Shown here in pieces: positions 1-64,000 of a DNA stretch of 64,000 bases. This DNA comes from Sinohyriopsis cumingii. Lineage: Eukaryota > Mollusca > Bivalvia > Unionida > Unionidae. The first letter of the stretch is position 1. Every line of letters starts with the position of its first letter. The position numbers and the translations under genes were made by a program. The notes under the pieces are model-generated. The model did no database searches. It was not told the origin of the DNA and saw only the letters and a program-made list of their open reading frames with translations. The DNA lies in the NCBI GenBank assembly GCA_028554795.2, contig JAPYKE020000559.1, forward strand, positions 1 through 64,000. The letters are read 5' to 3'.

Positions 1-821
1 ATCAATGAGGTCTTCATATATTACCTGCTCAAATGAAATGCTGCAATTTCACCATTGTGTCTGTCCTCTCCTGAATATGGGCTCCCTTCTATTACATGAG
101 TTCGGTCAAATCTGAAAAATTATTAATAGTACAAGCTCTTGGGAACATTTTCAACTTAGTAATGCACATAATACAAAAAATTTCTTGTCCCTCAGTTTTT
201 TAAAAATTATAATAAAGTTTTGAATTCCACGAATGTATCAATATATAATTTCTTAATTATTCATTCACATCATTCCTTTGTAAAGGAAATTTTTTTGTGT
301 TAGATTTAGAAAATTGTGGAAAATGAATTAAAAGAATTGCCCAACACAATGTATACAGAAAAACAAGCATCATTACAAATCTAAGGTACATTTTCATCTG
401 ACCTTGAATCCATTACACTGAAAGGATTATGTCTAGGCTGCATATCATCATGTATTAGGATTCACAGCCTACAATATCAATATACATGAACAATAAAGAA
501 CCCAAATATAGATTAATTATTCATAGCTGCAGAAGATTATAAATAATTTGTATAAGGTAATACCATTTTGAATCAATGCTCCATCTAGTGTGCATACTGA
601 AATGGCAAAATTATTGATGCAACAATACATCAGTGAATTGTTTTACTCCTAGAATCCATTTATCTGGTTATCACATTTGGAATGGGCCATGAAGGAAAAA
701 CCTGACTTTATCTCCCTGATGACAACCTGATGATTCTGATACAAATGCAGGATTGGATCAATAGGAACAAACATGTAATAAACAGGACTGGTTTGATCGG
801 GTGTTTAATGGTACAGATATA
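1..821. other. Intergenic or intronic host DNA
   Basis: AT-rich sequence with no gene, tandem array or inverted-repeat element that I can support. Confidence 0.6.
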
Positions 822-1034
822 ATAATAATAATAATAATGAGGACTTTGTATAGTGCCTAATCTTTAGAAGCTCTAAGCGCTTTACAACATTAGACAACAC
901 CTATAAGATAAAAAAACATATATAGTGATATGATTACAAACACAAACACCATGAAATTAGAAAACAGAGAAAAAAACATGCTGAGAATATTTAAGGTGGG
1001 AAACATTATTAGGTCTTTAAGTTTGTTCTTGCAG

Positions 1035-2803
1035 TCAAAAAAAGTGAGTTTTGTGAGCCCTCTTGAATGTGATCACTGTGTCTTTGTGCCTAAGGTCAGT
1101 GGGCAATTCATTAAACGTTGCTGGGCCCTGGTATGCAAAAGAACGCTGTCCATATGATTTTGTTTTCATAGTGGGAATAATGAGAATACGATTGTCAGAA
1201 GAGGAGTGTAAGCATCTTGCTGGTGTGTACACATGGGTAAGGTCGGATAGGTATGTTGGACTAGAGTCCGTCAGTGAAACGTAGCACAGAGAACAAATTT
1301 TGTGTTTGATTCTGGATTGAATGGATAGCCAGTGTAGGGTACAGAGCAGCGGGGAGGTGTGCTCTGATCGTGGTACTCTAAGTATGATCCGAGCAGCTGT
1401 GTTTTGAACTTTTTGAAGTTTCTGGAGTAGATACTGAGATGAACCAGACATAATTGAGTTACAATAGTCCAGTCTTGAAAGTACTAATGAACACACAAGT
1501 GTTTTAGTGGCATCAACTGAAAGATATTTGCGAATGGAGCTGATGCGTCTCAGCTCAAGATACGCAGCCTTGCATATGTTCATGACATGTTGGTGCAATG
1601 TGAGAGTACTGTCCAGAGTAACACCTAGGTTTTGTACTGATTGTGTGAATTTAATGTTGGTGTTGCTGATATTTATTGTTTGAGGTAAAGGATGTGAATG
1701 AGAAAGTCTTGGTGTTGTAATCAGAATGGCCTCAGTTTTATCATCATTCATCTGCAGCTTGTTACATGTCATCCATGATTTCACATTAGAAATGTACCTC
1801 TCTACACCTTGGATGGTAGCATCAATTTCAGTTGGGTGGCTAGATTTGTATATTTGGATGTCATCAGCGTACAATTGGTGAGACACTGGATGATGATCTA
1901 TGACACTTGAGAGTGGCTGAGTGTATAGAATGAAAAGAACAGGTCCAAGAACAGACCCCTGTAGAACACCACAACATAGATCAACTGGAGTGTATTCCAT
2001 TTGCAGATACAATTTGTGTCCTGTTCACCAAGTAGGACAAATCATGAATGCCAAATACATGCTGGAGACAGTGAAGTAATATATCATGGTCTATTTTGTC
2101 AAATGCTGCAGACAAATCAAGGAGGATGAGGACTGTAATCTTTCCGCTATCCAACGCAGAGAGAATGTCATTAACTACTTTTAGAAGAGTAGTTTCAGTA
2201 CTGTGGCAAGGGCAATATGCAGATTATACATTGCTAAAAAGACTTTGAATTCAGATGAGATACAAGCTGGGATAGAACAACTGTTTCTAAGATTTTTGAT
2301 ATGACTGGGAGATTAGAAACTGGGTGGTAGTTCTTTAAATCATTATGGTCTAGTGTTGGTTTCTTCAGCTGAGGCTTTACAATGGCAGTTTTGAAAAATG
2401 ATGGGAATTCCCCAGATGAGAGAGAGATATTAATAACATCAGTTAGCGAAGGCAATACTGGATCTAAGCACTCAAGCAGCAGTGATGTTGGAATTGGATC
2501 AAGTTCACATGACTTTGGTGCACTCTTCATCAGGATAGTATGTATGAAATCCATAGAGACAGGTCCAAATGCTGCTAATGGTTGCTGCTCAAATTCTGTA
2601 TCCCAACTGTATGGTGATGATGAGTCAATTGAAATTGTGGTGTCAAGCTTATCTCTAATGGTTTGTACTTTGTCATGGAAGAAATTTGCAAACATGTCTG
2701 GAAGGTCGACTGGAGAGAAGGTAGTTGGCAGTGGGGTAGATTTGTTCCTTGACATTAGCTTGTTAGTAATCTCGAAGAGCTCTTTGCAGCTGGAACTTTC
2801 CAT
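1035..2803 (-). pseudogene. LINE reverse transcriptase (frameshifted)
   Basis: Reverse transcriptase of the LINE, which would copy the element RNA at a nicked target site. The upstream piece (2234-2803) carries the thumb-side segment ending in a P-V-S-N-L-P motif. The downstream piece (1035-2012) carries the G-x-x-Q-G-S-V-L-G-P motif and the catalytic LYADD box, then the usual C-terminal region with conserved Leu/Trp positions and a final F-K-x-x-hydrophobic segment. The pieces are in different frames, and about 220 bp between them is degraded. Both are clearly parts of one ancestral protein. Confidence 0.85.
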
Positions 2804-3109
2804 GTTCTTAGTAGTGTAGTGGGCTGATTTCGCTGCATGGACTATATTTGTGACATTCTTCTTAGCGGCTTCATAGATTTGCTTAGGAATAGTGAGTCTG
2901 GTGGAAAGCCAAAGCCTTTCAGGTTTATGGCGATGTTTTTTAGCAGTGAGAAGCTGGTCCCTAACACTGCTCTACCATGGAGAACGCTTTTGAATGGATA
3001 CTCTGCACTTGGTAGCTGGGACATGTTTGTCAAGCAATGAATGCAGGAAGTTATCGAGTTGTTCTGCTGTAGGAGGTAAGCAAGTTGTTTACTTTTCTTG
3101 GATGTCATG

Positions 3110-3610
3110 CATTAGTTTGGTTCTATTTATCATACAGAGGTTTCTCTTAGCAGCAGATAAAGGTGGATGGTTAGGGACTTATACGTCAAGATGGCATATA
3201 ATGCAGAGGTGATCTGATGCAAGGTCATGGGATGCTGACACCTATCAAATTTCCATATTCCAGGAGATCTGGAAACTGCTCCAAAAAGAGATTCAGTCAG
3301 CTGGTTTTTTCTACTAGGAGGAGGGCGGTATAGGCAGAAAAAATGGACTGACCTTTTCTCCAGTGTGAGTGTGGTTTGGACTAGTTCAAATGATGTGTGG
3401 TCGAAACTGAATGTTGTGGTGTGGTTAAGACGTTTGATCATGGAGTTCTCTGTGATGACAGCAATTCCACCTCTGCGAGAGTTACAGGGGAATGACTTGA
3501 TGGAGTAACCAGTGGGTTTTAGATCCGCACACTTGGGCTCATCGCCTAATGTTTTTAGCCATGTTTCTGTCAGGAAAAAGACGTCAATTTTCTGGTCGTT
3601 GATAAAATTA
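3110..3610 (-). pseudogene. LINE AP-type endonuclease fragment
   Basis: The minus strand shows an endonuclease/exonuclease/phosphatase fold fragment. A D-V-F-F-L-T-E-T-W-L motif lies near 3590-3560, then an R-G-G-I-A-V-I motif near 3470-3450, then a conserved strand ending in Y-R-P-P at about 3330. These are typical of the target-nicking domain of non-LTR elements. The frame breaks after about 3250. It lies directly upstream of the reverse transcriptase pieces, as expected for one LINE. Confidence 0.75.
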
Positions 3611-4102
3611 ACTATATAATATAAATAGATTATTTAGTGATGATGCAATTAGAGTAAAGTGCCTTTTCCAAGGACACACCACACTGATCCATCCTGATCT
3701 AAATTTTTGGTAGGATTTGAAGCCACGCCTTTCAGTTCTAAGTCAAGCACGCAGCATCAGAACTAAATCTAACATGTTCAAGGCAATGCCTGCTAAGTGG
3801 TCTACCAGTATTTTTCTCAGAAAACTTGAAGAACATAAAATGTGTTCTTACTCCTGTGATTAATGTGGTTATACAAATTTCCTGGTTTGATGCCAGCTTA
3901 ATGTCATCATTCCTTTCTTAGAATAACAATCTTACTGAATATATTATTCATTCTGGTTGACAGGAGTCCCCCATTTTTTAAAATCAGAGCCTCAGTTTTG
4001 AAAGCATACTTTGGTTTTACTCAGACTGAACCCCCAGTTTGACATCAAGGAGATATTTTACTAAGTCTTACATGCCCTAGGTGATATACACTGCATAACT
4101 AT
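3611..4102. other. Host DNA without recognisable feature
   Basis: No gene or repeat is supported here. Confidence 0.5.
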
Positions 4103-4188
4103 AGATAGATAGTCAAACAGACAGACAGACATATTAAAAGATTGAGAAGATACAGTAATACAGCAATAAATATATATGCTTACTGTAC

Positions 4189-4219
<31 letters not shown>

Positions 4220-4228
4220 TAGACAGAC

Positions 4229-4259
<31 letters not shown>
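4103..4259. repeat. (GATA/GACA)n microsatellite
   Basis: Interrupted tetranucleotide runs of GATA and GACA. They lie immediately before the left LTR-like repeat of the Gypsy remnant. Confidence 0.9.
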
Positions 4260-4264
4260 GATGT

Positions 4265-4485
4265 TGCTTAATAACACAATAAAAAGGTTTGATAAAACCA
4301 CCTTAATTAAGAAAGGTTGCAACTTTAAAACAGAAAACACAAGCAGGCTACTTTCTCACTCTCATGTAATCATAAGGTATTCAGGATTGCAACAGAGTGT
4401 GGAGCCTGGCGTTGACCTTGTGTACCTTGTAACTGTTGATCATTTGTAGCAACATAATGCTCAACCATACATTACCACAACTCCC
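4265..4485 (-). repeat. LTR-like direct repeat, left copy
   Basis: Shares several blocks with 6600-6795, including AACATAATGCTCAACCATA, GTGTGGAGCCTGG and GTAATCATAAGG, in the same order and orientation. Probably the 3' LTR of the Gypsy remnant. Confidence 0.6.
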
Positions 4486-4639
4486 CTAAAACGAAGCTTT
4501 GTGCGTTTTTAAAAATAATAATTATTCATAAAGTCATTTCTCCTTTTGTTTCTCGTATGAATTTGGTAGACATATTCAAACTTTATAAAGTTCTGTTACA
4601 CACATAAATATGTATTTCAAAAAGTTCCTGGTTGAGTTG

Positions 4640-4841
4640 GTTGTTGTTGTTGTTGTTGTAGGGTTAAATGCCATTTTCAGCACAAGATAGGTTATTCAAG
4701 GCAGCCAGTATAAATGGTTGAGGAAGAACCTGGGAAATTCCCGGAAAGAACCAACAACCCACGAGAAGCTACTGGCAAGCTTTTTCACATACCCACATTG
4801 GCCAAACCCTAGACTCGAACCCATGCAGACAGAGGTGAGAC
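4640..4841 (-). mobile_element. tRNA-derived SINE (family 1), 5'-truncated
   Basis: Minus-strand SINE body ending in an (AAC)n tail (read as GTT repeats at the left). Flanked by a perfect 13-bp direct repeat CCTGGTTGAGTTG (4627-4639 and 4842-4854), which proves retrotransposition. The B-box region (GGGTTCGAGTC on the minus strand) is present; the A-box end is missing. Confidence 0.85.
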
Positions 4842-4918
4842 CCTGGTTGAGTTGAAAAAGTTCTACTAAATGTAATTAAAATTAAGTTCTTGTCCTAAAA
4901 CAGTCACAATCATTACCA

Positions 4919-5233
4919 CTCCAGTGGCCTAGTGGTTAGAGCATCTGTCTCGGAAGTGGGAGGTTGTGGGTTTGATCCCTGGCAGAGTCATACCAAAGAC
5001 TTACAAAAATGGTACTAACAGCTGCCTCGCTTGGTGTTCAGCATTAAGAGGTTAGTGTTAGGGCTGGTCGGCCTGGTGTCAGGATAATGTGACTGGGTGG
5101 GACATCATGCTACATGTCTGTGGCATGATGCCCTAGTGCTGGACATCACTATAAACTGCCACACTGCAGACATCATAGTGATATGACTGATTTTTATATA
5201 TAAAGATATGTTAAAAATCCTAATCACACACAC
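4919..5233 (+). mobile_element. tRNA-derived SINE (family 2)
   Basis: Begins with a tRNA-like head: A box in TGGCCTAGTGGTTAGAGC and B box GGTTTGATCCC about 35 bp later. A roughly 230-bp body follows, ending in AATCACACACAC. The body matches 39231-39531 (minus strand) and a fragment at 56918-57005. This is a SINE, not a functional tRNA gene. Confidence 0.8.
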
Positions 5234-5489
5234 ACTCAAAATCATCATGTAAACAAAACACATGATGACAGACTGGAATTGCCACTAAGACTGAACAGTC
5301 CTATTTTCATTTTTCTAAAATTCAGATCTTATCACGTCGTAATCTGGTAATATAACAGAAGTATTATTATGCCCTTTACCACTTCCAGCTTCTAATGTTC
5401 ACAAGACACAATGTAATTCTGGAAAATTATCAAATTCACATAATAAAATCTCTGTATCTTACAGTTTTTTTTTAATTAGATGCCCACTC

Positions 5490-6560
5490 CTTGTTTGAAT
5501 CTCCCCTTCCTGGTTTGTTTATGAGATAAAAATTCAAGTTCTAAATTCATGCAGTACAGTTTCCATTTGCCTATGATGATTAGTTTCTGACCAGAGCAGA
5601 TTGTCAAGACAGGTCTTGGTTGGTTTTACTTCAATATTGTCAATATTTATTGTCTCAAAAATGTGATCTGGAATGATGCTAACTTGTGAGCTTGCATCTA
5701 TCTTAAATTTGACATAAGCAACATTAACCTGTTTTGACTTGCAGCATTTCAGAAAATGATGCTGTTTTCTATACCTGTACTGTAACACAGGCTAGACATC
5801 TACGTCCTGCATGTAGATTGCCACATTTACCACAGCTGGATAATCTGGAGTCTGATTCCATGTTTGTCAATTCTGCTTTGTGCTTTGATTGTGCCTTTCA
5901 GTTTCCTTTTCTTAATTTTCACACTATGAACTTCAGATGTTGCTGCTTCATTTTGCAATATATTCTGAATCTGCCTTTTGCATTCTTCATCTGTTCTGCA
6001 TTATACTGGTAGCCAGTGCTTTCTGGAGTGTCAGCTAATTTCGAAGACCTTGTAAAAGTCTTTCTTCTACATTTTCAGAATTAGTCCCATTGACAATTCT
6101 GTTTTCCTCCTGTAGATTTTCAAATTTGCAGTTCTTGGCAGTCAAAGTCACATATTGATCAATGGTTTCATGCTATTGTTGGATTCTTGCATTGAATATG
6201 TACCTTTCTAACATAATGATCTGCTTGGGATTGCAATAGTCGTCGAATTATTGATAACTGGATCAAATGTTTCAGCTTTAATGGGCTGAAACGTAAATGT
6301 CTGTACCATTATGACCAATAATCAATAGGTAAGAACTGAGTTTTTCTTTGTCTTCTTTATCTGTAAGCACAATGTCTAAGTGAAACCATAAAGTCTCAGT
6401 GAAATGGTGTGAATTTCACTTCAGATGAAATGTGGATTTCATGTGAAGACGATTGCTTTTTTTGTTGAGTTTTTCCATGATGTCAAAATTAGCGCATAAA
6501 CTTGTGTATCCAAATTTCAGTATTGCTTTGAAGATATAATTCTTACTGGTATAACTCCAA
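5490..6560 (-). pseudogene. Gypsy gag zinc knuckle and aspartic protease remnant
   Basis: On the minus strand, gag-like sequence with a Q-Y-V-T-L-T-A-K-N-C motif lies near 6140. Then comes a Cys/His zinc-knuckle region near 5850-5760, and then a retropepsin-like segment near 5720-5640. In that segment F-K-I-D-A-S-S-Q-V-S-I-I-P replaces the usual F-x-x-D-T/S-G active site, with the Gly changed. Frameshifts and stops are frequent. This is the order expected for a Gypsy Gag-Pol N-terminal half. No downstream polymerase remains. Confidence 0.7.
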
Positions 6561-6599
6561 GTCATTCCAAAATTTTAACTTGTGACACAAAGTTAAATT

Positions 6600-6795
6600 G
6601 TTCTGAACAACACAACACAACACAAAGGTTTGGTCTAACTACTTTAATGGCTAGATTACAACTCTAAAACAGAAAATGCAAGCACATAAGTTTTTCACCC
6701 TAGTGTAATCATAAGGCATACAGGACTACAATTGAGTGTGGAGCCTGGAGCTGACCTAGTATGACCTTTTAACGGTCAACATAATGCTCAACCAT
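6600..6795 (-). repeat. LTR-like direct repeat, right copy
   Basis: Direct-repeat partner of 4265-4485, followed at once by a GACA/GATG microsatellite. Probably the 5' LTR of the Gypsy remnant. Confidence 0.6.
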
Positions 6796-6802
6796 ATCTT
6801 AC

Positions 6803-6890
6803 CACTGACAGACAGACCGACAGATGGATGGATGGACAGACTGACAGACAGAGTGACAGATGGATGGATGGACAGACTGACAAAGACAGC
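6803..6890. repeat. GACA/GATG microsatellite
   Basis: Interrupted GACA, GACC and GATG tetranucleotides, including a duplicated block of about 40 bp. Confidence 0.85.
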
Positions 6891-8578
6891 TAGAGAGTAA
6901 GATCATCATAGCTACATAGAGCAACTAAAATACACAAACATATACATATTTTACATATGAGAGAGAGGGAGAGATATAGAGATATTACTAAAAAAATACC
7001 TTCTAGGTTTGAACACAACTTTCTGCCCCCCTTCAAGAACTAATGTCATTTTGAGTTGTGTCCCTTTGTGTCCAATGTCTGCTGATATGATCTTTCTTGT
7101 AATCAATGCCTTCAATATGCCACCTGGATTTAAATCACTTCAATTAGTATGCATGTTATATGAAAAATAATAACAGATTTTATTAACCTGATGCAAACTC
7201 ATCTCTTTCTGAAAAGGACTTCACCAGTGTTGGATATTCTGGACACAATTTTAGTGACATGCATTCAATGCAGTTTCACTTGATTTACAAGGAAAGAAGT
7301 TATCACATCTCTACTCCAGATGAAACCATTATTTTTAAATAAACATAAATACATACCTAACTGTTAAACATGTATAATTGGTAATGCCTTACATACTGCA
7401 ATGTATGTATGTATTTATGTATGTATGTATGTATGTCTCTGTGTGTGTGTGTGTGTGTGTGTGTGTACACAAATGTATGTACATGTACATACAAATGTAT
7501 ATATGGCAAGTCACCACAATAATGCCATATGGCACTGATTATTAATTTTTAGGCATCAATTTTCACTACAGTAAAGAAACACGGACTTTCAAATGCTGCC
7601 TCCATATACACATAAAAAACACAGAATTGAACACACATTTTTACTGAAACTTTTTGCTAAACATTTACATCAGTAAATGGTACACACCCTAATGGTACAC
7701 ATATTTGTTAATGACAGAAATAAACATGTTAGGGTTTTCTTGGTGACTATAGAAAAATCAATGAACAGTTATACACTCATCTACTTTGCTTACTCTGGCA
7801 ACATCAATAACTATCAAAGATCAATTATATGTCAGGATGGGTTGGATTGGTATTTCATATTAGCACAAAGGCTATATTGTGCCAAGGCTAACAGACTACC
7901 ATGAATCAACTGTGGCTTTCAGATGTCCCTTAATTTATGTCATGAAACAATGTTTCAGTTTCAACTTGAGCCAAAGCAATGTTGTCCAGTCTTAGAGCTA
8001 TTTGGGGAAGCTGCAATCAGATTACAAGTCCTGATTATCAAAACAACAAATTAGTCTTGTTCTGATTGCCTGCATGTGGAAATCAAAGAATAATACCGTA
8101 TGTACTTGCTTATAGGACAAATCCACCTGTAAACTTCACAACCCTCACATAATGCACCAACAAATCTGGGTCTATGCAGTTGTTAGAAGTACTCAGTAGA
8201 AGAAACAACAATGAGCCTGATCTACAGATGCATTATGCTAAGGCAGATCAGGATATTTGTTGTTTGCAGTCTGACTCAACTTGTAAGTGGGTATAGATGG
8301 AACTTGCAAGTAAATGCATTACATAATAAAGGCAATTGGATACATTTTGGGAAAACACAATGGGGATACAGCCTTACTGAATTCCCATTAACACTAAAAC
8401 ATTAGAAGAGTATTACATAAATTTTCACTTTTGTTAGCTACTTATTGATTTTTCCCTGTGTTTACTATTAAAGCCTACACTCATTTGCAGACCTTTATGG
8501 TTATGTAGACTATGAATCGGTTATGTGAAAATTAGCTTGTATTGGACTACTAACTGCTGCTGCTGCCAACAGATTCTA
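6891..8578. other. Host DNA with a microsatellite and a dispersed repeat
   Basis: Contains (ATGT)n then (GT)n at about 7400-7466. A segment near 8160-8310 resembles 13170-13320 (shared AATCTGGGTCTATGCAGTT and a Cys/Thr-rich end), so it is probably a dispersed repeat. No supported gene. Confidence 0.5.
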
Positions 8579-8815
8579 ATGTACATGTAGGTATCAGCAC
8601 TAGATTTTTTTGTAGCATAACACAACTGTACATGTAAATATCAGCACTATATTTTTTGTAGCACAACACAACTGTACATGTAAGTATCGGCACTATATTT
8701 TTTTGTAGCACAACACAACTGTACATGTAAGTATCAGCACTAGATTTTTTGTAGCACAACACAACTGAACATGTAGGTATCAGCACTAGATTTTTTGTTG
8801 CACAACACAACTGTC
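8579..8815. repeat. 47-bp minisatellite, about 5 copies
   Basis: Tandem units start with TGTACATGTAAGTATCAGCA and end with TAGCACAACACAAC. The open frame seen on the minus strand is only the translated repeat. Confidence 0.9.
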
Positions 8816-9069
8816 AACAAAGCTGTTTACATAGATCTAGTACACTATCTTTCCAAATGCAGCTTGAAATTCTGATGTAGAGCTAGGAGATTCATGTCAC
8901 ATTCTAACACAGATTTGTTGAGGTAAGCATTTGAGCTAGATTTAAAAAAAACCAACTATATGTAAAGCATTAAGTAAGAAAGTAGATGCAGGAAAGGGTA
9001 CCTATATGCTCATAGTTTTAGTTTCTGTATTAAAAATCCTGTCTAGAGACACACAATGAAACTTTTAGG

Positions 9070-9640
9070 AAGCCCAAAGATCTCTTGCAGTCTACAAATA
9101 ATCTCTTGCAGTCTACCTATAATCTCTTGTAGTCATACAATAGTCTAATGCAGTCTACCAGTAATCTCTTGCAGACTCTACCAACAATCTCTTGCAGTCT
9201 ACCAATAATATATAGCAGTTTATCAGTAATCTCTTGCAGTCTATCAATAATCTTTTGCAGTCTACAAATAATCTCTTGCAGTCTACCAGTAATCTCTTCA
9301 GACTCTACCAATAATCTCTTGCAGTCTACCAATAATATATTGCAATCTATCAGTAATTTCTTGCAGTCTTCTAGTAATCTCTTGCAGTCTACTATTACCA
9401 TCTTGCAGTCTACCAGTAATCTCTTGCAGTCTGCCAATAATCTCATGCAGTCTACCAGTAATTGTTTGCAGTCTACTCATAATAATCTCTTGCAGTCTAC
9501 TATTACAATCTTGCAGTCTACCAGTAATCTCTTGCAGTATGCTGACAATCTCATGCAGTCTACCAGTAATCATTTACAGTCTACTGATAATCTCTTGCAG
9601 TCTACAAGTAATTTATTGCAGTCTACTGATAATCTCTTAC
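9070..9640. repeat. 21-bp minisatellite, about 27 copies
   Basis: Units of the type AATCTCTTGCAGTCTACCAG, 21 bp long, with scattered substitutions and small indels. Because 21 is a multiple of three, long open frames appear on both strands; they are probably artefacts of the repeat. Confidence 0.95.
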
Positions 9641-12129
9641 TAATATCTTATTGAGACAATCTGTCACCTTTTATAAAAAAATCTTTTCTATCAAAACGAT
9701 GCATATGCAATTATCCAAGAACTCTCCCAAAAGATCTTAAAACTTAGGATGTCACTTGAAAAAGGCATTAGAAAATTATCCTTCTCCAAGTACACATGTA
9801 AGAAGATCAGTTTTCACCCAGGCAAGTCAAAATATCTTTCTCCCAGTACACATGTAAGAGGATCCATTTTAACCCAGGCAAGTCAAAATATTCCGATCAG
9901 GAATTACAAAATTTGATTTTAGCTTTAACATGCCAAGGATGTGAAAGCAAAACATAAAATGGGTAAGTATTACTAAAGCAAGTCCGCTGTCAAATAATTT
10001 CAGATGCCTATAAACAGGTTGTTTCCTCCAAGCTAACCGGTTCTTCCACCTCAGGAAGTCAGGCAGGGAAATTCAACAACAAACTTAATTGTACAGATCA
10101 GTAATCAAAAGTAGATGTTACAAGTTGTTGGAACTTGTTGTATAATTAAATTCTGGTAAATAGTTTTAACCACTGCTATATACATGTACACATTTATTAA
10201 AGCTTGAAGTGTCAAATGCTTAAAATATTTTAATCTAACAAGACTAAATATAAGACAAAAAAGCAATCATGTGCTTAACACCTACCTGTGCTATCTTATA
10301 AAGAAAAACCTCACACAAATTTTGCATCATCCCAGTCCCTGAATTGATTCCTATAGAATAATTATTTTGTAATACTGAAATCATGTACTCTAAGTGTTTT
10401 CATAATAGATGACATGCTTTTCAGTAAAACTGTACATTGAATCTTACAAGAATCAGTTGCATAGATAACAATGTGTGCAATATTCCACAATAATACTGAA
10501 ATCATGTACTCTCAGTGTTTTCATAATAGATGACATGCTTTTCAGTAAAACTGTACATTGGATCTTACAAGAATCAGGTGCATAGATAACAATGTATGCA
10601 ATATTCCACAATAAATTTTGTGCACTTTATGTACATTACTGTATGGTATAGCAAGAATGGTGTATGTGCCTGGTTGTCTCTTTGGTAGCTTTTTATGTCA
10701 CTTTAAACACATTATTGGCAATATCATGACAAGGAACAGAGAGCTATGTGCTCTTCTAAGGAAGCCTGAAGGCATCCAACCCAGGCACACCTGGGTGGGT
10801 ATCAAATGTGTAAACCATGGATTACATGTAAAATGTTCCAAAATTAGTTACCGCCAATGTTGTCTGTATACCAAATCACATTGTAGAGCAAATGCTCACA
10901 TTAATAATTGTTTCTGAAAGGAAATAAAGATAGAATACTAAGCTTTGAATTTTTTTTCTGTCAACTTATTCTGCAAGTATCTGATGAACTAATTCAAATA
11001 CAATGGTTTCATTTTCATCATGTAGTCCATAGCTCTCATCATGGGGTCCATAGCTGTTATCATGGGGTCCATAGCTGTCATCATGGGTCTGTAGCTACAC
11101 TGCATTTATATCCGGAACCAAATTATAATGATGGAGAGCTGTAATCAGTTAATTACAGGATTTTTCTCAAATTAATCAAGCTCAGTGAACAAACCCTTGG
11201 AAAGAAGAAAACAACATGTAGGAATGGGAAAACCTTGTACATTTTTACTGGCTTATCACTAGAGCCTTCTTAAATAGAAATGTGCCAAAATTCTGCAAAG
11301 CTGGGAGATGGACTTGTCAGATCTCTTATTATCATATGAAAGTTAACAAAGCCAAAGAATTACAATACAGTATTAGCATATGCCAAATTACTGAAATAGA
11401 AAATCAGTAGTCTTAAAGGATTCACAATAGAATATGTGTGGTTTTCGTCACTATAAGTTTTTTTTGTGTACCAAAAAAAACACCTTCAACACACACACAG
11501 TAGTAACCATGCCCCATTTTTCACCTCAAAACCAGTAACGTTTGTTTCAAAACAGTGACATAAACTCACATGAGCTTGATTTGTCAAAAAAAATATTAAA
11601 AAAAGCTTTCCATCCATCTGACACAATTTTGTTTCATTCTTATCACTACCGTACAATTTTAAATAACCAAATCAGAATGTACATAACTTTTCCAGAAAAC
11701 TTTCTAAGAAAAATGTCACAAAATATAAAAATGTCACAAAATATTTGCTTTTGCTTTTGTCAAGTTCTCCTGCCTTTTTCGAATGTACATGTATGGTAAT
11801 ACATCTGACATACATATCAGTATTTCCATACTACAGAGTATGGTAACAAACTGTTTTAATGTGTCACATTTACCTAAAAAATAAATCTAGTTCTTTGAAT
11901 ACTTGTAAACAAATTCTTTTAAGTCAATTTTATGGTAAAGTGTAGTTTGTAAACTTTATAGACATATGGTTTGAAATATTCCGTAACTGTTCTGTACATG
12001 AAATTAAAATATACGTGTAGCTTTTTTCTGATAAACTGATTCAATTTTACAGGTGTACATGTATGTAGCAATTGCCAATGGCACTGAACTCAGCTATTTA
12101 TGCCTGTGTTTCTTCACAAAATTATCCAT
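9641..12129. other. Host DNA with minor repeats
   Basis: Mostly featureless AT-rich DNA. Besides the 121-bp duplication listed separately, there are about four 20-bp units of the type CATAGCTGTCATCATGGGGT at 11025-11095. No supported gene. Confidence 0.5.
10368..10612 (+). repeat. Tandem duplication, 121-bp unit
   Basis: Two nearly identical adjacent copies, each containing ATCATGTACTCTAAGTG (or CTCAGTG) and ending in CAATATTCCACAATA. They look recent. Confidence 0.9.
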
Positions 12130-12460
12130 CATAGTGGTGTCCATGTTAGCCCTGGAGTATACCACCTTAGACTGCAGCCACCTTATAATAAAGTGCATAT
12201 GAGTCCAAGAGTATACCACTTTGTAGTGTGGCCCGAGGCCACACCTTATAAGGAAGTACATGTTGGCCATGGAGTAAACCACTTTATAGTATGGCCACCT
12301 TATAACAAAGTACATGTTGGCCATCTAATAGTGTGGGAAACCTTATAATGAAGTACATGTTAATCACAGAGTATACAACCTTATAGTGAGGCCACCTTAA
12401 GATGAAGTACATGTACATCACAGAGTATACTATTTTATTGTTAAACCACTTTATAATGAA
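12130..12460. repeat. About 60-bp minisatellite, about 5 diverged copies
   Basis: Units contain ACCTTATAATGAAGTACATG, a TTGGCCATGGAG-like segment and TATACCACTTTATAGT. Open frames on both strands are repeat artefacts. Confidence 0.85.
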
Positions 12461-12539
12461 GTATATATAACATAATTTTACTAAAACTTAAATTAAGTTG
12501 CAGCAAGTTTTCTTTCATATATAAGTCATGTAATAATTG

Positions 12540-12930
12540 TGACATTTTCTAACGCAATGAATACTTTTTTCTGATGCCATGAATACTTTGTTCTTTGCTA
12601 ATGCCAGGAATAATTTGCTCTTTTCTGATGCCATGAATACTTTGTTCTTTTCTGATGCCATGAATACTTTGCTCTTTTCTAATGCCATAAATACTTTGCT
12701 CTTTTCTGATGCCATGAATACTTTGCTCTTTTCTGATGCCATGAATACTTTGTTCTTTCTTAATGCCATGAATACTTTGTTCTTTTCTGATGCCATGAAT
12801 ACTTTGCTCTTTTCTGATGCCATAAATACTTTGCTCTTTTCTAATGCAAAGGAATATTCCAATGCAGTGAATACTGTTTCCTCATGCAATGAATAGTCAT
12901 TTTCCAACGCAGTGAATACTTTGTTGTTTT
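12540..12930. repeat. 27-bp minisatellite, about 13 copies
   Basis: Units of the type TTTGCTCTTTTCTGATGCCA plus TGAATAC. The 27-bp period keeps both strands open. Confidence 0.95.
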
Positions 12931-13724
12931 ACAATGTAATCGACAGTTTCAAAAATGATGCAATAAGCATAGAACAATTGTCTCCACTGAAATTACTACA
13001 GCTAGTTCAGGTTAGCAGTATACTTTATAACCACCAATGAGTATGGAGCATGTACTGATAACTTTGTCAATCCATCCTGTGGTCTGTCTGTCTGTCTTTT
13101 CATCATCAGTATTATTGTTTTTGTATGGTCACATTTTTGTGCATTCTGATATGGTTACATGTTGATGTAATGGCAGATCTGGGTCTATGCAGTTTATTAG
13201 GAACAATATGCAGAATAAACAGCACAGATTCTGATATGCTGGCACATTATGCATTTGTAGGTCAGGTACTACTGGTATGCTGTTTCCAGCTGGACTCGAC
13301 TTGTACATGAGTATACACAGAATGATAACAAAACCATTTCAAAACAAAGACTTGAAGGTTTGGGCTAAAAATTAGTAGAGATACAGTATACTTATTTGTA
13401 ATCCATCATATCAGATGGTTCTGATCATTAAAAATATATATACAAGGCCATAAGTTAAAAGAACATCACAGATACTACTATAAAACCGTGGATTATTATA
13501 TCAAGGAACAATGGAAATTCAATTTGATGCAGTAAAAATTATATTTTTCTTAATAAATACACAATATTGATTGTACATACATCATTTGAAATGACCATTA
13601 TTCAGATACAGTGAAATGCAATGCTATTTAATGCCATAATGTTCTAAAATGTCAATTATGCTTTCAACTACAATTATATTGTCATGTAGTCAATAATGCT
13701 ATAAATTCTTCAAAGATAAATGTA
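12931..13724. other. Host DNA, no supported gene
   Basis: AT-rich. It holds a segment (13170-13320) resembling 8160-8310 and nothing else I recognise. Confidence 0.5.
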
Positions 13725-14060
13725 TTCATAATTTATTGTATTTACTTAATACAGTATCTTAGGCATTCTTCAATATCATTATATTTACTTAATACAGTAT
13801 ATTAGGCATTTTTCAATATCAGTGTCTTTACTTAATACAGTATCTTAGGCATTTTTCCAAATCACTGTATTTACTTAATACAGTATCTTAGGCATTTTTC
13901 AATATCATTATATTTATTTAATACAGTATCTAAGGCATTTTTCAATATCAATTTATTTACTAAATACATTATCTAAGGCATTCTTCAATATCATTGTATT
14001 TACTTCACACAGTATTTTAGGCATTCTTCAATATCATTATATTTACTAATACAAAGAAGA
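13725..14060. repeat. 43-bp minisatellite, about 7-8 copies
   Basis: Units run through CAATATCATTATATTTACTT, then AATACAGTATCTTAGGCATTT. Copies diverge slightly. Confidence 0.9.
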
Positions 14061-14964
14061 AGTATCACTATGAGTATTTAAAGAAGAAACTGGTTTGGTC
14101 AACTCATCAATCTTCTATGGGGTCTTCCACAGTAATTATTACATATATAGGAGAAACAATTTTTAGAATTTGTGGTGTCTTTAGATAACTAAGCTTTTAT
14201 AAACTAGATAAATGATTTACTACTTCAATAAAATATGTACAAGGCATTGAAGTTGAGCACATACAAGATTCAATTATTGATTAGCAGTGGACCTGTACAA
14301 TGAGAGAGTACACGAAAGACCATTTTTTTTTAAGAAAGAGTAGAACAGAATTACACAATATCAGTTTTGCATGCTCATAATAAATACCCTGATCAGAACA
14401 CATACACATGACAAGTGCATGCATTTACTGTGTATGAAGCATGAATCTGACTAAGTCAATTTCAGATTTGTTCATTTTCAAATAACCCACTCCTCCTATC
14501 CCTACTGACATATAAACCTTTTTCTGACTTTAAAAAATTAAAAAAATCAAGAAACATTTGATACCCTGCATGCATTTGTCCAATAGTAAATATCCTGATA
14601 AAATATCAAATAATCAGTGATAATTCACAAAACTTACTCATGTGTAGTCACAGTACATTACCCTTATGGTGACCATCTATGAGAGTGAGTCATTTGATTT
14701 GCTCCCACAACTTGGTTCCTTGCATGAGGTGTTAAATATTAAATGTACATTTTGACTATAAAAAGAACCTAAAGAATTTGGTGACCTTCAGATTTAATGA
14801 TTATTTCCAGTCACATGATCTTAGCTAAATGTCATTTGACTAAAGTTACAAAGACCTTGATGGCAGATACATTATCAACCTTATGTCTACTGAAAAGATT
14901 TTAAATGTTAGATGGATTCTGTAATTAATACTCTCATTGTTATGATTACTTTAATAAGCTGCAA
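14061..14964. other. Host DNA, no supported feature
   Basis: No gene or transposon recognised. Confidence 0.5.
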
Positions 14965-15985
14965 AATTTCCTTAAAGCAATCTGGCAGTGCTGTCAATTG
15001 TTGTTAGCAAACACATAACTGACAACAAGAAATGTTATTGTAGAATTTCGTTAAGGCAATCAGGCAGTGCTGTCAGTGGTTGGAAAACACATAACTGACA
15101 ACAGGAAGTGTTACAGAATTTCTTTAAAACAATCAGGCAGTGCTGTCAATGGTTGGTGAACACATAACTGAAAACAGGGAGTGTTATTGTATAATTTCCT
15201 TTAGACAATCAGGCAGTACCGTCAATGGTTGGTTGTTGTTGTTGTTGTGGGGTTTAATGCCATTTTTCAGCACATGATAGGCTATGCATGGCGGCCAGTA
15301 ATAATGGTGGAGGAGGAACCTGGGAAAACCCTGGGAAGAACCACTGACCCACGAGAAGCTACTGGTAAGCTTTCTCACATACCCACATTGGCCGAATCCT
15401 AGACTCAAACCCACGCAGACAGTCAGTGGTTGGTGAACACATAATCGACAACTGCTGATGTAGAATTTCCTTAAGACAATCAGGCAGTGACGTCAAACTC
15501 TGCTGTATAATACACAACAAGGACTCTTGATATATAATTTCTTGAGGACAATTAGGTAGTGCTGTCAGTGTGTTGTGTACACATAACTAACGACAGGGAC
15601 CGTTGATGTATAATTTACTTAAGACAATCAGGTAGTGTTGTAAATTTGTGGTTAACATATACTGACAAAAGGGACTGGTGATGTAGAATTTCCTCAATAC
15701 AATTAGGCAGTGCTGTCATTATATGGTGATTACATAACAAAGAACATAAGGACTGTTGTTGTAGAATTTGTCAATCAGACAATTCAATGTGGTGTACACA
15801 TAAATGATAATCAGACCAGTTGTTATAGTACATCCTTATAATAAGAAAATCAGACTGCTGTCAATGTTACTGGTGTACACATAACATTAATCAACAAGGA
15901 CTGTTATTCAAGGATTTCTTCAAAACAATCATGAAATCTTGTCAATGTATGGAGGGCATATAACTGACAATAAAGAGTTGTCTGA
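14965..15985. repeat. Old tandem array, about 76-bp unit, about 12 diverged copies
   Basis: Units share a TAGAATTTCCTTAAGACAAT block, then CAGGCAGTGCTGTCAATG, then ACACATAACTGACAACA. Divergence increases to the right, so the array is old. A SINE interrupts it at 15233-15422. Confidence 0.85.
15233..15422 (-). mobile_element. SINE (family 1), 5'-truncated, inside a tandem array
   Basis: Same body and (AAC)n tail as the copy at 4640-4841. Flanked by TCAATGGTTGG on the left and TCAGTGGTTGG (15423-15433) on the right, an 11-bp target duplication with one mismatch. The open frame on this strand is a shadow of the SINE. Confidence 0.85.
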
Positions 15986-18005
15986 CTGGAGTTTTACAGC
16001 ACAACACATCAACACTTTTAAGGCTATATCATACTGACACAAGAAGAGTAAAGTGCACTGCATAAGAAACGTCATTATATTTTATCTGGGCTGATCCATT
16101 GGTGAGAATCTAATCCCATACCTTTCTGGTCATGCATCCAATACCTTAACAAGCAGACTGGGCCAGCAAAGCTCCTCTTGTTTGAAACTTATTTGGATAT
16201 AATATCAGGAAAGGTATAGGTCAGAACTATTGGTTATACCTTGTATTTCATAAGCAATTTACTACATTCAATGCCAAATCACAGAAGATAGTGTCAATAT
16301 TCCAGACCTTAAAATAGTCAAATGCAACTTTTCATTAATAAATTTTGATACTGTATGTGTAAAGACTGGGAAATCGAACAACAGTCCAACTGCATCTAAG
16401 AAATAAATATATCTTGAAATTTGCAGTTAACTGTTGAAATTATACATTTTCTAAATTCTTCTATTAACTTCATATATGGCTTAAAGAAACAAGATTAATA
16501 ACTCTGCATTTAGTGACACCTGTAATGTCTATCAAACAAGAAACAAATTAAGATCACATTGAGATACTGTTTGTACTACTGGTAGTTTAGAGTGATTGTA
16601 ATAATGAATTTATGTATGTATTTTGATGAATGGATTACATAAGCATGAAAATTTGGTCAGTGACCTACATTTTTTATATTATACAGTCATCTATGAGGAG
16701 CAAAATTTTATCACTGAAAATTAATAGGGTATAATATGATTAGCAAGTGTGACTATCTTTAAAAAGGCCAAGTATTCACATGTGAAATATTATAATGACC
16801 TAAATTCTATTTTTAAAAATACCTGTAATGGTTTAATGTTGATGTGAAATGGTCTATGATAAGGAAGATGTAAAAAAACATCAAAACATAAAAGTTTTTT
16901 TGTCATAGTTAATACTGTAGACCTTTGAAGAACCATTATGACAACAAAACATCATATGATCAATATATACATTCATATGCCATTACAAAGGAGCTACGTG
17001 AAAAAACTGAACATCATGAAAGATGCAAGAAATAAGGTCAATGTTGCTTAATTTTATTGACAATCATTCAACATGAATGCATATATACAAGTTGAGAATT
17101 GAACTGTTATGTACTGTACATGATGACAAATTGTTTCAATAATTACAATATAAAACTAACTTTATATTACGGTCTGCACTATTTGAAAAGTAATGCAAAC
17201 AAATTTACCTCACCAGAACCCAAACTTCCTGAATATTGCTAATTAAGGATTCAGTTTCAAATGGCTACAGAGAGTTCTGCCAGTATTGTATTGTACTGAG
17301 CACATGCATAATTTACTGGACAAGTATTAGGCTGCGAGTAAAATGCATTTGTATCTGAAAGATATTTGAGTCTAACAACATGTAATACATATGTATCAAT
17401 TGCATTATTAATAACAACCGAGGAACAAATGAGCATGCGTGTAATTATCAACTGTTTTATGACTCTCAAAGGACAATATCTACAGGATAATTCATTTATT
17501 TCTCTGTGAATCAATTTTTCTGGTTTTGCCAATAATGGACTACTGTAAATTTATATCTGCAGGCAAATACTTGAAATGTTCTCCAATTTTATATGCTATT
17601 ATGTAAGGACATGTATATTTTTAGTTGCTGGCATTAATTCTGAGCCATTATGTATGCTCTTTTGGTGTGGGTGTTTTATATACAGTTACTGCATGTCTGA
17701 CTATCTTTGACAGCATGCAAATTGTAAAAAAAAAAAGCCAATATACATCTTGACTGATGCATGGTGCTTACCTTAGAAAATAAAATAAAAATGGAAAAAT
17801 CAGATGCTGACTAGATTATAGGTGAATGTTGAAGGTAGGTGGCAGTTATGGGATGTTCAACTGTACAGTAAGATATAAGTATCACTTAATTTAGTTAATT
17901 AACTCTCTTTTGCTAAACCAGACACTGTTGGTATCAAGAAATTTGGCTAGTATAATGAAGTTACATCAATATCAAAAGAAAAAAAACACGTTGGGACCTG
18001 AATAT
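15986..18005. other. Host DNA, no supported gene
   Basis: AT-rich sequence without recognisable coding regions or structured repeats. Confidence 0.5.
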
Positions 18006-18214
18006 GTTGTTTTAGGTTTAACGCCATTTCTTAGCTATACATCCATGTAACCTGGGAAAACCTGAGTAAGAACCATCGACCCAGTGGAAGCTACTGGTAA
18101 GCTTTCTCACCTACCCACATTGGTTGAGCCTGCGACTCAAACCCACTTTGACAGAGGTGAGATGGCAGTGATCAGTAAAGGTGATCACTTTAGACCAATC
18201 AGCCACCTGGGACC
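18006..18214 (-). mobile_element. Nearly full-length SINE (family 1)
   Basis: Flanked by a perfect 15-bp target duplication TTGGGACCTGAATAT (17991-18005 and 18215-18229). On the minus strand the tRNA-like head reads through an A box (GGTGGCTGATTGGTCTAAAG) and the B box GGTTTGAGTC. Confidence 0.9.
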
Positions 18215-18229
18215 TTGGGACCTGAATAT

Positions 18230-19334
18230 ACTGTCTGCCAAGAAAATTTGGTCACAGAAGAGCGAGTTCTAATTTTTGTGGACTGATATCTCCATTATCT
18301 GACATCTGTTTTATGTGATCAGCAAAATGCTAAAATAACAAAATGAAACTATATACACTTTTTTAAACACTAACAATACTTGAGAAAATGAGTTAGAGTT
18401 TTGGTTCCTTCAAATTTCTTGTTCTGAATTTTCTGATGGCATTTGACACTGGGAGTCCTAAGCTGTATGTCACATTAGAATTTTTTTCTTCTCTGTTCAT
18501 GCAATTACCTTTTATACAATTTATGTTGTATGTAACACGCTTGAAAATATGTACATATATCCATATGATGCATGTTTCACACAAATGAGGGTCCTGTGAT
18601 AGGGTGTAAGAACAGCTTTTGAAGGTTCAAAATGCACAGGAAGCCCTTGTGAATAACTGTAAAATATAGTGAAAATGAGAGAGTGCACAAAGGGATTCTC
18701 TGTACAAGAAAGATTTACAGCTGAATTTTTAATTATCTCTTGTAGATCTGTTCTGATATTCAGAGTCCTAGATGCCAGCTGACTTTAACAATGCCAATTT
18801 CTGAAACAGCACAGTACAGGTCTATACCATCGACTGTTGTTCAGCACAAATGGTCATTTGAGAATTCAGATGCTGACACAGATGTCCTTCACACCAACAA
18901 TCAGAGGTAAGAGTGGAATCACCTCCATGCTTCTGAAAAAGCTTGAGAGATATAGCGATAAACCCCACACTGTATGTTTTGCTTTCTCATCGTAAACTGC
19001 AGAGTTGAAATTCCATATACTAACCATGTGATAAAATGGGGTCATTTCTGGCTCCCTCTATACCACATTTACTGTAATTTACCAACATGTCCTAAGTCTC
19101 ACAAAGATAACCACAATTTCATATACTGTCGATACAATTACTCTGCTGTGAATGTGGTCAAGTTACAAGTGAAATATAGTCAGATTTACATAAGGAATAC
19201 AGACAAAACAAATGGCAAAATTTCCACCAATGATACATTTTTGAATATTTGATAGCATAAAGGTTAACGTTGCAAAAAAAGGTTGCAGTCTTTAGTATAC
19301 CACAGTCAACCTGGTCTCCATAAAAAGTCAACTA
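18230..19334. other. Host DNA, no supported gene
   Basis: No feature recognised. Confidence 0.5.
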
Positions 19335-21900
19335 TACATACCGGTATCCCTCAATAAGTCAGGCACCATGGGGTCCAAAAAACACATATCATGGTACAAA
19401 TGCATGAATTACAGAGTGGCCTCTGGAAAATTAAGAAACTGATGAGCATCAACAGTGAAATGGGGGAGGGGGTCAGTGGTTGTCAGAGTGATTAGGAATC
19501 ACATTTGGAATAAATGTCAATAAATAATTTTTTTATAATAAAGTTCTTTGCTTTCTTTAAAAAAAATCCTTTTATTATCAATATATTCACTCTCTAAATG
19601 ATCGTATCAGCAAAACTATTGGTTTCTTGTGCATGTGAGTATGTTTTTGAAACTGCCTCTTCTAGTTCTGTGATACTGTACAAACATATGCCTTGAATGT
19701 ACATCTCTGATGGTGCTGTAATTTGAAGAAACAAAAATGATAAATTTTGTTCACTGGAAATTTCTCTGCAAAAAGATAAAAATCAAGCTACTGAGATCAC
19801 CTTCTACAATTGGTCCGACTATAAGTTATGCAGAAAAAAAATATTTGATTATTCTTAAACTTCTTGGTCAACCCTTGTGTAAATAGTTTAAGTGGTCAGA
19901 ATGGCAGCTATTGACAAACTTTCAAGGGAAGGTCCATAGGATTCACCTCAAAGTTGTGAATCATGTCTGGACACATTCTTTAGAATCTGATTCAGAATTA
20001 GACAATATTCTTTATTTTAAAAAGTGATGAAACAACAATGTAAAAATACTGATGATGTGATTTCATTGCAAATCAGAGCAAATATTTCTGCACATCTTTG
20101 AAAAACCCTCTGAGTACCAATTTAGGAGTTTTAACTTCACAAGATACTTTTGAACTCACTTTTCCATAACAAACCCTATCTATAAAACTAAGTTTTTCAT
20201 GCATCTAGTAAGCCTTTCACATTGTTCCTTTGTTTTTGTTAATCACATTTGTGAATAAGTATGATATACCCCTTACTAATTTTTGATACTTTGATTCTCT
20301 CATGTACTGACAGTGTTAGATTAGTCAAATGAAATGAGTTGACCAAACACACAGCCATGACTGTTAGATCTTACACATGCTTGACCTGCATGCAGTTAAA
20401 ACTTTTTTTATATTCTGTCCCTTTTACTTGATTTGATAAAAAAGAATTAAAATACAATGCAGGTCAACTTTTAATTGATTGCAACAACACAAAAAACACC
20501 TCCACAATTTGGGATCAAAACACACTGTACTTAGATTTTTACAGAAATGCCTCTGGGTAGCCATGACAGATGATTGGGACTTTTCACATCTGAATAGAAG
20601 ATGACATATCACATTCAATTTTATGATGATTAATGTGAAACTAGATTAAAAGGTAATCTGAACTTTCAATTGAGAAGATTTCTACAGCAGACATTTTCAA
20701 TGACTGATATTTCATTATACACTGTTACAGTTTTATTTACATTATACTGAGAATTGTTTCTCTTTGGCCTAAAAAAATGTTTCCAGTCATCTGACTGTCC
20801 CTGATTTTTGTTACTGATCCTAGCACTTCCTCACTCCACACCCGTAATTTTTTTGATTAAAATAATATTTTTTAACAAAAAATTTCCTGAAATTGAGTTG
20901 TGCATCACCATGTGCTGGTAGAGCCCAGTACATGAAGCTCTTAGTACATTAATAATCACCATCATACATATACAGTAATACCTCGAACATTCGCGAGGTT
21001 AGGTTCCAGAACCAGTCAGGAGGAATCGCGAATGTTTGGTACAAGTCACTAAAAATGCTAATAAATGCTTATTTCTAGGGTTTAAACCCTAAATATGACC
21101 CAAATCATGCTCCCAAAGCACTTTAATTTCATTTAAAAGTTAGCTTAATACATTACCCTTAAAAAGAGAAATAAATGGTTGACATAAAAATAGAGTACAG
21201 TATCGCCTAATGGGTATTTGCCACACTAGCGCATTTACAGTATGGTACATGTATGCTAATATTACCCCTATACTAATTCATTGGCTGCCATTTTCTTTTG
21301 CACTCACAGTAAGGTAAAACCAAGTAACGAATGGGACTGTAAACTTAATGACTGACGTTTTCTTTGTCATTGTCAGGAAGGTAAACTAGGTAAACTTCAT
21401 ATGTCACAGAAGTCATTTAACGAAGGTACAATTCAATAAAATAAAGAAAACATGTACGTAGAGGGTACCAATGAAAATTTCGCGAATCTGTGAATTCGTG
21501 AATCCAGAAACGCAAATGCACGAGGTATTACTGTAATGTTAAATAAAATACCTACCTACCTATCCTAAGTTTAAAACCAGCAAAATAAGAAAAACATTTT
21601 TTTATTAGTCTTTCCATGAATTTAAATTTTTTTATTTAAAGTTACTAAATTTATGATCTTGAATAAAACTTCAAGGCACTATATGCTGATCTGATCAATA
21701 TAAAAAATGTTTCAGATACAATTCTTATCATTTGTATTCCCATTGGTACATACATGTACAGCCTATTCTGGGGATGCTTCTTGTAAGAAAAAATGGGATC
21801 CACAACTACAAGAGCTTGGTACCAAAAACACTTTGTACTGTGGTAAATCACTGTATTTCTGAATGACCATGATACTACCATGAAATACCATAATTATAGT
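19335..21900 (+). mobile_element. Diverged relative of the 41791-43356 DNA transposon
   Basis: The left part (CCCTCAATAAGTCAGGCAC, then GGGGTCC, then GCCTCTGGAAAATT and a G-run) parallels the first 150 bp of 41791-43356. The segment 20440-20640 parallels 42740-42920 (TCAACTTTTAATT, GATGATTAA). AAAAAATGGGATCCA at about 21787 parallels 43280. No clean right terminus is seen, and a MITE has inserted inside. Assignment rests on by-eye similarity. Confidence 0.4.
20973..21533. mobile_element. MITE, mariner/pogo-like
   Basis: Terminal inverted repeats CAGTAATACCTCG and CGAGGTATTACTG with TA on both sides. Subterminal sequence is also inverted (ATTCGCGA near each end). 561 bp, no coding capacity. 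Confidence 0.85.
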
Positions 21901-22919
21901 AAGGACCAACTACTCAATGTTCTGGGGCAGGGGAATGCCATTATTTTTTAATTTCCATCTGTCAATAGCTGGAAAAACTATCTTGTTCTGATTTATAGCA
22001 AAATACACGTTATATCCTTTATATTATTTGGAAAATTATATTCATTATTTTGAGAAGACAAAGAAATATTTCAGCTCAAATGAAAATCACAGACCCATCA
22101 CAAAAAATAAATGGCCAGTACCTTAAAGTGTAGATGAATTTGCTATGTGTATCTTACTTGCTGTATATGATGCAGTCTAAAATCTATAACAAAAGTGGAT
22201 GTACTCTACAACTGATACTGTGAAAGACACTGTACTGACAATAGAGAGCCTATTGACAAAAACTGGAAGTGTTGATAATGAAGTATACAACTTTCAAGCT
22301 ATACTACTGATACAATAGGCAGAGAAACTTTGAATGGGATGTCAATACCCAGGCAAGATACTTATCAGAGGGTCAGTAAACATAAAACATACAAACAGGA
22401 AAGTATTTAGAGGACTTAAGAAATTACACAAGTTTAGACAGAAAACAAACATGTTCCTGAAAAGAGTAGGATGATTTGCTGCCTTACAATGTACATAATT
22501 ACATGTCTTTAACACATTCACATACGCTTGTAAAAATCTAAAACATGGCATGTGGGATGTGGGGGCAGGGGGTGTACTTCACCCAAATATGTTTGACAAC
22601 ATTCCGTTTGGTCACCAAGCTGACGTATATGACATGTGACAAAATATGTGATTAAAGAATAATAACTATAAATTATATTTGTAATATTCACCATTAATTT
22701 ACAAAAGATACAAACATATTGTAAAAAAACCCAAAAAACAATAAGATAATCTTCTGAACTATTTTGTCATAAATAATGAGAACACTGTTAATATCAATCA
22801 AGTCATAACAAGATTCCTGGGAATATCCATACATTCTGTACTGATTGAAACTACTGATGTACCAGTACAATGAAAAAGAACCAAGGTACATACCACTGGA
22901 GAAAACACTGTCACTGTTG
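21901..22919. other. Host DNA, no supported gene
   Basis: AT-rich. No feature recognised. Confidence 0.5.
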
Positions 22920-23319
22920 GCTGTCAGAATAAAAAAGGAATTGCTTGCTTGTCCTTTTTAAAGGAATTTTAAACTTTGTACACACAATATCAAGTTTAAT
23001 AAGAAGAAACACAAGAAGTTGTAAAGTGAATCATGTTGTACTAGTAAACATACTAGTAACAATACTACATGGTTAATTCCTAAACATATTTATTAACAAT
23101 ACCCTATTTCCCACCACTGATTTTGTGTTCTCTAAAACCTGATGTAGTAACAAGACTACATAACTCTCCACTAAACCCTCATAGTAAGAATACCCTAATT
23201 CTAGGCACTGATTTGTTTTCTTCAAAGTCTGATGTAGTAACAATACTAAATATCTCTCCACCAAACCCATGTAGTAATAATAACCTATTTCTAGGCACTG
23301 TATGTGTGATCCCAAAGCC
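22920..23319 (+). repeat. Satellite-bearing dispersed repeat, left of the virus-like element
   Basis: A leader (CTGTCAGAATAAAAAAGG, TTGCTTGCTTGTCCTTTTTA) is followed by roughly 85-90-bp tandem units containing GATGTAGTAACAATACTACA, CTCTCCACCAAACC and TTTCTAGGCACTGATTTTGT. The array continues at 37741 beyond the inserted element, and an inverted copy lies at 45850-46600. Confidence 0.85.
23315..23319 (+). repeat. Target-site duplication, left (AAGCC)
   Basis: AAGCC directly precedes the first base of the left inverted repeat and recurs at 37741-37745 after the right one. Intact satellite units read ATCCCAAAGCCTGATGTAG, so the empty site held one AAGCC. Confidence 0.9.
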
Positions 23320-23576
23320 AGCAGCAGAGGGGGCGAATCGGACATTTTGTCCAATCGTTATTTTGCTTAATTATTACTTTCTGCAACTCAACGATCTAGT
23401 GTCGTCAGCGCCTGGTAAAAAAAAAACGACGTCGTCGTTGGGGGATCGTCCAAACGTCATTTGGTTTAATTAACACCTTCTGCGCGCCGATCCCCAGCGT
23501 CGTCAGCGTCCGGTAAGCACATCGACGACCACGTCGATGTCATTGCCCCTCTGCTGCTAAGTGGTTATTTACAATG
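23320..23576 (+). repeat. Left terminal inverted repeat (257 bp)
   Basis: Matches 37483-37740 in inverted orientation nearly base for base. The exception is a 20-bp segment at about 23435-23455, with minor changes elsewhere (e.g. an extra A near 23387). The outer 239 bp is itself bounded by inverted copies of AGCAGCAGAGGGGGC (23320-23334 and, as GCCCCTCTGCTGCT, 23545-23558). Inside are two imperfect direct modules of about 62 bp and a small palindrome next to each boundary motif. Confidence 0.95.
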
Positions 23577-24423
23577 ATCTTACAAACAGAGTGATCACTA
23601 ACTCCTCCTCTTGCAGATCAATTAGGTTATTTGACTGATCGGTAAGTCTGAAATTAATTCTCGTTAAAAACCGATCATGGCATCGCATATAGACCGGATT
23701 AATCGGACTCTCAATGATCAAAAATCCCGGAGGGGCTGTTGGTGAAAACGAATAAAGGATATACCCCTGTTGAGCTTGATTTGATTGCTTGGTATCTACC
23801 TGGTAACTTCCTTCGATAGCATCACACACTAGATTAATCGCTATCACCGATGCAATATTTACGTTGTACGGGGCAATATGCCTACCACCATCTCCGTTAT
23901 CGTGTCTGAGGATAGTTGATGGGGGGGTGTCCGCGGGTGGATTCTCAGGCCATCCTAGTATGGTTCTTATTGAACTGTTATAAATATCAACCATATACCC
24001 CGGTGTGCTTATTTCAATCGTCGACGATAACGTCGGTTCATGAACCGTAATAGCGATTTTTGATTCCTTTCCTGTGATCGATTTTATCCTGCGTTGAAAT
24101 TCTTTATTGATTTGCTCTATTTGGTATGACCCAGTTGGTATTGTAACCTCCTCCCAGTTTGGGGTCCCATCGGGTTTATTTGTCCGTGCAAAAACCAGCG
24201 AGTTATTAGGTTGTTGTCCGTTAAATGCGTCCGCTCGGATATTAGGCCAACTGTGATATACTCGCAATTTTGCCAGTGCTATTTCCTTTACTGGAACCGG
24301 TGATGGAAAGTTTACACTGAATTCGGGTTTCGTTGACGTTATTGATATCATATTTGTTTGTACCGGAGTGGTGTTCTCCGCGATCCGCTGAAGTAATTGA
24401 AACCCTTCGGGGTTCAGCGACAT
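23569..24423 (-). CDS. Probable minor capsid / penton-like protein
   Basis: A 284-residue protein at the distal end of the minus-strand virion block; its stop codon lies just inside the left TIR. It has no signal peptide or membrane segment and is rich in alternating beta-type segments. One segment (residues about 98-107) reads P-T-G-S-Y-Q-I-E-Q-I. Another near 150-160 reads I-R-T-I-L-G-W-P. The C-terminal half has several Y-x-F and F-L-I-I strands. This pattern resembles jelly-roll-like proteins I associate with invertebrate Polinton-like loci, but I cannot confirm homology. A penton role is inferred from size, context and the separate, larger capsid candidate. Start: ATG preceded by GAATAATAATA, five bases after the neighbouring gene's stop. 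Confidence 0.5.
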   Translation of the reverse strand: MSLNPEGFQLLQRIAENTTPVQTNMISITSTKPEFSVNFPSPVPVKEIALAKLRVYHSWPNIRADAFNGQQPNNSLVFARTNKPDGTPNWEEVTIPTGSYQIEQINKEFQRRIKSITGKESKIAITVHEPTLSSTIEISTPGYMVDIYNSSIRTILGWPENPPADTPPSTILRHDNGDGGRHIAPYNVNIASVIAINLVCDAIEGSYQVDTKQSNQAQQGYILYSFSPTAPPGFLIIESPINPVYMRCHDRFLTRINFRLTDQSNNLIDLQEEELVITLFVRSL

Positions 24424-24428
24424 TATTA

Positions 24429-24965
24429 TTATTCGTTGTCTTTAGTGTCTAATTTCAACAACCAGGTGGTTTCGGCTTCCAGTTGAAAATCCTCGATTTT
24501 TGACATCGCGGAGCTATACAACTGGACCATCGTGGAGAATTCAACATCGGATACGAACAAATTATCAATCGATAACGAGATCAACCCGGATAATTTCGAG
24601 TATGCGTCGGATACTATTTGATGTTTTACTGTATACTCGTTGAGTTTTTTCTGAAAACACGATGATATCTTCCTAGTGATTGCGTTGGCAATTCCAGCAA
24701 CTGTTGTCATTGCGGAGACAGCGATTGGAACAGCGATCGGGGTTATCGTGGTCACCGTGGATAAAATAACACCGGCGCCAGCTACTATACCCGACACCGA
24801 GTACACGACCGCGTCGATGGCGGTTATTTTACGACGGTATTTTTTTATTTTTACACGGTATTGTTCGGAAAGCGTTTTCAAGTTCGCGGAAAATTCTTTT
24901 GCGGTATCGAATCGATATTGATGTGACGTCGGTGATACCTCTGATTCAACTTCCTTGGTGGTCAT
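24429..24965 (-). CDS. Small membrane protein of the virus-like element
   Basis: 178 residues. A basic stretch (about 38-48, rich in K and R) precedes a long Gly/Ala/Val/Ile-rich hydrophobic region (about 52-95) that fits two membrane passes or one re-entrant hairpin. A polar alpha-helical tail follows with a K-H-x-I then D-V-E-F-S-T-M pattern. No enzyme motif is visible. I recall similar Gly-rich membrane proteins with a K-H and E-F helical tail beside other invertebrate virus-like elements, unverified. Upstream lies a TAATT-AAAAAC motif like those before other genes of the element. A role in virion membrane, entry or release is possible but unproven. Confidence 0.6.
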   Translation of the reverse strand: MTTKEVESEVSPTSHQYRFDTAKEFSANLKTLSEQYRVKIKKYRRKITAIDAVVYSVSGIVAGAGVILSTVTTITPIAVPIAVSAMTTVAGIANAITRKISSCFQKKLNEYTVKHQIVSDAYSKLSGLISLSIDNLFVSDVEFSTMVQLYSSAMSKIEDFQLEAETTWLLKLDTKDNE

Positions 24966-25005
24966 TTTTATTTTAAAAGGGCTAGTGTTTTTAATTACTT
25001 AGATT
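24966..25005 (-). promoter_or_regulatory. AT-rich gene-start motif
   Basis: On the coding strand TAATTAAAAACACTAG is followed by TTTTAAAATAAAA and the ATG. It is a variant of the motif upstream of the integrase and the 27411 gene. Confidence 0.4.
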
Positions 25006-26463
25006 CGCTGCAAATTCCACATACCATGTAATGTTTGCCCGGGCTAGATTTCTATCAACGGCATAAATTGTAAACTGTTCAGTTGCGTTCCTGTCTATAA
25101 TTGTTGATATTGTATTGTTAAACCCGGATGAACTCGACGATAATATATTAAACTGCATCATTGAAATCAGTGTCAATCGATAAATGCCCTTAACAGTTGC
25201 GGTGATATTTACTGTATTCTGTGTAGGAGTCCAATCGAATGATCCATGCCGAATTGTGTATACTGTGTTGATGATGTTCTCATGAGGGATTTTTATTTTT
25301 TCAAATTGCTCTGCTACTCTCGGTAGCCCGTCTTTAATCGCTTCAACATCAGTTTTAATCGTTCCTATTTCCTGTATATGCGTGTCCACATCTTTTTTGT
25401 TCGCTGCAACATTAGTTTTGATTGTTTCTATTTCCCGTGTATTCTCGGTTATACTTTTTTTGTTCGCTGCAACATCAAGTTTGATTGTTCCTATTTCATA
25501 TGTATGAACGTCTATACCTTTTTTGTTCGCTGCAACATCAGTTTTGATTAATCCTATTCCCCGCCAATACGCGTCTACATTTTTTTTGTTCGCTTCGACA
25601 TCAGTTTTGATTGTTCCTATTTCCTGTGTATGCGCGTCCACACTCTTTTTGTTTGCTTCAATATCAGTTTTGATTGTTCCTATTTCCTGTGTATGCGCGT
25701 CCATATTATTTATGATCGTTGTAACATCAGTTTTGATTGTTTCTATTTTCCGTCCATGCGAGTCTACATTATTTATGATCGTTGCAACATTAGCGCCGAT
25801 TATTTCTATTTCCCGTTCATGCGCGTCTACACTCCTTTTGTTTGTTGCAACATCAGTTTTGATTGTTTTTATTTCCTGTCCATACGCAGTGATATCATTT
25901 ATAGTTATTGTGATTTCATCCGGCTTGGTATTTTTTTTACCAAGGAATTTATCAAAGTTGTCATCGATCCTGTTAACATTTTTTCGTAACGTGTAAAATT
26001 GGCCCGACAGCGTCGTAAACTCCAAAATAGTATTTTTTATTGTTGCAAGATTTGGTTCGAATACTATCGGGTACCCAAAAAATCTATCGATAGTTGTTTT
26101 CACATGCCCTTCGAGTTCGATCACGGATTCATTCAACCTTATAGTACCGTCTCGGATTAATTCTATCATTCTCTCTATCTCCACTATATGTTTACCTGGT
26201 CTGAGTCGTCCGTCGCTGGTATACAGCGCGATAGTGTTCTCGTCGGCATCACGCTGTCGTATTAAAACATCATTCAGTGACACATTACCGGATTTCAATT
26301 TACCCTGGCGGTCTTGAAATACAACTATTTCATCTGGGTCAACACTGGTTAAGTTCAACGTATCAGCGATTTCATCCTCAATTAGTTTTTTTATGTCATC
26401 GGTGGCGGCTGTTTCCGTGGATTCTTTCAGCGCCGAAACCGATCGTCCCCAAATATCAATCAT
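24991..26463 (-). CDS. Coiled-coil fibre-like protein
   Basis: 490 residues in three parts. Residues 1 to about 190 are a mixed N-terminal region, possibly the capsid-anchoring part. Residues about 192-380 are nine tandem 21-residue units, each three heptads, with Ile, Ile, Val, Asn, Val and His at successive a/d positions. This predicts a long, probably trimeric, coiled-coil shaft. The last 105 residues lack heptads and look like a compact beta-rich head with Tyr, Phe and Trp. A shaft plus C-terminal head is the plan of attachment fibres, so receptor binding is a reasonable inference, not shown by homology. The ATG overlaps the end of the protease gene by 8 bp. Confidence 0.6.
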   Translation of the reverse strand: MIDIWGRSVSALKESTETAATDDIKKLIEDEIADTLNLTSVDPDEIVVFQDRQGKLKSGNVSLNDVLIRQRDADENTIALYTSDGRLRPGKHIVEIERMIELIRDGTIRLNESVIELEGHVKTTIDRFFGYPIVFEPNLATIKNTILEFTTLSGQFYTLRKNVNRIDDNFDKFLGKKNTKPDEITITINDITAYGQEIKTIKTDVATNKRSVDAHEREIEIIGANVATIINNVDSHGRKIETIKTDVTTIINNMDAHTQEIGTIKTDIEANKKSVDAHTQEIGTIKTDVEANKKNVDAYWRGIGLIKTDVAANKKGIDVHTYEIGTIKLDVAANKKSITENTREIETIKTNVAANKKDVDTHIQEIGTIKTDVEAIKDGLPRVAEQFEKIKIPHENIINTVYTIRHGSFDWTPTQNTVNITATVKGIYRLTLISMMQFNILSSSSSGFNNTISTIIDRNATEQFTIYAVDRNLARANITWYVEFAANLSN

Positions 26464-26899
26464 TATTATTGTAAATGTTATTCTCTAAAATCCGTTGAAC
26501 TTCTACGACCCCACTAGTGTATTCGTTTACAACCACATGAGGTGGTTTTCGCGATGATGAAATCGCCGCAAGTACGTTCAATACCTCACGGCCACATATC
26601 GGTGGGTCACTTAATCGCTGTGTTGGCAGCGTGGAATAAAAAACCCGGGCTGAACACGCTCGGATATACCGCATGAACTCTTTCGGCGGGGCTAACCCGT
26701 ATGAATCAAAATAGACGATTGCACGCGGATCAATCGCGTATGCAACCCAATGAGTTCCCGCTCCGGAGGACCCATCGAGGTTAATTATGCCGGTTTCAAT
26801 ATTCCTTGGTACCGCCGGTAATTGATCCCTCATAAAAACACCTCTGAAGTTTTTTATCGCTAACGCGTTTGCGGCGTCTATTAAATCAAAATTAGACAT
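26456..26899 (-). CDS. Adenain-type cysteine protease
   Basis: Capsid-maturation cysteine protease of the adenovirus/Polinton type. From the chosen start it has 147 residues. The expected order is visible: His50 in G-T-H-W-V-A-Y, Asp65 in Y-F-D-S-Y-G, Gln94 as oxyanion-hole candidate, and Cys102 in P-I-C-G-R-E. It is shorter than adenain, which has about 200 residues. The same frame is open to an ATG at 26980, but that stretch overlaps the end of the preceding gene and translates to low-complexity sequence. The ATG at 26899 starts the conserved part and is preferred. It would cut structural precursors after packaging. It lies between the candidate virion proteins. Confidence 0.8.
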   Translation of the reverse strand: MSNFDLIDAANALAIKNFRGVFMRDQLPAVPRNIETGIINLDGSSGAGTHWVAYAIDPRAIVYFDSYGLAPPKEFMRYIRACSARVFYSTLPTQRLSDPPICGREVLNVLAAISSSRKPPHVVVNEYTSGVVEVQRILENNIYNNND

Positions 26900-26934
26900 T
26901 GGAGTCATTAACTCAGGAGTCATTGACTCCCGAG

Positions 26935-27411
26935 TTAATAAACGGTTCCCGGTAGTCTTAGACCCTTTCCCGAGTACCATGAATACGGGGTTCCCGGTAG
27001 TCTTAGACCCTTTCCGGCCAAGGGTCGTTTTTTTTTGTAGCCTTTCCCGGTTGCCTTCTTCAATGCCATCCCCGCCGCGGTACCAACGGCTCCTAACGCC
27101 GCCGCCTTAGCCACTGCTGGTGCGGCCGCGGCAATCAATGCCGGAATCGCAGCTAACAGCGGAAATATCCCACCGGTCTTTTCCATGTTTTTAATTGCTG
27201 CGGCTGAAAAATCTATTTGAACACCCTTTTTATTCTTCATCGCATCATTGAAATGTTTTATTTGACGCGCCGTCAACGATATCTTATGATTACCACCTGC
27301 CATCTGCGACGGCTTCAGCGTTATTGTGGTCCCGCATTGTTTAGCCGACTTTGATCGTAATTTCTTGACTTGACCATCAGTCAACTCTACACTGACGACA
27401 CTATACGACAT
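26935..27411 (-). CDS. Probable small virion protein with amphipathic/basic tail
   Basis: 158 residues. The N-terminal half repeats a motif of the type L-T-x-x-Q-(V/I)-K-x-(L/F), seen near residues 10-18 and 46-55. A hydrophobic Ala/Leu/Ile/Pro segment (about 82-110) follows, then a Lys-rich tail with two copies of G-K-G-L-R-L-P-G-T. The C-terminus overlaps the open frame upstream of the protease. I recall proteins of this layout in other invertebrate Polinton-like elements. By analogy with adenovirus pVI/pX it could be a membrane-active or core protein cut by the protease, but this is inference. Start: ATG directly after a CGTTTACAATAAA motif. Confidence 0.55.
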   Translation of the reverse strand: MSYSVVSVELTDGQVKKLRSKSAKQCGTTITLKPSQMAGGNHKISLTARQIKHFNDAMKNKKGVQIDFSAAAIKNMEKTGGIFPLLAAIPALIAAAAPAVAKAAALGAVGTAAGMALKKATGKGYKKKRPLAGKGLRLPGTPYSWYSGKGLRLPGTVY

Positions 27412-27443
27412 TTTATTGTAAACGCGTTTTGTGCTTTCAATTA
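27412..27443 (-). promoter_or_regulatory. Conserved gene-start motif
   Basis: Coding strand: TAATTGAAAGC, spacer, GCGTTTACAATAAA, then ATG. It closely matches the region upstream of the integrase start (TAATTGAAAAC ... GCGTTTATAATAA). Confidence 0.5.
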
Positions 27444-28880
27444 CATGTTTTCCACTGGCGCATCAACGATTCTCATTCGTCCACCAACGCCTTCCAACAG
27501 CATTGATTTATCGCTGAGAATGACAGCAACCGCTCTATAATTAACACCAGCCGGGGCTATACGAGCTCGAAAGTGTATATCAACGACGGATTGTCTCGTT
27601 AAATCAAGATGTTCCAGCGAAAAATAATAAATCGGATACAGGTTTTTAAAATCAAGTTGTGATATTTGCAAACCGGTGTCGACGTTTTGATCACGGCTCA
27701 TATACGACAGCAATCGATGGTATACACGTGCAATATGGTTGTCGCCGTAATTAAGCTGTATATCCTCGGATGGTTCCTGTTGTCCGTTTATTCTCAGCGA
27801 AACATCCCTGACTCCTAATTGATCAAATATCATATGGCTGCGTTCTTGACTGCCCAATCGTTCCCTATTCTGCAGCGCTATGAATATATGACGCGGGGCT
27901 GAAACACCTTGTTTTGATGCTAGGTGCCATGTAAACGTATCGGCGACGTTATCCTCTTTAGCATCAGTTGTTACCGCTAGCCAACTCAACAACGATTTCC
28001 CTCCCTGTTCCATAAATGCTAACAATCGTGCTTCCGTGGTAACTGATGGAGTCAGCACCGGCATCCACAATGCCATTTTAGTTAAAACGACTTTACCGGC
28101 AGCGACGCCAGCAGCATGCCATATTGCATTGTTATCATCGCCCCTTCGCGTCAGCGCGATTGTATGCTTAGCCCCATAGACAACTTTTCTGACATTTCTG
28201 CAGAATCCAAATATGTGATGGAGTGGAATCGCGCATGAAAACTGTCGGCGTGGTCCTTGCAACATTCCTACTCGTGCTGCGAATCCTAGATTGTAATTAT
28301 CGTTAAGACTTTTTATAACAGTGAAATTAGCGCCTGGTTTTGCTCTGCGATCTGGATTGGTTGCTTCATCCTGGTCAATTGTGGCATTTTCTTTTATTAG
28401 CACGTTAACGTACTGAAGATGGTCAGCGTTATTGGTGGTGTCCTTCGAAAACATCATAGATGGGCCCGCCGATCTTGTATAATCATCCGAGTATCTCGCC
28501 AACCCAATTATCGTTGTTGCAACATCAACCTCGCGTTCTATTGATTCAATTTCTCGCCCGTCAATAAGATATCTGGCGCTCTCAAATAACGCCATGATAC
28601 CGTTGTTGACGAAGCCAACTCGAACACGATGGTCATCTGCGTATGGTGCATTATCGGCGGCATTTGTCACGAGTTCTCCCTCGATTTCGATAAACGCTTC
28701 ACACGGCAAAAAATATTTACTGGTATCTTGGACTTGAAGTTCAATTCGCGATCGTAGGTCGGGTTGCGCTGCATAATAAGAATAAAATTGATAATCACGG
28801 ACAGAATCATCCCTGTGCACTGGGGCGTCCATATCAAACGCGGGATCAGCGGTACGCGCAAACATTCTATTATTTATCAT
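27441..28880 (-). CDS. Probable major capsid protein
   Basis: 479 residues, the largest non-repetitive product of the virion block. It lacks enzyme motifs, signal peptide and membrane segments and is rich in predicted strands. The N-terminal part has Y-F-L-P-C-E-A-F-I-E-I-E-G (about residues 56-68) and later V-G-F-V-N-N-G-I-M-A-L-F-E-S-A-R-Y near 87-103. I associate this pattern with a family of capsid-like proteins in invertebrate Polinton-like loci. A double-jelly-roll capsid is expected from length and company (protease, ATPase), but the fold is not visible from sequence alone. First ATG used; a second in-frame ATG lies five codons later. It sits between two candidate minor virion genes with short gaps. 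Confidence 0.6.
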   Translation of the reverse strand: MINNRMFARTADPAFDMDAPVHRDDSVRDYQFYSYYAAQPDLRSRIELQVQDTSKYFLPCEAFIEIEGELVTNAADNAPYADDHRVRVGFVNNGIMALFESARYLIDGREIESIEREVDVATTIIGLARYSDDYTRSAGPSMMFSKDTTNNADHLQYVNVLIKENATIDQDEATNPDRRAKPGANFTVIKSLNDNYNLGFAARVGMLQGPRRQFSCAIPLHHIFGFCRNVRKVVYGAKHTIALTRRGDDNNAIWHAAGVAAGKVVLTKMALWMPVLTPSVTTEARLLAFMEQGGKSLLSWLAVTTDAKEDNVADTFTWHLASKQGVSAPRHIFIALQNRERLGSQERSHMIFDQLGVRDVSLRINGQQEPSEDIQLNYGDNHIARVYHRLLSYMSRDQNVDTGLQISQLDFKNLYPIYYFSLEHLDLTRQSVVDIHFRARIAPAGVNYRAVAVILSDKSMLLEGVGGRMRIVDAPVENM

Positions 28881-28905
28881 GTTGATGTTTTCAATTGAAA
28901 TCCAT
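28881..28905 (-). promoter_or_regulatory. Gene-start motif before capsid candidate
   Basis: Coding strand TTCAATTGAAAACATCAAC precedes the ATG. CAATTG is a palindrome shared with the other motif copies. Confidence 0.4.
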
Positions 28906-29423
28906 CAACGTCGTTTTCGTCGTAAATTCTTTGAATTTAAACCACTCCCCGCTATCGCGTTCATGAGCGCGTTGGTTGCCGCATCGGCGGATGGCGAAGT
29001 CGCCAACGACGGAGTCGTCGCCAACGACTGAGTCGTCGCCAACGACTCTAGTTTTTCTTCCACGGCGTTATTTATTACTTTACTGACATTTGCAGGCATC
29101 ACTGTCGTTGATGGCATTACCGGTGGTTTCTGTTTTCTTTTTGAAAATCTCTTGGATTTCACCAACGACATTAGTTTGTCTCGTGCGGCAGAAAACGCCC
29201 TTCCGGCAACATCTCCAATGGCACTAATACCCTTATCACGAATAACATCAATAGCCTTCATTCCTAATTGTTTGGCTAACGGCGCTACTTTTGGAGCCAT
29301 TCTTGTAAATAACCCCGCAATGGTGCTACCGAGACCATCTCCATAGTACGCGCGGTAAATAGGCAATCGCGAGTTTACCACGTAGACGAGTACTGGTTTA
29401 TCATGGTTGTAGTGTATGATCAT
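28905..29423 (-). CDS. Probable small virion protein, basic C-terminus
   Basis: 172 residues from the chosen ATG (M-I-I-H-Y-N). The frame extends five codons upstream only from a GTG, which is unlikely to start a eukaryotic gene. Residues about 28-75 form a Gly/Ala-rich amphipathic region beginning Y-Y-G-D-G-L-G. Then come a basic patch (K-S-K-R-F-S-K-R-K-Q-K), a low-complexity triplication of S-L-A-T-(T/S)-(P/Q), and a basic C-terminus (L-R-R-K-R-R). It sits directly before the capsid candidate. Composition resembles core or pVI/pX-like proteins of adenovirus relatives; function is unproven. Confidence 0.5.
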   Translation of the reverse strand: MIIHYNHDKPVLVYVVNSRLPIYRAYYGDGLGSTIAGLFTRMAPKVAPLAKQLGMKAIDVIRDKGISAIGDVAGRAFSAARDKLMSLVKSKRFSKRKQKPPVMPSTTVMPANVSKVINNAVEEKLESLATTQSLATTPSLATSPSADAATNALMNAIAGSGLNSKNLRRKRR

Positions 29424-29455
29424 CCTTATTAAAAACACCAGTTTTCCAATTAATC
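29424..29455 (-). promoter_or_regulatory. Gene-start motif
   Basis: Coding strand TTAATTGGAAAAC, spacer, TTTTTAATAAGG, ATG. A variant of the element-wide motif. Confidence 0.4.
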
Positions 29456-30391
29456 ATCCACGAGTTCGTCTATGAGCGTTCGATATGCATTAATGTCCAT
29501 AATACCGCCTGCAAATAACCGCTTGCAAATATCAGCGGCTTCATTGATTATTTCCGGAGAGTTATTTCCGGCTCGTTTTCCTCCAATTAGTACCTCTAGC
29601 CGTGATATATCACTGAGAACACTACCAGGACAGGTAACGCCGTAGGATTCTTTACCAACAGAGTATCCTTTTCCTTTTTTTGGTGTTATACTCTTAACTT
29701 CCTTGTGGAATGCGTCGTAATCGGATTTACTACGATGTGGTAATGCATCTTTATGTTTACTCGCTAAATACACTATTCTTGCCCAGTCCTTTAACGACTT
29801 TATATTTTTCTCGTAACCGCTATTGATATGCTTCTTATCTCGTATGCTCTTAGCAAAATTGTTGGCAGCAAAATTAATTAATTCTTTCCTGTTGCTGAAG
29901 CCTCTAATTTCATCTATTGTGCTCTTCTTGAGTACAATACGGGGTATATTCCCCTCTTTTTCTTCCGGTATTTCTTCTTCTGGTGTTTCTTCGGGTATTT
30001 CTTCTTCTGGTTCTTTCGCAGTAGCGCCTAGTTCTTCCTCGTCGGCCATTGTAACATAAGGTTCTTGTGGTTCGGTTATAGCGAGTGGTGGTGGTCTCCG
30101 TGTTGTAGCAGCCGCTATTTTTGCAGGGAGTGTTTCTAAAGACCTTTTTGTTTGTTCGGTCTGAGCCGCTATCTTTTCAAGCGCACCAAGAACGGGTACA
30201 GTTACCGCCGTAACATCCTTAGTCGCTTTAGTTACCGGGGCAAATAACTGTTCACTTCCAACAGCAAAATCAGTTTGCATTTGTTGTCGCGTTTGAAGTT
30301 TCTCTCTCACTCTGTCTCGTAACGGTATAAACTTTCTAAGCGCTGCTAGCCGCTCTCTGGCTAGCCGAGTAGTAAGTGATTCACCTACCAT
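29450..30391 (-). CDS. Unknown structural-block protein with acidic linker
   Basis: 313 residues, no recognised family. The N-terminal third is basic and helical. A Pro-rich turn near 97-103 (R-R-P-P-P) leads to a strongly acidic linker of E-E-I-P-E-E repeats (about 115-150). The C-terminal domain (about 155-313) has K-x-L-x-D-W-A-R-I-V-Y-L and ends with A-G-N-N-S-P-E-I-I-N-E-A. It lies in the minus-strand virion block, 22 bp from the next gene, so a scaffold or minor virion role is possible. The ATG follows GCAATTACAATA. Confidence 0.6.
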   Translation of the reverse strand: MVGESLTTRLARERLAALRKFIPLRDRVREKLQTRQQMQTDFAVGSEQLFAPVTKATKDVTAVTVPVLGALEKIAAQTEQTKRSLETLPAKIAAATTRRPPPLAITEPQEPYVTMADEEELGATAKEPEEEIPEETPEEEIPEEKEGNIPRIVLKKSTIDEIRGFSNRKELINFAANNFAKSIRDKKHINSGYEKNIKSLKDWARIVYLASKHKDALPHRSKSDYDAFHKEVKSITPKKGKGYSVGKESYGVTCPGSVLSDISRLEVLIGGKRAGNNSPEIINEAADICKRLFAGGIMDINAYRTLIDELVDD

Positions 30392-30413
30392 TATTGTAAT
30401 TGCTCCGTAATTT

Positions 30414-30794
30414 CTAATTTTCCGCCGAGTGTACCATCGGGGGTTCCACGGAGTTTTCGTCTATAATCCTTCTAATGTTTTTAATTTTATTAGAGATTTC
30501 TCGACGTCGTTCATAAACACGCCCGAGTTTTTTTCGTATTATTTCAACGGCAGTAAATAGTCCAATGAATGCATTTGCGTCATTGTGGTACAAGTTTTCA
30601 TTGATCGTATGTTGTAATCGTTTTATAAAAAAGTACTCGCGGGCCAGGGTAAAACGCCCCCGTTTCGACTGTTCGTTAATAATCTCATAATCGGATAATA
30701 TTTTTTCACTGTCAAGACCATCAGATAATTCAATTCCTTGATTTTTTAATTTTGAAATCTCGGCTAATATATTATTGATGTCTTCGATATTCAT
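30414..30794 (-). CDS. Unknown small helical protein
   Basis: 126 residues, charged and almost entirely helical by composition (many Glu, Lys, Arg, Ile), with no Cys and no membrane segment. No recognised family. It is the first gene of the minus-strand virion block after the HNH gene. The ATG follows AAGAATA, and a TATTTAAA-containing AT-rich stretch lies 15-40 bp upstream. Confidence 0.55.
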   Translation of the reverse strand: MNIEDINNILAEISKLKNQGIELSDGLDSEKILSDYEIINEQSKRGRFTLAREYFFIKRLQHTINENLYHNDANAFIGLFTAVEIIRKKLGRVYERRREISNKIKNIRRIIDENSVEPPMVHSAEN

Positions 30795-30900
30795 TATTCT
30801 TATAAAACATCTTGTTTTTAAATAAAAAAAAATGAAACCCCGTGTATCAATTCCGAAGGTGTGTTAAGTATTAAACAGACAATTTGTCACGGTGACCTTG
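30795..30900 (-). promoter_or_regulatory. Longest gene-free gap in the element
   Basis: The only interval near 100 bp between genes of the element. It contains an A-run and TATTTAAAAACAAG on the minus strand, a plausible promoter for the virion block. It also separates the HNH gene, whose presence may be optional. Confidence 0.35.
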
Positions 30901-31407
30901 TCACTCATTGATTTCTGTTATATATGAAAATCGAATTCTGTGATCCGTCTTTTTTGAAATCGCTGAATTCTGTATTCCTTCTGCTACTCTTCGTATTGAG
31001 GCCTTACAAATGTCAAAGTATTTTCCTGCCGCATACATGGAGTGAAATGTTTTTTCCTCGTGCGTTGATGTATTAAACGATTTGACACCTTTTGCTTTCT
31101 TTGGGTATTTACCGGTTTGGCCTTTTTTAATATTTTCGCTCTGAGAGATGGCTTGCAAGTTTATAAGAGAATTATCAGTCTTATTATTATTAATATGATC
31201 AATCACAAGTCCATTTTCGATTAATCCGTTGAATACCTCAAATACCGCCCTATGAACATAATACTTCTTCTTTCCGGCACCAAACATTAAATACCCCCGA
31301 TTATTCACGGTACCAACCGGCTTCTTCAGTTTGCGGTTTCTAACAATACCGTCGCGAGATGCCTCGTAATTAACGAGCACGGGATGCGGCTGAAATTCTT
31401 GGTCCAT
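30901..31407 (-). CDS. Free-standing HNH homing-type endonuclease
   Basis: 168 residues. Order: an N-terminal NUMOD4-like segment (N-Y-E-A-S-R-D-G-I-V-R-N, about 13-24), an HNH core (V-H-R-A-V-F, then V-I-D-H-I-N-N-N and L-I-N-L-Q, about 51-95), and a C-terminal helix-turn segment (Y-A-A-G-K-Y-F-D-I, about 125-145) like the NUMOD1 repeat. This family cuts DNA at defined sites and usually spreads by homing. Here it is not inside an intron; it lies between the Cys-rich gene and the virion block. A broken homologue holds the same place in the second element (62978-63578), so it was present in a common ancestor. Confidence 0.8.
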   Translation of the reverse strand: MDQEFQPHPVLVNYEASRDGIVRNRKLKKPVGTVNNRGYLMFGAGKKKYYVHRAVFEVFNGLIENGLVIDHINNNKTDNSLINLQAISQSENIKKGQTGKYPKKAKGVKSFNTSTHEEKTFHSMYAAGKYFDICKASIRRVAEGIQNSAISKKTDHRIRFSYITEINE

Positions 31408-31420
31408 TTGTATAATAATA

Positions 31421-31744
31421 CTACTTGTCTAATTTATTATTTGGTTTAATTATAAATCTTTCAACGTAGTCTTGGGGGGTTTTGATGACGAAGTCTGCGG
31501 TGGGGTCAATGACGGCGTTTTTAATTCGCTTGTCATAATAGCGTTTTAGTTCCCTGTATCGCTTTCCGCCACAATTAATACACAACTGCGATTTTCCTCT
31601 TACACCAACGTGACAAACCAAGCACGGGAGGGGGCCAAGAGAACCATTACGAACGCTTTGTAAATGATACCCGCAGAATTCACCTCTACATGATTTATTG
31701 CACGGGGTTATCGACCCAATCATCAACCATTTGCAGTGATTCAT
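31421..31744 (-). CDS. Cys-rich zinc-binding protein
   Basis: 107 residues from the chosen ATG (M-N-H-C-K-W). An ATG six codons upstream (31762) is also possible. Conserved metal-ligand candidates are Cys4, Cys15, Cys19, Cys24, His27, then Cys41, Cys44 and Cys55, Cys58, forming two or more zinc sites. The decayed homologue at 62645-62963 keeps these. It starts head-to-head with the polymerase gene with about 40 bp between. No known enzyme activity; nucleic-acid binding or regulation is a guess. Confidence 0.65.
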   Translation of the reverse strand: MNHCKWLMIGSITPCNKSCRGEFCGYHLQSVRNGSLGPLPCLVCHVGVRGKSQLCINCGGKRYRELKRYYDKRIKNAVIDPTADFVIKTPQDYVERFIIKPNNKLDK

Positions 31745-31783
31745 TATACTATATTCTTTCATTTAAATACTTGTTTTAATTAT
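31745..31783. promoter_or_regulatory. Divergent promoter between Cys-rich and polymerase genes
   Basis: Only about 39 bp separate two divergent start codons. The sequence is nearly pure A/T (TTTAAATAC, TTTTAATTATATGG), so it must serve both directions unless transcripts start inside genes. Confidence 0.5.
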
Positions 31784-34700
31784 ATGGATGAGTTCGAGAG
31801 ATTGGCAGCAATTAAGCCCTGGAAAAATATTAAATTCAATCTCGATAGAGTCCTCAAGGACACACCAAAAGCGTTAATAAACGATAGAACCCTGTTGAGT
31901 AAAATACGCGATTGTATCAATGAATTCAAGCGTGATGGTGCATCTCATAGTTGGTCAACATTTCGAATTGATGGCGTTGTTGATGCTACCATGAACGACA
32001 ACCGCGCAGCAACGATAATATCACAACTTGACGGTAAAAGGTATTTCTTCAGAGTAAAATTCATTGTCCGGGTGGAATCAGGCGATTGGATCATACGTGA
32101 TAAATTTGAACCAGTTCTCAGCGACATGAAAACAGTCACTGTCAGCCGCGACTCCAAGCCGGGGTTGTTAACCGGAATTGATAGACCATACTATGAACGA
32201 GCGTATCCTGAAACAGCAGTTGTTTATGGAATATACCCGTTAAATAAGAAACCTGATATCGGAAAACTGAAACCGATGAAACAGTCAACTGGGATAAATT
32301 GTGTAGCAGAACGAATAATAGAGCATTTTACAAATGCATGTCGAGGAAACAAATTGACTGATTTACGACGCAGCAAAATCAACCAGTGGGAACTAACCGT
32401 AAAAGAGCGTGGAGCAACCATCAGCGACATAGCGAGATTAGAAACATCGCTGAGATTTCCAATAACCGTTACAACGATAACCGGTGAAGTATTATACGAA
32501 TCGAAGTATAAATCGAAGGGAACCCCAATCAAAATTATTGATCATAACGAACACGCATGGACGCCCGCGATCACAATATTTCCACGGGATAGAACAGTAA
32601 AGTATATACCCGAAGAATTCCTGGGAGAACAATTCTCCCGGGATGGTTTTCTCGCGGAGAGGAAACTATTTGATGCTATTGCCTACTTGTGTAAAAACGA
32701 CCCTGTATCAGTGTGGTTACTTCGCAGCGCTGAAAACGATGCGGATACCTTTGATCAGTTTGTAAGACCAAACGGCGAATTATATCGCACTGAAGCATTT
32801 CACAACAGGATGAAAAAAACCGCCATAGAATTTGAGGAGCATGATGAACAACTGCTAACAAATTGTTTTACGATTCCATCGGTTGTAGCTCATGTTGCAG
32901 CAAGGAAAAATGCGTGGAGACCAACGCGCAAGGAATTTCTGCCGGATGTACAATCCAGTTGTTTGGAATACTATCACGGTGGACTATGGAACACTGAATA
33001 CAACCGCGACGCTATGATTTCCGTTGATATGGTTGCCTGTTATCCAGCGAGTTTTCTCGGGTATGGATCCGCCGCTGAGTATTTCAAACGATTTGGACAC
33101 CCCAGTCATGAAATGACTCGTGTTGCTATTAATGGACCACTGCCTGATTTTGATTTAACCGGATTCGCTCGCATAGTATCATTTGAATTCGCGGCAGGAC
33201 TTCATCGCTGTTGCTATATTTGGATCGGTAGACACATGAATGAAAAGAAGTGGCTGCCAATAGCGCTGCTACGGTATATGATTGATTGTAAAATGCTAGT
33301 TTCGTTGATTGTCAGTGACGCGATTATATCATACCGGGCGCAGACTGAAGTCTGGTTACCAGAACCAGAGCGTCTAGATAGCATAATTGACGAATCCAGA
33401 AAACACATTGATGCCGACGAGGAATATATCATCGAATGGTCCAGGAGGATATTTAACCAACGAAACCGCGAGGCAAAAGATCTCGGTAGAAGAATAATCG
33501 GTAAGTTCACACAAGGTGGAAAAAACTGCGATTACAAACGATATTGCTCACGGCTGATTATAGATGACGCAGAATATGATTTCGTAATCAAGGACGCAGT
33601 GGCAAAAAATAGATACGTGAACTGCAAAACAGCTTTCTTGTCCAATGGAACAAAGTTGGGTACAGTTGTTACCTACAGCGATGGAGACAGCCCGGCGTAT
33701 CCACATTTGAGGGCGTCTATGCTGGGTTATGCCGCTATCAATTTATTCTCGATGATAAATAGATTCCCCGATACCGCGGTTAGAGTAGCCGTCGATTCAT
33801 TTTATATAGACGCGATGTATAAGGGAAACATAGCCGAGTTTACTAGTCCGGACGAGAGTTGGGGTACATGGAGAATTAAAAATGAAATACGACGCGATTA
33901 TTCACCATCAGCAGATGTCACCGTTGAGAACGACTACTTACGCGGTGATAAATTATCAGAATGGTCTAATGCACCACCGTGTTCTGATCCAATTTGTAGA
34001 CACAAGACGGTTTATTTAAGCGGCTGTGGCGGGTCAGGAAAGACGACTCGGGCAATTGAATTATTTCGAACGCGGGCAAGTATAATCGTGCTTACACCGA
34101 CCCATAGACTAGCGCGAGAGATAAAACAACGAAATGTTGACGCCGTTACTTATCACAGCTTCTTTCGATACAGCGGCGGTGAGTGGACTCCTGATCGAAT
34201 GGGTGAAAAATTTATTCCCGACATTATCATCTGGGATGAGATATGTACTGTTTCGTTAGATACTTTACAAATGTTTCTTGAGTGGTTGCTGCGCGCGAAT
34301 ACAGCGGTAATCATGTGTGGGGACCATGGCCAACCACCACCATTTGTCGGCGAGGGTCCACATGATTGGTTAAGGGGTTTTGTGGACTATTATGAAGAAA
34401 CCGATACTGATTACCGAGCACTTGATGAACAACTGCGCGAGGTTAAAAAACTAATCAGATTACAGCCGGATAAAATTCAATGTGAAATAATTCGCGAGGT
34501 AATTCCGGAAACGCCGTTAAATGAATTCTGGGAAACATGGAGACCAAACGATTTGATTGTAGCGAGTAGAAAGATAGTCAGAGACACACTTCAGCGGAAG
34601 TTGTTTGCGTTGCATAAGGAAAAGTTTCCAACGCGCCCAGTGCCGTTGTGTTATAGACCCGCTGACACACGGCGGCAGAACATTGAAGTTGAAATTCCAG

Positions 34701-35287
34701 CCCCGACAGCGTCAGGGACAAAAAAACAAATTCTCGTGCTGAATGATATCGTGCTCGTTGATATCGGTGTCGTCGAGGACGCGCTACGTGCTGATAAATC
34801 CCCGTGGACGCTAGGATACGCAACAACAATACATTCCTCGCAGGGACTGACCATCACGGACACAATTGTTTGGATAGTTGATAATCGCATCGAATGGTCG
34901 AATCTAGTCTATCTTGCAGTGTCCCGAGTACGAAGGATAAATCAGCTTCGAAGAATTGTTATTGACGAAGCCAGTGACGGAGTCACTGACGAAGCCGGCG
35001 ACAAAGTCACCATCGATGCAAGCGTCATTGATAGAAAACTCTCGGGTTACCGCCAACAGGATAAAAAAAAACAGCGGCATTTTGATATTGATGCCGAATT
35101 AATAATTGCGTTACGACAACAACAGAATAATCACTGCGCGAGTTGTAATTGTGTAATGCGCTGGCGTTATTCGGATAAAGACGCTCGCCAATTTACCGTG
35201 GACAGGATCGATAACAGTCTCGGTCATGTCAAAAACAATGTGAGGTTGACCTGTCTTGAGTGCAATAGACGCAACGGCGCTAGTTAA
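31784..35287 (+). CDS. DNA polymerase B-like / SF1 helicase / HNH fusion protein
   Basis: 1167 residues from M-D-E-F; the decayed copy also starts M-E-E-F. Residues 1 to about 400 include a conserved block near 169 (G-I-N-C-V-A-E-R-I-I-E-H-F). Polymerase-like motifs follow: A (V-D-M-V-A-C-Y-P, about 414), a B-like I-G-K-F-T-Q-G-G-K (about 570), and C (A-V-D-S-F-Y-I, about 668), where the first Asp of the usual D-T-D-S is lost. An SF1 helicase of Pif1/RecD type follows: Walker A G-C-G-G-S-G-K-T (about 747), W-D-E-I (about 816), G-D-H-G-Q-P-P-P-F (about 845), H-S-S-Q-G-L-T (about 1016). A C-terminal HNH-like zinc domain lies at about 1118-1167. No clear 3'-5' exonuclease is seen. It presumably replicates the element. 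Confidence 0.85.
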   Translation: MDEFERLAAIKPWKNIKFNLDRVLKDTPKALINDRTLLSKIRDCINEFKRDGASHSWSTFRIDGVVDATMNDNRAATIISQLDGKRYFFRVKFIVRVESGDWIIRDKFEPVLSDMKTVTVSRDSKPGLLTGIDRPYYERAYPETAVVYGIYPLNKKPDIGKLKPMKQSTGINCVAERIIEHFTNACRGNKLTDLRRSKINQWELTVKERGATISDIARLETSLRFPITVTTITGEVLYESKYKSKGTPIKIIDHNEHAWTPAITIFPRDRTVKYIPEEFLGEQFSRDGFLAERKLFDAIAYLCKNDPVSVWLLRSAENDADTFDQFVRPNGELYRTEAFHNRMKKTAIEFEEHDEQLLTNCFTIPSVVAHVAARKNAWRPTRKEFLPDVQSSCLEYYHGGLWNTEYNRDAMISVDMVACYPASFLGYGSAAEYFKRFGHPSHEMTRVAINGPLPDFDLTGFARIVSFEFAAGLHRCCYIWIGRHMNEKKWLPIALLRYMIDCKMLVSLIVSDAIISYRAQTEVWLPEPERLDSIIDESRKHIDADEEYIIEWSRRIFNQRNREAKDLGRRIIGKFTQGGKNCDYKRYCSRLIIDDAEYDFVIKDAVAKNRYVNCKTAFLSNGTKLGTVVTYSDGDSPAYPHLRASMLGYAAINLFSMINRFPDTAVRVAVDSFYIDAMYKGNIAEFTSPDESWGTWRIKNEIRRDYSPSADVTVENDYLRGDKLSEWSNAPPCSDPICRHKTVYLSGCGGSGKTTRAIELFRTRASIIVLTPTHRLAREIKQRNVDAVTYHSFFRYSGGEWTPDRMGEKFIPDIIIWDEICTVSLDTLQMFLEWLLRANTAVIMCGDHGQPPPFVGEGPHDWLRGFVDYYEETDTDYRALDEQLREVKKLIRLQPDKIQCEIIREVIPETPLNEFWETWRPNDLIVASRKIVRDTLQRKLFALHKEKFPTRPVPLCYRPADTRRQNIEVEIPAPTASGTKKQILVLNDIVLVDIGVVEDALRADKSPWTLGYATTIHSSQGLTITDTIVWIVDNRIEWSNLVYLAVSRVRRINQLRRIVIDEASDGVTDEAGDKVTIDASVIDRKLSGYRQQDKKKQRHFDIDAELIIALRQQQNNHCASCNCVMRWRYSDKDARQFTVDRIDNSLGHVKNNVRLTCLECNRRNGAS

Positions 35288-36224
35288 GACCACGCGGGGG
35301 TAATTGAGTATCGTTAGGTATCACTTGTAGTTGCTCGCGTGTAAATCCGCGCTGAGGAGCAGTTGAATCCAGTCTATAGATCGGTGGTCTACCAGTTGAT
35401 CGTGTTATCGTTGATATGTTATGTGTGGTAACACTCCAAATAGGATCAGTAGCTCTTTTTTTACCGCCTTCAAGCTCTCCTGGTTCATATAGATATCTCA
35501 CGGTAACATCGCCGAGAATCGGCTTGGAAACGCTATTTATTTTTGATTTTCCGGGTATATACTCGTATTTAATCGCGTCGCTGGGCTTCATGTTGATTGC
35601 TCGGGTAATCTCGTTATTTAACGCTGCAATTACGCCTGGCAACCTTTTAACCCATTCACGAGATCGTTTTTCTTGGATGAATTCCTTCGCGTATTGATAT
35701 CCAAATAACCGTTCAGCAAGAGTCCGATTGAATCGTTCAACAATTGCCTGATCACGATGTAGCGCAGTATGACCTCGTCGTATCGCGACGCTATGATGTT
35801 TCAGCGTTGATAAAACAGCGCCGCGAAATTCACTACCGGGATCAACTTGTAATAGATTTGGCCAGCGCAGAGGGTCTCTTCGATAAATTCTTTCAAACGC
35901 AGCGGCTACTTCAGTTGCCGACTTTGTTTTTAACGGCTCCGCTTGTTTGTATCGACTCGCAACATCAACTACGGTTAGCGCGTATTTGTAACCGTTGTCA
36001 TGCGGCAAAAATAGTATATCAGCCTGATGAACTTCATTAGGTACGCTGACATCAAAGCGCGAGAAGTTGATTTGTTTAGGCGGTGGTAGATAGATTTGCC
36101 ATATAGCCTGTTTGGATAACCAATTAGCCGCAGTGGTCTTTGTTACCTTTGCAGCGCTTGCAAGCTTACCAATTGCGGCCTTCCCCTTCCAGTATCCTCT
36201 CGGAGAATAATAGATGGATTCCAT
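35280..36224 (-). CDS. Retroviral-type DDE integrase
   Basis: 314 residues from M-E-S-I-Y-Y. Integrates the element DNA. The N-terminal helical domain has Y-W-K-G-K-A-A and I-Y-L-P-P-P-K. The rve core has Asp69 (H-Q-A-D), Asp128 (V-D-P-G-S-E-F) and Glu163 (I-V-E-R-F-N), a D,D(34)E spacing. The C-terminal domain (about 235-314) carries V-R-Y-L-Y, then R-A-T-D-P-I-W-S, as in Polinton integrases. The frame is open 19 codons upstream, but that part overlaps the PLA2 gene. The conserved gene-start motif, and the start in the second element, support this ATG. Its stop overlaps the polymerase stop by 8 bp, tail to tail, in both elements. Confidence 0.9.
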   Translation of the reverse strand: MESIYYSPRGYWKGKAAIGKLASAAKVTKTTAANWLSKQAIWQIYLPPPKQINFSRFDVSVPNEVHQADILFLPHDNGYKYALTVVDVASRYKQAEPLKTKSATEVAAAFERIYRRDPLRWPNLLQVDPGSEFRGAVLSTLKHHSVAIRRGHTALHRDQAIVERFNRTLAERLFGYQYAKEFIQEKRSREWVKRLPGVIAALNNEITRAINMKPSDAIKYEYIPGKSKINSVSKPILGDVTVRYLYEPGELEGGKKRATDPIWSVTTHNISTITRSTGRPPIYRLDSTAPQRGFTREQLQVIPNDTQLPPRGLN

Positions 36225-36256
36225 GTTGTTATTATAAACGCTATCGTTTTCAATTA
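36225..36256 (-). promoter_or_regulatory. Conserved gene-start motif before integrase
   Basis: Coding strand TAATTGAAAAC, spacer, AGCGTTTATAATAA, then CAAC and ATG. Best match is the 27412-27443 site. Confidence 0.5.
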
Positions 36257-36600
36257 CCAGCGCCAGAAGCTCCGCTTCCAATCATTAATTTACCTTTCAT
36301 AGCCGATTTTACCAACCATGAGGCCAATTTTTCTTTGACGGATTTATCAGGAATAGCATTTAATGCGTGAATTAATTTTACATCCGCGATATGACGCTGT
36401 TGCAGATCGCTACTTTTGTAAGCAACATCATGAGCATGACACGCCTTATCGATAGCGTTTATTGGATACTCACCGGGTTTGGGCTGATTTTGATCATCGA
36501 GTCTAATATCTAATCGTGTTCCGGGGCCACAGTAGCTATATCCTGGGAGGTGTTTTTCTCCTGGATACTTTGCCCACGGTGTTCCGGGGAGTTTTGCCAA
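36250..36600 (-). CDS. Parvovirus-type phospholipase A2 protein
   Basis: 116 residues. Shows the calcium-loop motif Y-C-G-P-G-T (about 23-28) and the catalytic D-K-A-C-H-A-H-D-V-A-Y (His57-Asp58), followed by Asp73 in I-A-D-V-K-L. This is the short secreted-type PLA2 plan of parvovirus VP1 and related virus-like elements, where the lipase helps particles leave endosomes. Here it is a separate gene between the zinc-ribbon and integrase genes. It has no signal peptide, which fits a virion-carried enzyme. Its 5' part overlaps the 3' end of the zinc-ribbon gene by about 90 bp in another frame. A decayed homologue lies at 58005-58249. Confidence 0.8.
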   Translation of the reverse strand: MAKLPGTPWAKYPGEKHLPGYSYCGPGTRLDIRLDDQNQPKPGEYPINAIDKACHAHDVAYKSSDLQQRHIADVKLIHALNAIPDKSVKEKLASWLVKSAMKGKLMIGSGASGAGN

Positions 36601-36788
36601 TTTGGCTGCGATGTCACCTCCTCGCTTTTTTTTAAAACATCTCCGGGTCTAATAGAAATAAATCTAAATTTCTTTGTACCGCATTGTACACACTTACCAG
36701 TAAGCGCCGATCTGTTATTTCTTGTTGTAGCGGTTGTCATATCATTTGTGCCAGTACGCACTCTGCACTTCACACAATATAGATCCAT
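36510..36788 (-). CDS. Zinc-ribbon protein (DUF5679-like)
   Basis: 92 residues. The first 45 form a compact zinc ribbon: Cys5-x2-Cys8 (M-D-L-Y-C-V-K-C) and Cys33-x2-Cys36, followed by G-T-K-K-F-R-F-I. This pattern recalls DUF5679, found in several large-virus and Polinton-like settings. The rest is low-complexity, hydrophilic and overlaps the PLA2 gene, so only the N-terminal domain is likely constrained. In the second element (57837-58046) the ribbon is kept while the tail is different. It starts head-to-head with the ATPase gene, five bases apart. Confidence 0.75.
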   Translation of the reverse strand: MDLYCVKCRVRTGTNDMTTATTRNNRSALTGKCVQCGTKKFRFISIRPGDVLKKSEEVTSQPNWQNSPEHRGQSIQEKNTSQDIATVAPEHD

Positions 36789-36793
36789 AATTT

Positions 36794-37468
36794 ATGTATA
36801 GAGATATGAATATAATTGATTTTTCGGCGACTAAAACAAGAGAACCAGTTAAGCATGTTGCAGCGTTACCAAACTCGATCCGGATGATTATCATCGGACC
36901 ATCTGGATCCGGCAAGACGCAATTGTTACTCAATTTAATAATGAGATGGATGAAGTGGGATAAGTTGTATTTGGTTGCTCCTAGCGTAGATGATCAACGA
37001 TGCTACGAGGTGCTGAAAGATTTCAACGAGAATGCATCAGCGATCGCTAAAAAAAATGTTATTGAGTTTATTACGGATATCAATGATGCACCGGGTATTG
37101 ATGATATTGATGGCGACGTTAACAATCTAGTCGTGTACGATGATGTTATGTTAGACAATCAAAAAAACCCAGCTAGGATATTTTCCAGAGGCAGGCATAA
37201 AAACACTGACGTGATATATGTCACTCAACGATACACTCAGATTCCAAAAGTAATTAGAGACAACTGTAATATTCTTGCTGTGTTCAACGGCGTTGATACA
37301 CACACGCTACGAAATATTTGGCAGACATGGTGCGGCGGTGACATGGACTTTAATGTTTTTCGAAACTTTTTTAGTCATGCTCAGTCGACCCCACATGGAT
37401 TCGTAACGATAAATTTACATGATCCTCGGACACGATATCGTATCGGACTTGACCAAATATTCGGTTAG
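36794..37468 (+). CDS. DNA-packaging ATPase (FtsK/HerA, A32-like)
   Basis: 224 residues. P-loop NTPase with Walker A G-P-S-G-S-G-K-T (35-42) and Walker B hydrophobics followed by Asp116-Asp117 (V-V-Y-D-D-V). A later Y-V-T-Q-R-Y-T-Q segment with a conserved Gln is typical of the sensor region in packaging ATPases. Length and motif spacing match the genome-packaging ATPases of Polintons and nucleocytoplasmic viruses. It would pump the element DNA into capsids. It lies beside the right TIR, only 14 bases away. ATG at 36794 used; 36806 is an alternative. Confidence 0.88.
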   Translation: MYRDMNIIDFSATKTREPVKHVAALPNSIRMIIIGPSGSGKTQLLLNLIMRWMKWDKLYLVAPSVDDQRCYEVLKDFNENASAIAKKNVIEFITDINDAPGIDDIDGDVNNLVVYDDVMLDNQKNPARIFSRGRHKNTDVIYVTQRYTQIPKVIRDNCNILAVFNGVDTHTLRNIWQTWCGGDMDFNVFRNFFSHAQSTPHGFVTINLHDPRTRYRIGLDQIFG

Positions 37469-37482
37469 TTGTAAATAATTTT

Positions 37483-37740
37483 CATTGTAAATAACCACTT
37501 AGCAGCAGAGGGGGCAATGACATCGACGCGGTCGTCGATGTGCTTACCGGACGCTGACGACGCTGGGGATCGGCGCGCAGAAGGTGTTAATTAAACCAAA
37601 TGACGTCACCATCGTGTAGGATGGACCGACGTCGTTTTTTTTTTACCAGGCGCTGACGACACTAGATCGTTGAGTGCAGAAAGTAATAATTAAGCAAAAT
37701 AACGATTGGACAAAATGTCCGATTCGCCCCCTCTGCTGCT
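37483..37740 (-). repeat. Right terminal inverted repeat (258 bp)
   Basis: Inverted partner of 23320-23576. Inner boundary AGCAGCAGAGGGGGC at 37501-37515, outer GCCCCCTCTGCTGCT at 37726-37740. Two direct modules start TTACCGGACGCTGACGAC (about 37543) and TTACCAGGCGCTGACGAC (about 37645) and end in TTAATTAA/AATTAA-type AT stretches. Palindromes ACATCGACG...CGTCGATGT (about 37521-37542) and GGACAAAATGTCC (about 37708-37720) flank them. Confidence 0.95.
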
Positions 37741-38100
37741 AAGCCTAATGTAGTAACAATACTACATAGCTCTCCACCAAACCTATGTAATAATAATACC
37801 CTATATCTAGGCACTGATTTTGTGATCCCAAAGCCTGATGTAGTAACAATACTACATAGCTCTCCACCAAACCTATGTAGTAATAATACCCTATATCTAG
37901 GCACTGATTTTGTGATCTCCAAAGCCAGATATAGTAACAATACTACATAGCTCTCTACCAAACCCATGTAGTAACAATACCCTATTTCTTGGGCACTGGT
38001 TTTGTGATTTCCAAACCTGATGTAGTAACAATACCACATTGCTCTCCGATGCCATAATATTACTTGCTAATGTAGTATTTCTACAGTGTTAAACTTGAAA
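37741..38100 (+). repeat. Satellite-bearing repeat, right of the virus-like element
   Basis: Begins with the AAGCC duplication and continues with three to four units of the array interrupted at 23319. The open frame on the minus strand is translated satellite. Confidence 0.9.
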
Positions 38101-38348
38101 TCCTTTTGTAATAATGTTGTTCCTAGGAGACTGCATTGTTCTGAAGCTGTCGTCACCAAGCCTGGTTAATAGTATGGCCAGTAATAATACAGTCTAGTTG
38201 AAATTGTTGAAGGTTGTATTTATAGAAGATATTCAGTATATTGAAGTACTTGTACACAACATTTTAATCATCATAAAATATAGATATTGTCAACAGTAAT
38301 GTAAGGCACAATTTCTTTCTCATGTAATAGAATTAAAATGTCACTAGC

Positions 38349-39150
38349 ATCTCATGCTATTATTTCTGGTAGTTCTTCCATATAAGGCAGATATTTGGGT
38401 AATTCTTTCCTTAGGAGGCTGTTAGAGTTCATATAAATTCTGTTCTGCTCTTCCATCGATCTCTTTTCAACATATAGCCTACACATAGAGTCATTGTCTC
38501 CACTAATACAGAGTTTTGCCCTCATCAATTTTCCGAAAAGATAAAATAGTTTATTTGATAACATTGCAGACACTAGCATGGAAATTTTGCAGTGGCGTCA
38601 CTCGGGTTGGTGTCACCCAGTGCGGTAGCTCATGGTGTCACCCCCATGGTCCTCCTTCTGTAACAGACCATACAGAATCCTTAGTAATGTCATTTTGGTG
38701 TCACCCCCTCTGATGGTGTCACCAGGTGCAGTCCGCACCCCCTGCATCCCCCTAGCGACGCCACTGCTGTGCCTGCTAGTCATGTATTTAACTATGATCA
38801 GTTATCCGCTTATGAAATCCGACTAGACCGAGCAGTGCGTGCTCTGTAAAATTTGCAATTTTTCATTTTGGTGTCACCCCTCTGAGATGGTGTCACCCGG
38901 TGCGGTCCGCACCCCCCGCACCCCCCTAGCGATGCCACTGAAATTTTGTTTATACTATTTTGATCCACCATGCGTATCACATACAATATGACCTTTAAAA
39001 CTATATATGGTTATAGGGTGCTCTCAACAGCTTCCAGGAGCTTACCCAAGGGCATCACTGGAAAATGGGAAGACCCAAGAGTGTAGTTATGAAACCTATT
39101 ACATATGCCATCTTTCAGATCTCCAACTGCATTTCTTAAGAACCTACAGT
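38349..39150 (-). pseudogene. Broken coding-like frame of unknown host gene
   Basis: Without the MITE at 38590-38940 and one 8-bp duplication, the minus strand reads through as one frame. It has a single TAA near 39010 and ends at 38349. The product is compositionally protein-like: a segment M-P-L-G-K-L-L-E-A-V-E (before the stop) and K-Y-L-P-Y-M-E-E-L-P-E (C-terminus). A possible splice acceptor CTGTAG precedes it near 39148. I do not recognise the family. It could be an old exon, a processed copy or a transposon ORF. Confidence 0.4.
38590..38940. mobile_element. hAT-type MITE
   Basis: Ends CAGTGGCGTC and GATGCCACTG (CAGnG-type hAT termini), flanked by a perfect 8-bp duplication AAATTTTG (38582-38589 and 38941-38948). 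The interior repeats GGTGTCACCC and CGCACCCCC motifs, including an internal GACGCCACTG at 38766. Confidence 0.9.
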
Positions 39151-39157
39151 ATGTATG

Positions 39158-39191
<34 letters not shown>

Positions 39192-39217
39192 TCAGCATAC
39201 ATATAGATGGATGGACA
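39150..39217. repeat. (ATGT)n microsatellite
   Basis: ATGT/TATG repeats at 39149-39192, followed by GATG units. A (GT)n run starts the neighbouring SINE at 39229. Confidence 0.9.
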
Positions 39218-39230
39218 GGCAGGATCGTAT

Positions 39231-39531
39231 GTGTGTGTGTGTGATTTTGATTTTTAACATAGCTTTAACCATTTTTCAGTCATATCGCTAAAATGTCCGC
39301 AGTGTGGCAGTTTATAGAGACATCTAGCACTGGGGCATGATGTCCCACCCAGTCACATTATCCAGATACCAGGTCAAGCAGTCTTAACACTAACCTCTTA
39401 ATGCTGAGTGCCAAGTGAGGCAGCTGTTAGTACCATTTTTATGTCTTTGGTATGACTTGGCTATGGATGAAACCCACAACCTCCCACATCTAAGGCAGAT
39501 GCTCTAACCACTAGGCCACCAGAGCGGTCTT
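39231..39531 (-). mobile_element. tRNA-derived SINE (family 2), minus strand
   Basis: Inverted relative of 4919-5233, full length, with head GGCCTAGTGGTTAGAGCATC on the minus strand. Flanked by GGCAGGATCGTAT (39218-39230) and GGCAGGATCATAT (39532-39544), a 13-bp target duplication with one mismatch. Confidence 0.9.
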
Positions 39532-39544
39532 GGCAGGATCATAT

Positions 39545-40425
39545 AATATATGCCTTTTACAAAAAGCAGAAGAATACATTTATTATGAAAACTGAATATA
39601 AACTTCTAAAATATTTTGTAATATTTAGTAGTGAGAATATTTTCAAGATGGCATTGATCGATTTCAGATTAAATTACTTGATTTACCCTGTTTACATTCA
39701 GTATCAGTTAGACCAGAAGTTGAAATATTGTTTCAAGTTCCTGACTACTCTGTATTAATGATAAACATTAAACTGCATATGACTGCAAAACAACCACTTG
39801 CTATTAAGGCCAAGTGACTTCAGATTTCAAATGGACAATAATGTCCATACTCTTATGATGAACATTATATGTGAGAGTTAGAATCAATCATGATTTATCA
39901 CATAATCTGCATATGAACTATGGCAATTATAGTCAAGTTACTTAAATCATGGTCTAAGAAAATTTTCTAACCTGTTTTATCTTCAGGTGATGAAAACTTT
40001 TATTCCTTCTTAGGGCTACTAAAATTGCCTGTAAATATTTATTAGGGACCCATTTTGGCTTGGTGTCCCTCCTAGATTAACTAATCTTACAATCTGATTT
40101 GATCTGTTTTGGTACCGCCATTTAAATTCTCACACTCAATTTTTACCATGCATGACTTAAACTGTTATAAGTCGTTTAGACTTTACCGATTGGTATTTAA
40201 GTTTCAACAATTATGTACACTATGTACACGAAATTCAAACTTGTTCGTAAAAATTTATTCAAAATCGATAACTTTTTAATTTGATTAATTGCAGAGGTGG
40301 CTTACACATTACTGGTATTATTATTGTCCATTAGTAAAACTGGACTTAATTTGAAATAAGTATGGGCTAGCATTTCAGGGAGTACACAACATCCATGGCT
40401 GGCTTGCCAAGTGCCTTTTCCTCCT
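39545..40425. other. Host DNA, no supported gene
   Basis: AT-rich, no recognised feature. Confidence 0.5.
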
Positions 40426-40429
40426 TCAA

Positions 40430-40580
40430 CATGCTCGGACAACGTACACGTGGCAGTATGTGGAACGATTTCCACCTGCCACACGACCAGGTGTCCTAAT
40501 GTGACGTCATCGCTGCCGACCAATCGCAGCGGGCGTTACATACTGCTTGGGTTGACACCTGGGGCAGTTCAATCCAACTT
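40430..40580 (+). promoter_or_regulatory. CpG-rich candidate promoter with CRE and CCAAT
   Basis: In otherwise CpG-poor DNA this patch has many CpGs, a perfect palindromic CRE TGACGTCA (40502-40509) and a CCAAT box (40520-40524) 11 bp later. It lies about 500 bp upstream of the two-exon gene and could drive it. Confidence 0.5.
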
Positions 40581-40630
40581 GACTAACAAGAGAATGTGTT
40601 TCAATTCTCACTCATGTAAGAGCCTTACAC

Positions 40631-40762
40631 TTAGGTTGTTAGGGACTAAATAGTCCCACAACCTAATGGCTAAATTAAATAGTACTCTTTGAGTACATAA
40701 ATGCCTGGGGGAGGTGGCTCCAATTCCTTCCCTCAGGAGTAATTAATAAGCACATTATGTGC
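40631..40762 (+). other. Cluster of small inverted repeats
   Basis: Three stem-loops within 132 bp: TTAGGTTGT...ACAACCTAA enclosing GGGACTAAATAGTCCC (40631-40666), GTACTCTTTGAGTAC (40682-40696) and GCACATTATGTGC (40750-40762). Could be a structured 5' UTR, a small RNA or a transposon end. Confidence 0.4.
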
Positions 40763-41002
40763 ATTAAACAGTGGTACATGATCTATATGAACGCACACCA
40801 CTATAATCCAACTGAAGAAGAAGAAGTTTGCCTGGTCATTTCTGAAACTCCATCCTTAGTGAAGTGACATAGGGGGTCCCTTCTATGATGCAAATCTGAG
40901 AGGGCACACACACACAAAAACAGCAATGCCAAATGGCACAGAAAGATCAGTGGGGGGGGGGGAGGGATAAAAGACAATCTTTTTGTTTCAAAAGATGTTT
41001 TG

Positions 41003-44000
41003 ATGACAGAAAAGAAGATACTTCAGATATCTGCAGCAGCATTCAGACAACATGCAAAGGTACGTTTTCAATGTTATGATATTTGACAGCATTGAATTAA
41101 TATTTTCTTTTAATTTGATAGTTATATTTTCAGTTGACTTTTTTAATCTTACATAATGTAATTTCCATAAACAAAATTGACATCAAACTGATTAATTCTA
41201 AACTAGTAAATTACTTTCTTTTAAAGATGGATGAATATTTTATATTAGATTTTCCAAGTCGTATTTATTTTTTGTTTTCAATTTATACAGTTGATGAGAT
41301 TAGCTATATTAGTTATGTATGTAAAATGTGTTGGCTTTAACAGAACTGCAGATTGTGCTTAAGCCTAAGAATGGCCTTATAGATAACAGTAAATATTCTT
41401 TCAAGGCATTGTTTTATTATGACTAGTACCACAATAAGAACCCAAACAGACCTTTCGTCTAAAAGGCAAAAACATCATTAGGCTGGGTAATAAGAGTTGT
41501 AAGATATTCTCCATTTGGTCATTATGAAAGATACACAGTTGCAAGTCTTCAGAAGTCTAATCTTGAACATTGAACTATTCTTTGAACACGTATGTTAAAT
41601 ACTTCGACCATATATTTATTCATATTGGAAGTATTTTAGGAGAATTAAGTAAAAAAGAACCTCTACAATATATGCTATGAATAGTGGACACTGGTAGGAA
41701 GAATACAAAAGGCACAATTTTATATATATTGGATAACTGATTATAAAAATCCTTACTTAAGTATAAAGGATCAGTGTCAGTGTCAACTTACACCTCTTCC
41801 TCGATAACTCATGCATAACGAGGTCCACAAATATAGACCGCACTATAAGCAAGATGTGAGTTACCAAGGGGCCTCCAAAAATTGTAAAAATATCGCTTTG
41901 ATATCAAGAAAACGGTGGGGGGGGGGGGGTAGGAGCAGCGTTAGGGAACTATGCTGTTTTTTTTTTTTTTTACTGAATCCTCATTTTTTACAATCATTTC
42001 GATAAAATATTTTTAATAACATGCTTTTTCTAATTTCTTTATTCTGTTTAAATAACATTTATTTTCAAAACGTCCAACATATGAAAGATTGTTCCAACTG
42101 GTTTCAACAACCTATCACATGTACGTGTAACAAATCTATGTATTATGTCACTGCTTTTTGATTTCTTGATGAGTCTCATTCTCAAAGTGGTGTTTAATAT
42201 TATCGTTCCAAATTATGAGTCCACAGAGCAGGGAACTAGACTAACTGTTGATACCACCAAACAAGATTCTTTTTCTTCTCCAAAACTCGCGACATTTATT
42301 TAGTGAGACAATCGTCTACGTTGTAACTTGGTTTTTGTATTGCTCAATTAGTACAATACTGATGTCATGAATTAATTAATTGGAATTAATAATGAAACTT
42401 CTTATCATCCTTGAGGATATCTCTAAGTGTCAGTTCAAGAATTCTCTGAAACTCTCTTGCCTACAATGGTCCGTATTGGTGAAATCCAACTTTTTATCTT
42501 ACGAAGTATTCATTTTGCTTGGCTGCCTTGTCATCTTTGATCTCAGTTATGAAAGAGCCAGTTAATTTAAGGTAGTTTATGTTACATACACAATAACACA
42601 AGTGTTCAATTGATCAAATTAAGTGAGTTCATCTGACATACGATTTTAAGTTTGTAGGGTTTTCGTGCCTTTTAACTTTTCTTTTATTCCACCTCATTTA
42701 TTTGATTCAAAAGACATAATTAACATGATAATATAAAGGAGATCAGCTTTTAATTCAGTGCAACAATACAGCAAATATTTCCGAAAGTCAGTTATCAAAA
42801 CATGGTCGGCACTTAATTAGGTTTTTAGAGAAACGCTCGCGGACATAGCTGTCATGGCAGATTGACGCATTTTACGTTTAATTACATAGAGGAAACATTG
42901 CATTTATGATGATTAAACTAAAAATTAACTAAAATATAGAAGAACACAAATTTCAATTGATAAAAAAATTATTTAATTTGTATTTATTTATTTTAGTACT
43001 GTCTCCACTCAGTGTGAGTGACATTTTCATTGATCAAAATTTCCTTACATATCATTAATTGCGGTGTCCTAGGAATGTCGATTGAAAAGAAAATTTAAAA
43101 TATTGTATGACCTATTTTTAAATTTGATAATTAATAGTGTTGATTAAAATTTCAAGGTGCTATCTACCATTTTCAACGATAAAATGAGCAATGCATCAAA
43201 GTTTCCATTACCAATTTTGATCGCGATTTGCTTCAAGTTCAACAAAGGGATCAATTTTTGAGGTATTTTCTGGTTTAAAAAATGGGATCCATGCCTGACC
43301 CCACGTTATAAGCGGGTTTGTGAGTTATCAGGGCGCGAGTTATCGAGGGAGCGGTGTACTTTGTTAGCTTAATTCCAAATGTACACTTATTATTAAGCTT
43401 ATATTTATCCAAATAAATGTTAGTGATTAATCAGCATGATTCTGACTAACTTCATTAAATTCCATTGTACAAATCAATACAAATCAATAATGCCTAACAT
43501 TTATCCCTGTGATATGTTTCTTTATGCTGATGTAAAGTTTACAGAGGTTTGATCATTCATGTAGTGGGTCTATGAGCCTTTTGTCTTTAGCACATTTGTG
43601 ACAGAAAATTAAACATTTATATGCTTTAAAGTGTATGTTTCTCAAGATTAAATCCTTAATTATTTCATCTTCCCAGTTTCTATGCAGTTGGTTTTTAGAT
43701 TAGTAGTAACAAATTATTTTTTTTCTATCTTTGATTGCAGGAAGGAAAAGGATCAGAAGGCACAGACCAAGAGTTAGCTCTTGTTGAATACAACCACAAT
43801 TTTTTTTTATCTGGCCATTTTTTCAGACAAAAACACTTTATATTTTGTAAAGAACCAATAGCAAAAGTGCAAAAAGAGAAATTGGCATACAGCACCAGCA
43901 AAATGTCAATGAAGCTTGATAGAAAAGACAAACAGATTTTATATACAGCTTATCTAGTGTGTAAGTTGTTTGGAGATGTCACCAAAGATATGATTTCAAT

Positions 44001-44055
44001 GAAAAATATTAACAAGAAGTGGCTGGAAACTAGAAAAAGAAATTATTTAAAATAA
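41003..44055 (+). CDS. Probable two-exon small host gene, function unknown
   Basis: Exon 1 coding 41003-41059 (19 codons from M-T-E-K-K), ending at a GTACGT donor. Exon 2 is 43741-44055, after a strong acceptor (pyrimidine tract then TTTGATTGCAG). Both junctions are phase 0, and together they encode 123 residues. The product is basic and soluble, with K-Q-I-L-Y-T-A-Y-L-V-C-K-L-F-G in its C-terminal half and a Lys/Arg-rich end. I do not recognise the family. The intron contains a DNA transposon (41791-43356) and a MITE lies in the probable 3' UTR. The joining is inferred from splice signals only; further 5' coding exons are possible. Confidence 0.5.
41791..43356. mobile_element. DNA transposon, mariner/pogo-like, non-coding copy
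   Basis: Ends CACCTCTTCCTCGATAACTC and, inverted, CACCGCTCCCTCGATAACTC, flanked by TA (41789-41790 and 43357-43358). 1566 bp, no intact transposase frame. It lies inside the intron of the two-exon gene. A diverged relative is at 19335-21900. Confidence 0.8.
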
Positions 44056-44177
44056 GTTTAACAATCTTGGCATAATCTCTATAGGAAGTATCTTGTACTA
44101 TTTTGTGAAGACAGTATATGCACAGTTGTTATTGTTTACTTCTTTACAAAGATATGATTGTGCTATTATAACCATTA

Positions 44178-44367
44178 GGGCTGTTCCATTTAAACATACA
44201 TGGTACCCAGGGAAGGCAGTTTTAAAAAAAATATATGCCAGGGTACTTTGATTTCAATGAGTTCAAATTAAAATGATAAGAAAATTCTAAATTGCATCTA
44301 TATGGGTGAGTACTCCACTTTAAAAGTGCCATCCCTTTGTCCCATGTATGTTTTAATGGAACAGCCC
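44178..44367. mobile_element. PIF/Harbinger-like MITE
   Basis: Inverted ends GGGCTGTTCCATTTAAACAT and GGGCTGTTCCATTAAAACAT, with TTA on both sides (44175-44177 and 44368-44370). 190 bp. The 3-bp TTA duplication suggests Harbinger. Confidence 0.8.
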
Positions 44368-44529
44368 TTAATATCTAGAACAATGTTCATTATTCAGTTT
44401 AAAGTGACACACTTGTTAGGTATCTATCTGTGCATTGATCATGGAAAGAATGCTTATCATGGTCTTCAGGATGACAAACTTGATGTAAGGATGGCATCTT
44501 TCTTTGTATCCAGATACTATTTCAAAATA

Positions 44530-44540
44530 AAATAATAATG

Positions 44541-44571
<31 letters not shown>

Positions 44572-44835
44572 CCTTATTTAAAGAGGGTAACTCAATTAGC
44601 TAAGAACTAATCTACCTTGAGGCCCTCATACAAAGGAATTTATTTATTTTAGCTGCATCTCTGAAGCCACCGGATATATTGGGTTTGGAAGAAGGAAATA
44701 GAGTGGGCATTTCTAATCTCAACTGGAATACTATTCCAGACCAGAGCAAATCTATAACTAGTCACATTTAACATTAGCACCTCTTGGTATAAGCAAATAT
44801 CAAATGATATGTAAATGTTTTCAGAAATCACCTTA
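44530..44835 (-). mobile_element. LINE 3' fragment
   Basis: The minus-strand frame near 44830-44650 contains S-Y-R-F-A-L-V-W-N-S-I-P-V-E-I-R-N, the typical C-terminus of CR1-like LINE ORF2. It is followed by a 3' UTR and an (ATT)n tail (AAT repeats at 44530-44570). Only the last few hundred bases are present. Confidence 0.75.
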
Positions 44836-44839
44836 AATT

Positions 44840-45849
44840 TAATTAGGTATTTGATATGTTTGGCAATATAGTGACATTATCACATTCATATACACATTTA
44901 CTGGGAGCACACAAAATGTCAAATATGTCTTGATTTGCATCATCACCTGAACATATTTTTCCAGTAGTCAAAACAAGCATTTTAAGCTGAAAAAGCTGCT
45001 GTTGTAATTGTTGTTTTGTTTATAAAATATACATTCTTACTGTATCTTTTCTGAAGGGTAAATCAATTGTACCTCAAAGTTGAATGAGAACTATGTCATT
45101 ATTTTTGTCCGTCTTGATTAATCTTATCAATAAAAGTGGAATTATTTTTGTGACCTCTTCATATGTGTATCATTGCTACGTCATACACAATTCAGACACT
45201 GTGTATTGACATTACTATAACAAATTTTAACTACTGTGTTTGTGTTCTTTGAAAGCTAAAAGGAACATCACTGAAAGTTTTCACTGAATATTTCAGTGTA
45301 AATCTAACCATTTAAGCTCTATCATTAGGTAAGGAAATTTTCAATGGTTCTTTTGCAACATTAAAGGTGATGCAATATTAACAGTATGCCTTTTTGACAC
45401 GGACTCCCATTTTCATTAAAATGTGTCAGAAAATAATAATCATTGTGCTTTGATCTGGGATAGACATTTCCCACTGGGGATTACAAATCTGCATCAAACA
45501 CTCAGCGCAGCCTTGTGTACCACTTTAAATTCTGAGCCAAGGATGGAATTTTCGTAGTCTACACAGAGGCATATGATGGATTCTATTAATTTACTACCAT
45601 GGGCAGTCTCCACATGGGTAGGTAGTACAGTTGATAATCAGTAGAGTAATATAAGTATATGAAAAGCATTTACAAGTACTATTAAACACAAAGTTCAAGT
45701 CCTATAGGAAAAACAACACAGAATTTTCTTTCATATTCTGGAGGCAGTGTGAAGCATAACTCTAGTAATCTTACATCAGGTATTTTAAACAAACAAATGA
45801 ATATTATACTGTTACCATGGAAATATGGTAATGTTGCTACTTGTGCTTT
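44840..45849. other. Host DNA, no supported gene
   Basis: No recognised feature. Confidence 0.5.
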
Positions 45850-46600
45850 GGAATTAACGATGTAGTATTTTTACTACACCAGGTTTTGCAAATCACATAA
45901 GTTAGTGTCAAACTTTTAAATGGAAATAGGGTAATACAACTAAATGAACAATGTAGTATTGGCTCTACCTCAATTTTTGGAGATAAAGACAATCAGTTTT
46001 ACACTGTCACCTAGAAATAATCTTACTACACAAATTTGACGATTGACAATGTAGTATGTTACTACATCAGATTTTGGAGATCACAAACTCTGCTTTACAA
46101 TGTCACATGCAAATAGGGTAATATTACTAAATGGGTTTGGTAGAGAGCTATGTAGTATTGTTACTACATCAGGCTTTGGGATCACAAAATCAGTGCCTAG
46201 AAATAGGGTATTGTTACTACATGGGTTTGGTGGAAGGCTATGTAGTATTGTTACTATATCAGATTTTGAAGAAAACAAATCAGTGCCTAGAAAGAGGGCA
46301 TTGTTATTACATGGGTTTGGCTGAGAGCTATATAGTATTGTCACTACATCAGGTTAGAGATCACAAAATCAGTGGTGGGAAATAGGGTATTGTTAATACA
46401 TATGTTTGGGAATTTAACCATGTAGTATTGTTACTAGTATGTTTACTAGTACAACATGATTCACTTTACAACTTCTTGTACTTCTTATTAAACTTGATAT
46501 TATGTGTAAAAAGTTAAAAATTCCTTTAAAAAGGACAAGCAAGCAATTCCTTTTTTATTCTGACAGTGGTAAACTAGTATACTGGTAATAACAAATACCT
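45850..46600 (-). repeat. Satellite-bearing dispersed repeat, inverted copy
   Basis: Same leader and tandem units as 22920-23319 plus 37741-38100, in the opposite orientation. The unit GATGTAGTAACAATACTACA is on the minus strand, and TTGCTTGCTTGTCCTTTTTA is near 46555. About seven units with more divergence at the left end. Confidence 0.85.
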
Positions 46601-47324
46601 CTAACATCTACTCCATTTTATACACAATTTTGCAAGTTATCTGGTCACCATAAAATGATGGGGGCATTCTACTTGCAAAACAATGTGTTATGGTGTATAC
46701 AGTTACTTGGACACTTTGTGCCAGAACATGCTGGAGCAAGTAAGAATTTTATTTAATATAATTTCTCCCCATGAAGATGTAAATAGCAATTACTGGAACA
46801 GTATCTCAAGAGTAAAGTATAACCCGTATTCAAATAACATTTTCTCAAATATAGGGCTGATGGCAAATGGCTATAATAAAAAAAGTTACTTGCCCTGATT
46901 AAAAATCCACTTGCCCAACAAGACTTTTTTATTTTAATATTATCGTTATTCTGACACAAAGTTGTAACTGCAACACGTAAACTATTTTTTAGAAAATATA
47001 AATGATTAAAATTTACTAATATGCTGTACCCGATATGTATTTGTCTCTCATAATAGTGTGCTTCAGAAAATTTTTTAAGAGTTACTTTGTGTAATAAAAG
47101 TTTCATTTGACTTGATTTGATTAGAAGCAAACTGTTTTCTCCAGGTTCTGATCTAAACTAATACTTACATGTACATGTAGTTCTGATTTCTGAATGCTGC
47201 AGAAACCTCCATCTTTTTTTATTAAAGTTTAAAACAGAAATAATTTGGAGAGGGAGTGCATGGTCTTATTTTTTTAAAAACCGTATGTTCAAGTTTGATA
47301 ATCAGTTCGTATCATAGCTGTTGA
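46601..47324. other. Host DNA, no supported gene
   Basis: AT-rich. Probably an intron or the region near FAM20B. No exon recognised. Confidence 0.4.
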
Positions 47325-47470
47325 TATTGTTTTAGGTCTTCTTACCATTTTTCAGCACATGATATATGGCAGCCAATAAACTAGTGGACGATAAACTGAG
47401 GAAAACCCCGAAAAGAACCACCAACACACAGGAAGTTACTGGCAAGCTTTCTCAAATACCCACACTCCAT
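47325..47470 (-). mobile_element. SINE (family 1) fragment
   Basis: Body of the family 1 SINE (TTTTTCAGCACATGATA, GAAGTTACTGGCAAGCTTTC). Head and tail are missing. It would lie in intron 1 of FAM20B. Confidence 0.75.
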
Positions 47471-47579
47471 GCACAGACCTGTTATATGAAACCACCTTTC
47501 CTGAATGAACACTTTCTGTTTTCTGTTTGCTGAAGGTGTGATATCTCAAGACATGTTTAAATGTCAAGGTTGCACTTAC

Positions 47580-47913
47580 CCAATTCTGGTGCTGCTTCAG
47601 GAATAATCTCTCTTGGAGAGACCCACTTGCTGGCTATTCTCCATGGTGACTGGTTCAAAGGATAACTCAAGTCCAATCTGTATTTCTGTATCAATTCCTG
47701 GATCACATCCTCCTTTTTGATATGTTTTGATGAATTCTGAACATATACAGGGTACTGAGATTCTATGTGATGTTTTAATGTCAAATTTCCAAGTTCTAGT
47801 TGATCCTGTTCCTGAAGACTTTGTCCTGATATGTCTGGTTCCAGAATTTTGTATGACACATAAAGGATGAATGAGATACAAAGCAGGAACACAAATCTCT
47901 GCCGAAGTTTCAT
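47580..47913 (-). CDS. FAM20B: FAM20B first coding exon (glycosaminoglycan xylosylkinase)
   Basis: FAM20B phosphorylates xylose in the proteoglycan linkage region in the Golgi. The exon encodes 111 complete codons: a short basic N-terminus (M-K-L-R-Q-R), a signal anchor (about 7-23), a variable stem, and then S-P-W-R-I-A-S-K-W-V-S-P-R-E-I, ending P-E-A-A-P-E-L plus a split Gly. This conserved block and its position match the animal FAM20B stem. The exon ends at a GTAAGT donor (47574-47579, minus strand). The kinase domain lies in later exons, which are not recognised in this window and would be at lower coordinates. The decayed frame at 38.35-39.15 kb does not resemble it. Confidence 0.8.
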
Positions 47914-48845
47914 TTTAAATTCTTCCTTCTAGTGCTATAAGTCCTATAACACAGTACAACTGTATGACATGGTCAACTGTTACAGCATACAATTAAATAT
48001 CCATACAAATTTCTTTGTTAGAAGAAAGCGTTTCTTAAAAATTGATTATCTTCATTTCATGTGTACAGTATGTGGGAGTCAGATAATTCAGATATGAGTA
48101 GCCATTATATTTCTAAACATGTAGCTCAGACCCATTACATATGCGGCAAAACTGTTTGCATACATGTAAATACATGTGTATAGCTAAATGTCTGCCTTAT
48201 TTGATAGGATGAATAGAAAATAAATACACAACACGACTGATGCACTTAATTTATGCCTGTAGTCTATTATGCAATACACAAAGCGTTAAATTTTTTATCA
48301 ATGAATAATATACCTACATATATGTCTAAATAACTGACGGATGATACAAATGTCCTGCTCTAACCATCTCCCTTTCATATGGCTGCCCTGCAAAATATAA
48401 ATATAATTAAATTCTTTACATTAAACATATCTTGTGCAAATCACTAAACTTAATTCTATTCAATATAGATGACTTCAACTGTGCTGAAAGATTACCCAAT
48501 ATTACCAAACATATTATACTGAACTTTAACAACAGTAATATGTTTACATGGCGTTGCAAGGAGCCATGCCACGATCGTCTTATATTAGAAATTGATGCAT
48601 GATCTCGTTCCCAAAAATGTTAATAAACTTTTTACATGTTACTTTTCATATATACTTTTAAGAAAGAAAAATATTTCGTGTATGAGAAAAGTACATGTAT
48701 ATGAAATTTCAAAAACCATACCACAACCATGTTATATCCAAATTCATGTTATAACGATGCATGCTATAGAGGGGTCACACTGTATGTTGAAAACTGCTCT
48801 ACTCACACCGATTAACAAGAATTTTTTTAGCTGGGTGCTACAGTC
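47914..48845. other. Probable 5' region of FAM20B and host DNA
   Basis: No coding exon seen. Near 48700-48790 a sequence (GTTATATCCAAATTCATGTTA, GTCACACTGTA) resembles one end of a mariner/pogo-like MITE, but the other end was not found. Confidence 0.4.
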
Positions 48846-50421
48846 CAGGGATCGAATTTAACACAAATTTCTTTGAAGCCAGAAGGACTTGTATAATGAG
48901 AAATTTACTAGTCCTGCCAAATCTTTACTAGTCCTGTTCACAAAACAATGTCACACAGCTTTCATGTATGTTTACCGATTCAATTTTAAAGTTCGAACAA
49001 CCCACAACAAAACTGGATGTTTTCTGTGTGTTTGTTTTTGCGAATTGCGTACACCAGTTACACCACATAACATTCCTTTCCTTGTCATAATTCAGCCATT
49101 CCCCGTCTTTTGTCCATTTCTTCTGAAACTTTCCATTACGCTTTTCCCTATCATAAGAATTATTCCTCATCATTCTCAATCAACTTTTGCTTTTTTTCCG
49201 GTGGTTGAACACCTTCTATCACATTTTGCTTGTCTTATAAGGAGGATATTGTGCCTTGTTTTGAAATACGAGATGTTATAGTAGAGCTGACATGAATTAT
49301 TTAAAGCAAGAAAAGTAATGGCATAATGTCCTTAAAATAAAAAAGCCAGAGCAAGAAACATGTTTTAGAACACGTGTCTCTGCCCTCTCCCACAATTAAA
49401 TGGCCTCTCCCTAACAAAGACTTAACATAAGCAGATATTCTGCACGATCAAATCAGTGGCTATTGTAAACAGTCTTATAACATATTAGCATCAGAAGATA
49501 GTGTTAGTTTCATCTTGGAAAAGGTGTGTTCCCATCAAACAAAGCGATCTGACACTTGGCGCGTTGTATTTAACAGCTCCAATTACGGTATCATAAGTCA
49601 TAAGTTTGGTAATTGTTCCTAATTAATTGAACCTCAATGTATTGTTGAAATTAATAACAAGGCAGAAAATTTTCAAATCTTAGATGCCCATGCTCAGAGA
49701 TTTTAATTTCCAAGAAATGTACGGCATTCTGCTTGGATATCTCCACGTGTAATCAATTATTTGTTCATTTTTGTAAGGGAAAAATATAAAAACTTTTCTT
49801 ATCAACATAAAAAGTAGTTGTACGGAAAGGATGTGTCAATAACGTAATTGCAATAGACTGATTTAATTCTTAAAATTATTTCGATGGAAATGTAAAATAT
49901 GTAGTTTCCTGTTTATGACTGTTGGAGCATTTGTGTAGCGGGCAAAAAACAAAAGAACCTTAAACAAAAAAAAAACGTGCAAACTAATTTCTTTGAATAG
50001 TTTTTGCCATGTTCTTTTGTGTGGTATACCGCTTTGTAGTTTGTTGCTGTGGCCGAGTGAATAAAGTGTGATACCACGTCATTTTTTTCATTTGTTATCA
50101 GTTTAATTAGGATCAATTACCAAACTTCCATTTTTAATGACAGGACCATAATTTACGCTGTTAAGTGAAATGCACAAAATCAGATGCATTCTTGTTATAG
50201 AAACGCACTTTTCCGAGGCAAATTGACTTCATCTTCTCATGCTAATATTTTATGACTGTGTTTACAATGGCCACTGCTTTGATTCTACAGAACATCGGCT
50301 AAGTCAAGTCTTTATTAGGGAATGGTGTAAACAAATGCCGACTATTGATAACCAAATTTACTAGCCCGACAGGAAATTTGCTAGCCTCGGGCTAGCGGAC
50401 TACAGCTAATTTCGAGCCCTG
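48846..50421. mobile_element. hAT-like transposon, 5-bp target duplication
   Basis: Inverted ends CAGGGATCGAATTTA and CAGGGCTCGAAATTA, flanked directly by CAGTC on both sides (48841-48845 and 50422-50426). 1576 bp. It contains a TTF-type zinc-finger fragment on the minus strand and no intact catalytic domain. hAT elements usually make 8-bp duplications; a 5-bp form (hAT5 group) is known to me and fits. Confidence 0.75.
48928..49275 (-). pseudogene. TTF-type zinc finger fragment of a hAT transposase
   Basis: The minus-strand frame shows K-K-W-T-K-D-G-E-W-L-N-Y-D, then V-M-W-C-N-W-C, then S-F-V-V-G-C-S-N-F-K-I-E-S and a His. This is the TTF/BED-like DNA-binding domain at the N-terminus of many hAT transposases and their domesticated relatives (for example ZNF862-like). 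The rest of the transposase is missing. Confidence 0.75.
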
Positions 50422-50426
50422 CAGTC

Positions 50427-51372
50427 ATTTACATGTACATATATATGTATATTTGTTGTACTTCATTCTATTTACCACATTTCTTGCAGAAATTTCCATT
50501 TGTTTATATATATATATATATATAACACAGTTGGAAATTTCAAACATTTTAATAAGTGTTTCTACTACATTTTACAGGTCACTTTTAATTTGTAAAATAA
50601 CAAAAAAGAATCATCATGCAAGAACTTCACTTAAATTAATGTATGCATTATTAATCCTGAATAAATAAATGGAAGGTAGCATCACTCTGCCACCAGAAAC
50701 ATCACAAATCCCCCCCACCAAAAAAAACCGGAGATCTACTTGTTGGTCTATTGATGCTACCGGGACTAGCTACAACCAACCAACTTTTTGATGGCTGTTG
50801 CATTTGGTGCCAAAACAAATTTTAACTGTTATTTCATTAGCTATCTACAAAATGCATTGAAATTTTCATCTGATATTCAACTGGATCATGTGTTGGTTTT
50901 TTCTAAAGGGTACAGTTGGTAGTATCAGTGCTCTTTTTTAGCCCAAAATTCATGAAATTTCAAAAACATTGCTAATCATATAATATTATGGTAAGAAATG
51001 CTATAAAATCTTAAAAGCTTAAAACTGTAATTGAGTCTAAAAAAATAACTGAATGGCATCACAGGCATGTGCTCGTGATGTAACACTTGGTTATATAATA
51101 GTCATTTTGTTGTAAACATGAAGCTTTTAAAAAACAATCAGGTGGTCGACATGCATGAAACAAATTGATATTTTTACAGAATATAAAGGTATGCATAAAT
51201 AACCTTTACTAGAATGTGATTAATTCTTGCATGTGGGCCATATGGAAAGTGATAAAATTTAAGTGCATCACCATTCATTGGTATAGCAGCTTGCATTTCT
51301 ATAACAATCAGGTATTAACTACATTTTTGCTACAATAAGCACATACAATTTTTTTTTACATATACCAAAATG
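50427..51372. other. Host DNA with a (TA)n run
   Basis: Short (TA)n at about 50506-50525. Nothing else recognised. Confidence 0.5.
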
Positions 51373-51385
51373 ACTATATGTCCAA

Positions 51386-51631
51386 GTTGTTGTAGGGATT
51401 AACACAATTTTTCAGCACACGATAGGCTATACATAGCGGCCAGTATTAATGGTGGAGGAAGAACCCAGGAATACTGCCGGAAAGAACCACAGACCCACGA
51501 GAAGCTACTGGCAAGCTTTCTCACATAACCACATTGGCTGAATCTGAGACTCGAACCCACGCATATAGAGGTGAGATGGTAGTGATCTGTAAAGGAGAGC
51601 GCTTTAGACCACTTGGCCACTTGGGGCCCCT
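51386..51631 (-). mobile_element. Full-length SINE (family 1)
   Basis: Perfect 13-bp target duplication ACTATATGTCCAA (51373-51385 and 51632-51644). On the minus strand the head reads GGGGCCCCAAGTGGCCAAGT, GGTCTAAAGCGC (A box), then GGGTTCGAGTC (B box). The tRNA source looks Leu/Ser-like. This is the best reference copy of the family in the window. Confidence 0.92.
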
Positions 51632-51644
51632 ACTATATGTCCAA

Positions 51645-54327
51645 TGTAACATGTATGCACATGGTATAATGAAATAGTTATGTTCATCAAAAACTGCAAA
51701 TTTCTCCATGTTTCTAACTCTTCAAAAGGCCTCACAAACTACCAGTGCAATTTAAAGTACCGTTCTGTTGACGTAAGATAAACCCATCTAACACATCTGT
51801 AAGTTCAAACACATTTCCGCCTGCATTCATCCTTAATGAAAAGACAAGACAAACCATGTTCTTAGCTTACACCATATGTCCCTCGCCATATGGGCCACAC
51901 AATTCAAGTACAAAGTATCAAAAATGCATATTTTTCTCCACTACTTAAAAAAGAAAACAACTGATGTTCATATATTTTTGTAACAATTTTGTTTTCCTTT
52001 TTATTTCTAGTCATGTTTTGGGATATTCTGAAAATGAGTTGAGGATAAATGTAGAAGAGGCACATGAAAAAAAATTGACCCACAACATCAACAACAAAAA
52101 TCAGCTTGTGGTATTATTTTTCTAATCGGGTCTAAATGGTAATGGAATGATGATAAAAATAATAAATTTAGTCTATCTTTCCTCATTTGATAAATTACTT
52201 CATTATACACAACTTCACAGTATCTTCTGCTGTAGACCGTAGAGTTTGGTCTCCAAGTGATATAAAAACGGGATAAAAACTGAATGCAAAGTCTAAAATT
52301 TAATGAAGAAATTTATAATTGCAGTTTTATGAACGTATAAAATAAAAGACATGTATAAAATATTTTTTTAATGGGTAGGACATAAATTTTAGGACGAAAC
52401 TGATCTTACCGAAAAAAACCTCACACAAGCTCCCAAAATAGAACATTTTGCCTGTTACAGTTTTGAGGTATACAAGTGGTGTAGAGGTAAAGTACAGCAA
52501 AATTGTAAGTCAATAGTTTAAACCTCCATGGAAGCATAGCTTTTTTCTTTTCGAGTTATATGTGTAAACAAGTTTTCTTTTACTTTTTCCTTCAATGAGT
52601 TAAGTTTGTTCCTTTGGCACTACTTATTTTTTTCTGTCTTTCTTTCTTGTGTTATATATCCAAAGATTTTAATTAGCTTAAAAATAACTCAACACAGTTT
52701 GTTGTTAAATGCTGCTATTGCAGGTAGTTAGTTGCTTATTAATCTCATTATTGTTTATCATCCCACTGTTACCTGATGCTGATTAGTACAAACCTTTTGC
52801 TGTTGTCCATTAAGGTGTGTGTGTGTGTGTGCTCGTGAGAAAGAGAAGCAAGAAGAACTGCTATATCATAAAAGAAAAATCTGGTAGGAGAGAGCCTTTT
52901 GGAGTCTATCTATAGCATCCCTGCCATCATTCATTGCTGGATTTTTAATGTTATATACATGTCTTCTTCAATCTTATAACTGAAACTATATATGCATGTT
53001 GTATACATGTTTGTGGATCGTAAAGATTGGGTAAGGCTGTCTACCATAGCTGTTCCATTTTTTAAAAATCAACTTATACACAAAAAGTTTGACAACAGGA
53101 ATTATTATCACTGGTAGAAAAGTCTCATTATCCTCAAGAAAACATCCTCTTTTAAAAAGTCTCATTGGCCTTTGACTCTTTGTGCATGTGTAAGTGTGTG
53201 TACAAATGCACTTAGCCAGATTTGTGCACACATCAATGTATATAAATTCTCCTTATGCATGAACTCCATAATGATGCACACATAAAACATTTTGGACATT
53301 TTTCATACTATAAATTTTGTTTATTTTCCTGTTTATTGTTTATTCTAGCATTAATGTAAAAGAGGTGTAGGTCTTTTCATGGTTTAGTTCTATGTTTACA
53401 TGCTTACAAGAAGACAAATGTTACCTTGTCACCTTGAAATTCAATGCCATATGATCAAATTTGTTTTGAAGCACAAGGGTTTTGGAATACATGCTTCATA
53501 AAGATAAAATGTGATGGTATATACATGTAGCTGTATATTTATAATGCACCAACCTTAATTTCCAAGTCATTTAATATAAAAAATTTAAATTCCAGGAAAT
53601 AGATGCAGTAATGTGGCACAATTTTCAATAAAAATGAAATCTAGTTTCCGAATTATATTAACCACTGAATATACAGGTGCTTATGGGATAAATACCATGC
53701 ATTAAAATATTGGGCATGCCACAATAATGATGTCAGTAATACGATCATTAGTATAGGGATCATTGTACACTAAACAAAATATATTTGAATTAATCTTTCT
53801 TACTGTAATTTTTATGTTTTTTCATACATCCATTCTGGAGACCTATTTTTTACATAATAAGAAAAACCAGTGCTAGATCACTCATTATCTTGACAATAAA
53901 TGTATAAAACCTTATATCCTCTGTCAGCAAAGTAATAAAACTGTACTATATATGTTGAACGAGTGCACCACAAACTGTTATACTTTCTCTCATAAAATAG
54001 AAATATATCAAAATGTAGGGTCAATAGTCATCATAAGAAAAAAAAAATTGAATTATTACTAATATAAAACTAAGTTTTCCCCCTGAACAATGCATAATCA
54101 AAACAGCTTTCCTTGCTGACATTTAATTCTTCTCTATACACAGTATCAACAGTTGGCTATTATTAATATACAAAGTGTATTCACTACAATTTTGTAAAAA
54201 AAAGATCAACAAATACATAAATTGTCTTTTCAAGAAAGATTCTGGCAAGAATGGTACAGAAAATCAGCGCAAAACATGTACCTGCAAGGAGCATTATAAA
54301 TGAAAGCAAAGTTGGTGTCAGAGGTAA
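51645..54327. other. Host DNA, no supported gene
   Basis: AT-rich. A (GT)n run lies at about 52815-52831. Short open frames here look random. Confidence 0.5.
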
Positions 54328-54477
54328 AGCAGCAGAGAGGGTGAACAGCCTCTAATTGACTCCCTCTCGAATTGCAAAAATAAGCCTTCCTGAAAATAGC
54401 AACAACAAAAAATCGCAACAAAAAAAAAGGATCGTTGTGGTGACTGGGGGTGCTGAGACAATACCCTCACTGCTGCT
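54328..54477 (+). repeat. Degenerate end block of copy 2
   Basis: Bounded by AGCAGCAGAGAGGG (54328-54341) and, inverted, ACCCTCACTGCTGCT (54463-54477). This is the same nested boundary-motif design as the copy 1 ends, although the interior is shorter and no longer alignable by eye. Confidence 0.65.
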
Positions 54478-55171
54478 ACTATCCAAAAATGTTATCAAGG
54501 CCAACTCGGTAACTCAACTGTGGATCATGTAAGTTTAATGTTATAAATCCATGCGGGGTTGACTGAGCCTGACTAAGTAAATTTCTAAACCTAATTATGT
54601 CCATATCTCCGCTACACTAAGTCTGATGAATATTTCTCAAAGTATGTGTATCAACACCATTAAATACAGCCAAAATATTGCAGTTATCTCTGATCACTTT
54701 TGGTATTTGTGTATGTTGCTGAGTAACATAAATTACATGTGTTTTTATGTCTACGTGAAAATATCCAAGCTGGATTTGATTGCTTATCAAGAATTACATC
54801 GTTGTATACAACTAAATTATTAATAAATCCATCAATATCATCTACAGATGGCGCTTCATTAATGTCAGTAATAAAATCAATAACATCATCACCGTTTTCA
54901 TCCAACAATTCTGCGTTTTCATTAAAGTCTTTAAAGGAGACCAGAAACCAATGGAAATATAGAATAATAATAAAAGTACTATAGCAGAAAACCTTATTCT
55001 GAAGTATCATCTGCGACCGTAATGCCAATATTTAAATATTGGCCTATCTTCTCGGAGCTGAATTTCCGTGACCTCGTATGCAAAATTTCCGCGCCTATTT
55101 GGTTACTTTTGGGATGTGACGTCATAGTAGCGACTCCAGCAGCTCAAGTGGGAGTTGCCAGAGTGAAAGAC

Positions 55172-55502
55172 AATACCGTTTTGCGTTGCTTACGGGTGTA
55201 ATAGAACATTAAGAAAAGCCTGTTGACATAAAAAAATTCTTTTCCGAAAGATAAAGGCATAATGAAGAATGGGTACATTATAACAAACGAGTCGATTTCA
55301 AAGCAACACCACACAGCACTATGTGCTCGTTACATTTCTCAAAGGAATGTTATGAGAGGGATCATGAAAAAATAGCAGCTCAAAGATACGCAAATGCTAG
55401 ATCTAGACTAAAAGTTGGCGCTGTTCCAGACATAACTTTGGACATTTTAAATCCTGGGAAAAGTGTTAAATGTGTGAGTTACGAAAATAGGCTGAAGGAC
55501 GA
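55172..55502 (+). pseudogene. THAP zinc-finger exon
   Basis: C2CH THAP domain: F-C-V-A-Y-G-C near the start, a conserved Trp (E-E-W-V-H-Y), C-S-L-H-F, and the closing L-K-V-G-A-V-P. A frameshift near 55220 and a stop near 55250 break the frame. A GTAAGT donor follows at 55503, so it was one exon of a spliced transposase. The catalytic part is not recognised downstream. Confidence 0.75.
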
Positions 55503-56917
55503 GTAAGTGACCACAAAATGCAACAATCAATCCACATATCTTTTATCTAAAAACAGCAGTACTAAAAACAAATCTGATAGCCCGACACCCTGGGCCCCTT
55601 CTGGTTTTAGTTCCGGCCCATCCTGTATTCAAAGTGAGGTGCCCGTCACGCTTGTCGAAACAAAAATTGTCTGCCTGAGAAAACTTTGATTGCGCTGGTG
55701 AAATGAGTAAATGTATTTTCAAGATGTTGACATACATGCCTTAACACGGCACAATCTAAATCAAATCACCACTGTCCTAGGTGAAATTTAGATTTGAGTT
55801 TAATCAAATGGAAGCTTTGCTAAAAATAAGATTCTAAACCTGTCGTGTTTCGAGAAAACACAATTTTCAGTAATCGTATAAAAATTAAAAATTAAAAACA
55901 AAAATGCATTGTATACATGTAGTATGCATAAACGGTAATCTGTAATAATTGGAACCGATATAAAACTATTCCTTGGGCAGTTTAAAAAGCAGCGATTAAA
56001 ATAAAGAGGTCAAAGATTCACATTAACTGTCTGACAATAGAACTGGGGGGGGGGGACTAATGACCCCCTCCCCCTTGCCCCAATGTGTGACCGCCCATCT
56101 GACGTGCCTTTTCTCCCCGTGATACGCCTTATTATTCCCCCATGACAAGACCCTTTTGCATATTCTGGTCAGTTCTGGCTAAATTGCAAAATAGCTGAAG
56201 TTTTGATTTAAGTACGCAAACGATAAAGCCAGTGTGACTAATGAACATAATCCTTATCCTTGCATTGATTTTGTGAAAAGGACTGCCCTTCGGACATACT
56301 TCAAAGAAACCATGTTCGACAGTGTATGTGTATGCGTAAGCACCAGCAATTGATTACCAAATAAATGATGCCTATTTTGTTATTACTTACGATGCCATGG
56401 ACTTCATTTTAACAGTTCAAATCTGCAGTCACAAGCTACCGTACTTGTGGCAACTGTTTTTCTCACGTTTTATGACCCACCTTATTTCCTTATGTTTAAG
56501 TCTTAATGCATGTAACACTGTTTGCTGAATAAAATATTTATTCAGAATTAGTTCTTTAGGGCCATATATACTGCATGGTATATTTTGTTTTATTCCTTGT
56601 AATTTAATCATGATAATTAAACTTTTCATATACGGTAGAGGAATGTCAGGTGTTAACTGGCCGAGTTTCTTTGGCGGAAATGGAGATGCGATTTTGTTTG
56701 CAGAGAAAATTTCAAAGTGATCATTCATTTAAACTAATTGGTGACAATTTTATTCTTTTAATTTTTTTAATACTATAGTACTGTTGTAGTTGTTTAAAAA
56801 ATCTGAAATTTACTTGAATAATGTTTAATCTTCACGTTCTATTTACTGAAGAAGAAAAAAAGAAGAAAAAAACTGTTGTATGATATTAATTATTTCGTCC
56901 AGTGCCGGTTTAGACGT

Positions 56918-57005
56918 GTGTGCGTGTGATTTGAATTTTTAACGTAGCTTTAACAATTTTTCAGTCATATCGCTACGATGTCTGCAGTGTGGCAGTTTAG
57001 ACTGT
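56918..57005 (-). mobile_element. SINE (family 2) 3' fragment
   Basis: Matches 39240-39325 (AATTTTTAACGTAGCTTTAAC, TCTGCAGTGTGGCAGTTTA). It lies inside the Kolobok-like element. Confidence 0.75.
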
Positions 57006-57836
57006 GGATTGCATACGTTATATTTAAAAATGGTTTGGTGTTAGGTTTTTTTCTTCTGACAAATGAAAATTGACAGACATAATGTAATAATCGGGACTTC
57101 GTTGCGCAAAATTTGAGAGATATTACGAGATCGGGAGGTAGATGAGAAAATACCCCCAAAATCGGGAGGTTTTTCTCCCGGCTTGAGAGTTGACAGGTAT
57201 GAACTGTCCGGGCTCGTGGAATTTCATTCAGGACTTTAGGTTATTTAAGTTACCAGCCCGGGGCCTGTGCCTAACACATTTCTTTTAGCACTTACCAGTA
57301 CAGTACATAAACTATTATATCAGACTGCAGATTCAAGTTTTGAATGTGCAACCCAAATCTGGTCTCCTGTCTGCCTCGCTCGCCAATGTTTGTGTTTGTA
57401 TTCGAGGACTGGCTAGTATAGCGTCACGGTACCACGTGATCTGTCGTCTCATCAAAACTCGGAAAAACTCGGCAATTTACGGAATCGTGGTATCTTCCAC
57501 GCAATATAATCACTACCCGCTTACGATATTTAATTAATAAACATTGCAGTCGAATTAAAATCTGTAGAGAATTACATACGTAAAAGGAAAATTTTGATTT
57601 CTAGTCTCCTTTAAGTACATCGTAGATCATCAACTGATGGTGCAGTTAAGTACAACTTATCCCATTTCAACCATCTCATTATTAAATTAAGTAACAGTTG
57701 TGTTTTACCAGAACCAGATGGACCTATTATGATCATTTGGACAAAATCTGGTAGCGCACATGATGCCTGACCGCCTCTTGCTTTCATGTCGCTGAAAAAT
57801 CAATTACATCCATGTTGTAAAAATATAATAAATAAT

Positions 57837-58046
57837 ATGGATTTATATTGTGTGAAATGCAGGGCGCGTACTCGTACAGGTGGACTAACAACTATAACAA
57901 CAAAAAACAAAAGACAAGCAGTTACAGGTAAGTGTGAACGATGTGGTACAATTTTTAAAAAATTTATTCCTAATCCAAACAGTATTAAAAAAAAAAAAAA
58001 AGGAGGTGATATTGCCGAGCAAGTACAAAGTTACCAGGCCTGGTGA
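57837..58046 (+). pseudogene. Zinc-ribbon protein of copy 2
   Basis: Keeps M-D-L-Y-C-V-K-C and C-E-R-C-G-T, aligning with the protein at 36510-36788 of copy 1. A long A-run near 57988-58002 probably adds a frameshift, after which the frame differs from the copy 1 tail. Confidence 0.75.
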
Positions 58047-58249
58047 GTATCCAGTAAACGCTATTGATAAAGGATATCACTCATGATGTAGCTTATAAAA
58101 GTAAAAACCTACAGGATAGACATATTGCAGATGTAAAATTAATTCATGTGCTAAATTCCATAAAAAAGTAAATCTTTCAAAGAATCATTAGCTAATTGGT
58201 TAGTAAGCTCTGCAATGAAGGGTAAACTAGCGTTAGGAGCTGGTAATTA
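58005..58249 (+). pseudogene. PLA2 protein of copy 2 (degraded)
   Basis: In changing frames, P-G-E-Y-P-V-N-A-I-D-K then fragments corresponding to H-D-V-A-Y-K-S and R-H-I-A-D-V-K-L-I-H, ending M-K-G-K-L. The calcium-loop part is lost or unrecognisable. Confidence 0.65.
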
Positions 58250-58269
58250 ATCAACCGATTATTATCATA

Positions 58270-59229
58270 ATGGAGTCGATTTATTATAGTCCAGATGGAT
58301 ATTGGAAGGGTAGAGCAGCGATTAGTGAACTCGCCGACGCAGCAAATGTTACTCGTGTTGCTGCTGAAAAATGGTTAGCACAACATGCAATATGGCAAAT
58401 TTATCTACCACCACCTAAATTTATTCAGCATGCACATTTTGATGTCAGCATTCCAAACGAAGTTCATCAGGCAGATATTTTGTTTTTACCATATGACGCT
58501 ATTAAAATTGGTAGACGTCGATTAGCGTACAAATATGCATTAACTGTCATTGATGTTGCAAGTAGATATAAAGAAGCAGAGCCGTTATCAACAAAGACAG
58601 CAACTGAAGTAGCTTCTGCGTTTGAACGAATTTATCGACGTGGTGGTCTACGATAGCCACAGCTGCTACAAGATGATCCTGGCAAGGAATTTCAGGGCGT
58701 AGTATCATCGTTGATGAAGCAACATAACGTCAAAAGACGAGGACATACTGTAATTCATCATGATCAGGCAATTGTTGAACGATTTAATCTATCACTTGCT
58801 GAGCGATTATTTGGATATCAGTATGCGAGGAAAATAATTCAAGATACGAGATCTCACGAATGGGTTTCAAGATTACCAAGTGTGATAGCTGCATTAAATA
58901 ATGAAATTACTCGAACAACTGACATGAAACCAAACAATGCAATTACAAAAAACCATATATCAAAACAACGACATGACTTTTCAAAACAATCAGTGCTGGG
59001 TAATGTGACTATGACGTATTTATATGAACCCAGTGAACTTTGGAAGTGGTAAAAAAAGAGCGACTGATCCTTGAGTATTATGACACATAAAATTTCCAGC
59101 ATGGTAAGATCCACAGGTAGACCCACAATCTACAGAATAGATTCAACTGCTCCTCAACATGGATTTACACATGAACAATTACAAGTAATTCCTGAAGACA
59201 CACAATTACCACCGCGATCACTTAACTAG
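58270..59229 (+). pseudogene. DDE integrase of copy 2
   Basis: Starts M-E-S-I-Y-Y, the start chosen for copy 1. Core residues are visible: H-Q-A-D, the D-D-P-G-K-E-F region and I-V-E-R-F-N. A TAG stop after about 128 codons (58654-58656), and frameshifts near 59045-59100, inactivate it. An insertion of about eight residues after F-L-P-Y-D distinguishes it from copy 1. The last eight bases overlap the polymerase gene tail to tail. Confidence 0.85.
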
Positions 59230-62200
59230 CACCCCTACTTCGATTACACTCAAGACAGGTCAGCATCACATTTTCGCATGTTTGACCAAGACTACTATCT
59301 TTTCTATCCACAGTAAATTGTCCTGGATCATTATTTGAATATCGCCACAACAGTATACAATTACACCTTGCACAATGATTATTCTGCTGCTGCTTCAGCG
59401 TTATGACAAATTCAACATCGAGATCAAAGTTGCGTTTATTTTTTAATCACATTGTTTCTAACCAGCTAAATTTTTTCTTACTATATCACTGTCTCCTCGA
59501 CAGTTATTGAGGACATCATCGGTGTTTTCTGTAGTGTCCATGCCAATTCTCCGCAGCTGAGATATTCTTCTGACTCGAGACACTGTGAGATAAACTAAGT
59601 TTGACCATTCTACACGATCATCGACAATCCAAACTCGCGTATCAGAGATGGTTAATCTCTGAGATGAATGAATTGTCATTGCGTATCCCAGTGTCCAAGG
59701 GGATTTATCCCTGCTCAGCCCACCCTCAACAACACTGACAGGAACCAAAACAACATAATTTAATAAGAGATTCTGTTTTTCAGTCTGTCCTGGTATATCA
59801 ACGTCGATATTTTGTTGTCATGTATCAGCTGGTCTATAGCACAATGGTACACGTAGATCTAAAAAAAAACTTTATGTAACTGAAATAATCGCTGTTGAAG
59901 TGTATCACGAACTATCTTTCTACTTGCCACTATTAAATCATTTGGTCTCCACACTTGCAGAAAGTCGTTCATAGAAGTTTTTTTAATCATTTTACGCATT
60001 AATTAACACTGAATTTTATTCGGTTGTAGTCTGATTAATTTTGTAAACTCCCTTAATTCTACATCAAGATATCTATGATCATCAGTTATCTCCTCGTAAT
60101 AATCCACAAATTTCTTCAGCCACCCATGTGGAGATGGCCCAACAAACGGTGGTGTTTGACCATGATCACCGCACATAACCACAGTTGTATTTTTTAATAA
60201 CAGCCAATTGAGAAACATTTTTAATGTATCTAAAGAGACTGTACATATCTCATCCCAAATGATGATCCTTGGAATATATTTCTCTCCCATTCGATCAGGA
60301 GTCCATGCGTCTCCCTTCCATCGAAAAAAGCTATGATAAGTACATTATTTTACTTCACGTTCTCTCATTTCTCTTGCAAGCCTCTGTGTGTGTGTTAAAA
60401 CAACCATATCATCTGAACTTAGCAAAAATAATTCAATAACTCGCGTTGTTTTACCAGACCATCAGGTCCATTTAGATAGACCATCTTGTGTCTGGACACT
60501 GGATCATACACAGATGCCGCAGACAATAATTCTGATATCTGATTATTTCTGTAATAAATATCTTTGATTTCAACATCTGCGGATTCAGAATAATTATATA
60601 ACATTTCTTGTTTTATTCTCCATTTACCCCATGATGCATCATGAGCAGTAAATTGAGTCAGTAATTCTGTATATTTTTTTTCTATATAGAATGAATCCAT
60701 CGTAACTCTGACTGCAGTGGTAGGGAATCTATTTATCATCGATAATAAATTTATAGAAACATAAGCAAGCATTGAGGATCTTAAATGAGTAAATTGAGGT
60801 GACTTGTCATCAATATAACCAACAACTGTACCTGATCGTTTTCCGTTAGACAAGTAGGCGTTTTCTCGGCTTACAATATATCTCTCTTTGTTGCATCGGT
60901 GATTATAAAATCATATTCAGCATCATCTAGAATTAATCGTGCATAACGTCGTTTATGATCGTATGCCCAGCCATGAGTAAATTTACCGATTATTCGATTA
61001 TTCTTCTACCAAGATCCTTTGTGGTGGTAACCTAACTTCGGTCTGAGGACGGTATGATATAGCTGCTTCACTTACAATCAACGATATCAATATTGCTGCA
61101 TTGAGCATATCTCGTAATAAAACTATTGGTGCCCAACGTTTTTCTGAAAAGTGCCTACCAAACCAAACATAACAGAAACCTTTAGCAAACTCGAATGACA
61201 CAATACGAGCGAATCCTATCACAGCAAAATCGGGAAGGGGTCCATTTATCGATACTCTTGTTATCTTGTGTGTCGGGTGTCCAAATTTTTTAAAATATCC
61301 AAGAACACTGTCAGTAGCCAAGAAAACTTCCCGGATAACACGAGACCATATCAATCGAGATAACGTCATTGTGCTCATACTCGGTATTTCACAATCCACA
61401 GTGTCCACATTCACAGCAGCTTAGCTGTATGTCTTCAAGAAATTCAAATCGCATTGGCTTCCACAAATTTTTTTCTCTCGCAAAGTGAGCTGCAACAGAT
61501 GGAACTGTAAAACAATTATTCAACAATTGTTCAGTATTCTCTGTTGAAAATTTCAGCGCAAGATTTTTCATTTCTTCATGGAGAGATTCTTTGCAATATA
61601 TTTCACCGTTAGGTCATACAAATTGATCATATTTTTCATCATCTGAACTTTTAAATAGCCATCCTGATACAGGATCTTTTTTTAAACTTATTTCGTGAAT
61701 AAAATCAAACATGTTTCTCCCAGAGTTCTCTGGGGGGAGGTAAAATCTTACAGTCTGATCTCGTGGAAATATTGTTACTGCGCTAGTCCAGGCGTATGCA
61801 TTATGAATCGATCAAAAATTTCAACTGCAGCTCCCTTCGACTTATTCTTTGATTCGTATAAAATCTCTCCAGTTATCGTTTTTACTGTTATTGGAAATTT
61901 TAATTAACTTCCTAACTCGGCGACAATATTTATTGTAGTTCCAGTATCCTTAACTAATTCAGCCCATTTGTTTATTTTTTAACATCGTAGATCTCTTAAC
62001 CCATTTCCATGCATCGCATTTGTAAAATGTTCGATTACTCGCTTGCCTACACAATTCAGCTTTGAAAATCTCAATAGCGCAAGATCATTAATGTTGGGTT
62101 TATTATTTAGCTGATAAATTCCATAAATAACCATGGTCATAGGATACGCTCGAGCGTAATATGGTCTCTCAATACCAGTCAACATTCCTGGCTTGGAATT

Positions 62201-62599
62201 TGTACTTAGCACAGCGATTTTTCCATTATGAAAAACAGGATCACGTTTGTCATGGAAAATCCACTCAGCGGAATCTGTTTCTGCTAGCACAACAAACTTT
62301 ATTCTGAAAAAATATCTTTGATCTTTGAGATAATCAGTAATCTTTTTCGCCCGTTCATCGTTCATTGTAGCATCAATGACTTTATCATCGCGTATACTTT
62401 TGAATGACGACCATACGTGAGATGCCCCATCATTATGAAATTCATTTTTAGCATTCTGAATATTATTAATTAGATTATTCGTTGGATCAACCAAAGCTTG
62501 ACTCCGCAAATCAGGGGTTCCTCTGTCAAGATCGAATCTAGATTCAGGAAACAAAGTTTTCCAGGGTTCGATTGTGGATAATCTCTCAAACTCCTCCAT
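59222..62599 (-). pseudogene. Polymerase-helicase-HNH protein of copy 2
   Basis: Starts at M-E-E-F-E-R-L (62599). Pieces align in order with copy 1: the N-terminal domain (61979-62599), the region with C-V-G-K-R-V-I-E-H-F, motif C as T-M-D-S-F-Y-I (about 60710), a ruined Walker A (about 60460), W-D-E-I and G-D-H-G-Q-T-P-P-F (about 60250-60170), H-S-S-Q-R-L (about 59670) and a degenerate HNH end. Many stops and frameshifts, plus gaps around motif A. Confidence 0.85.
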
Positions 62600-62644
62600 A
62601 TTACATTTTAGACAAATATTTAAATGAAAAATATTATATATACA

Positions 62645-62963
62645 ATGACTCAAAAAGAAATCAATACAGGTGGTTGATGACAGGGTCTTCAACTCCTTGT
62701 AACAAATCTTGCGTAAATGAATTCTGCGGACAATATTTAGAAAGCCTAAGAAGAGGGAGTCTTGGCCCAAAACCATGTTTATGGTGTGGTGTTGGAGTTA
62801 GAGAGAAAATGCAGTTGTGTGTGCAATGTGGTGGTAAAAGATATAGAGAACTAAAACGATATTATGATTAAAAAAGTAACAGCAAGGACTCTGTCAAAGT
62901 TATAAGAACCCCTGAAGATTATATAGCTAGATTTGTAAAGACAAATTATAATTTAGACAAATA
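62645..62963 (+). pseudogene. Cys-rich protein of copy 2
   Basis: Homologue of 31421-31744: T-P-C-N-K-S-C, C-L-W-C-G-V-G-V, C-V-Q-C-G-G-K-R-Y-R-E-L-K-R-Y-Y-D, then a stop. The rest (R-T-P-E-D-Y, N-L-D-K) continues in another frame. It starts head-to-head with the polymerase, as in copy 1. Confidence 0.8.
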
Positions 62964-62977
62964 ATATTATATATAAA

Positions 62978-63578
62978 ATGGAGCAAAAATAATTTGTTGG
63001 ACATCCTATCATCAAGAATTATGAAGCATCTCATGATGGCGTAATCAGAAACTGTCAGATGAAAAAACCAGTTGGCAGTGTTGATAATACTGGTTATCTT
63101 AGATTCAATGCTGGGGGGAAGAGGTATTACAATCATAGGCTTGTGTACGAGACTTTTCATGGGGTGATCAAAAATGGTCTTGTGAGAGATCATATAGACG
63201 GACAAAATCTCAATAACTCTTTACACTACCTTCAAGTTATTACACAGAATGAGAATTCTGCAGGTGGTAATTCTGGGAGATGTAAAACGTTTTCAAGGAG
63301 GGCAGTTAAATCCATAAATACTGTGACCAGTAAAGAAATAACATTTCAGTCAATGACCGCAGCTGGCAAGTATTTTGGTATCAATCGGGGTGGGGGGGTG
63401 GGGTTCAATATGTAGCAGATAAAATAACCAATTTGGCTTTTTCACACAAGTATAAACAGTGGACTTCATTTGAATACCTCCCGTTTGTAATAGATACGGA
63501 CAACATCCTTGATAAAATGAATGGAGATAACTGCCGTGGATATGTAATGTGGTTAATAATTTTACCTTTGTTCCTTTG
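62978..63578 (+). pseudogene. HNH endonuclease of copy 2
   Basis: Homologue of 30901-31407. A stop codon follows the first four codons. Then N-Y-E-A-S-H-D-G-V-I-R-N, V-R-D-H-I-D-G-Q-N-L-N-N-S and A-A-G-K-Y-F-G-I are intact. In the core, V-I-D-H is V-R-D-H, keeping the His. A G-run near 63390 shifts the frame; the last domain continues (V-Q-Y-V-A-D-K-I) to a stop near 63578, with a tail longer than in copy 1. Confidence 0.8.
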
Positions 63579-64000
63579 ACACTGTCCCTGATCTTATCAA
63601 CGGAGATAGATTTAAGGATATTTGTAAATAAATATTTTTTTGTGGTTAATTCTCTATTCAGGAGTTTCTTGGGGGTCAGATGTTCCTAAACTCACAGAAT
63701 CTAATGGTTGGAAAACAAAAAAAGCCAAAAAATTTGATAAAACACCTATTACTGTAATGTTAATTCGACAAACATGGAAGTAAATGACTACGGTCTTAAG
63801 AGAGCAGTTGGCATTGTATTTCAAGGAAGTATCTACTTGAAATGCTGACAGTTATCTCCGTTCTTTTTATCAAGGACTGTCAGTAAAGGTAGGTGTAATC
63901 TTTCATTAGAATAAATATTTTGTTTTCAGAAAAAATATTCTCGTTTTACTGACTGTTGGATATCCTGTTTCACTGATATTTTTTTTGCGATTATAATTAA
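63579..64000. other. Flank after copy 2
   Basis: The helical gene and virion genes expected next are not recognised. AT-rich DNA with an ATTCAG acceptor-like site at about 63661 and a short open stretch after it. No supported gene. Confidence 0.4.

Follow-up and report, generated by a model that had tools for sequence, protein, structure and literature searches.

A probable Tlr1-like polymerase–helicase–HNH replicase encoded by a multicopy Polinton-like element in the freshwater mussel Sinohyriopsis cumingii

Introduction

The fusion of a polymerase to a helicase is reportedly named in the title of a 2016 paper by Krupovic et al., which is said to call the polymerase inactivated. According to the accessible text of PMC11071308, the Tlr1-like helicases of Polinton-like viruses (PLVs) and transpovirons consist of a variable N-terminal region or terminal protein (TP), a vOTU protease, a palm, an SF1 helicase, and a GIY-YIG or HNH nuclease. 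Their palms, of the protein-primed family-B (pPolB) type, have no recognised exonuclease and lack the first aspartate of motif C. Examples include Tetrahymena Tlr1, PLVs such as TvV-S1, and the transpovirons; Tlr1 itself carries a GIY-YIG nuclease and is accompanied by rve integrase, ATPase and capsid genes (accessible portions of PMC11071308 and PMC4642659).

Other combinations are known. Excerpts of PMC12220804 describe PLVs with SF1 helicases fused to GIY-YIG, helicases fused N-terminally to HNH, and the PolA-S3H (TVpol) and AEP-S3H fusions, in which a family-A or primase polymerase is joined to an SF3 helicase. A PLV of Oxyrrhis marina combines an SF1 helicase and pPolB within one protein of 1486 residues, with the helicase N-terminal and the exonuclease kept (accessible part of PMC12721341). 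Canonical Polintons/Mavericks and adintoviruses encode a stand-alone pPolB with an exonuclease. Further background is contained in the accessible portions of PMC7805220, PMC4409740, PMC11071296, PMC10294476 and PMC10120064.

Here we analyze a 64,000-nucleotide stretch of the S. cumingii genome (contig JAPYKE020000559.1, hereafter the window). A preliminary description of it had reported one protein with family-B-like polymerase, SF1 helicase and HNH domains, and had regarded this as an under-described module. The combination of a predicted palm, SF1 helicase and HNH in one protein is real; the fusion is already known as the Tlr1-like helicase, or pPolB-S1H, in the accessible text of PMC11071308, and is thus not under-described, an outcome that the preliminary description itself had listed as refuting it.

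Domain organization of the fusion protein

The fusion protein is encoded by a single open frame of 1167 residues with no interruption (Table 1). A spurious or chance frame is ruled out by this length, together with the relatives and the constraint described below. Pfam and PHROG profiles matched the SF1 helicase (residues ∼738–1060) and the HNH/endonuclease VII-like domain (∼1085–1166), so that the profile searches proposed earlier succeeded for these two domains and failed for residues 1–740, which have no Pfam match even at E 10, no PDB sequence match, and no sequence-level tie to any known polymerase family. Structural evidence was therefore needed for the polymerase assignment.

Table 1. 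Features of the fusion gene and its element (positions in the window).
Feature	Position	Strand	Remarks
pPolB-S1H-HNH fusion replicase	31784..35287	+	1167 aa
Alpha/beta region at terminal-protein (priming domain) position	31784..32263	+	residues 1–160; putative identity
vOTU-like protease candidate	32264..32683	+	residues 161–300; Cys173 in NCVAxRxxEHF, His257 in HNxHA
Protein-primed family-B polymerase palm (predicted)	32681..33988	+	residues 300–735; motif A D415, motif B IGKF 572–575, motif C D671
SF1 Pif1/RecD/Dda-type helicase	33995..34963	+	residues 738–1060; GxGGSGKTT, DE, GDxxQPPP, HSSQGL, AVSR
HNH/endonuclease VII-like domain	35036..35281	+	residues 1085–1166; CxxC...VDR...CxxCN
Left terminal inverted repeat	23320..23577	+	starts AGCAGCAGAGGGGG
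Right terminal inverted repeat	37482..37740	-	
Target-site duplication, left	23315..23319		AAGCC, 5 bp
Target-site duplication, right	37741..37745		AAGCC, 5 bp
Retroviral-type (rve) integrase	35280..36281	-	Pfam rve, E 1.9e-8
A32-like DNA-packaging ATPase	36794..37468	+	Pfam Pox_A32, E 5.2e-12
Double jelly-roll (DJR) major capsid protein	27441..28880	-	Pfam DJR-like_dom, E 1.6e-17
Adenovirus-type (C5/Ulp1) protease candidate	26456..26980	-	Pfam Peptidase_C5, E 0.0065, under curated cut-off
Second fusion-gene copy, diverged and broken	59225..62599	-	tblastn pieces

Structure prediction places a family-B palm of the protein-primed kind in residues 300–735, and the outcome that would have spoken against the preliminary description, a lack of a palm in residues 400–700, did not occur. 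The predicted palm superposes loosely on phi29 polymerase in Foldseek (TM 0.37–0.41, rmsd 10–12 Å). The alignment covers phi29 residues 62–500, which as a range, given without residue pairs, would include the TPR1 and TPR2 subdomains. The fusion protein has no match to PF03175 that would indicate an exonuclease; an exonuclease-fold remnant may persist, since the structural alignment begins at phi29 residue 62. The full-length model has low confidence (pLDDT 58.5, pTM 0.31). Its structural matches in BFVD have TM values near 0.1, the best being a viral protein, H6WBE3 (1131 columns, low TM), which may come from a transpoviron. The PDB list obtained with the same model was filled by helicase matches.

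Motifs were examined in an alignment of 13 rows, the window protein included, and named after the accessible text of PMC11071308 and general knowledge. Asp415 of motif A is invariant (13/13). Motif B is cut down to IGKF, or VGKF in P0010, a relative from Diversispora epigaea. The first aspartate of motif C is gone, replaced by alanine in ten and by threonine (P0010) in one of the 11 rows that reach it, and the second, Asp671, is kept in all 11; the same replacement and retention are seen in 8/8 further mussel loci. The HNH domain reads VDR where DH is usual in all eight rows with a complete C-terminus. Polymerase or HNH activity could be lost, given the degenerate motif B and the DR in place of DH.

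Residues 1–160 have alpha/beta secondary structure, and residues 31–100 are modeled mostly at pLDDT 70–80 in the full-length prediction. By analogy of position with the proteins in the accessible text of PMC11071308, where TP folds vary among published cases, this region is a candidate terminal protein. In the following region, Cys173 (NCVAxR) and His257 (HNxHA) are invariant in all 13 rows and in 8/8 further mussel loci, a pair that fits the expectation for a vOTU protease and makes this region a candidate for one.

The element and its ends

The fusion gene lies in a 14.4-kb element (23320–37740). Its inverted repeats of ∼259 bp begin with AGCAGCAG, carry short AGC repeats at the terminus, and are near-identical, differing at one internal stretch and by small gaps. 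Each repeat is bounded on its outer and inner sides by inverted copies of AGCAGCAGAGGGG, as if it were a small unit. Two further frames were observed inside the element. A 490-residue frame (24991–26463) with about eight 63-nt (21-residue) tandem repeats is a fibre candidate, and a separate HNH_3 homing-type gene with a weak NUMOD1 match (30901–31407) has a relative at 62978–63382 that adjoins the diverged second element. A reverse transcriptase fragment (RVT_1) of an unrelated retroelement is found at 1035–2012.

The element sits within an array of ∼90-bp repeats (23054–23316 and 37741–38047) that also occurs at 46047–46436. Satellite-targeted insertion as a rule was rejected: the 90-bp repeat is absent at 8/8 other two-ended sites (80 bases on each side, judged by eye), one of which lies in a different simple repeat.

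Copy number, insertion sites and selection

A search of the mussel genome for the exact 30-base terminus gave 872 forward and 869 reverse occurrences (control, 0); assuming two ends per element, this corresponds to ∼870 elements. Among the first 100 listed ends, which all lie on contig C1, 92 form 46 facing pairs, of which 44 span 14.2–16.0 kb; complete elements on this contig fall into length groups near 14.3–14.9 kb and 15.1–15.9 kb. Ten of the 44 pairs were drawn at random. Nine have a polymerase frame without interruption in the sequence fetched, six of them at full length and three truncated by the limit of that sequence after 961 to 1019 residues; the tenth has a frame break near residue 1100. 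Separately, 40 places were scored for the fusion protein, several of them on contigs longer than 100 Mb; 38 have no internal stop.

Ends were checked in ten other copies, chosen from the best-matching ones. Perfect 5-bp duplications flank all eight testable copies; of the remaining two, one lies in a head-to-tail array and the other has its left end outside the fetched piece. A head-to-tail array (L017/L018, contig C2, 34.62 and 34.63 Mb) has identical end junctions with a few terminal bases missing. A search for joined ends matched a single locus in the genome, this region at 34.6 Mb, where the junction occurs twice. Free linear DNA that is occasionally end-joined could give rise to such a junction.

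The whole replicase has a dN/dS of 0.159 among nine best-matching copies (a tenth, differing in length, was dropped), a sample biased because its copies were selected by score; six randomly drawn full-length copies give 0.190. Among the nine best-matching copies, constraint is tightest in the helicase (0.097) and vOTU region (0.109), followed by the palm (0.159), the N-terminal region (0.228) and the HNH domain (0.258). The linker before the HNH (residues 1061–1084) shows no synonymous change among the copies compared.

Relatives and coexisting polymerases

The preliminary description took the fusion for a lineage trait, which is supported by the second copy in the window, the 12 database relatives and the presence of at least five families in the mussel genome. 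With the relative P0005 as query, 40 further scored places, distinct from the first 40, were found, with frames of 1070–1244 residues and an internal stop in 5/84 matches. Eight of these places were fetched and, together with the window family, define the at least five families at 58–75% mutual identity; none of the eight has lost motif A, motif C or the vOTU pair. The suggested occurrence of relatives in arbuscular mycorrhizal fungi also held, since P0010 derives from such a fungus (D. epigaea) and lies on a 252-kb contig. Separate trees of the palm and helicase parts, as suggested earlier, concur on a split between mussel-type rows and the P0005–P0010 rows and disagree in finer branches of low support. 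IMG/VR scans queried with the fusion protein and with A2 gave no relative, and tblastn against a phage collection gave no match.

The same genome contains canonical Polinton pPolB (PF03175) at 75 scored places (e.g. L060 and L062), with frames of up to 1363 residues. These proteins have an exonuclease part and an intact DTD and no helicase or HNH match, and thus differ from the fusion protein as had been expected. Comparison of the two gave nothing in blastp and a probability of 1.5% in hhalign. Identity of the fusion protein as a canonical adintovirus-type polymerase is ruled out by the missing PF03175 match and the fused helicase. COI from this assembly matches Unionidae at 96–99% identity (14 best rows). 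As a separate observation, mussel contigs C807 and C1106 carry two strongly diverged mitochondrial COI types, which we take to be expected under the doubly uniparental inheritance of freshwater mussels.

Comparison with known systems

The gene content is that of a bona fide Polinton/Maverick, namely an rve integrase, DJR capsid protein, ATPase, terminal inverted repeats and short target duplications. A protease candidate and a protein-primed palm are further likenesses to the canonical Polintons and adintoviruses, while the fusion of the polymerase to a helicase and HNH sets the element apart. Unlike the N-terminal helicase of the Oxyrrhis PLV, the mussel helicase (738–1060) lies downstream of the palm (300–735), and the PolA-S3H and AEP-S3H proteins share with it only the principle of a polymerase–helicase fusion in Polinton-like viruses.

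The closest likeness is to the Tlr1-like proteins, whose order of domains the fusion protein follows, with candidate TP and vOTU regions before the palm. Since four defining features are present (the predicted palm, a helicase downstream of it, the motif C change and the C-terminal HNH) and none of those examined is contradicted, it is probably a member of the Tlr1-like (pPolB-S1H) kind, a likeness drawn from published descriptions and motifs. The differences are an animal host (a unionid, with a relative in an arbuscular mycorrhizal fungus), an HNH in place of the GIY-YIG of Tlr1, and ∼870 copies of one family. That a Polinton of animals and fungi gained an SF1 helicase and HNH apart from Tlr1, transpovirons and PLVs, so that the likeness is convergent, seems unlikely: the hosts (mussel and Glomeromycota) do differ from the published protists and mimivirus parasites, and the Oxyrrhis PLV, with its reversed order, shows that such a fusion can arise anew (accessible part of PMC12721341), but domain order, the motif C change and the choice of C-terminal nuclease match the published proteins (accessible text of PMC11071308), and a single viral protein provides the best structural match at full length, with 1131 columns aligned, albeit at low TM.

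Proposed mechanism and alternatives

We consider it very probable that a Polinton-like endogenous virus of the Tlr1 type multiplies in the mussel genome with the fusion protein as its replicase. The proposed scheme is as follows. Linear DNA with inverted terminal repeats would be the form in which the element leaves or is copied. Synthesis would start at both ends from the N-terminal priming region, which would bear the first nucleotide. Adenoviruses use a jumping-back start at short terminal repeats, and the end repeats AGCAGCAG would suit a start of this type. The vOTU-like protease may release the primer. The palm would extend the strand and the fused SF1 helicase displace the other, standing in for the exonuclease found in canonical pPolB. 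Nicking or resolution of branched DNA is the probable task of the HNH domain. Insertion of the copy by the rve integrase would then create the 5-bp duplication, and the capsid proteins could package an element copy into virions. The terminal AGC repeats are adenovirus-like and the palm appears to be of the protein-primed kind; we therefore favor strand-displacement copying that is protein-primed and helicase-assisted, with rve-mediated integration as the next step.

The HNH domain could instead be a passenger homing endonuclease outside the replication machine, acquired by the intein-like invasion suggested in the accessible text of PMC11071308. Its laxer constraint compared to the helicase (0.258 against 0.097), the break near residue 1100 in one of ten random copies, and the separate homing-type gene nearby all agree with such an origin. 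However, the domain occupies the same place in 8/8 aligned rows with a complete C-terminus, the window included (P0010 ends within it and four rows end before it), and 7/8 further mussel loci reach it, the frame of the remaining one being broken. This conservation, across ∼45% identity, argues that the domain belongs permanently to the protein and is not a roaming insertion, and renders the passenger reading rather unlikely.

The palm might also be a dead remnant serving as a scaffold in a helicase–nuclease, with copying performed by the host or by the coexisting canonical Polinton polymerase. The loss of the first motif C aspartate, the degenerate motif B, the canonical pPolB genes in the same genome, and the word "inactivated" that reportedly stands in the 2016 title are in line with this. 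Against it, no aligned row that extends to Asp415 or Asp671 has lost it, the palm region has a dN/dS of 0.159, and enzymes without the same aspartate are argued to be active (accessible text of PMC11071308). We thus regard a dead palm as improbable and favor an active replicase.

Implications

The surprise lies less in the protein than in the presence of ∼870 copies of one element in an animal, since the fusion is known from elements of single-celled organisms and parasites of giant viruses. In the open-licence PMC literature, represented mostly by titles and the beginnings of abstracts, we found no report of a Tlr1-like helicase in an animal. A wide claim of a first in animals is weakened by the PLV-like elements found with entomopoxviruses of lepidopteran insects (excerpts of PMC12220804). 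With about even confidence, we propose a metazoan–fungal branch of Tlr1-like PLVs, unrecorded in the literature searched, with the HNH fixed in the replicase. The mussel would harbor at least five of its families beside canonical Polintons. One of them would have expanded recently to ∼870 elements, most of those sampled being of complete length, with the replicase under selection. This would imply continued self-replication or germ-line infection and not passive transposition.

The hosts of the pPolB-S1H replicase in the accessible published record are protists and the mimivirus parasites known as transpovirons. Here, hundreds of near-identical, capsid-bearing copies share a chromosome-scale animal genome with canonical Polintons. 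This also extends to elements within one host the trade-off that has been proposed between helicase and exonuclease (accessible text of PMC11071308). The activity of the pPolB-S1H palm, the presence of protein-capped ends and the formation of particles may thereby become open to direct test in an animal that can be sampled.
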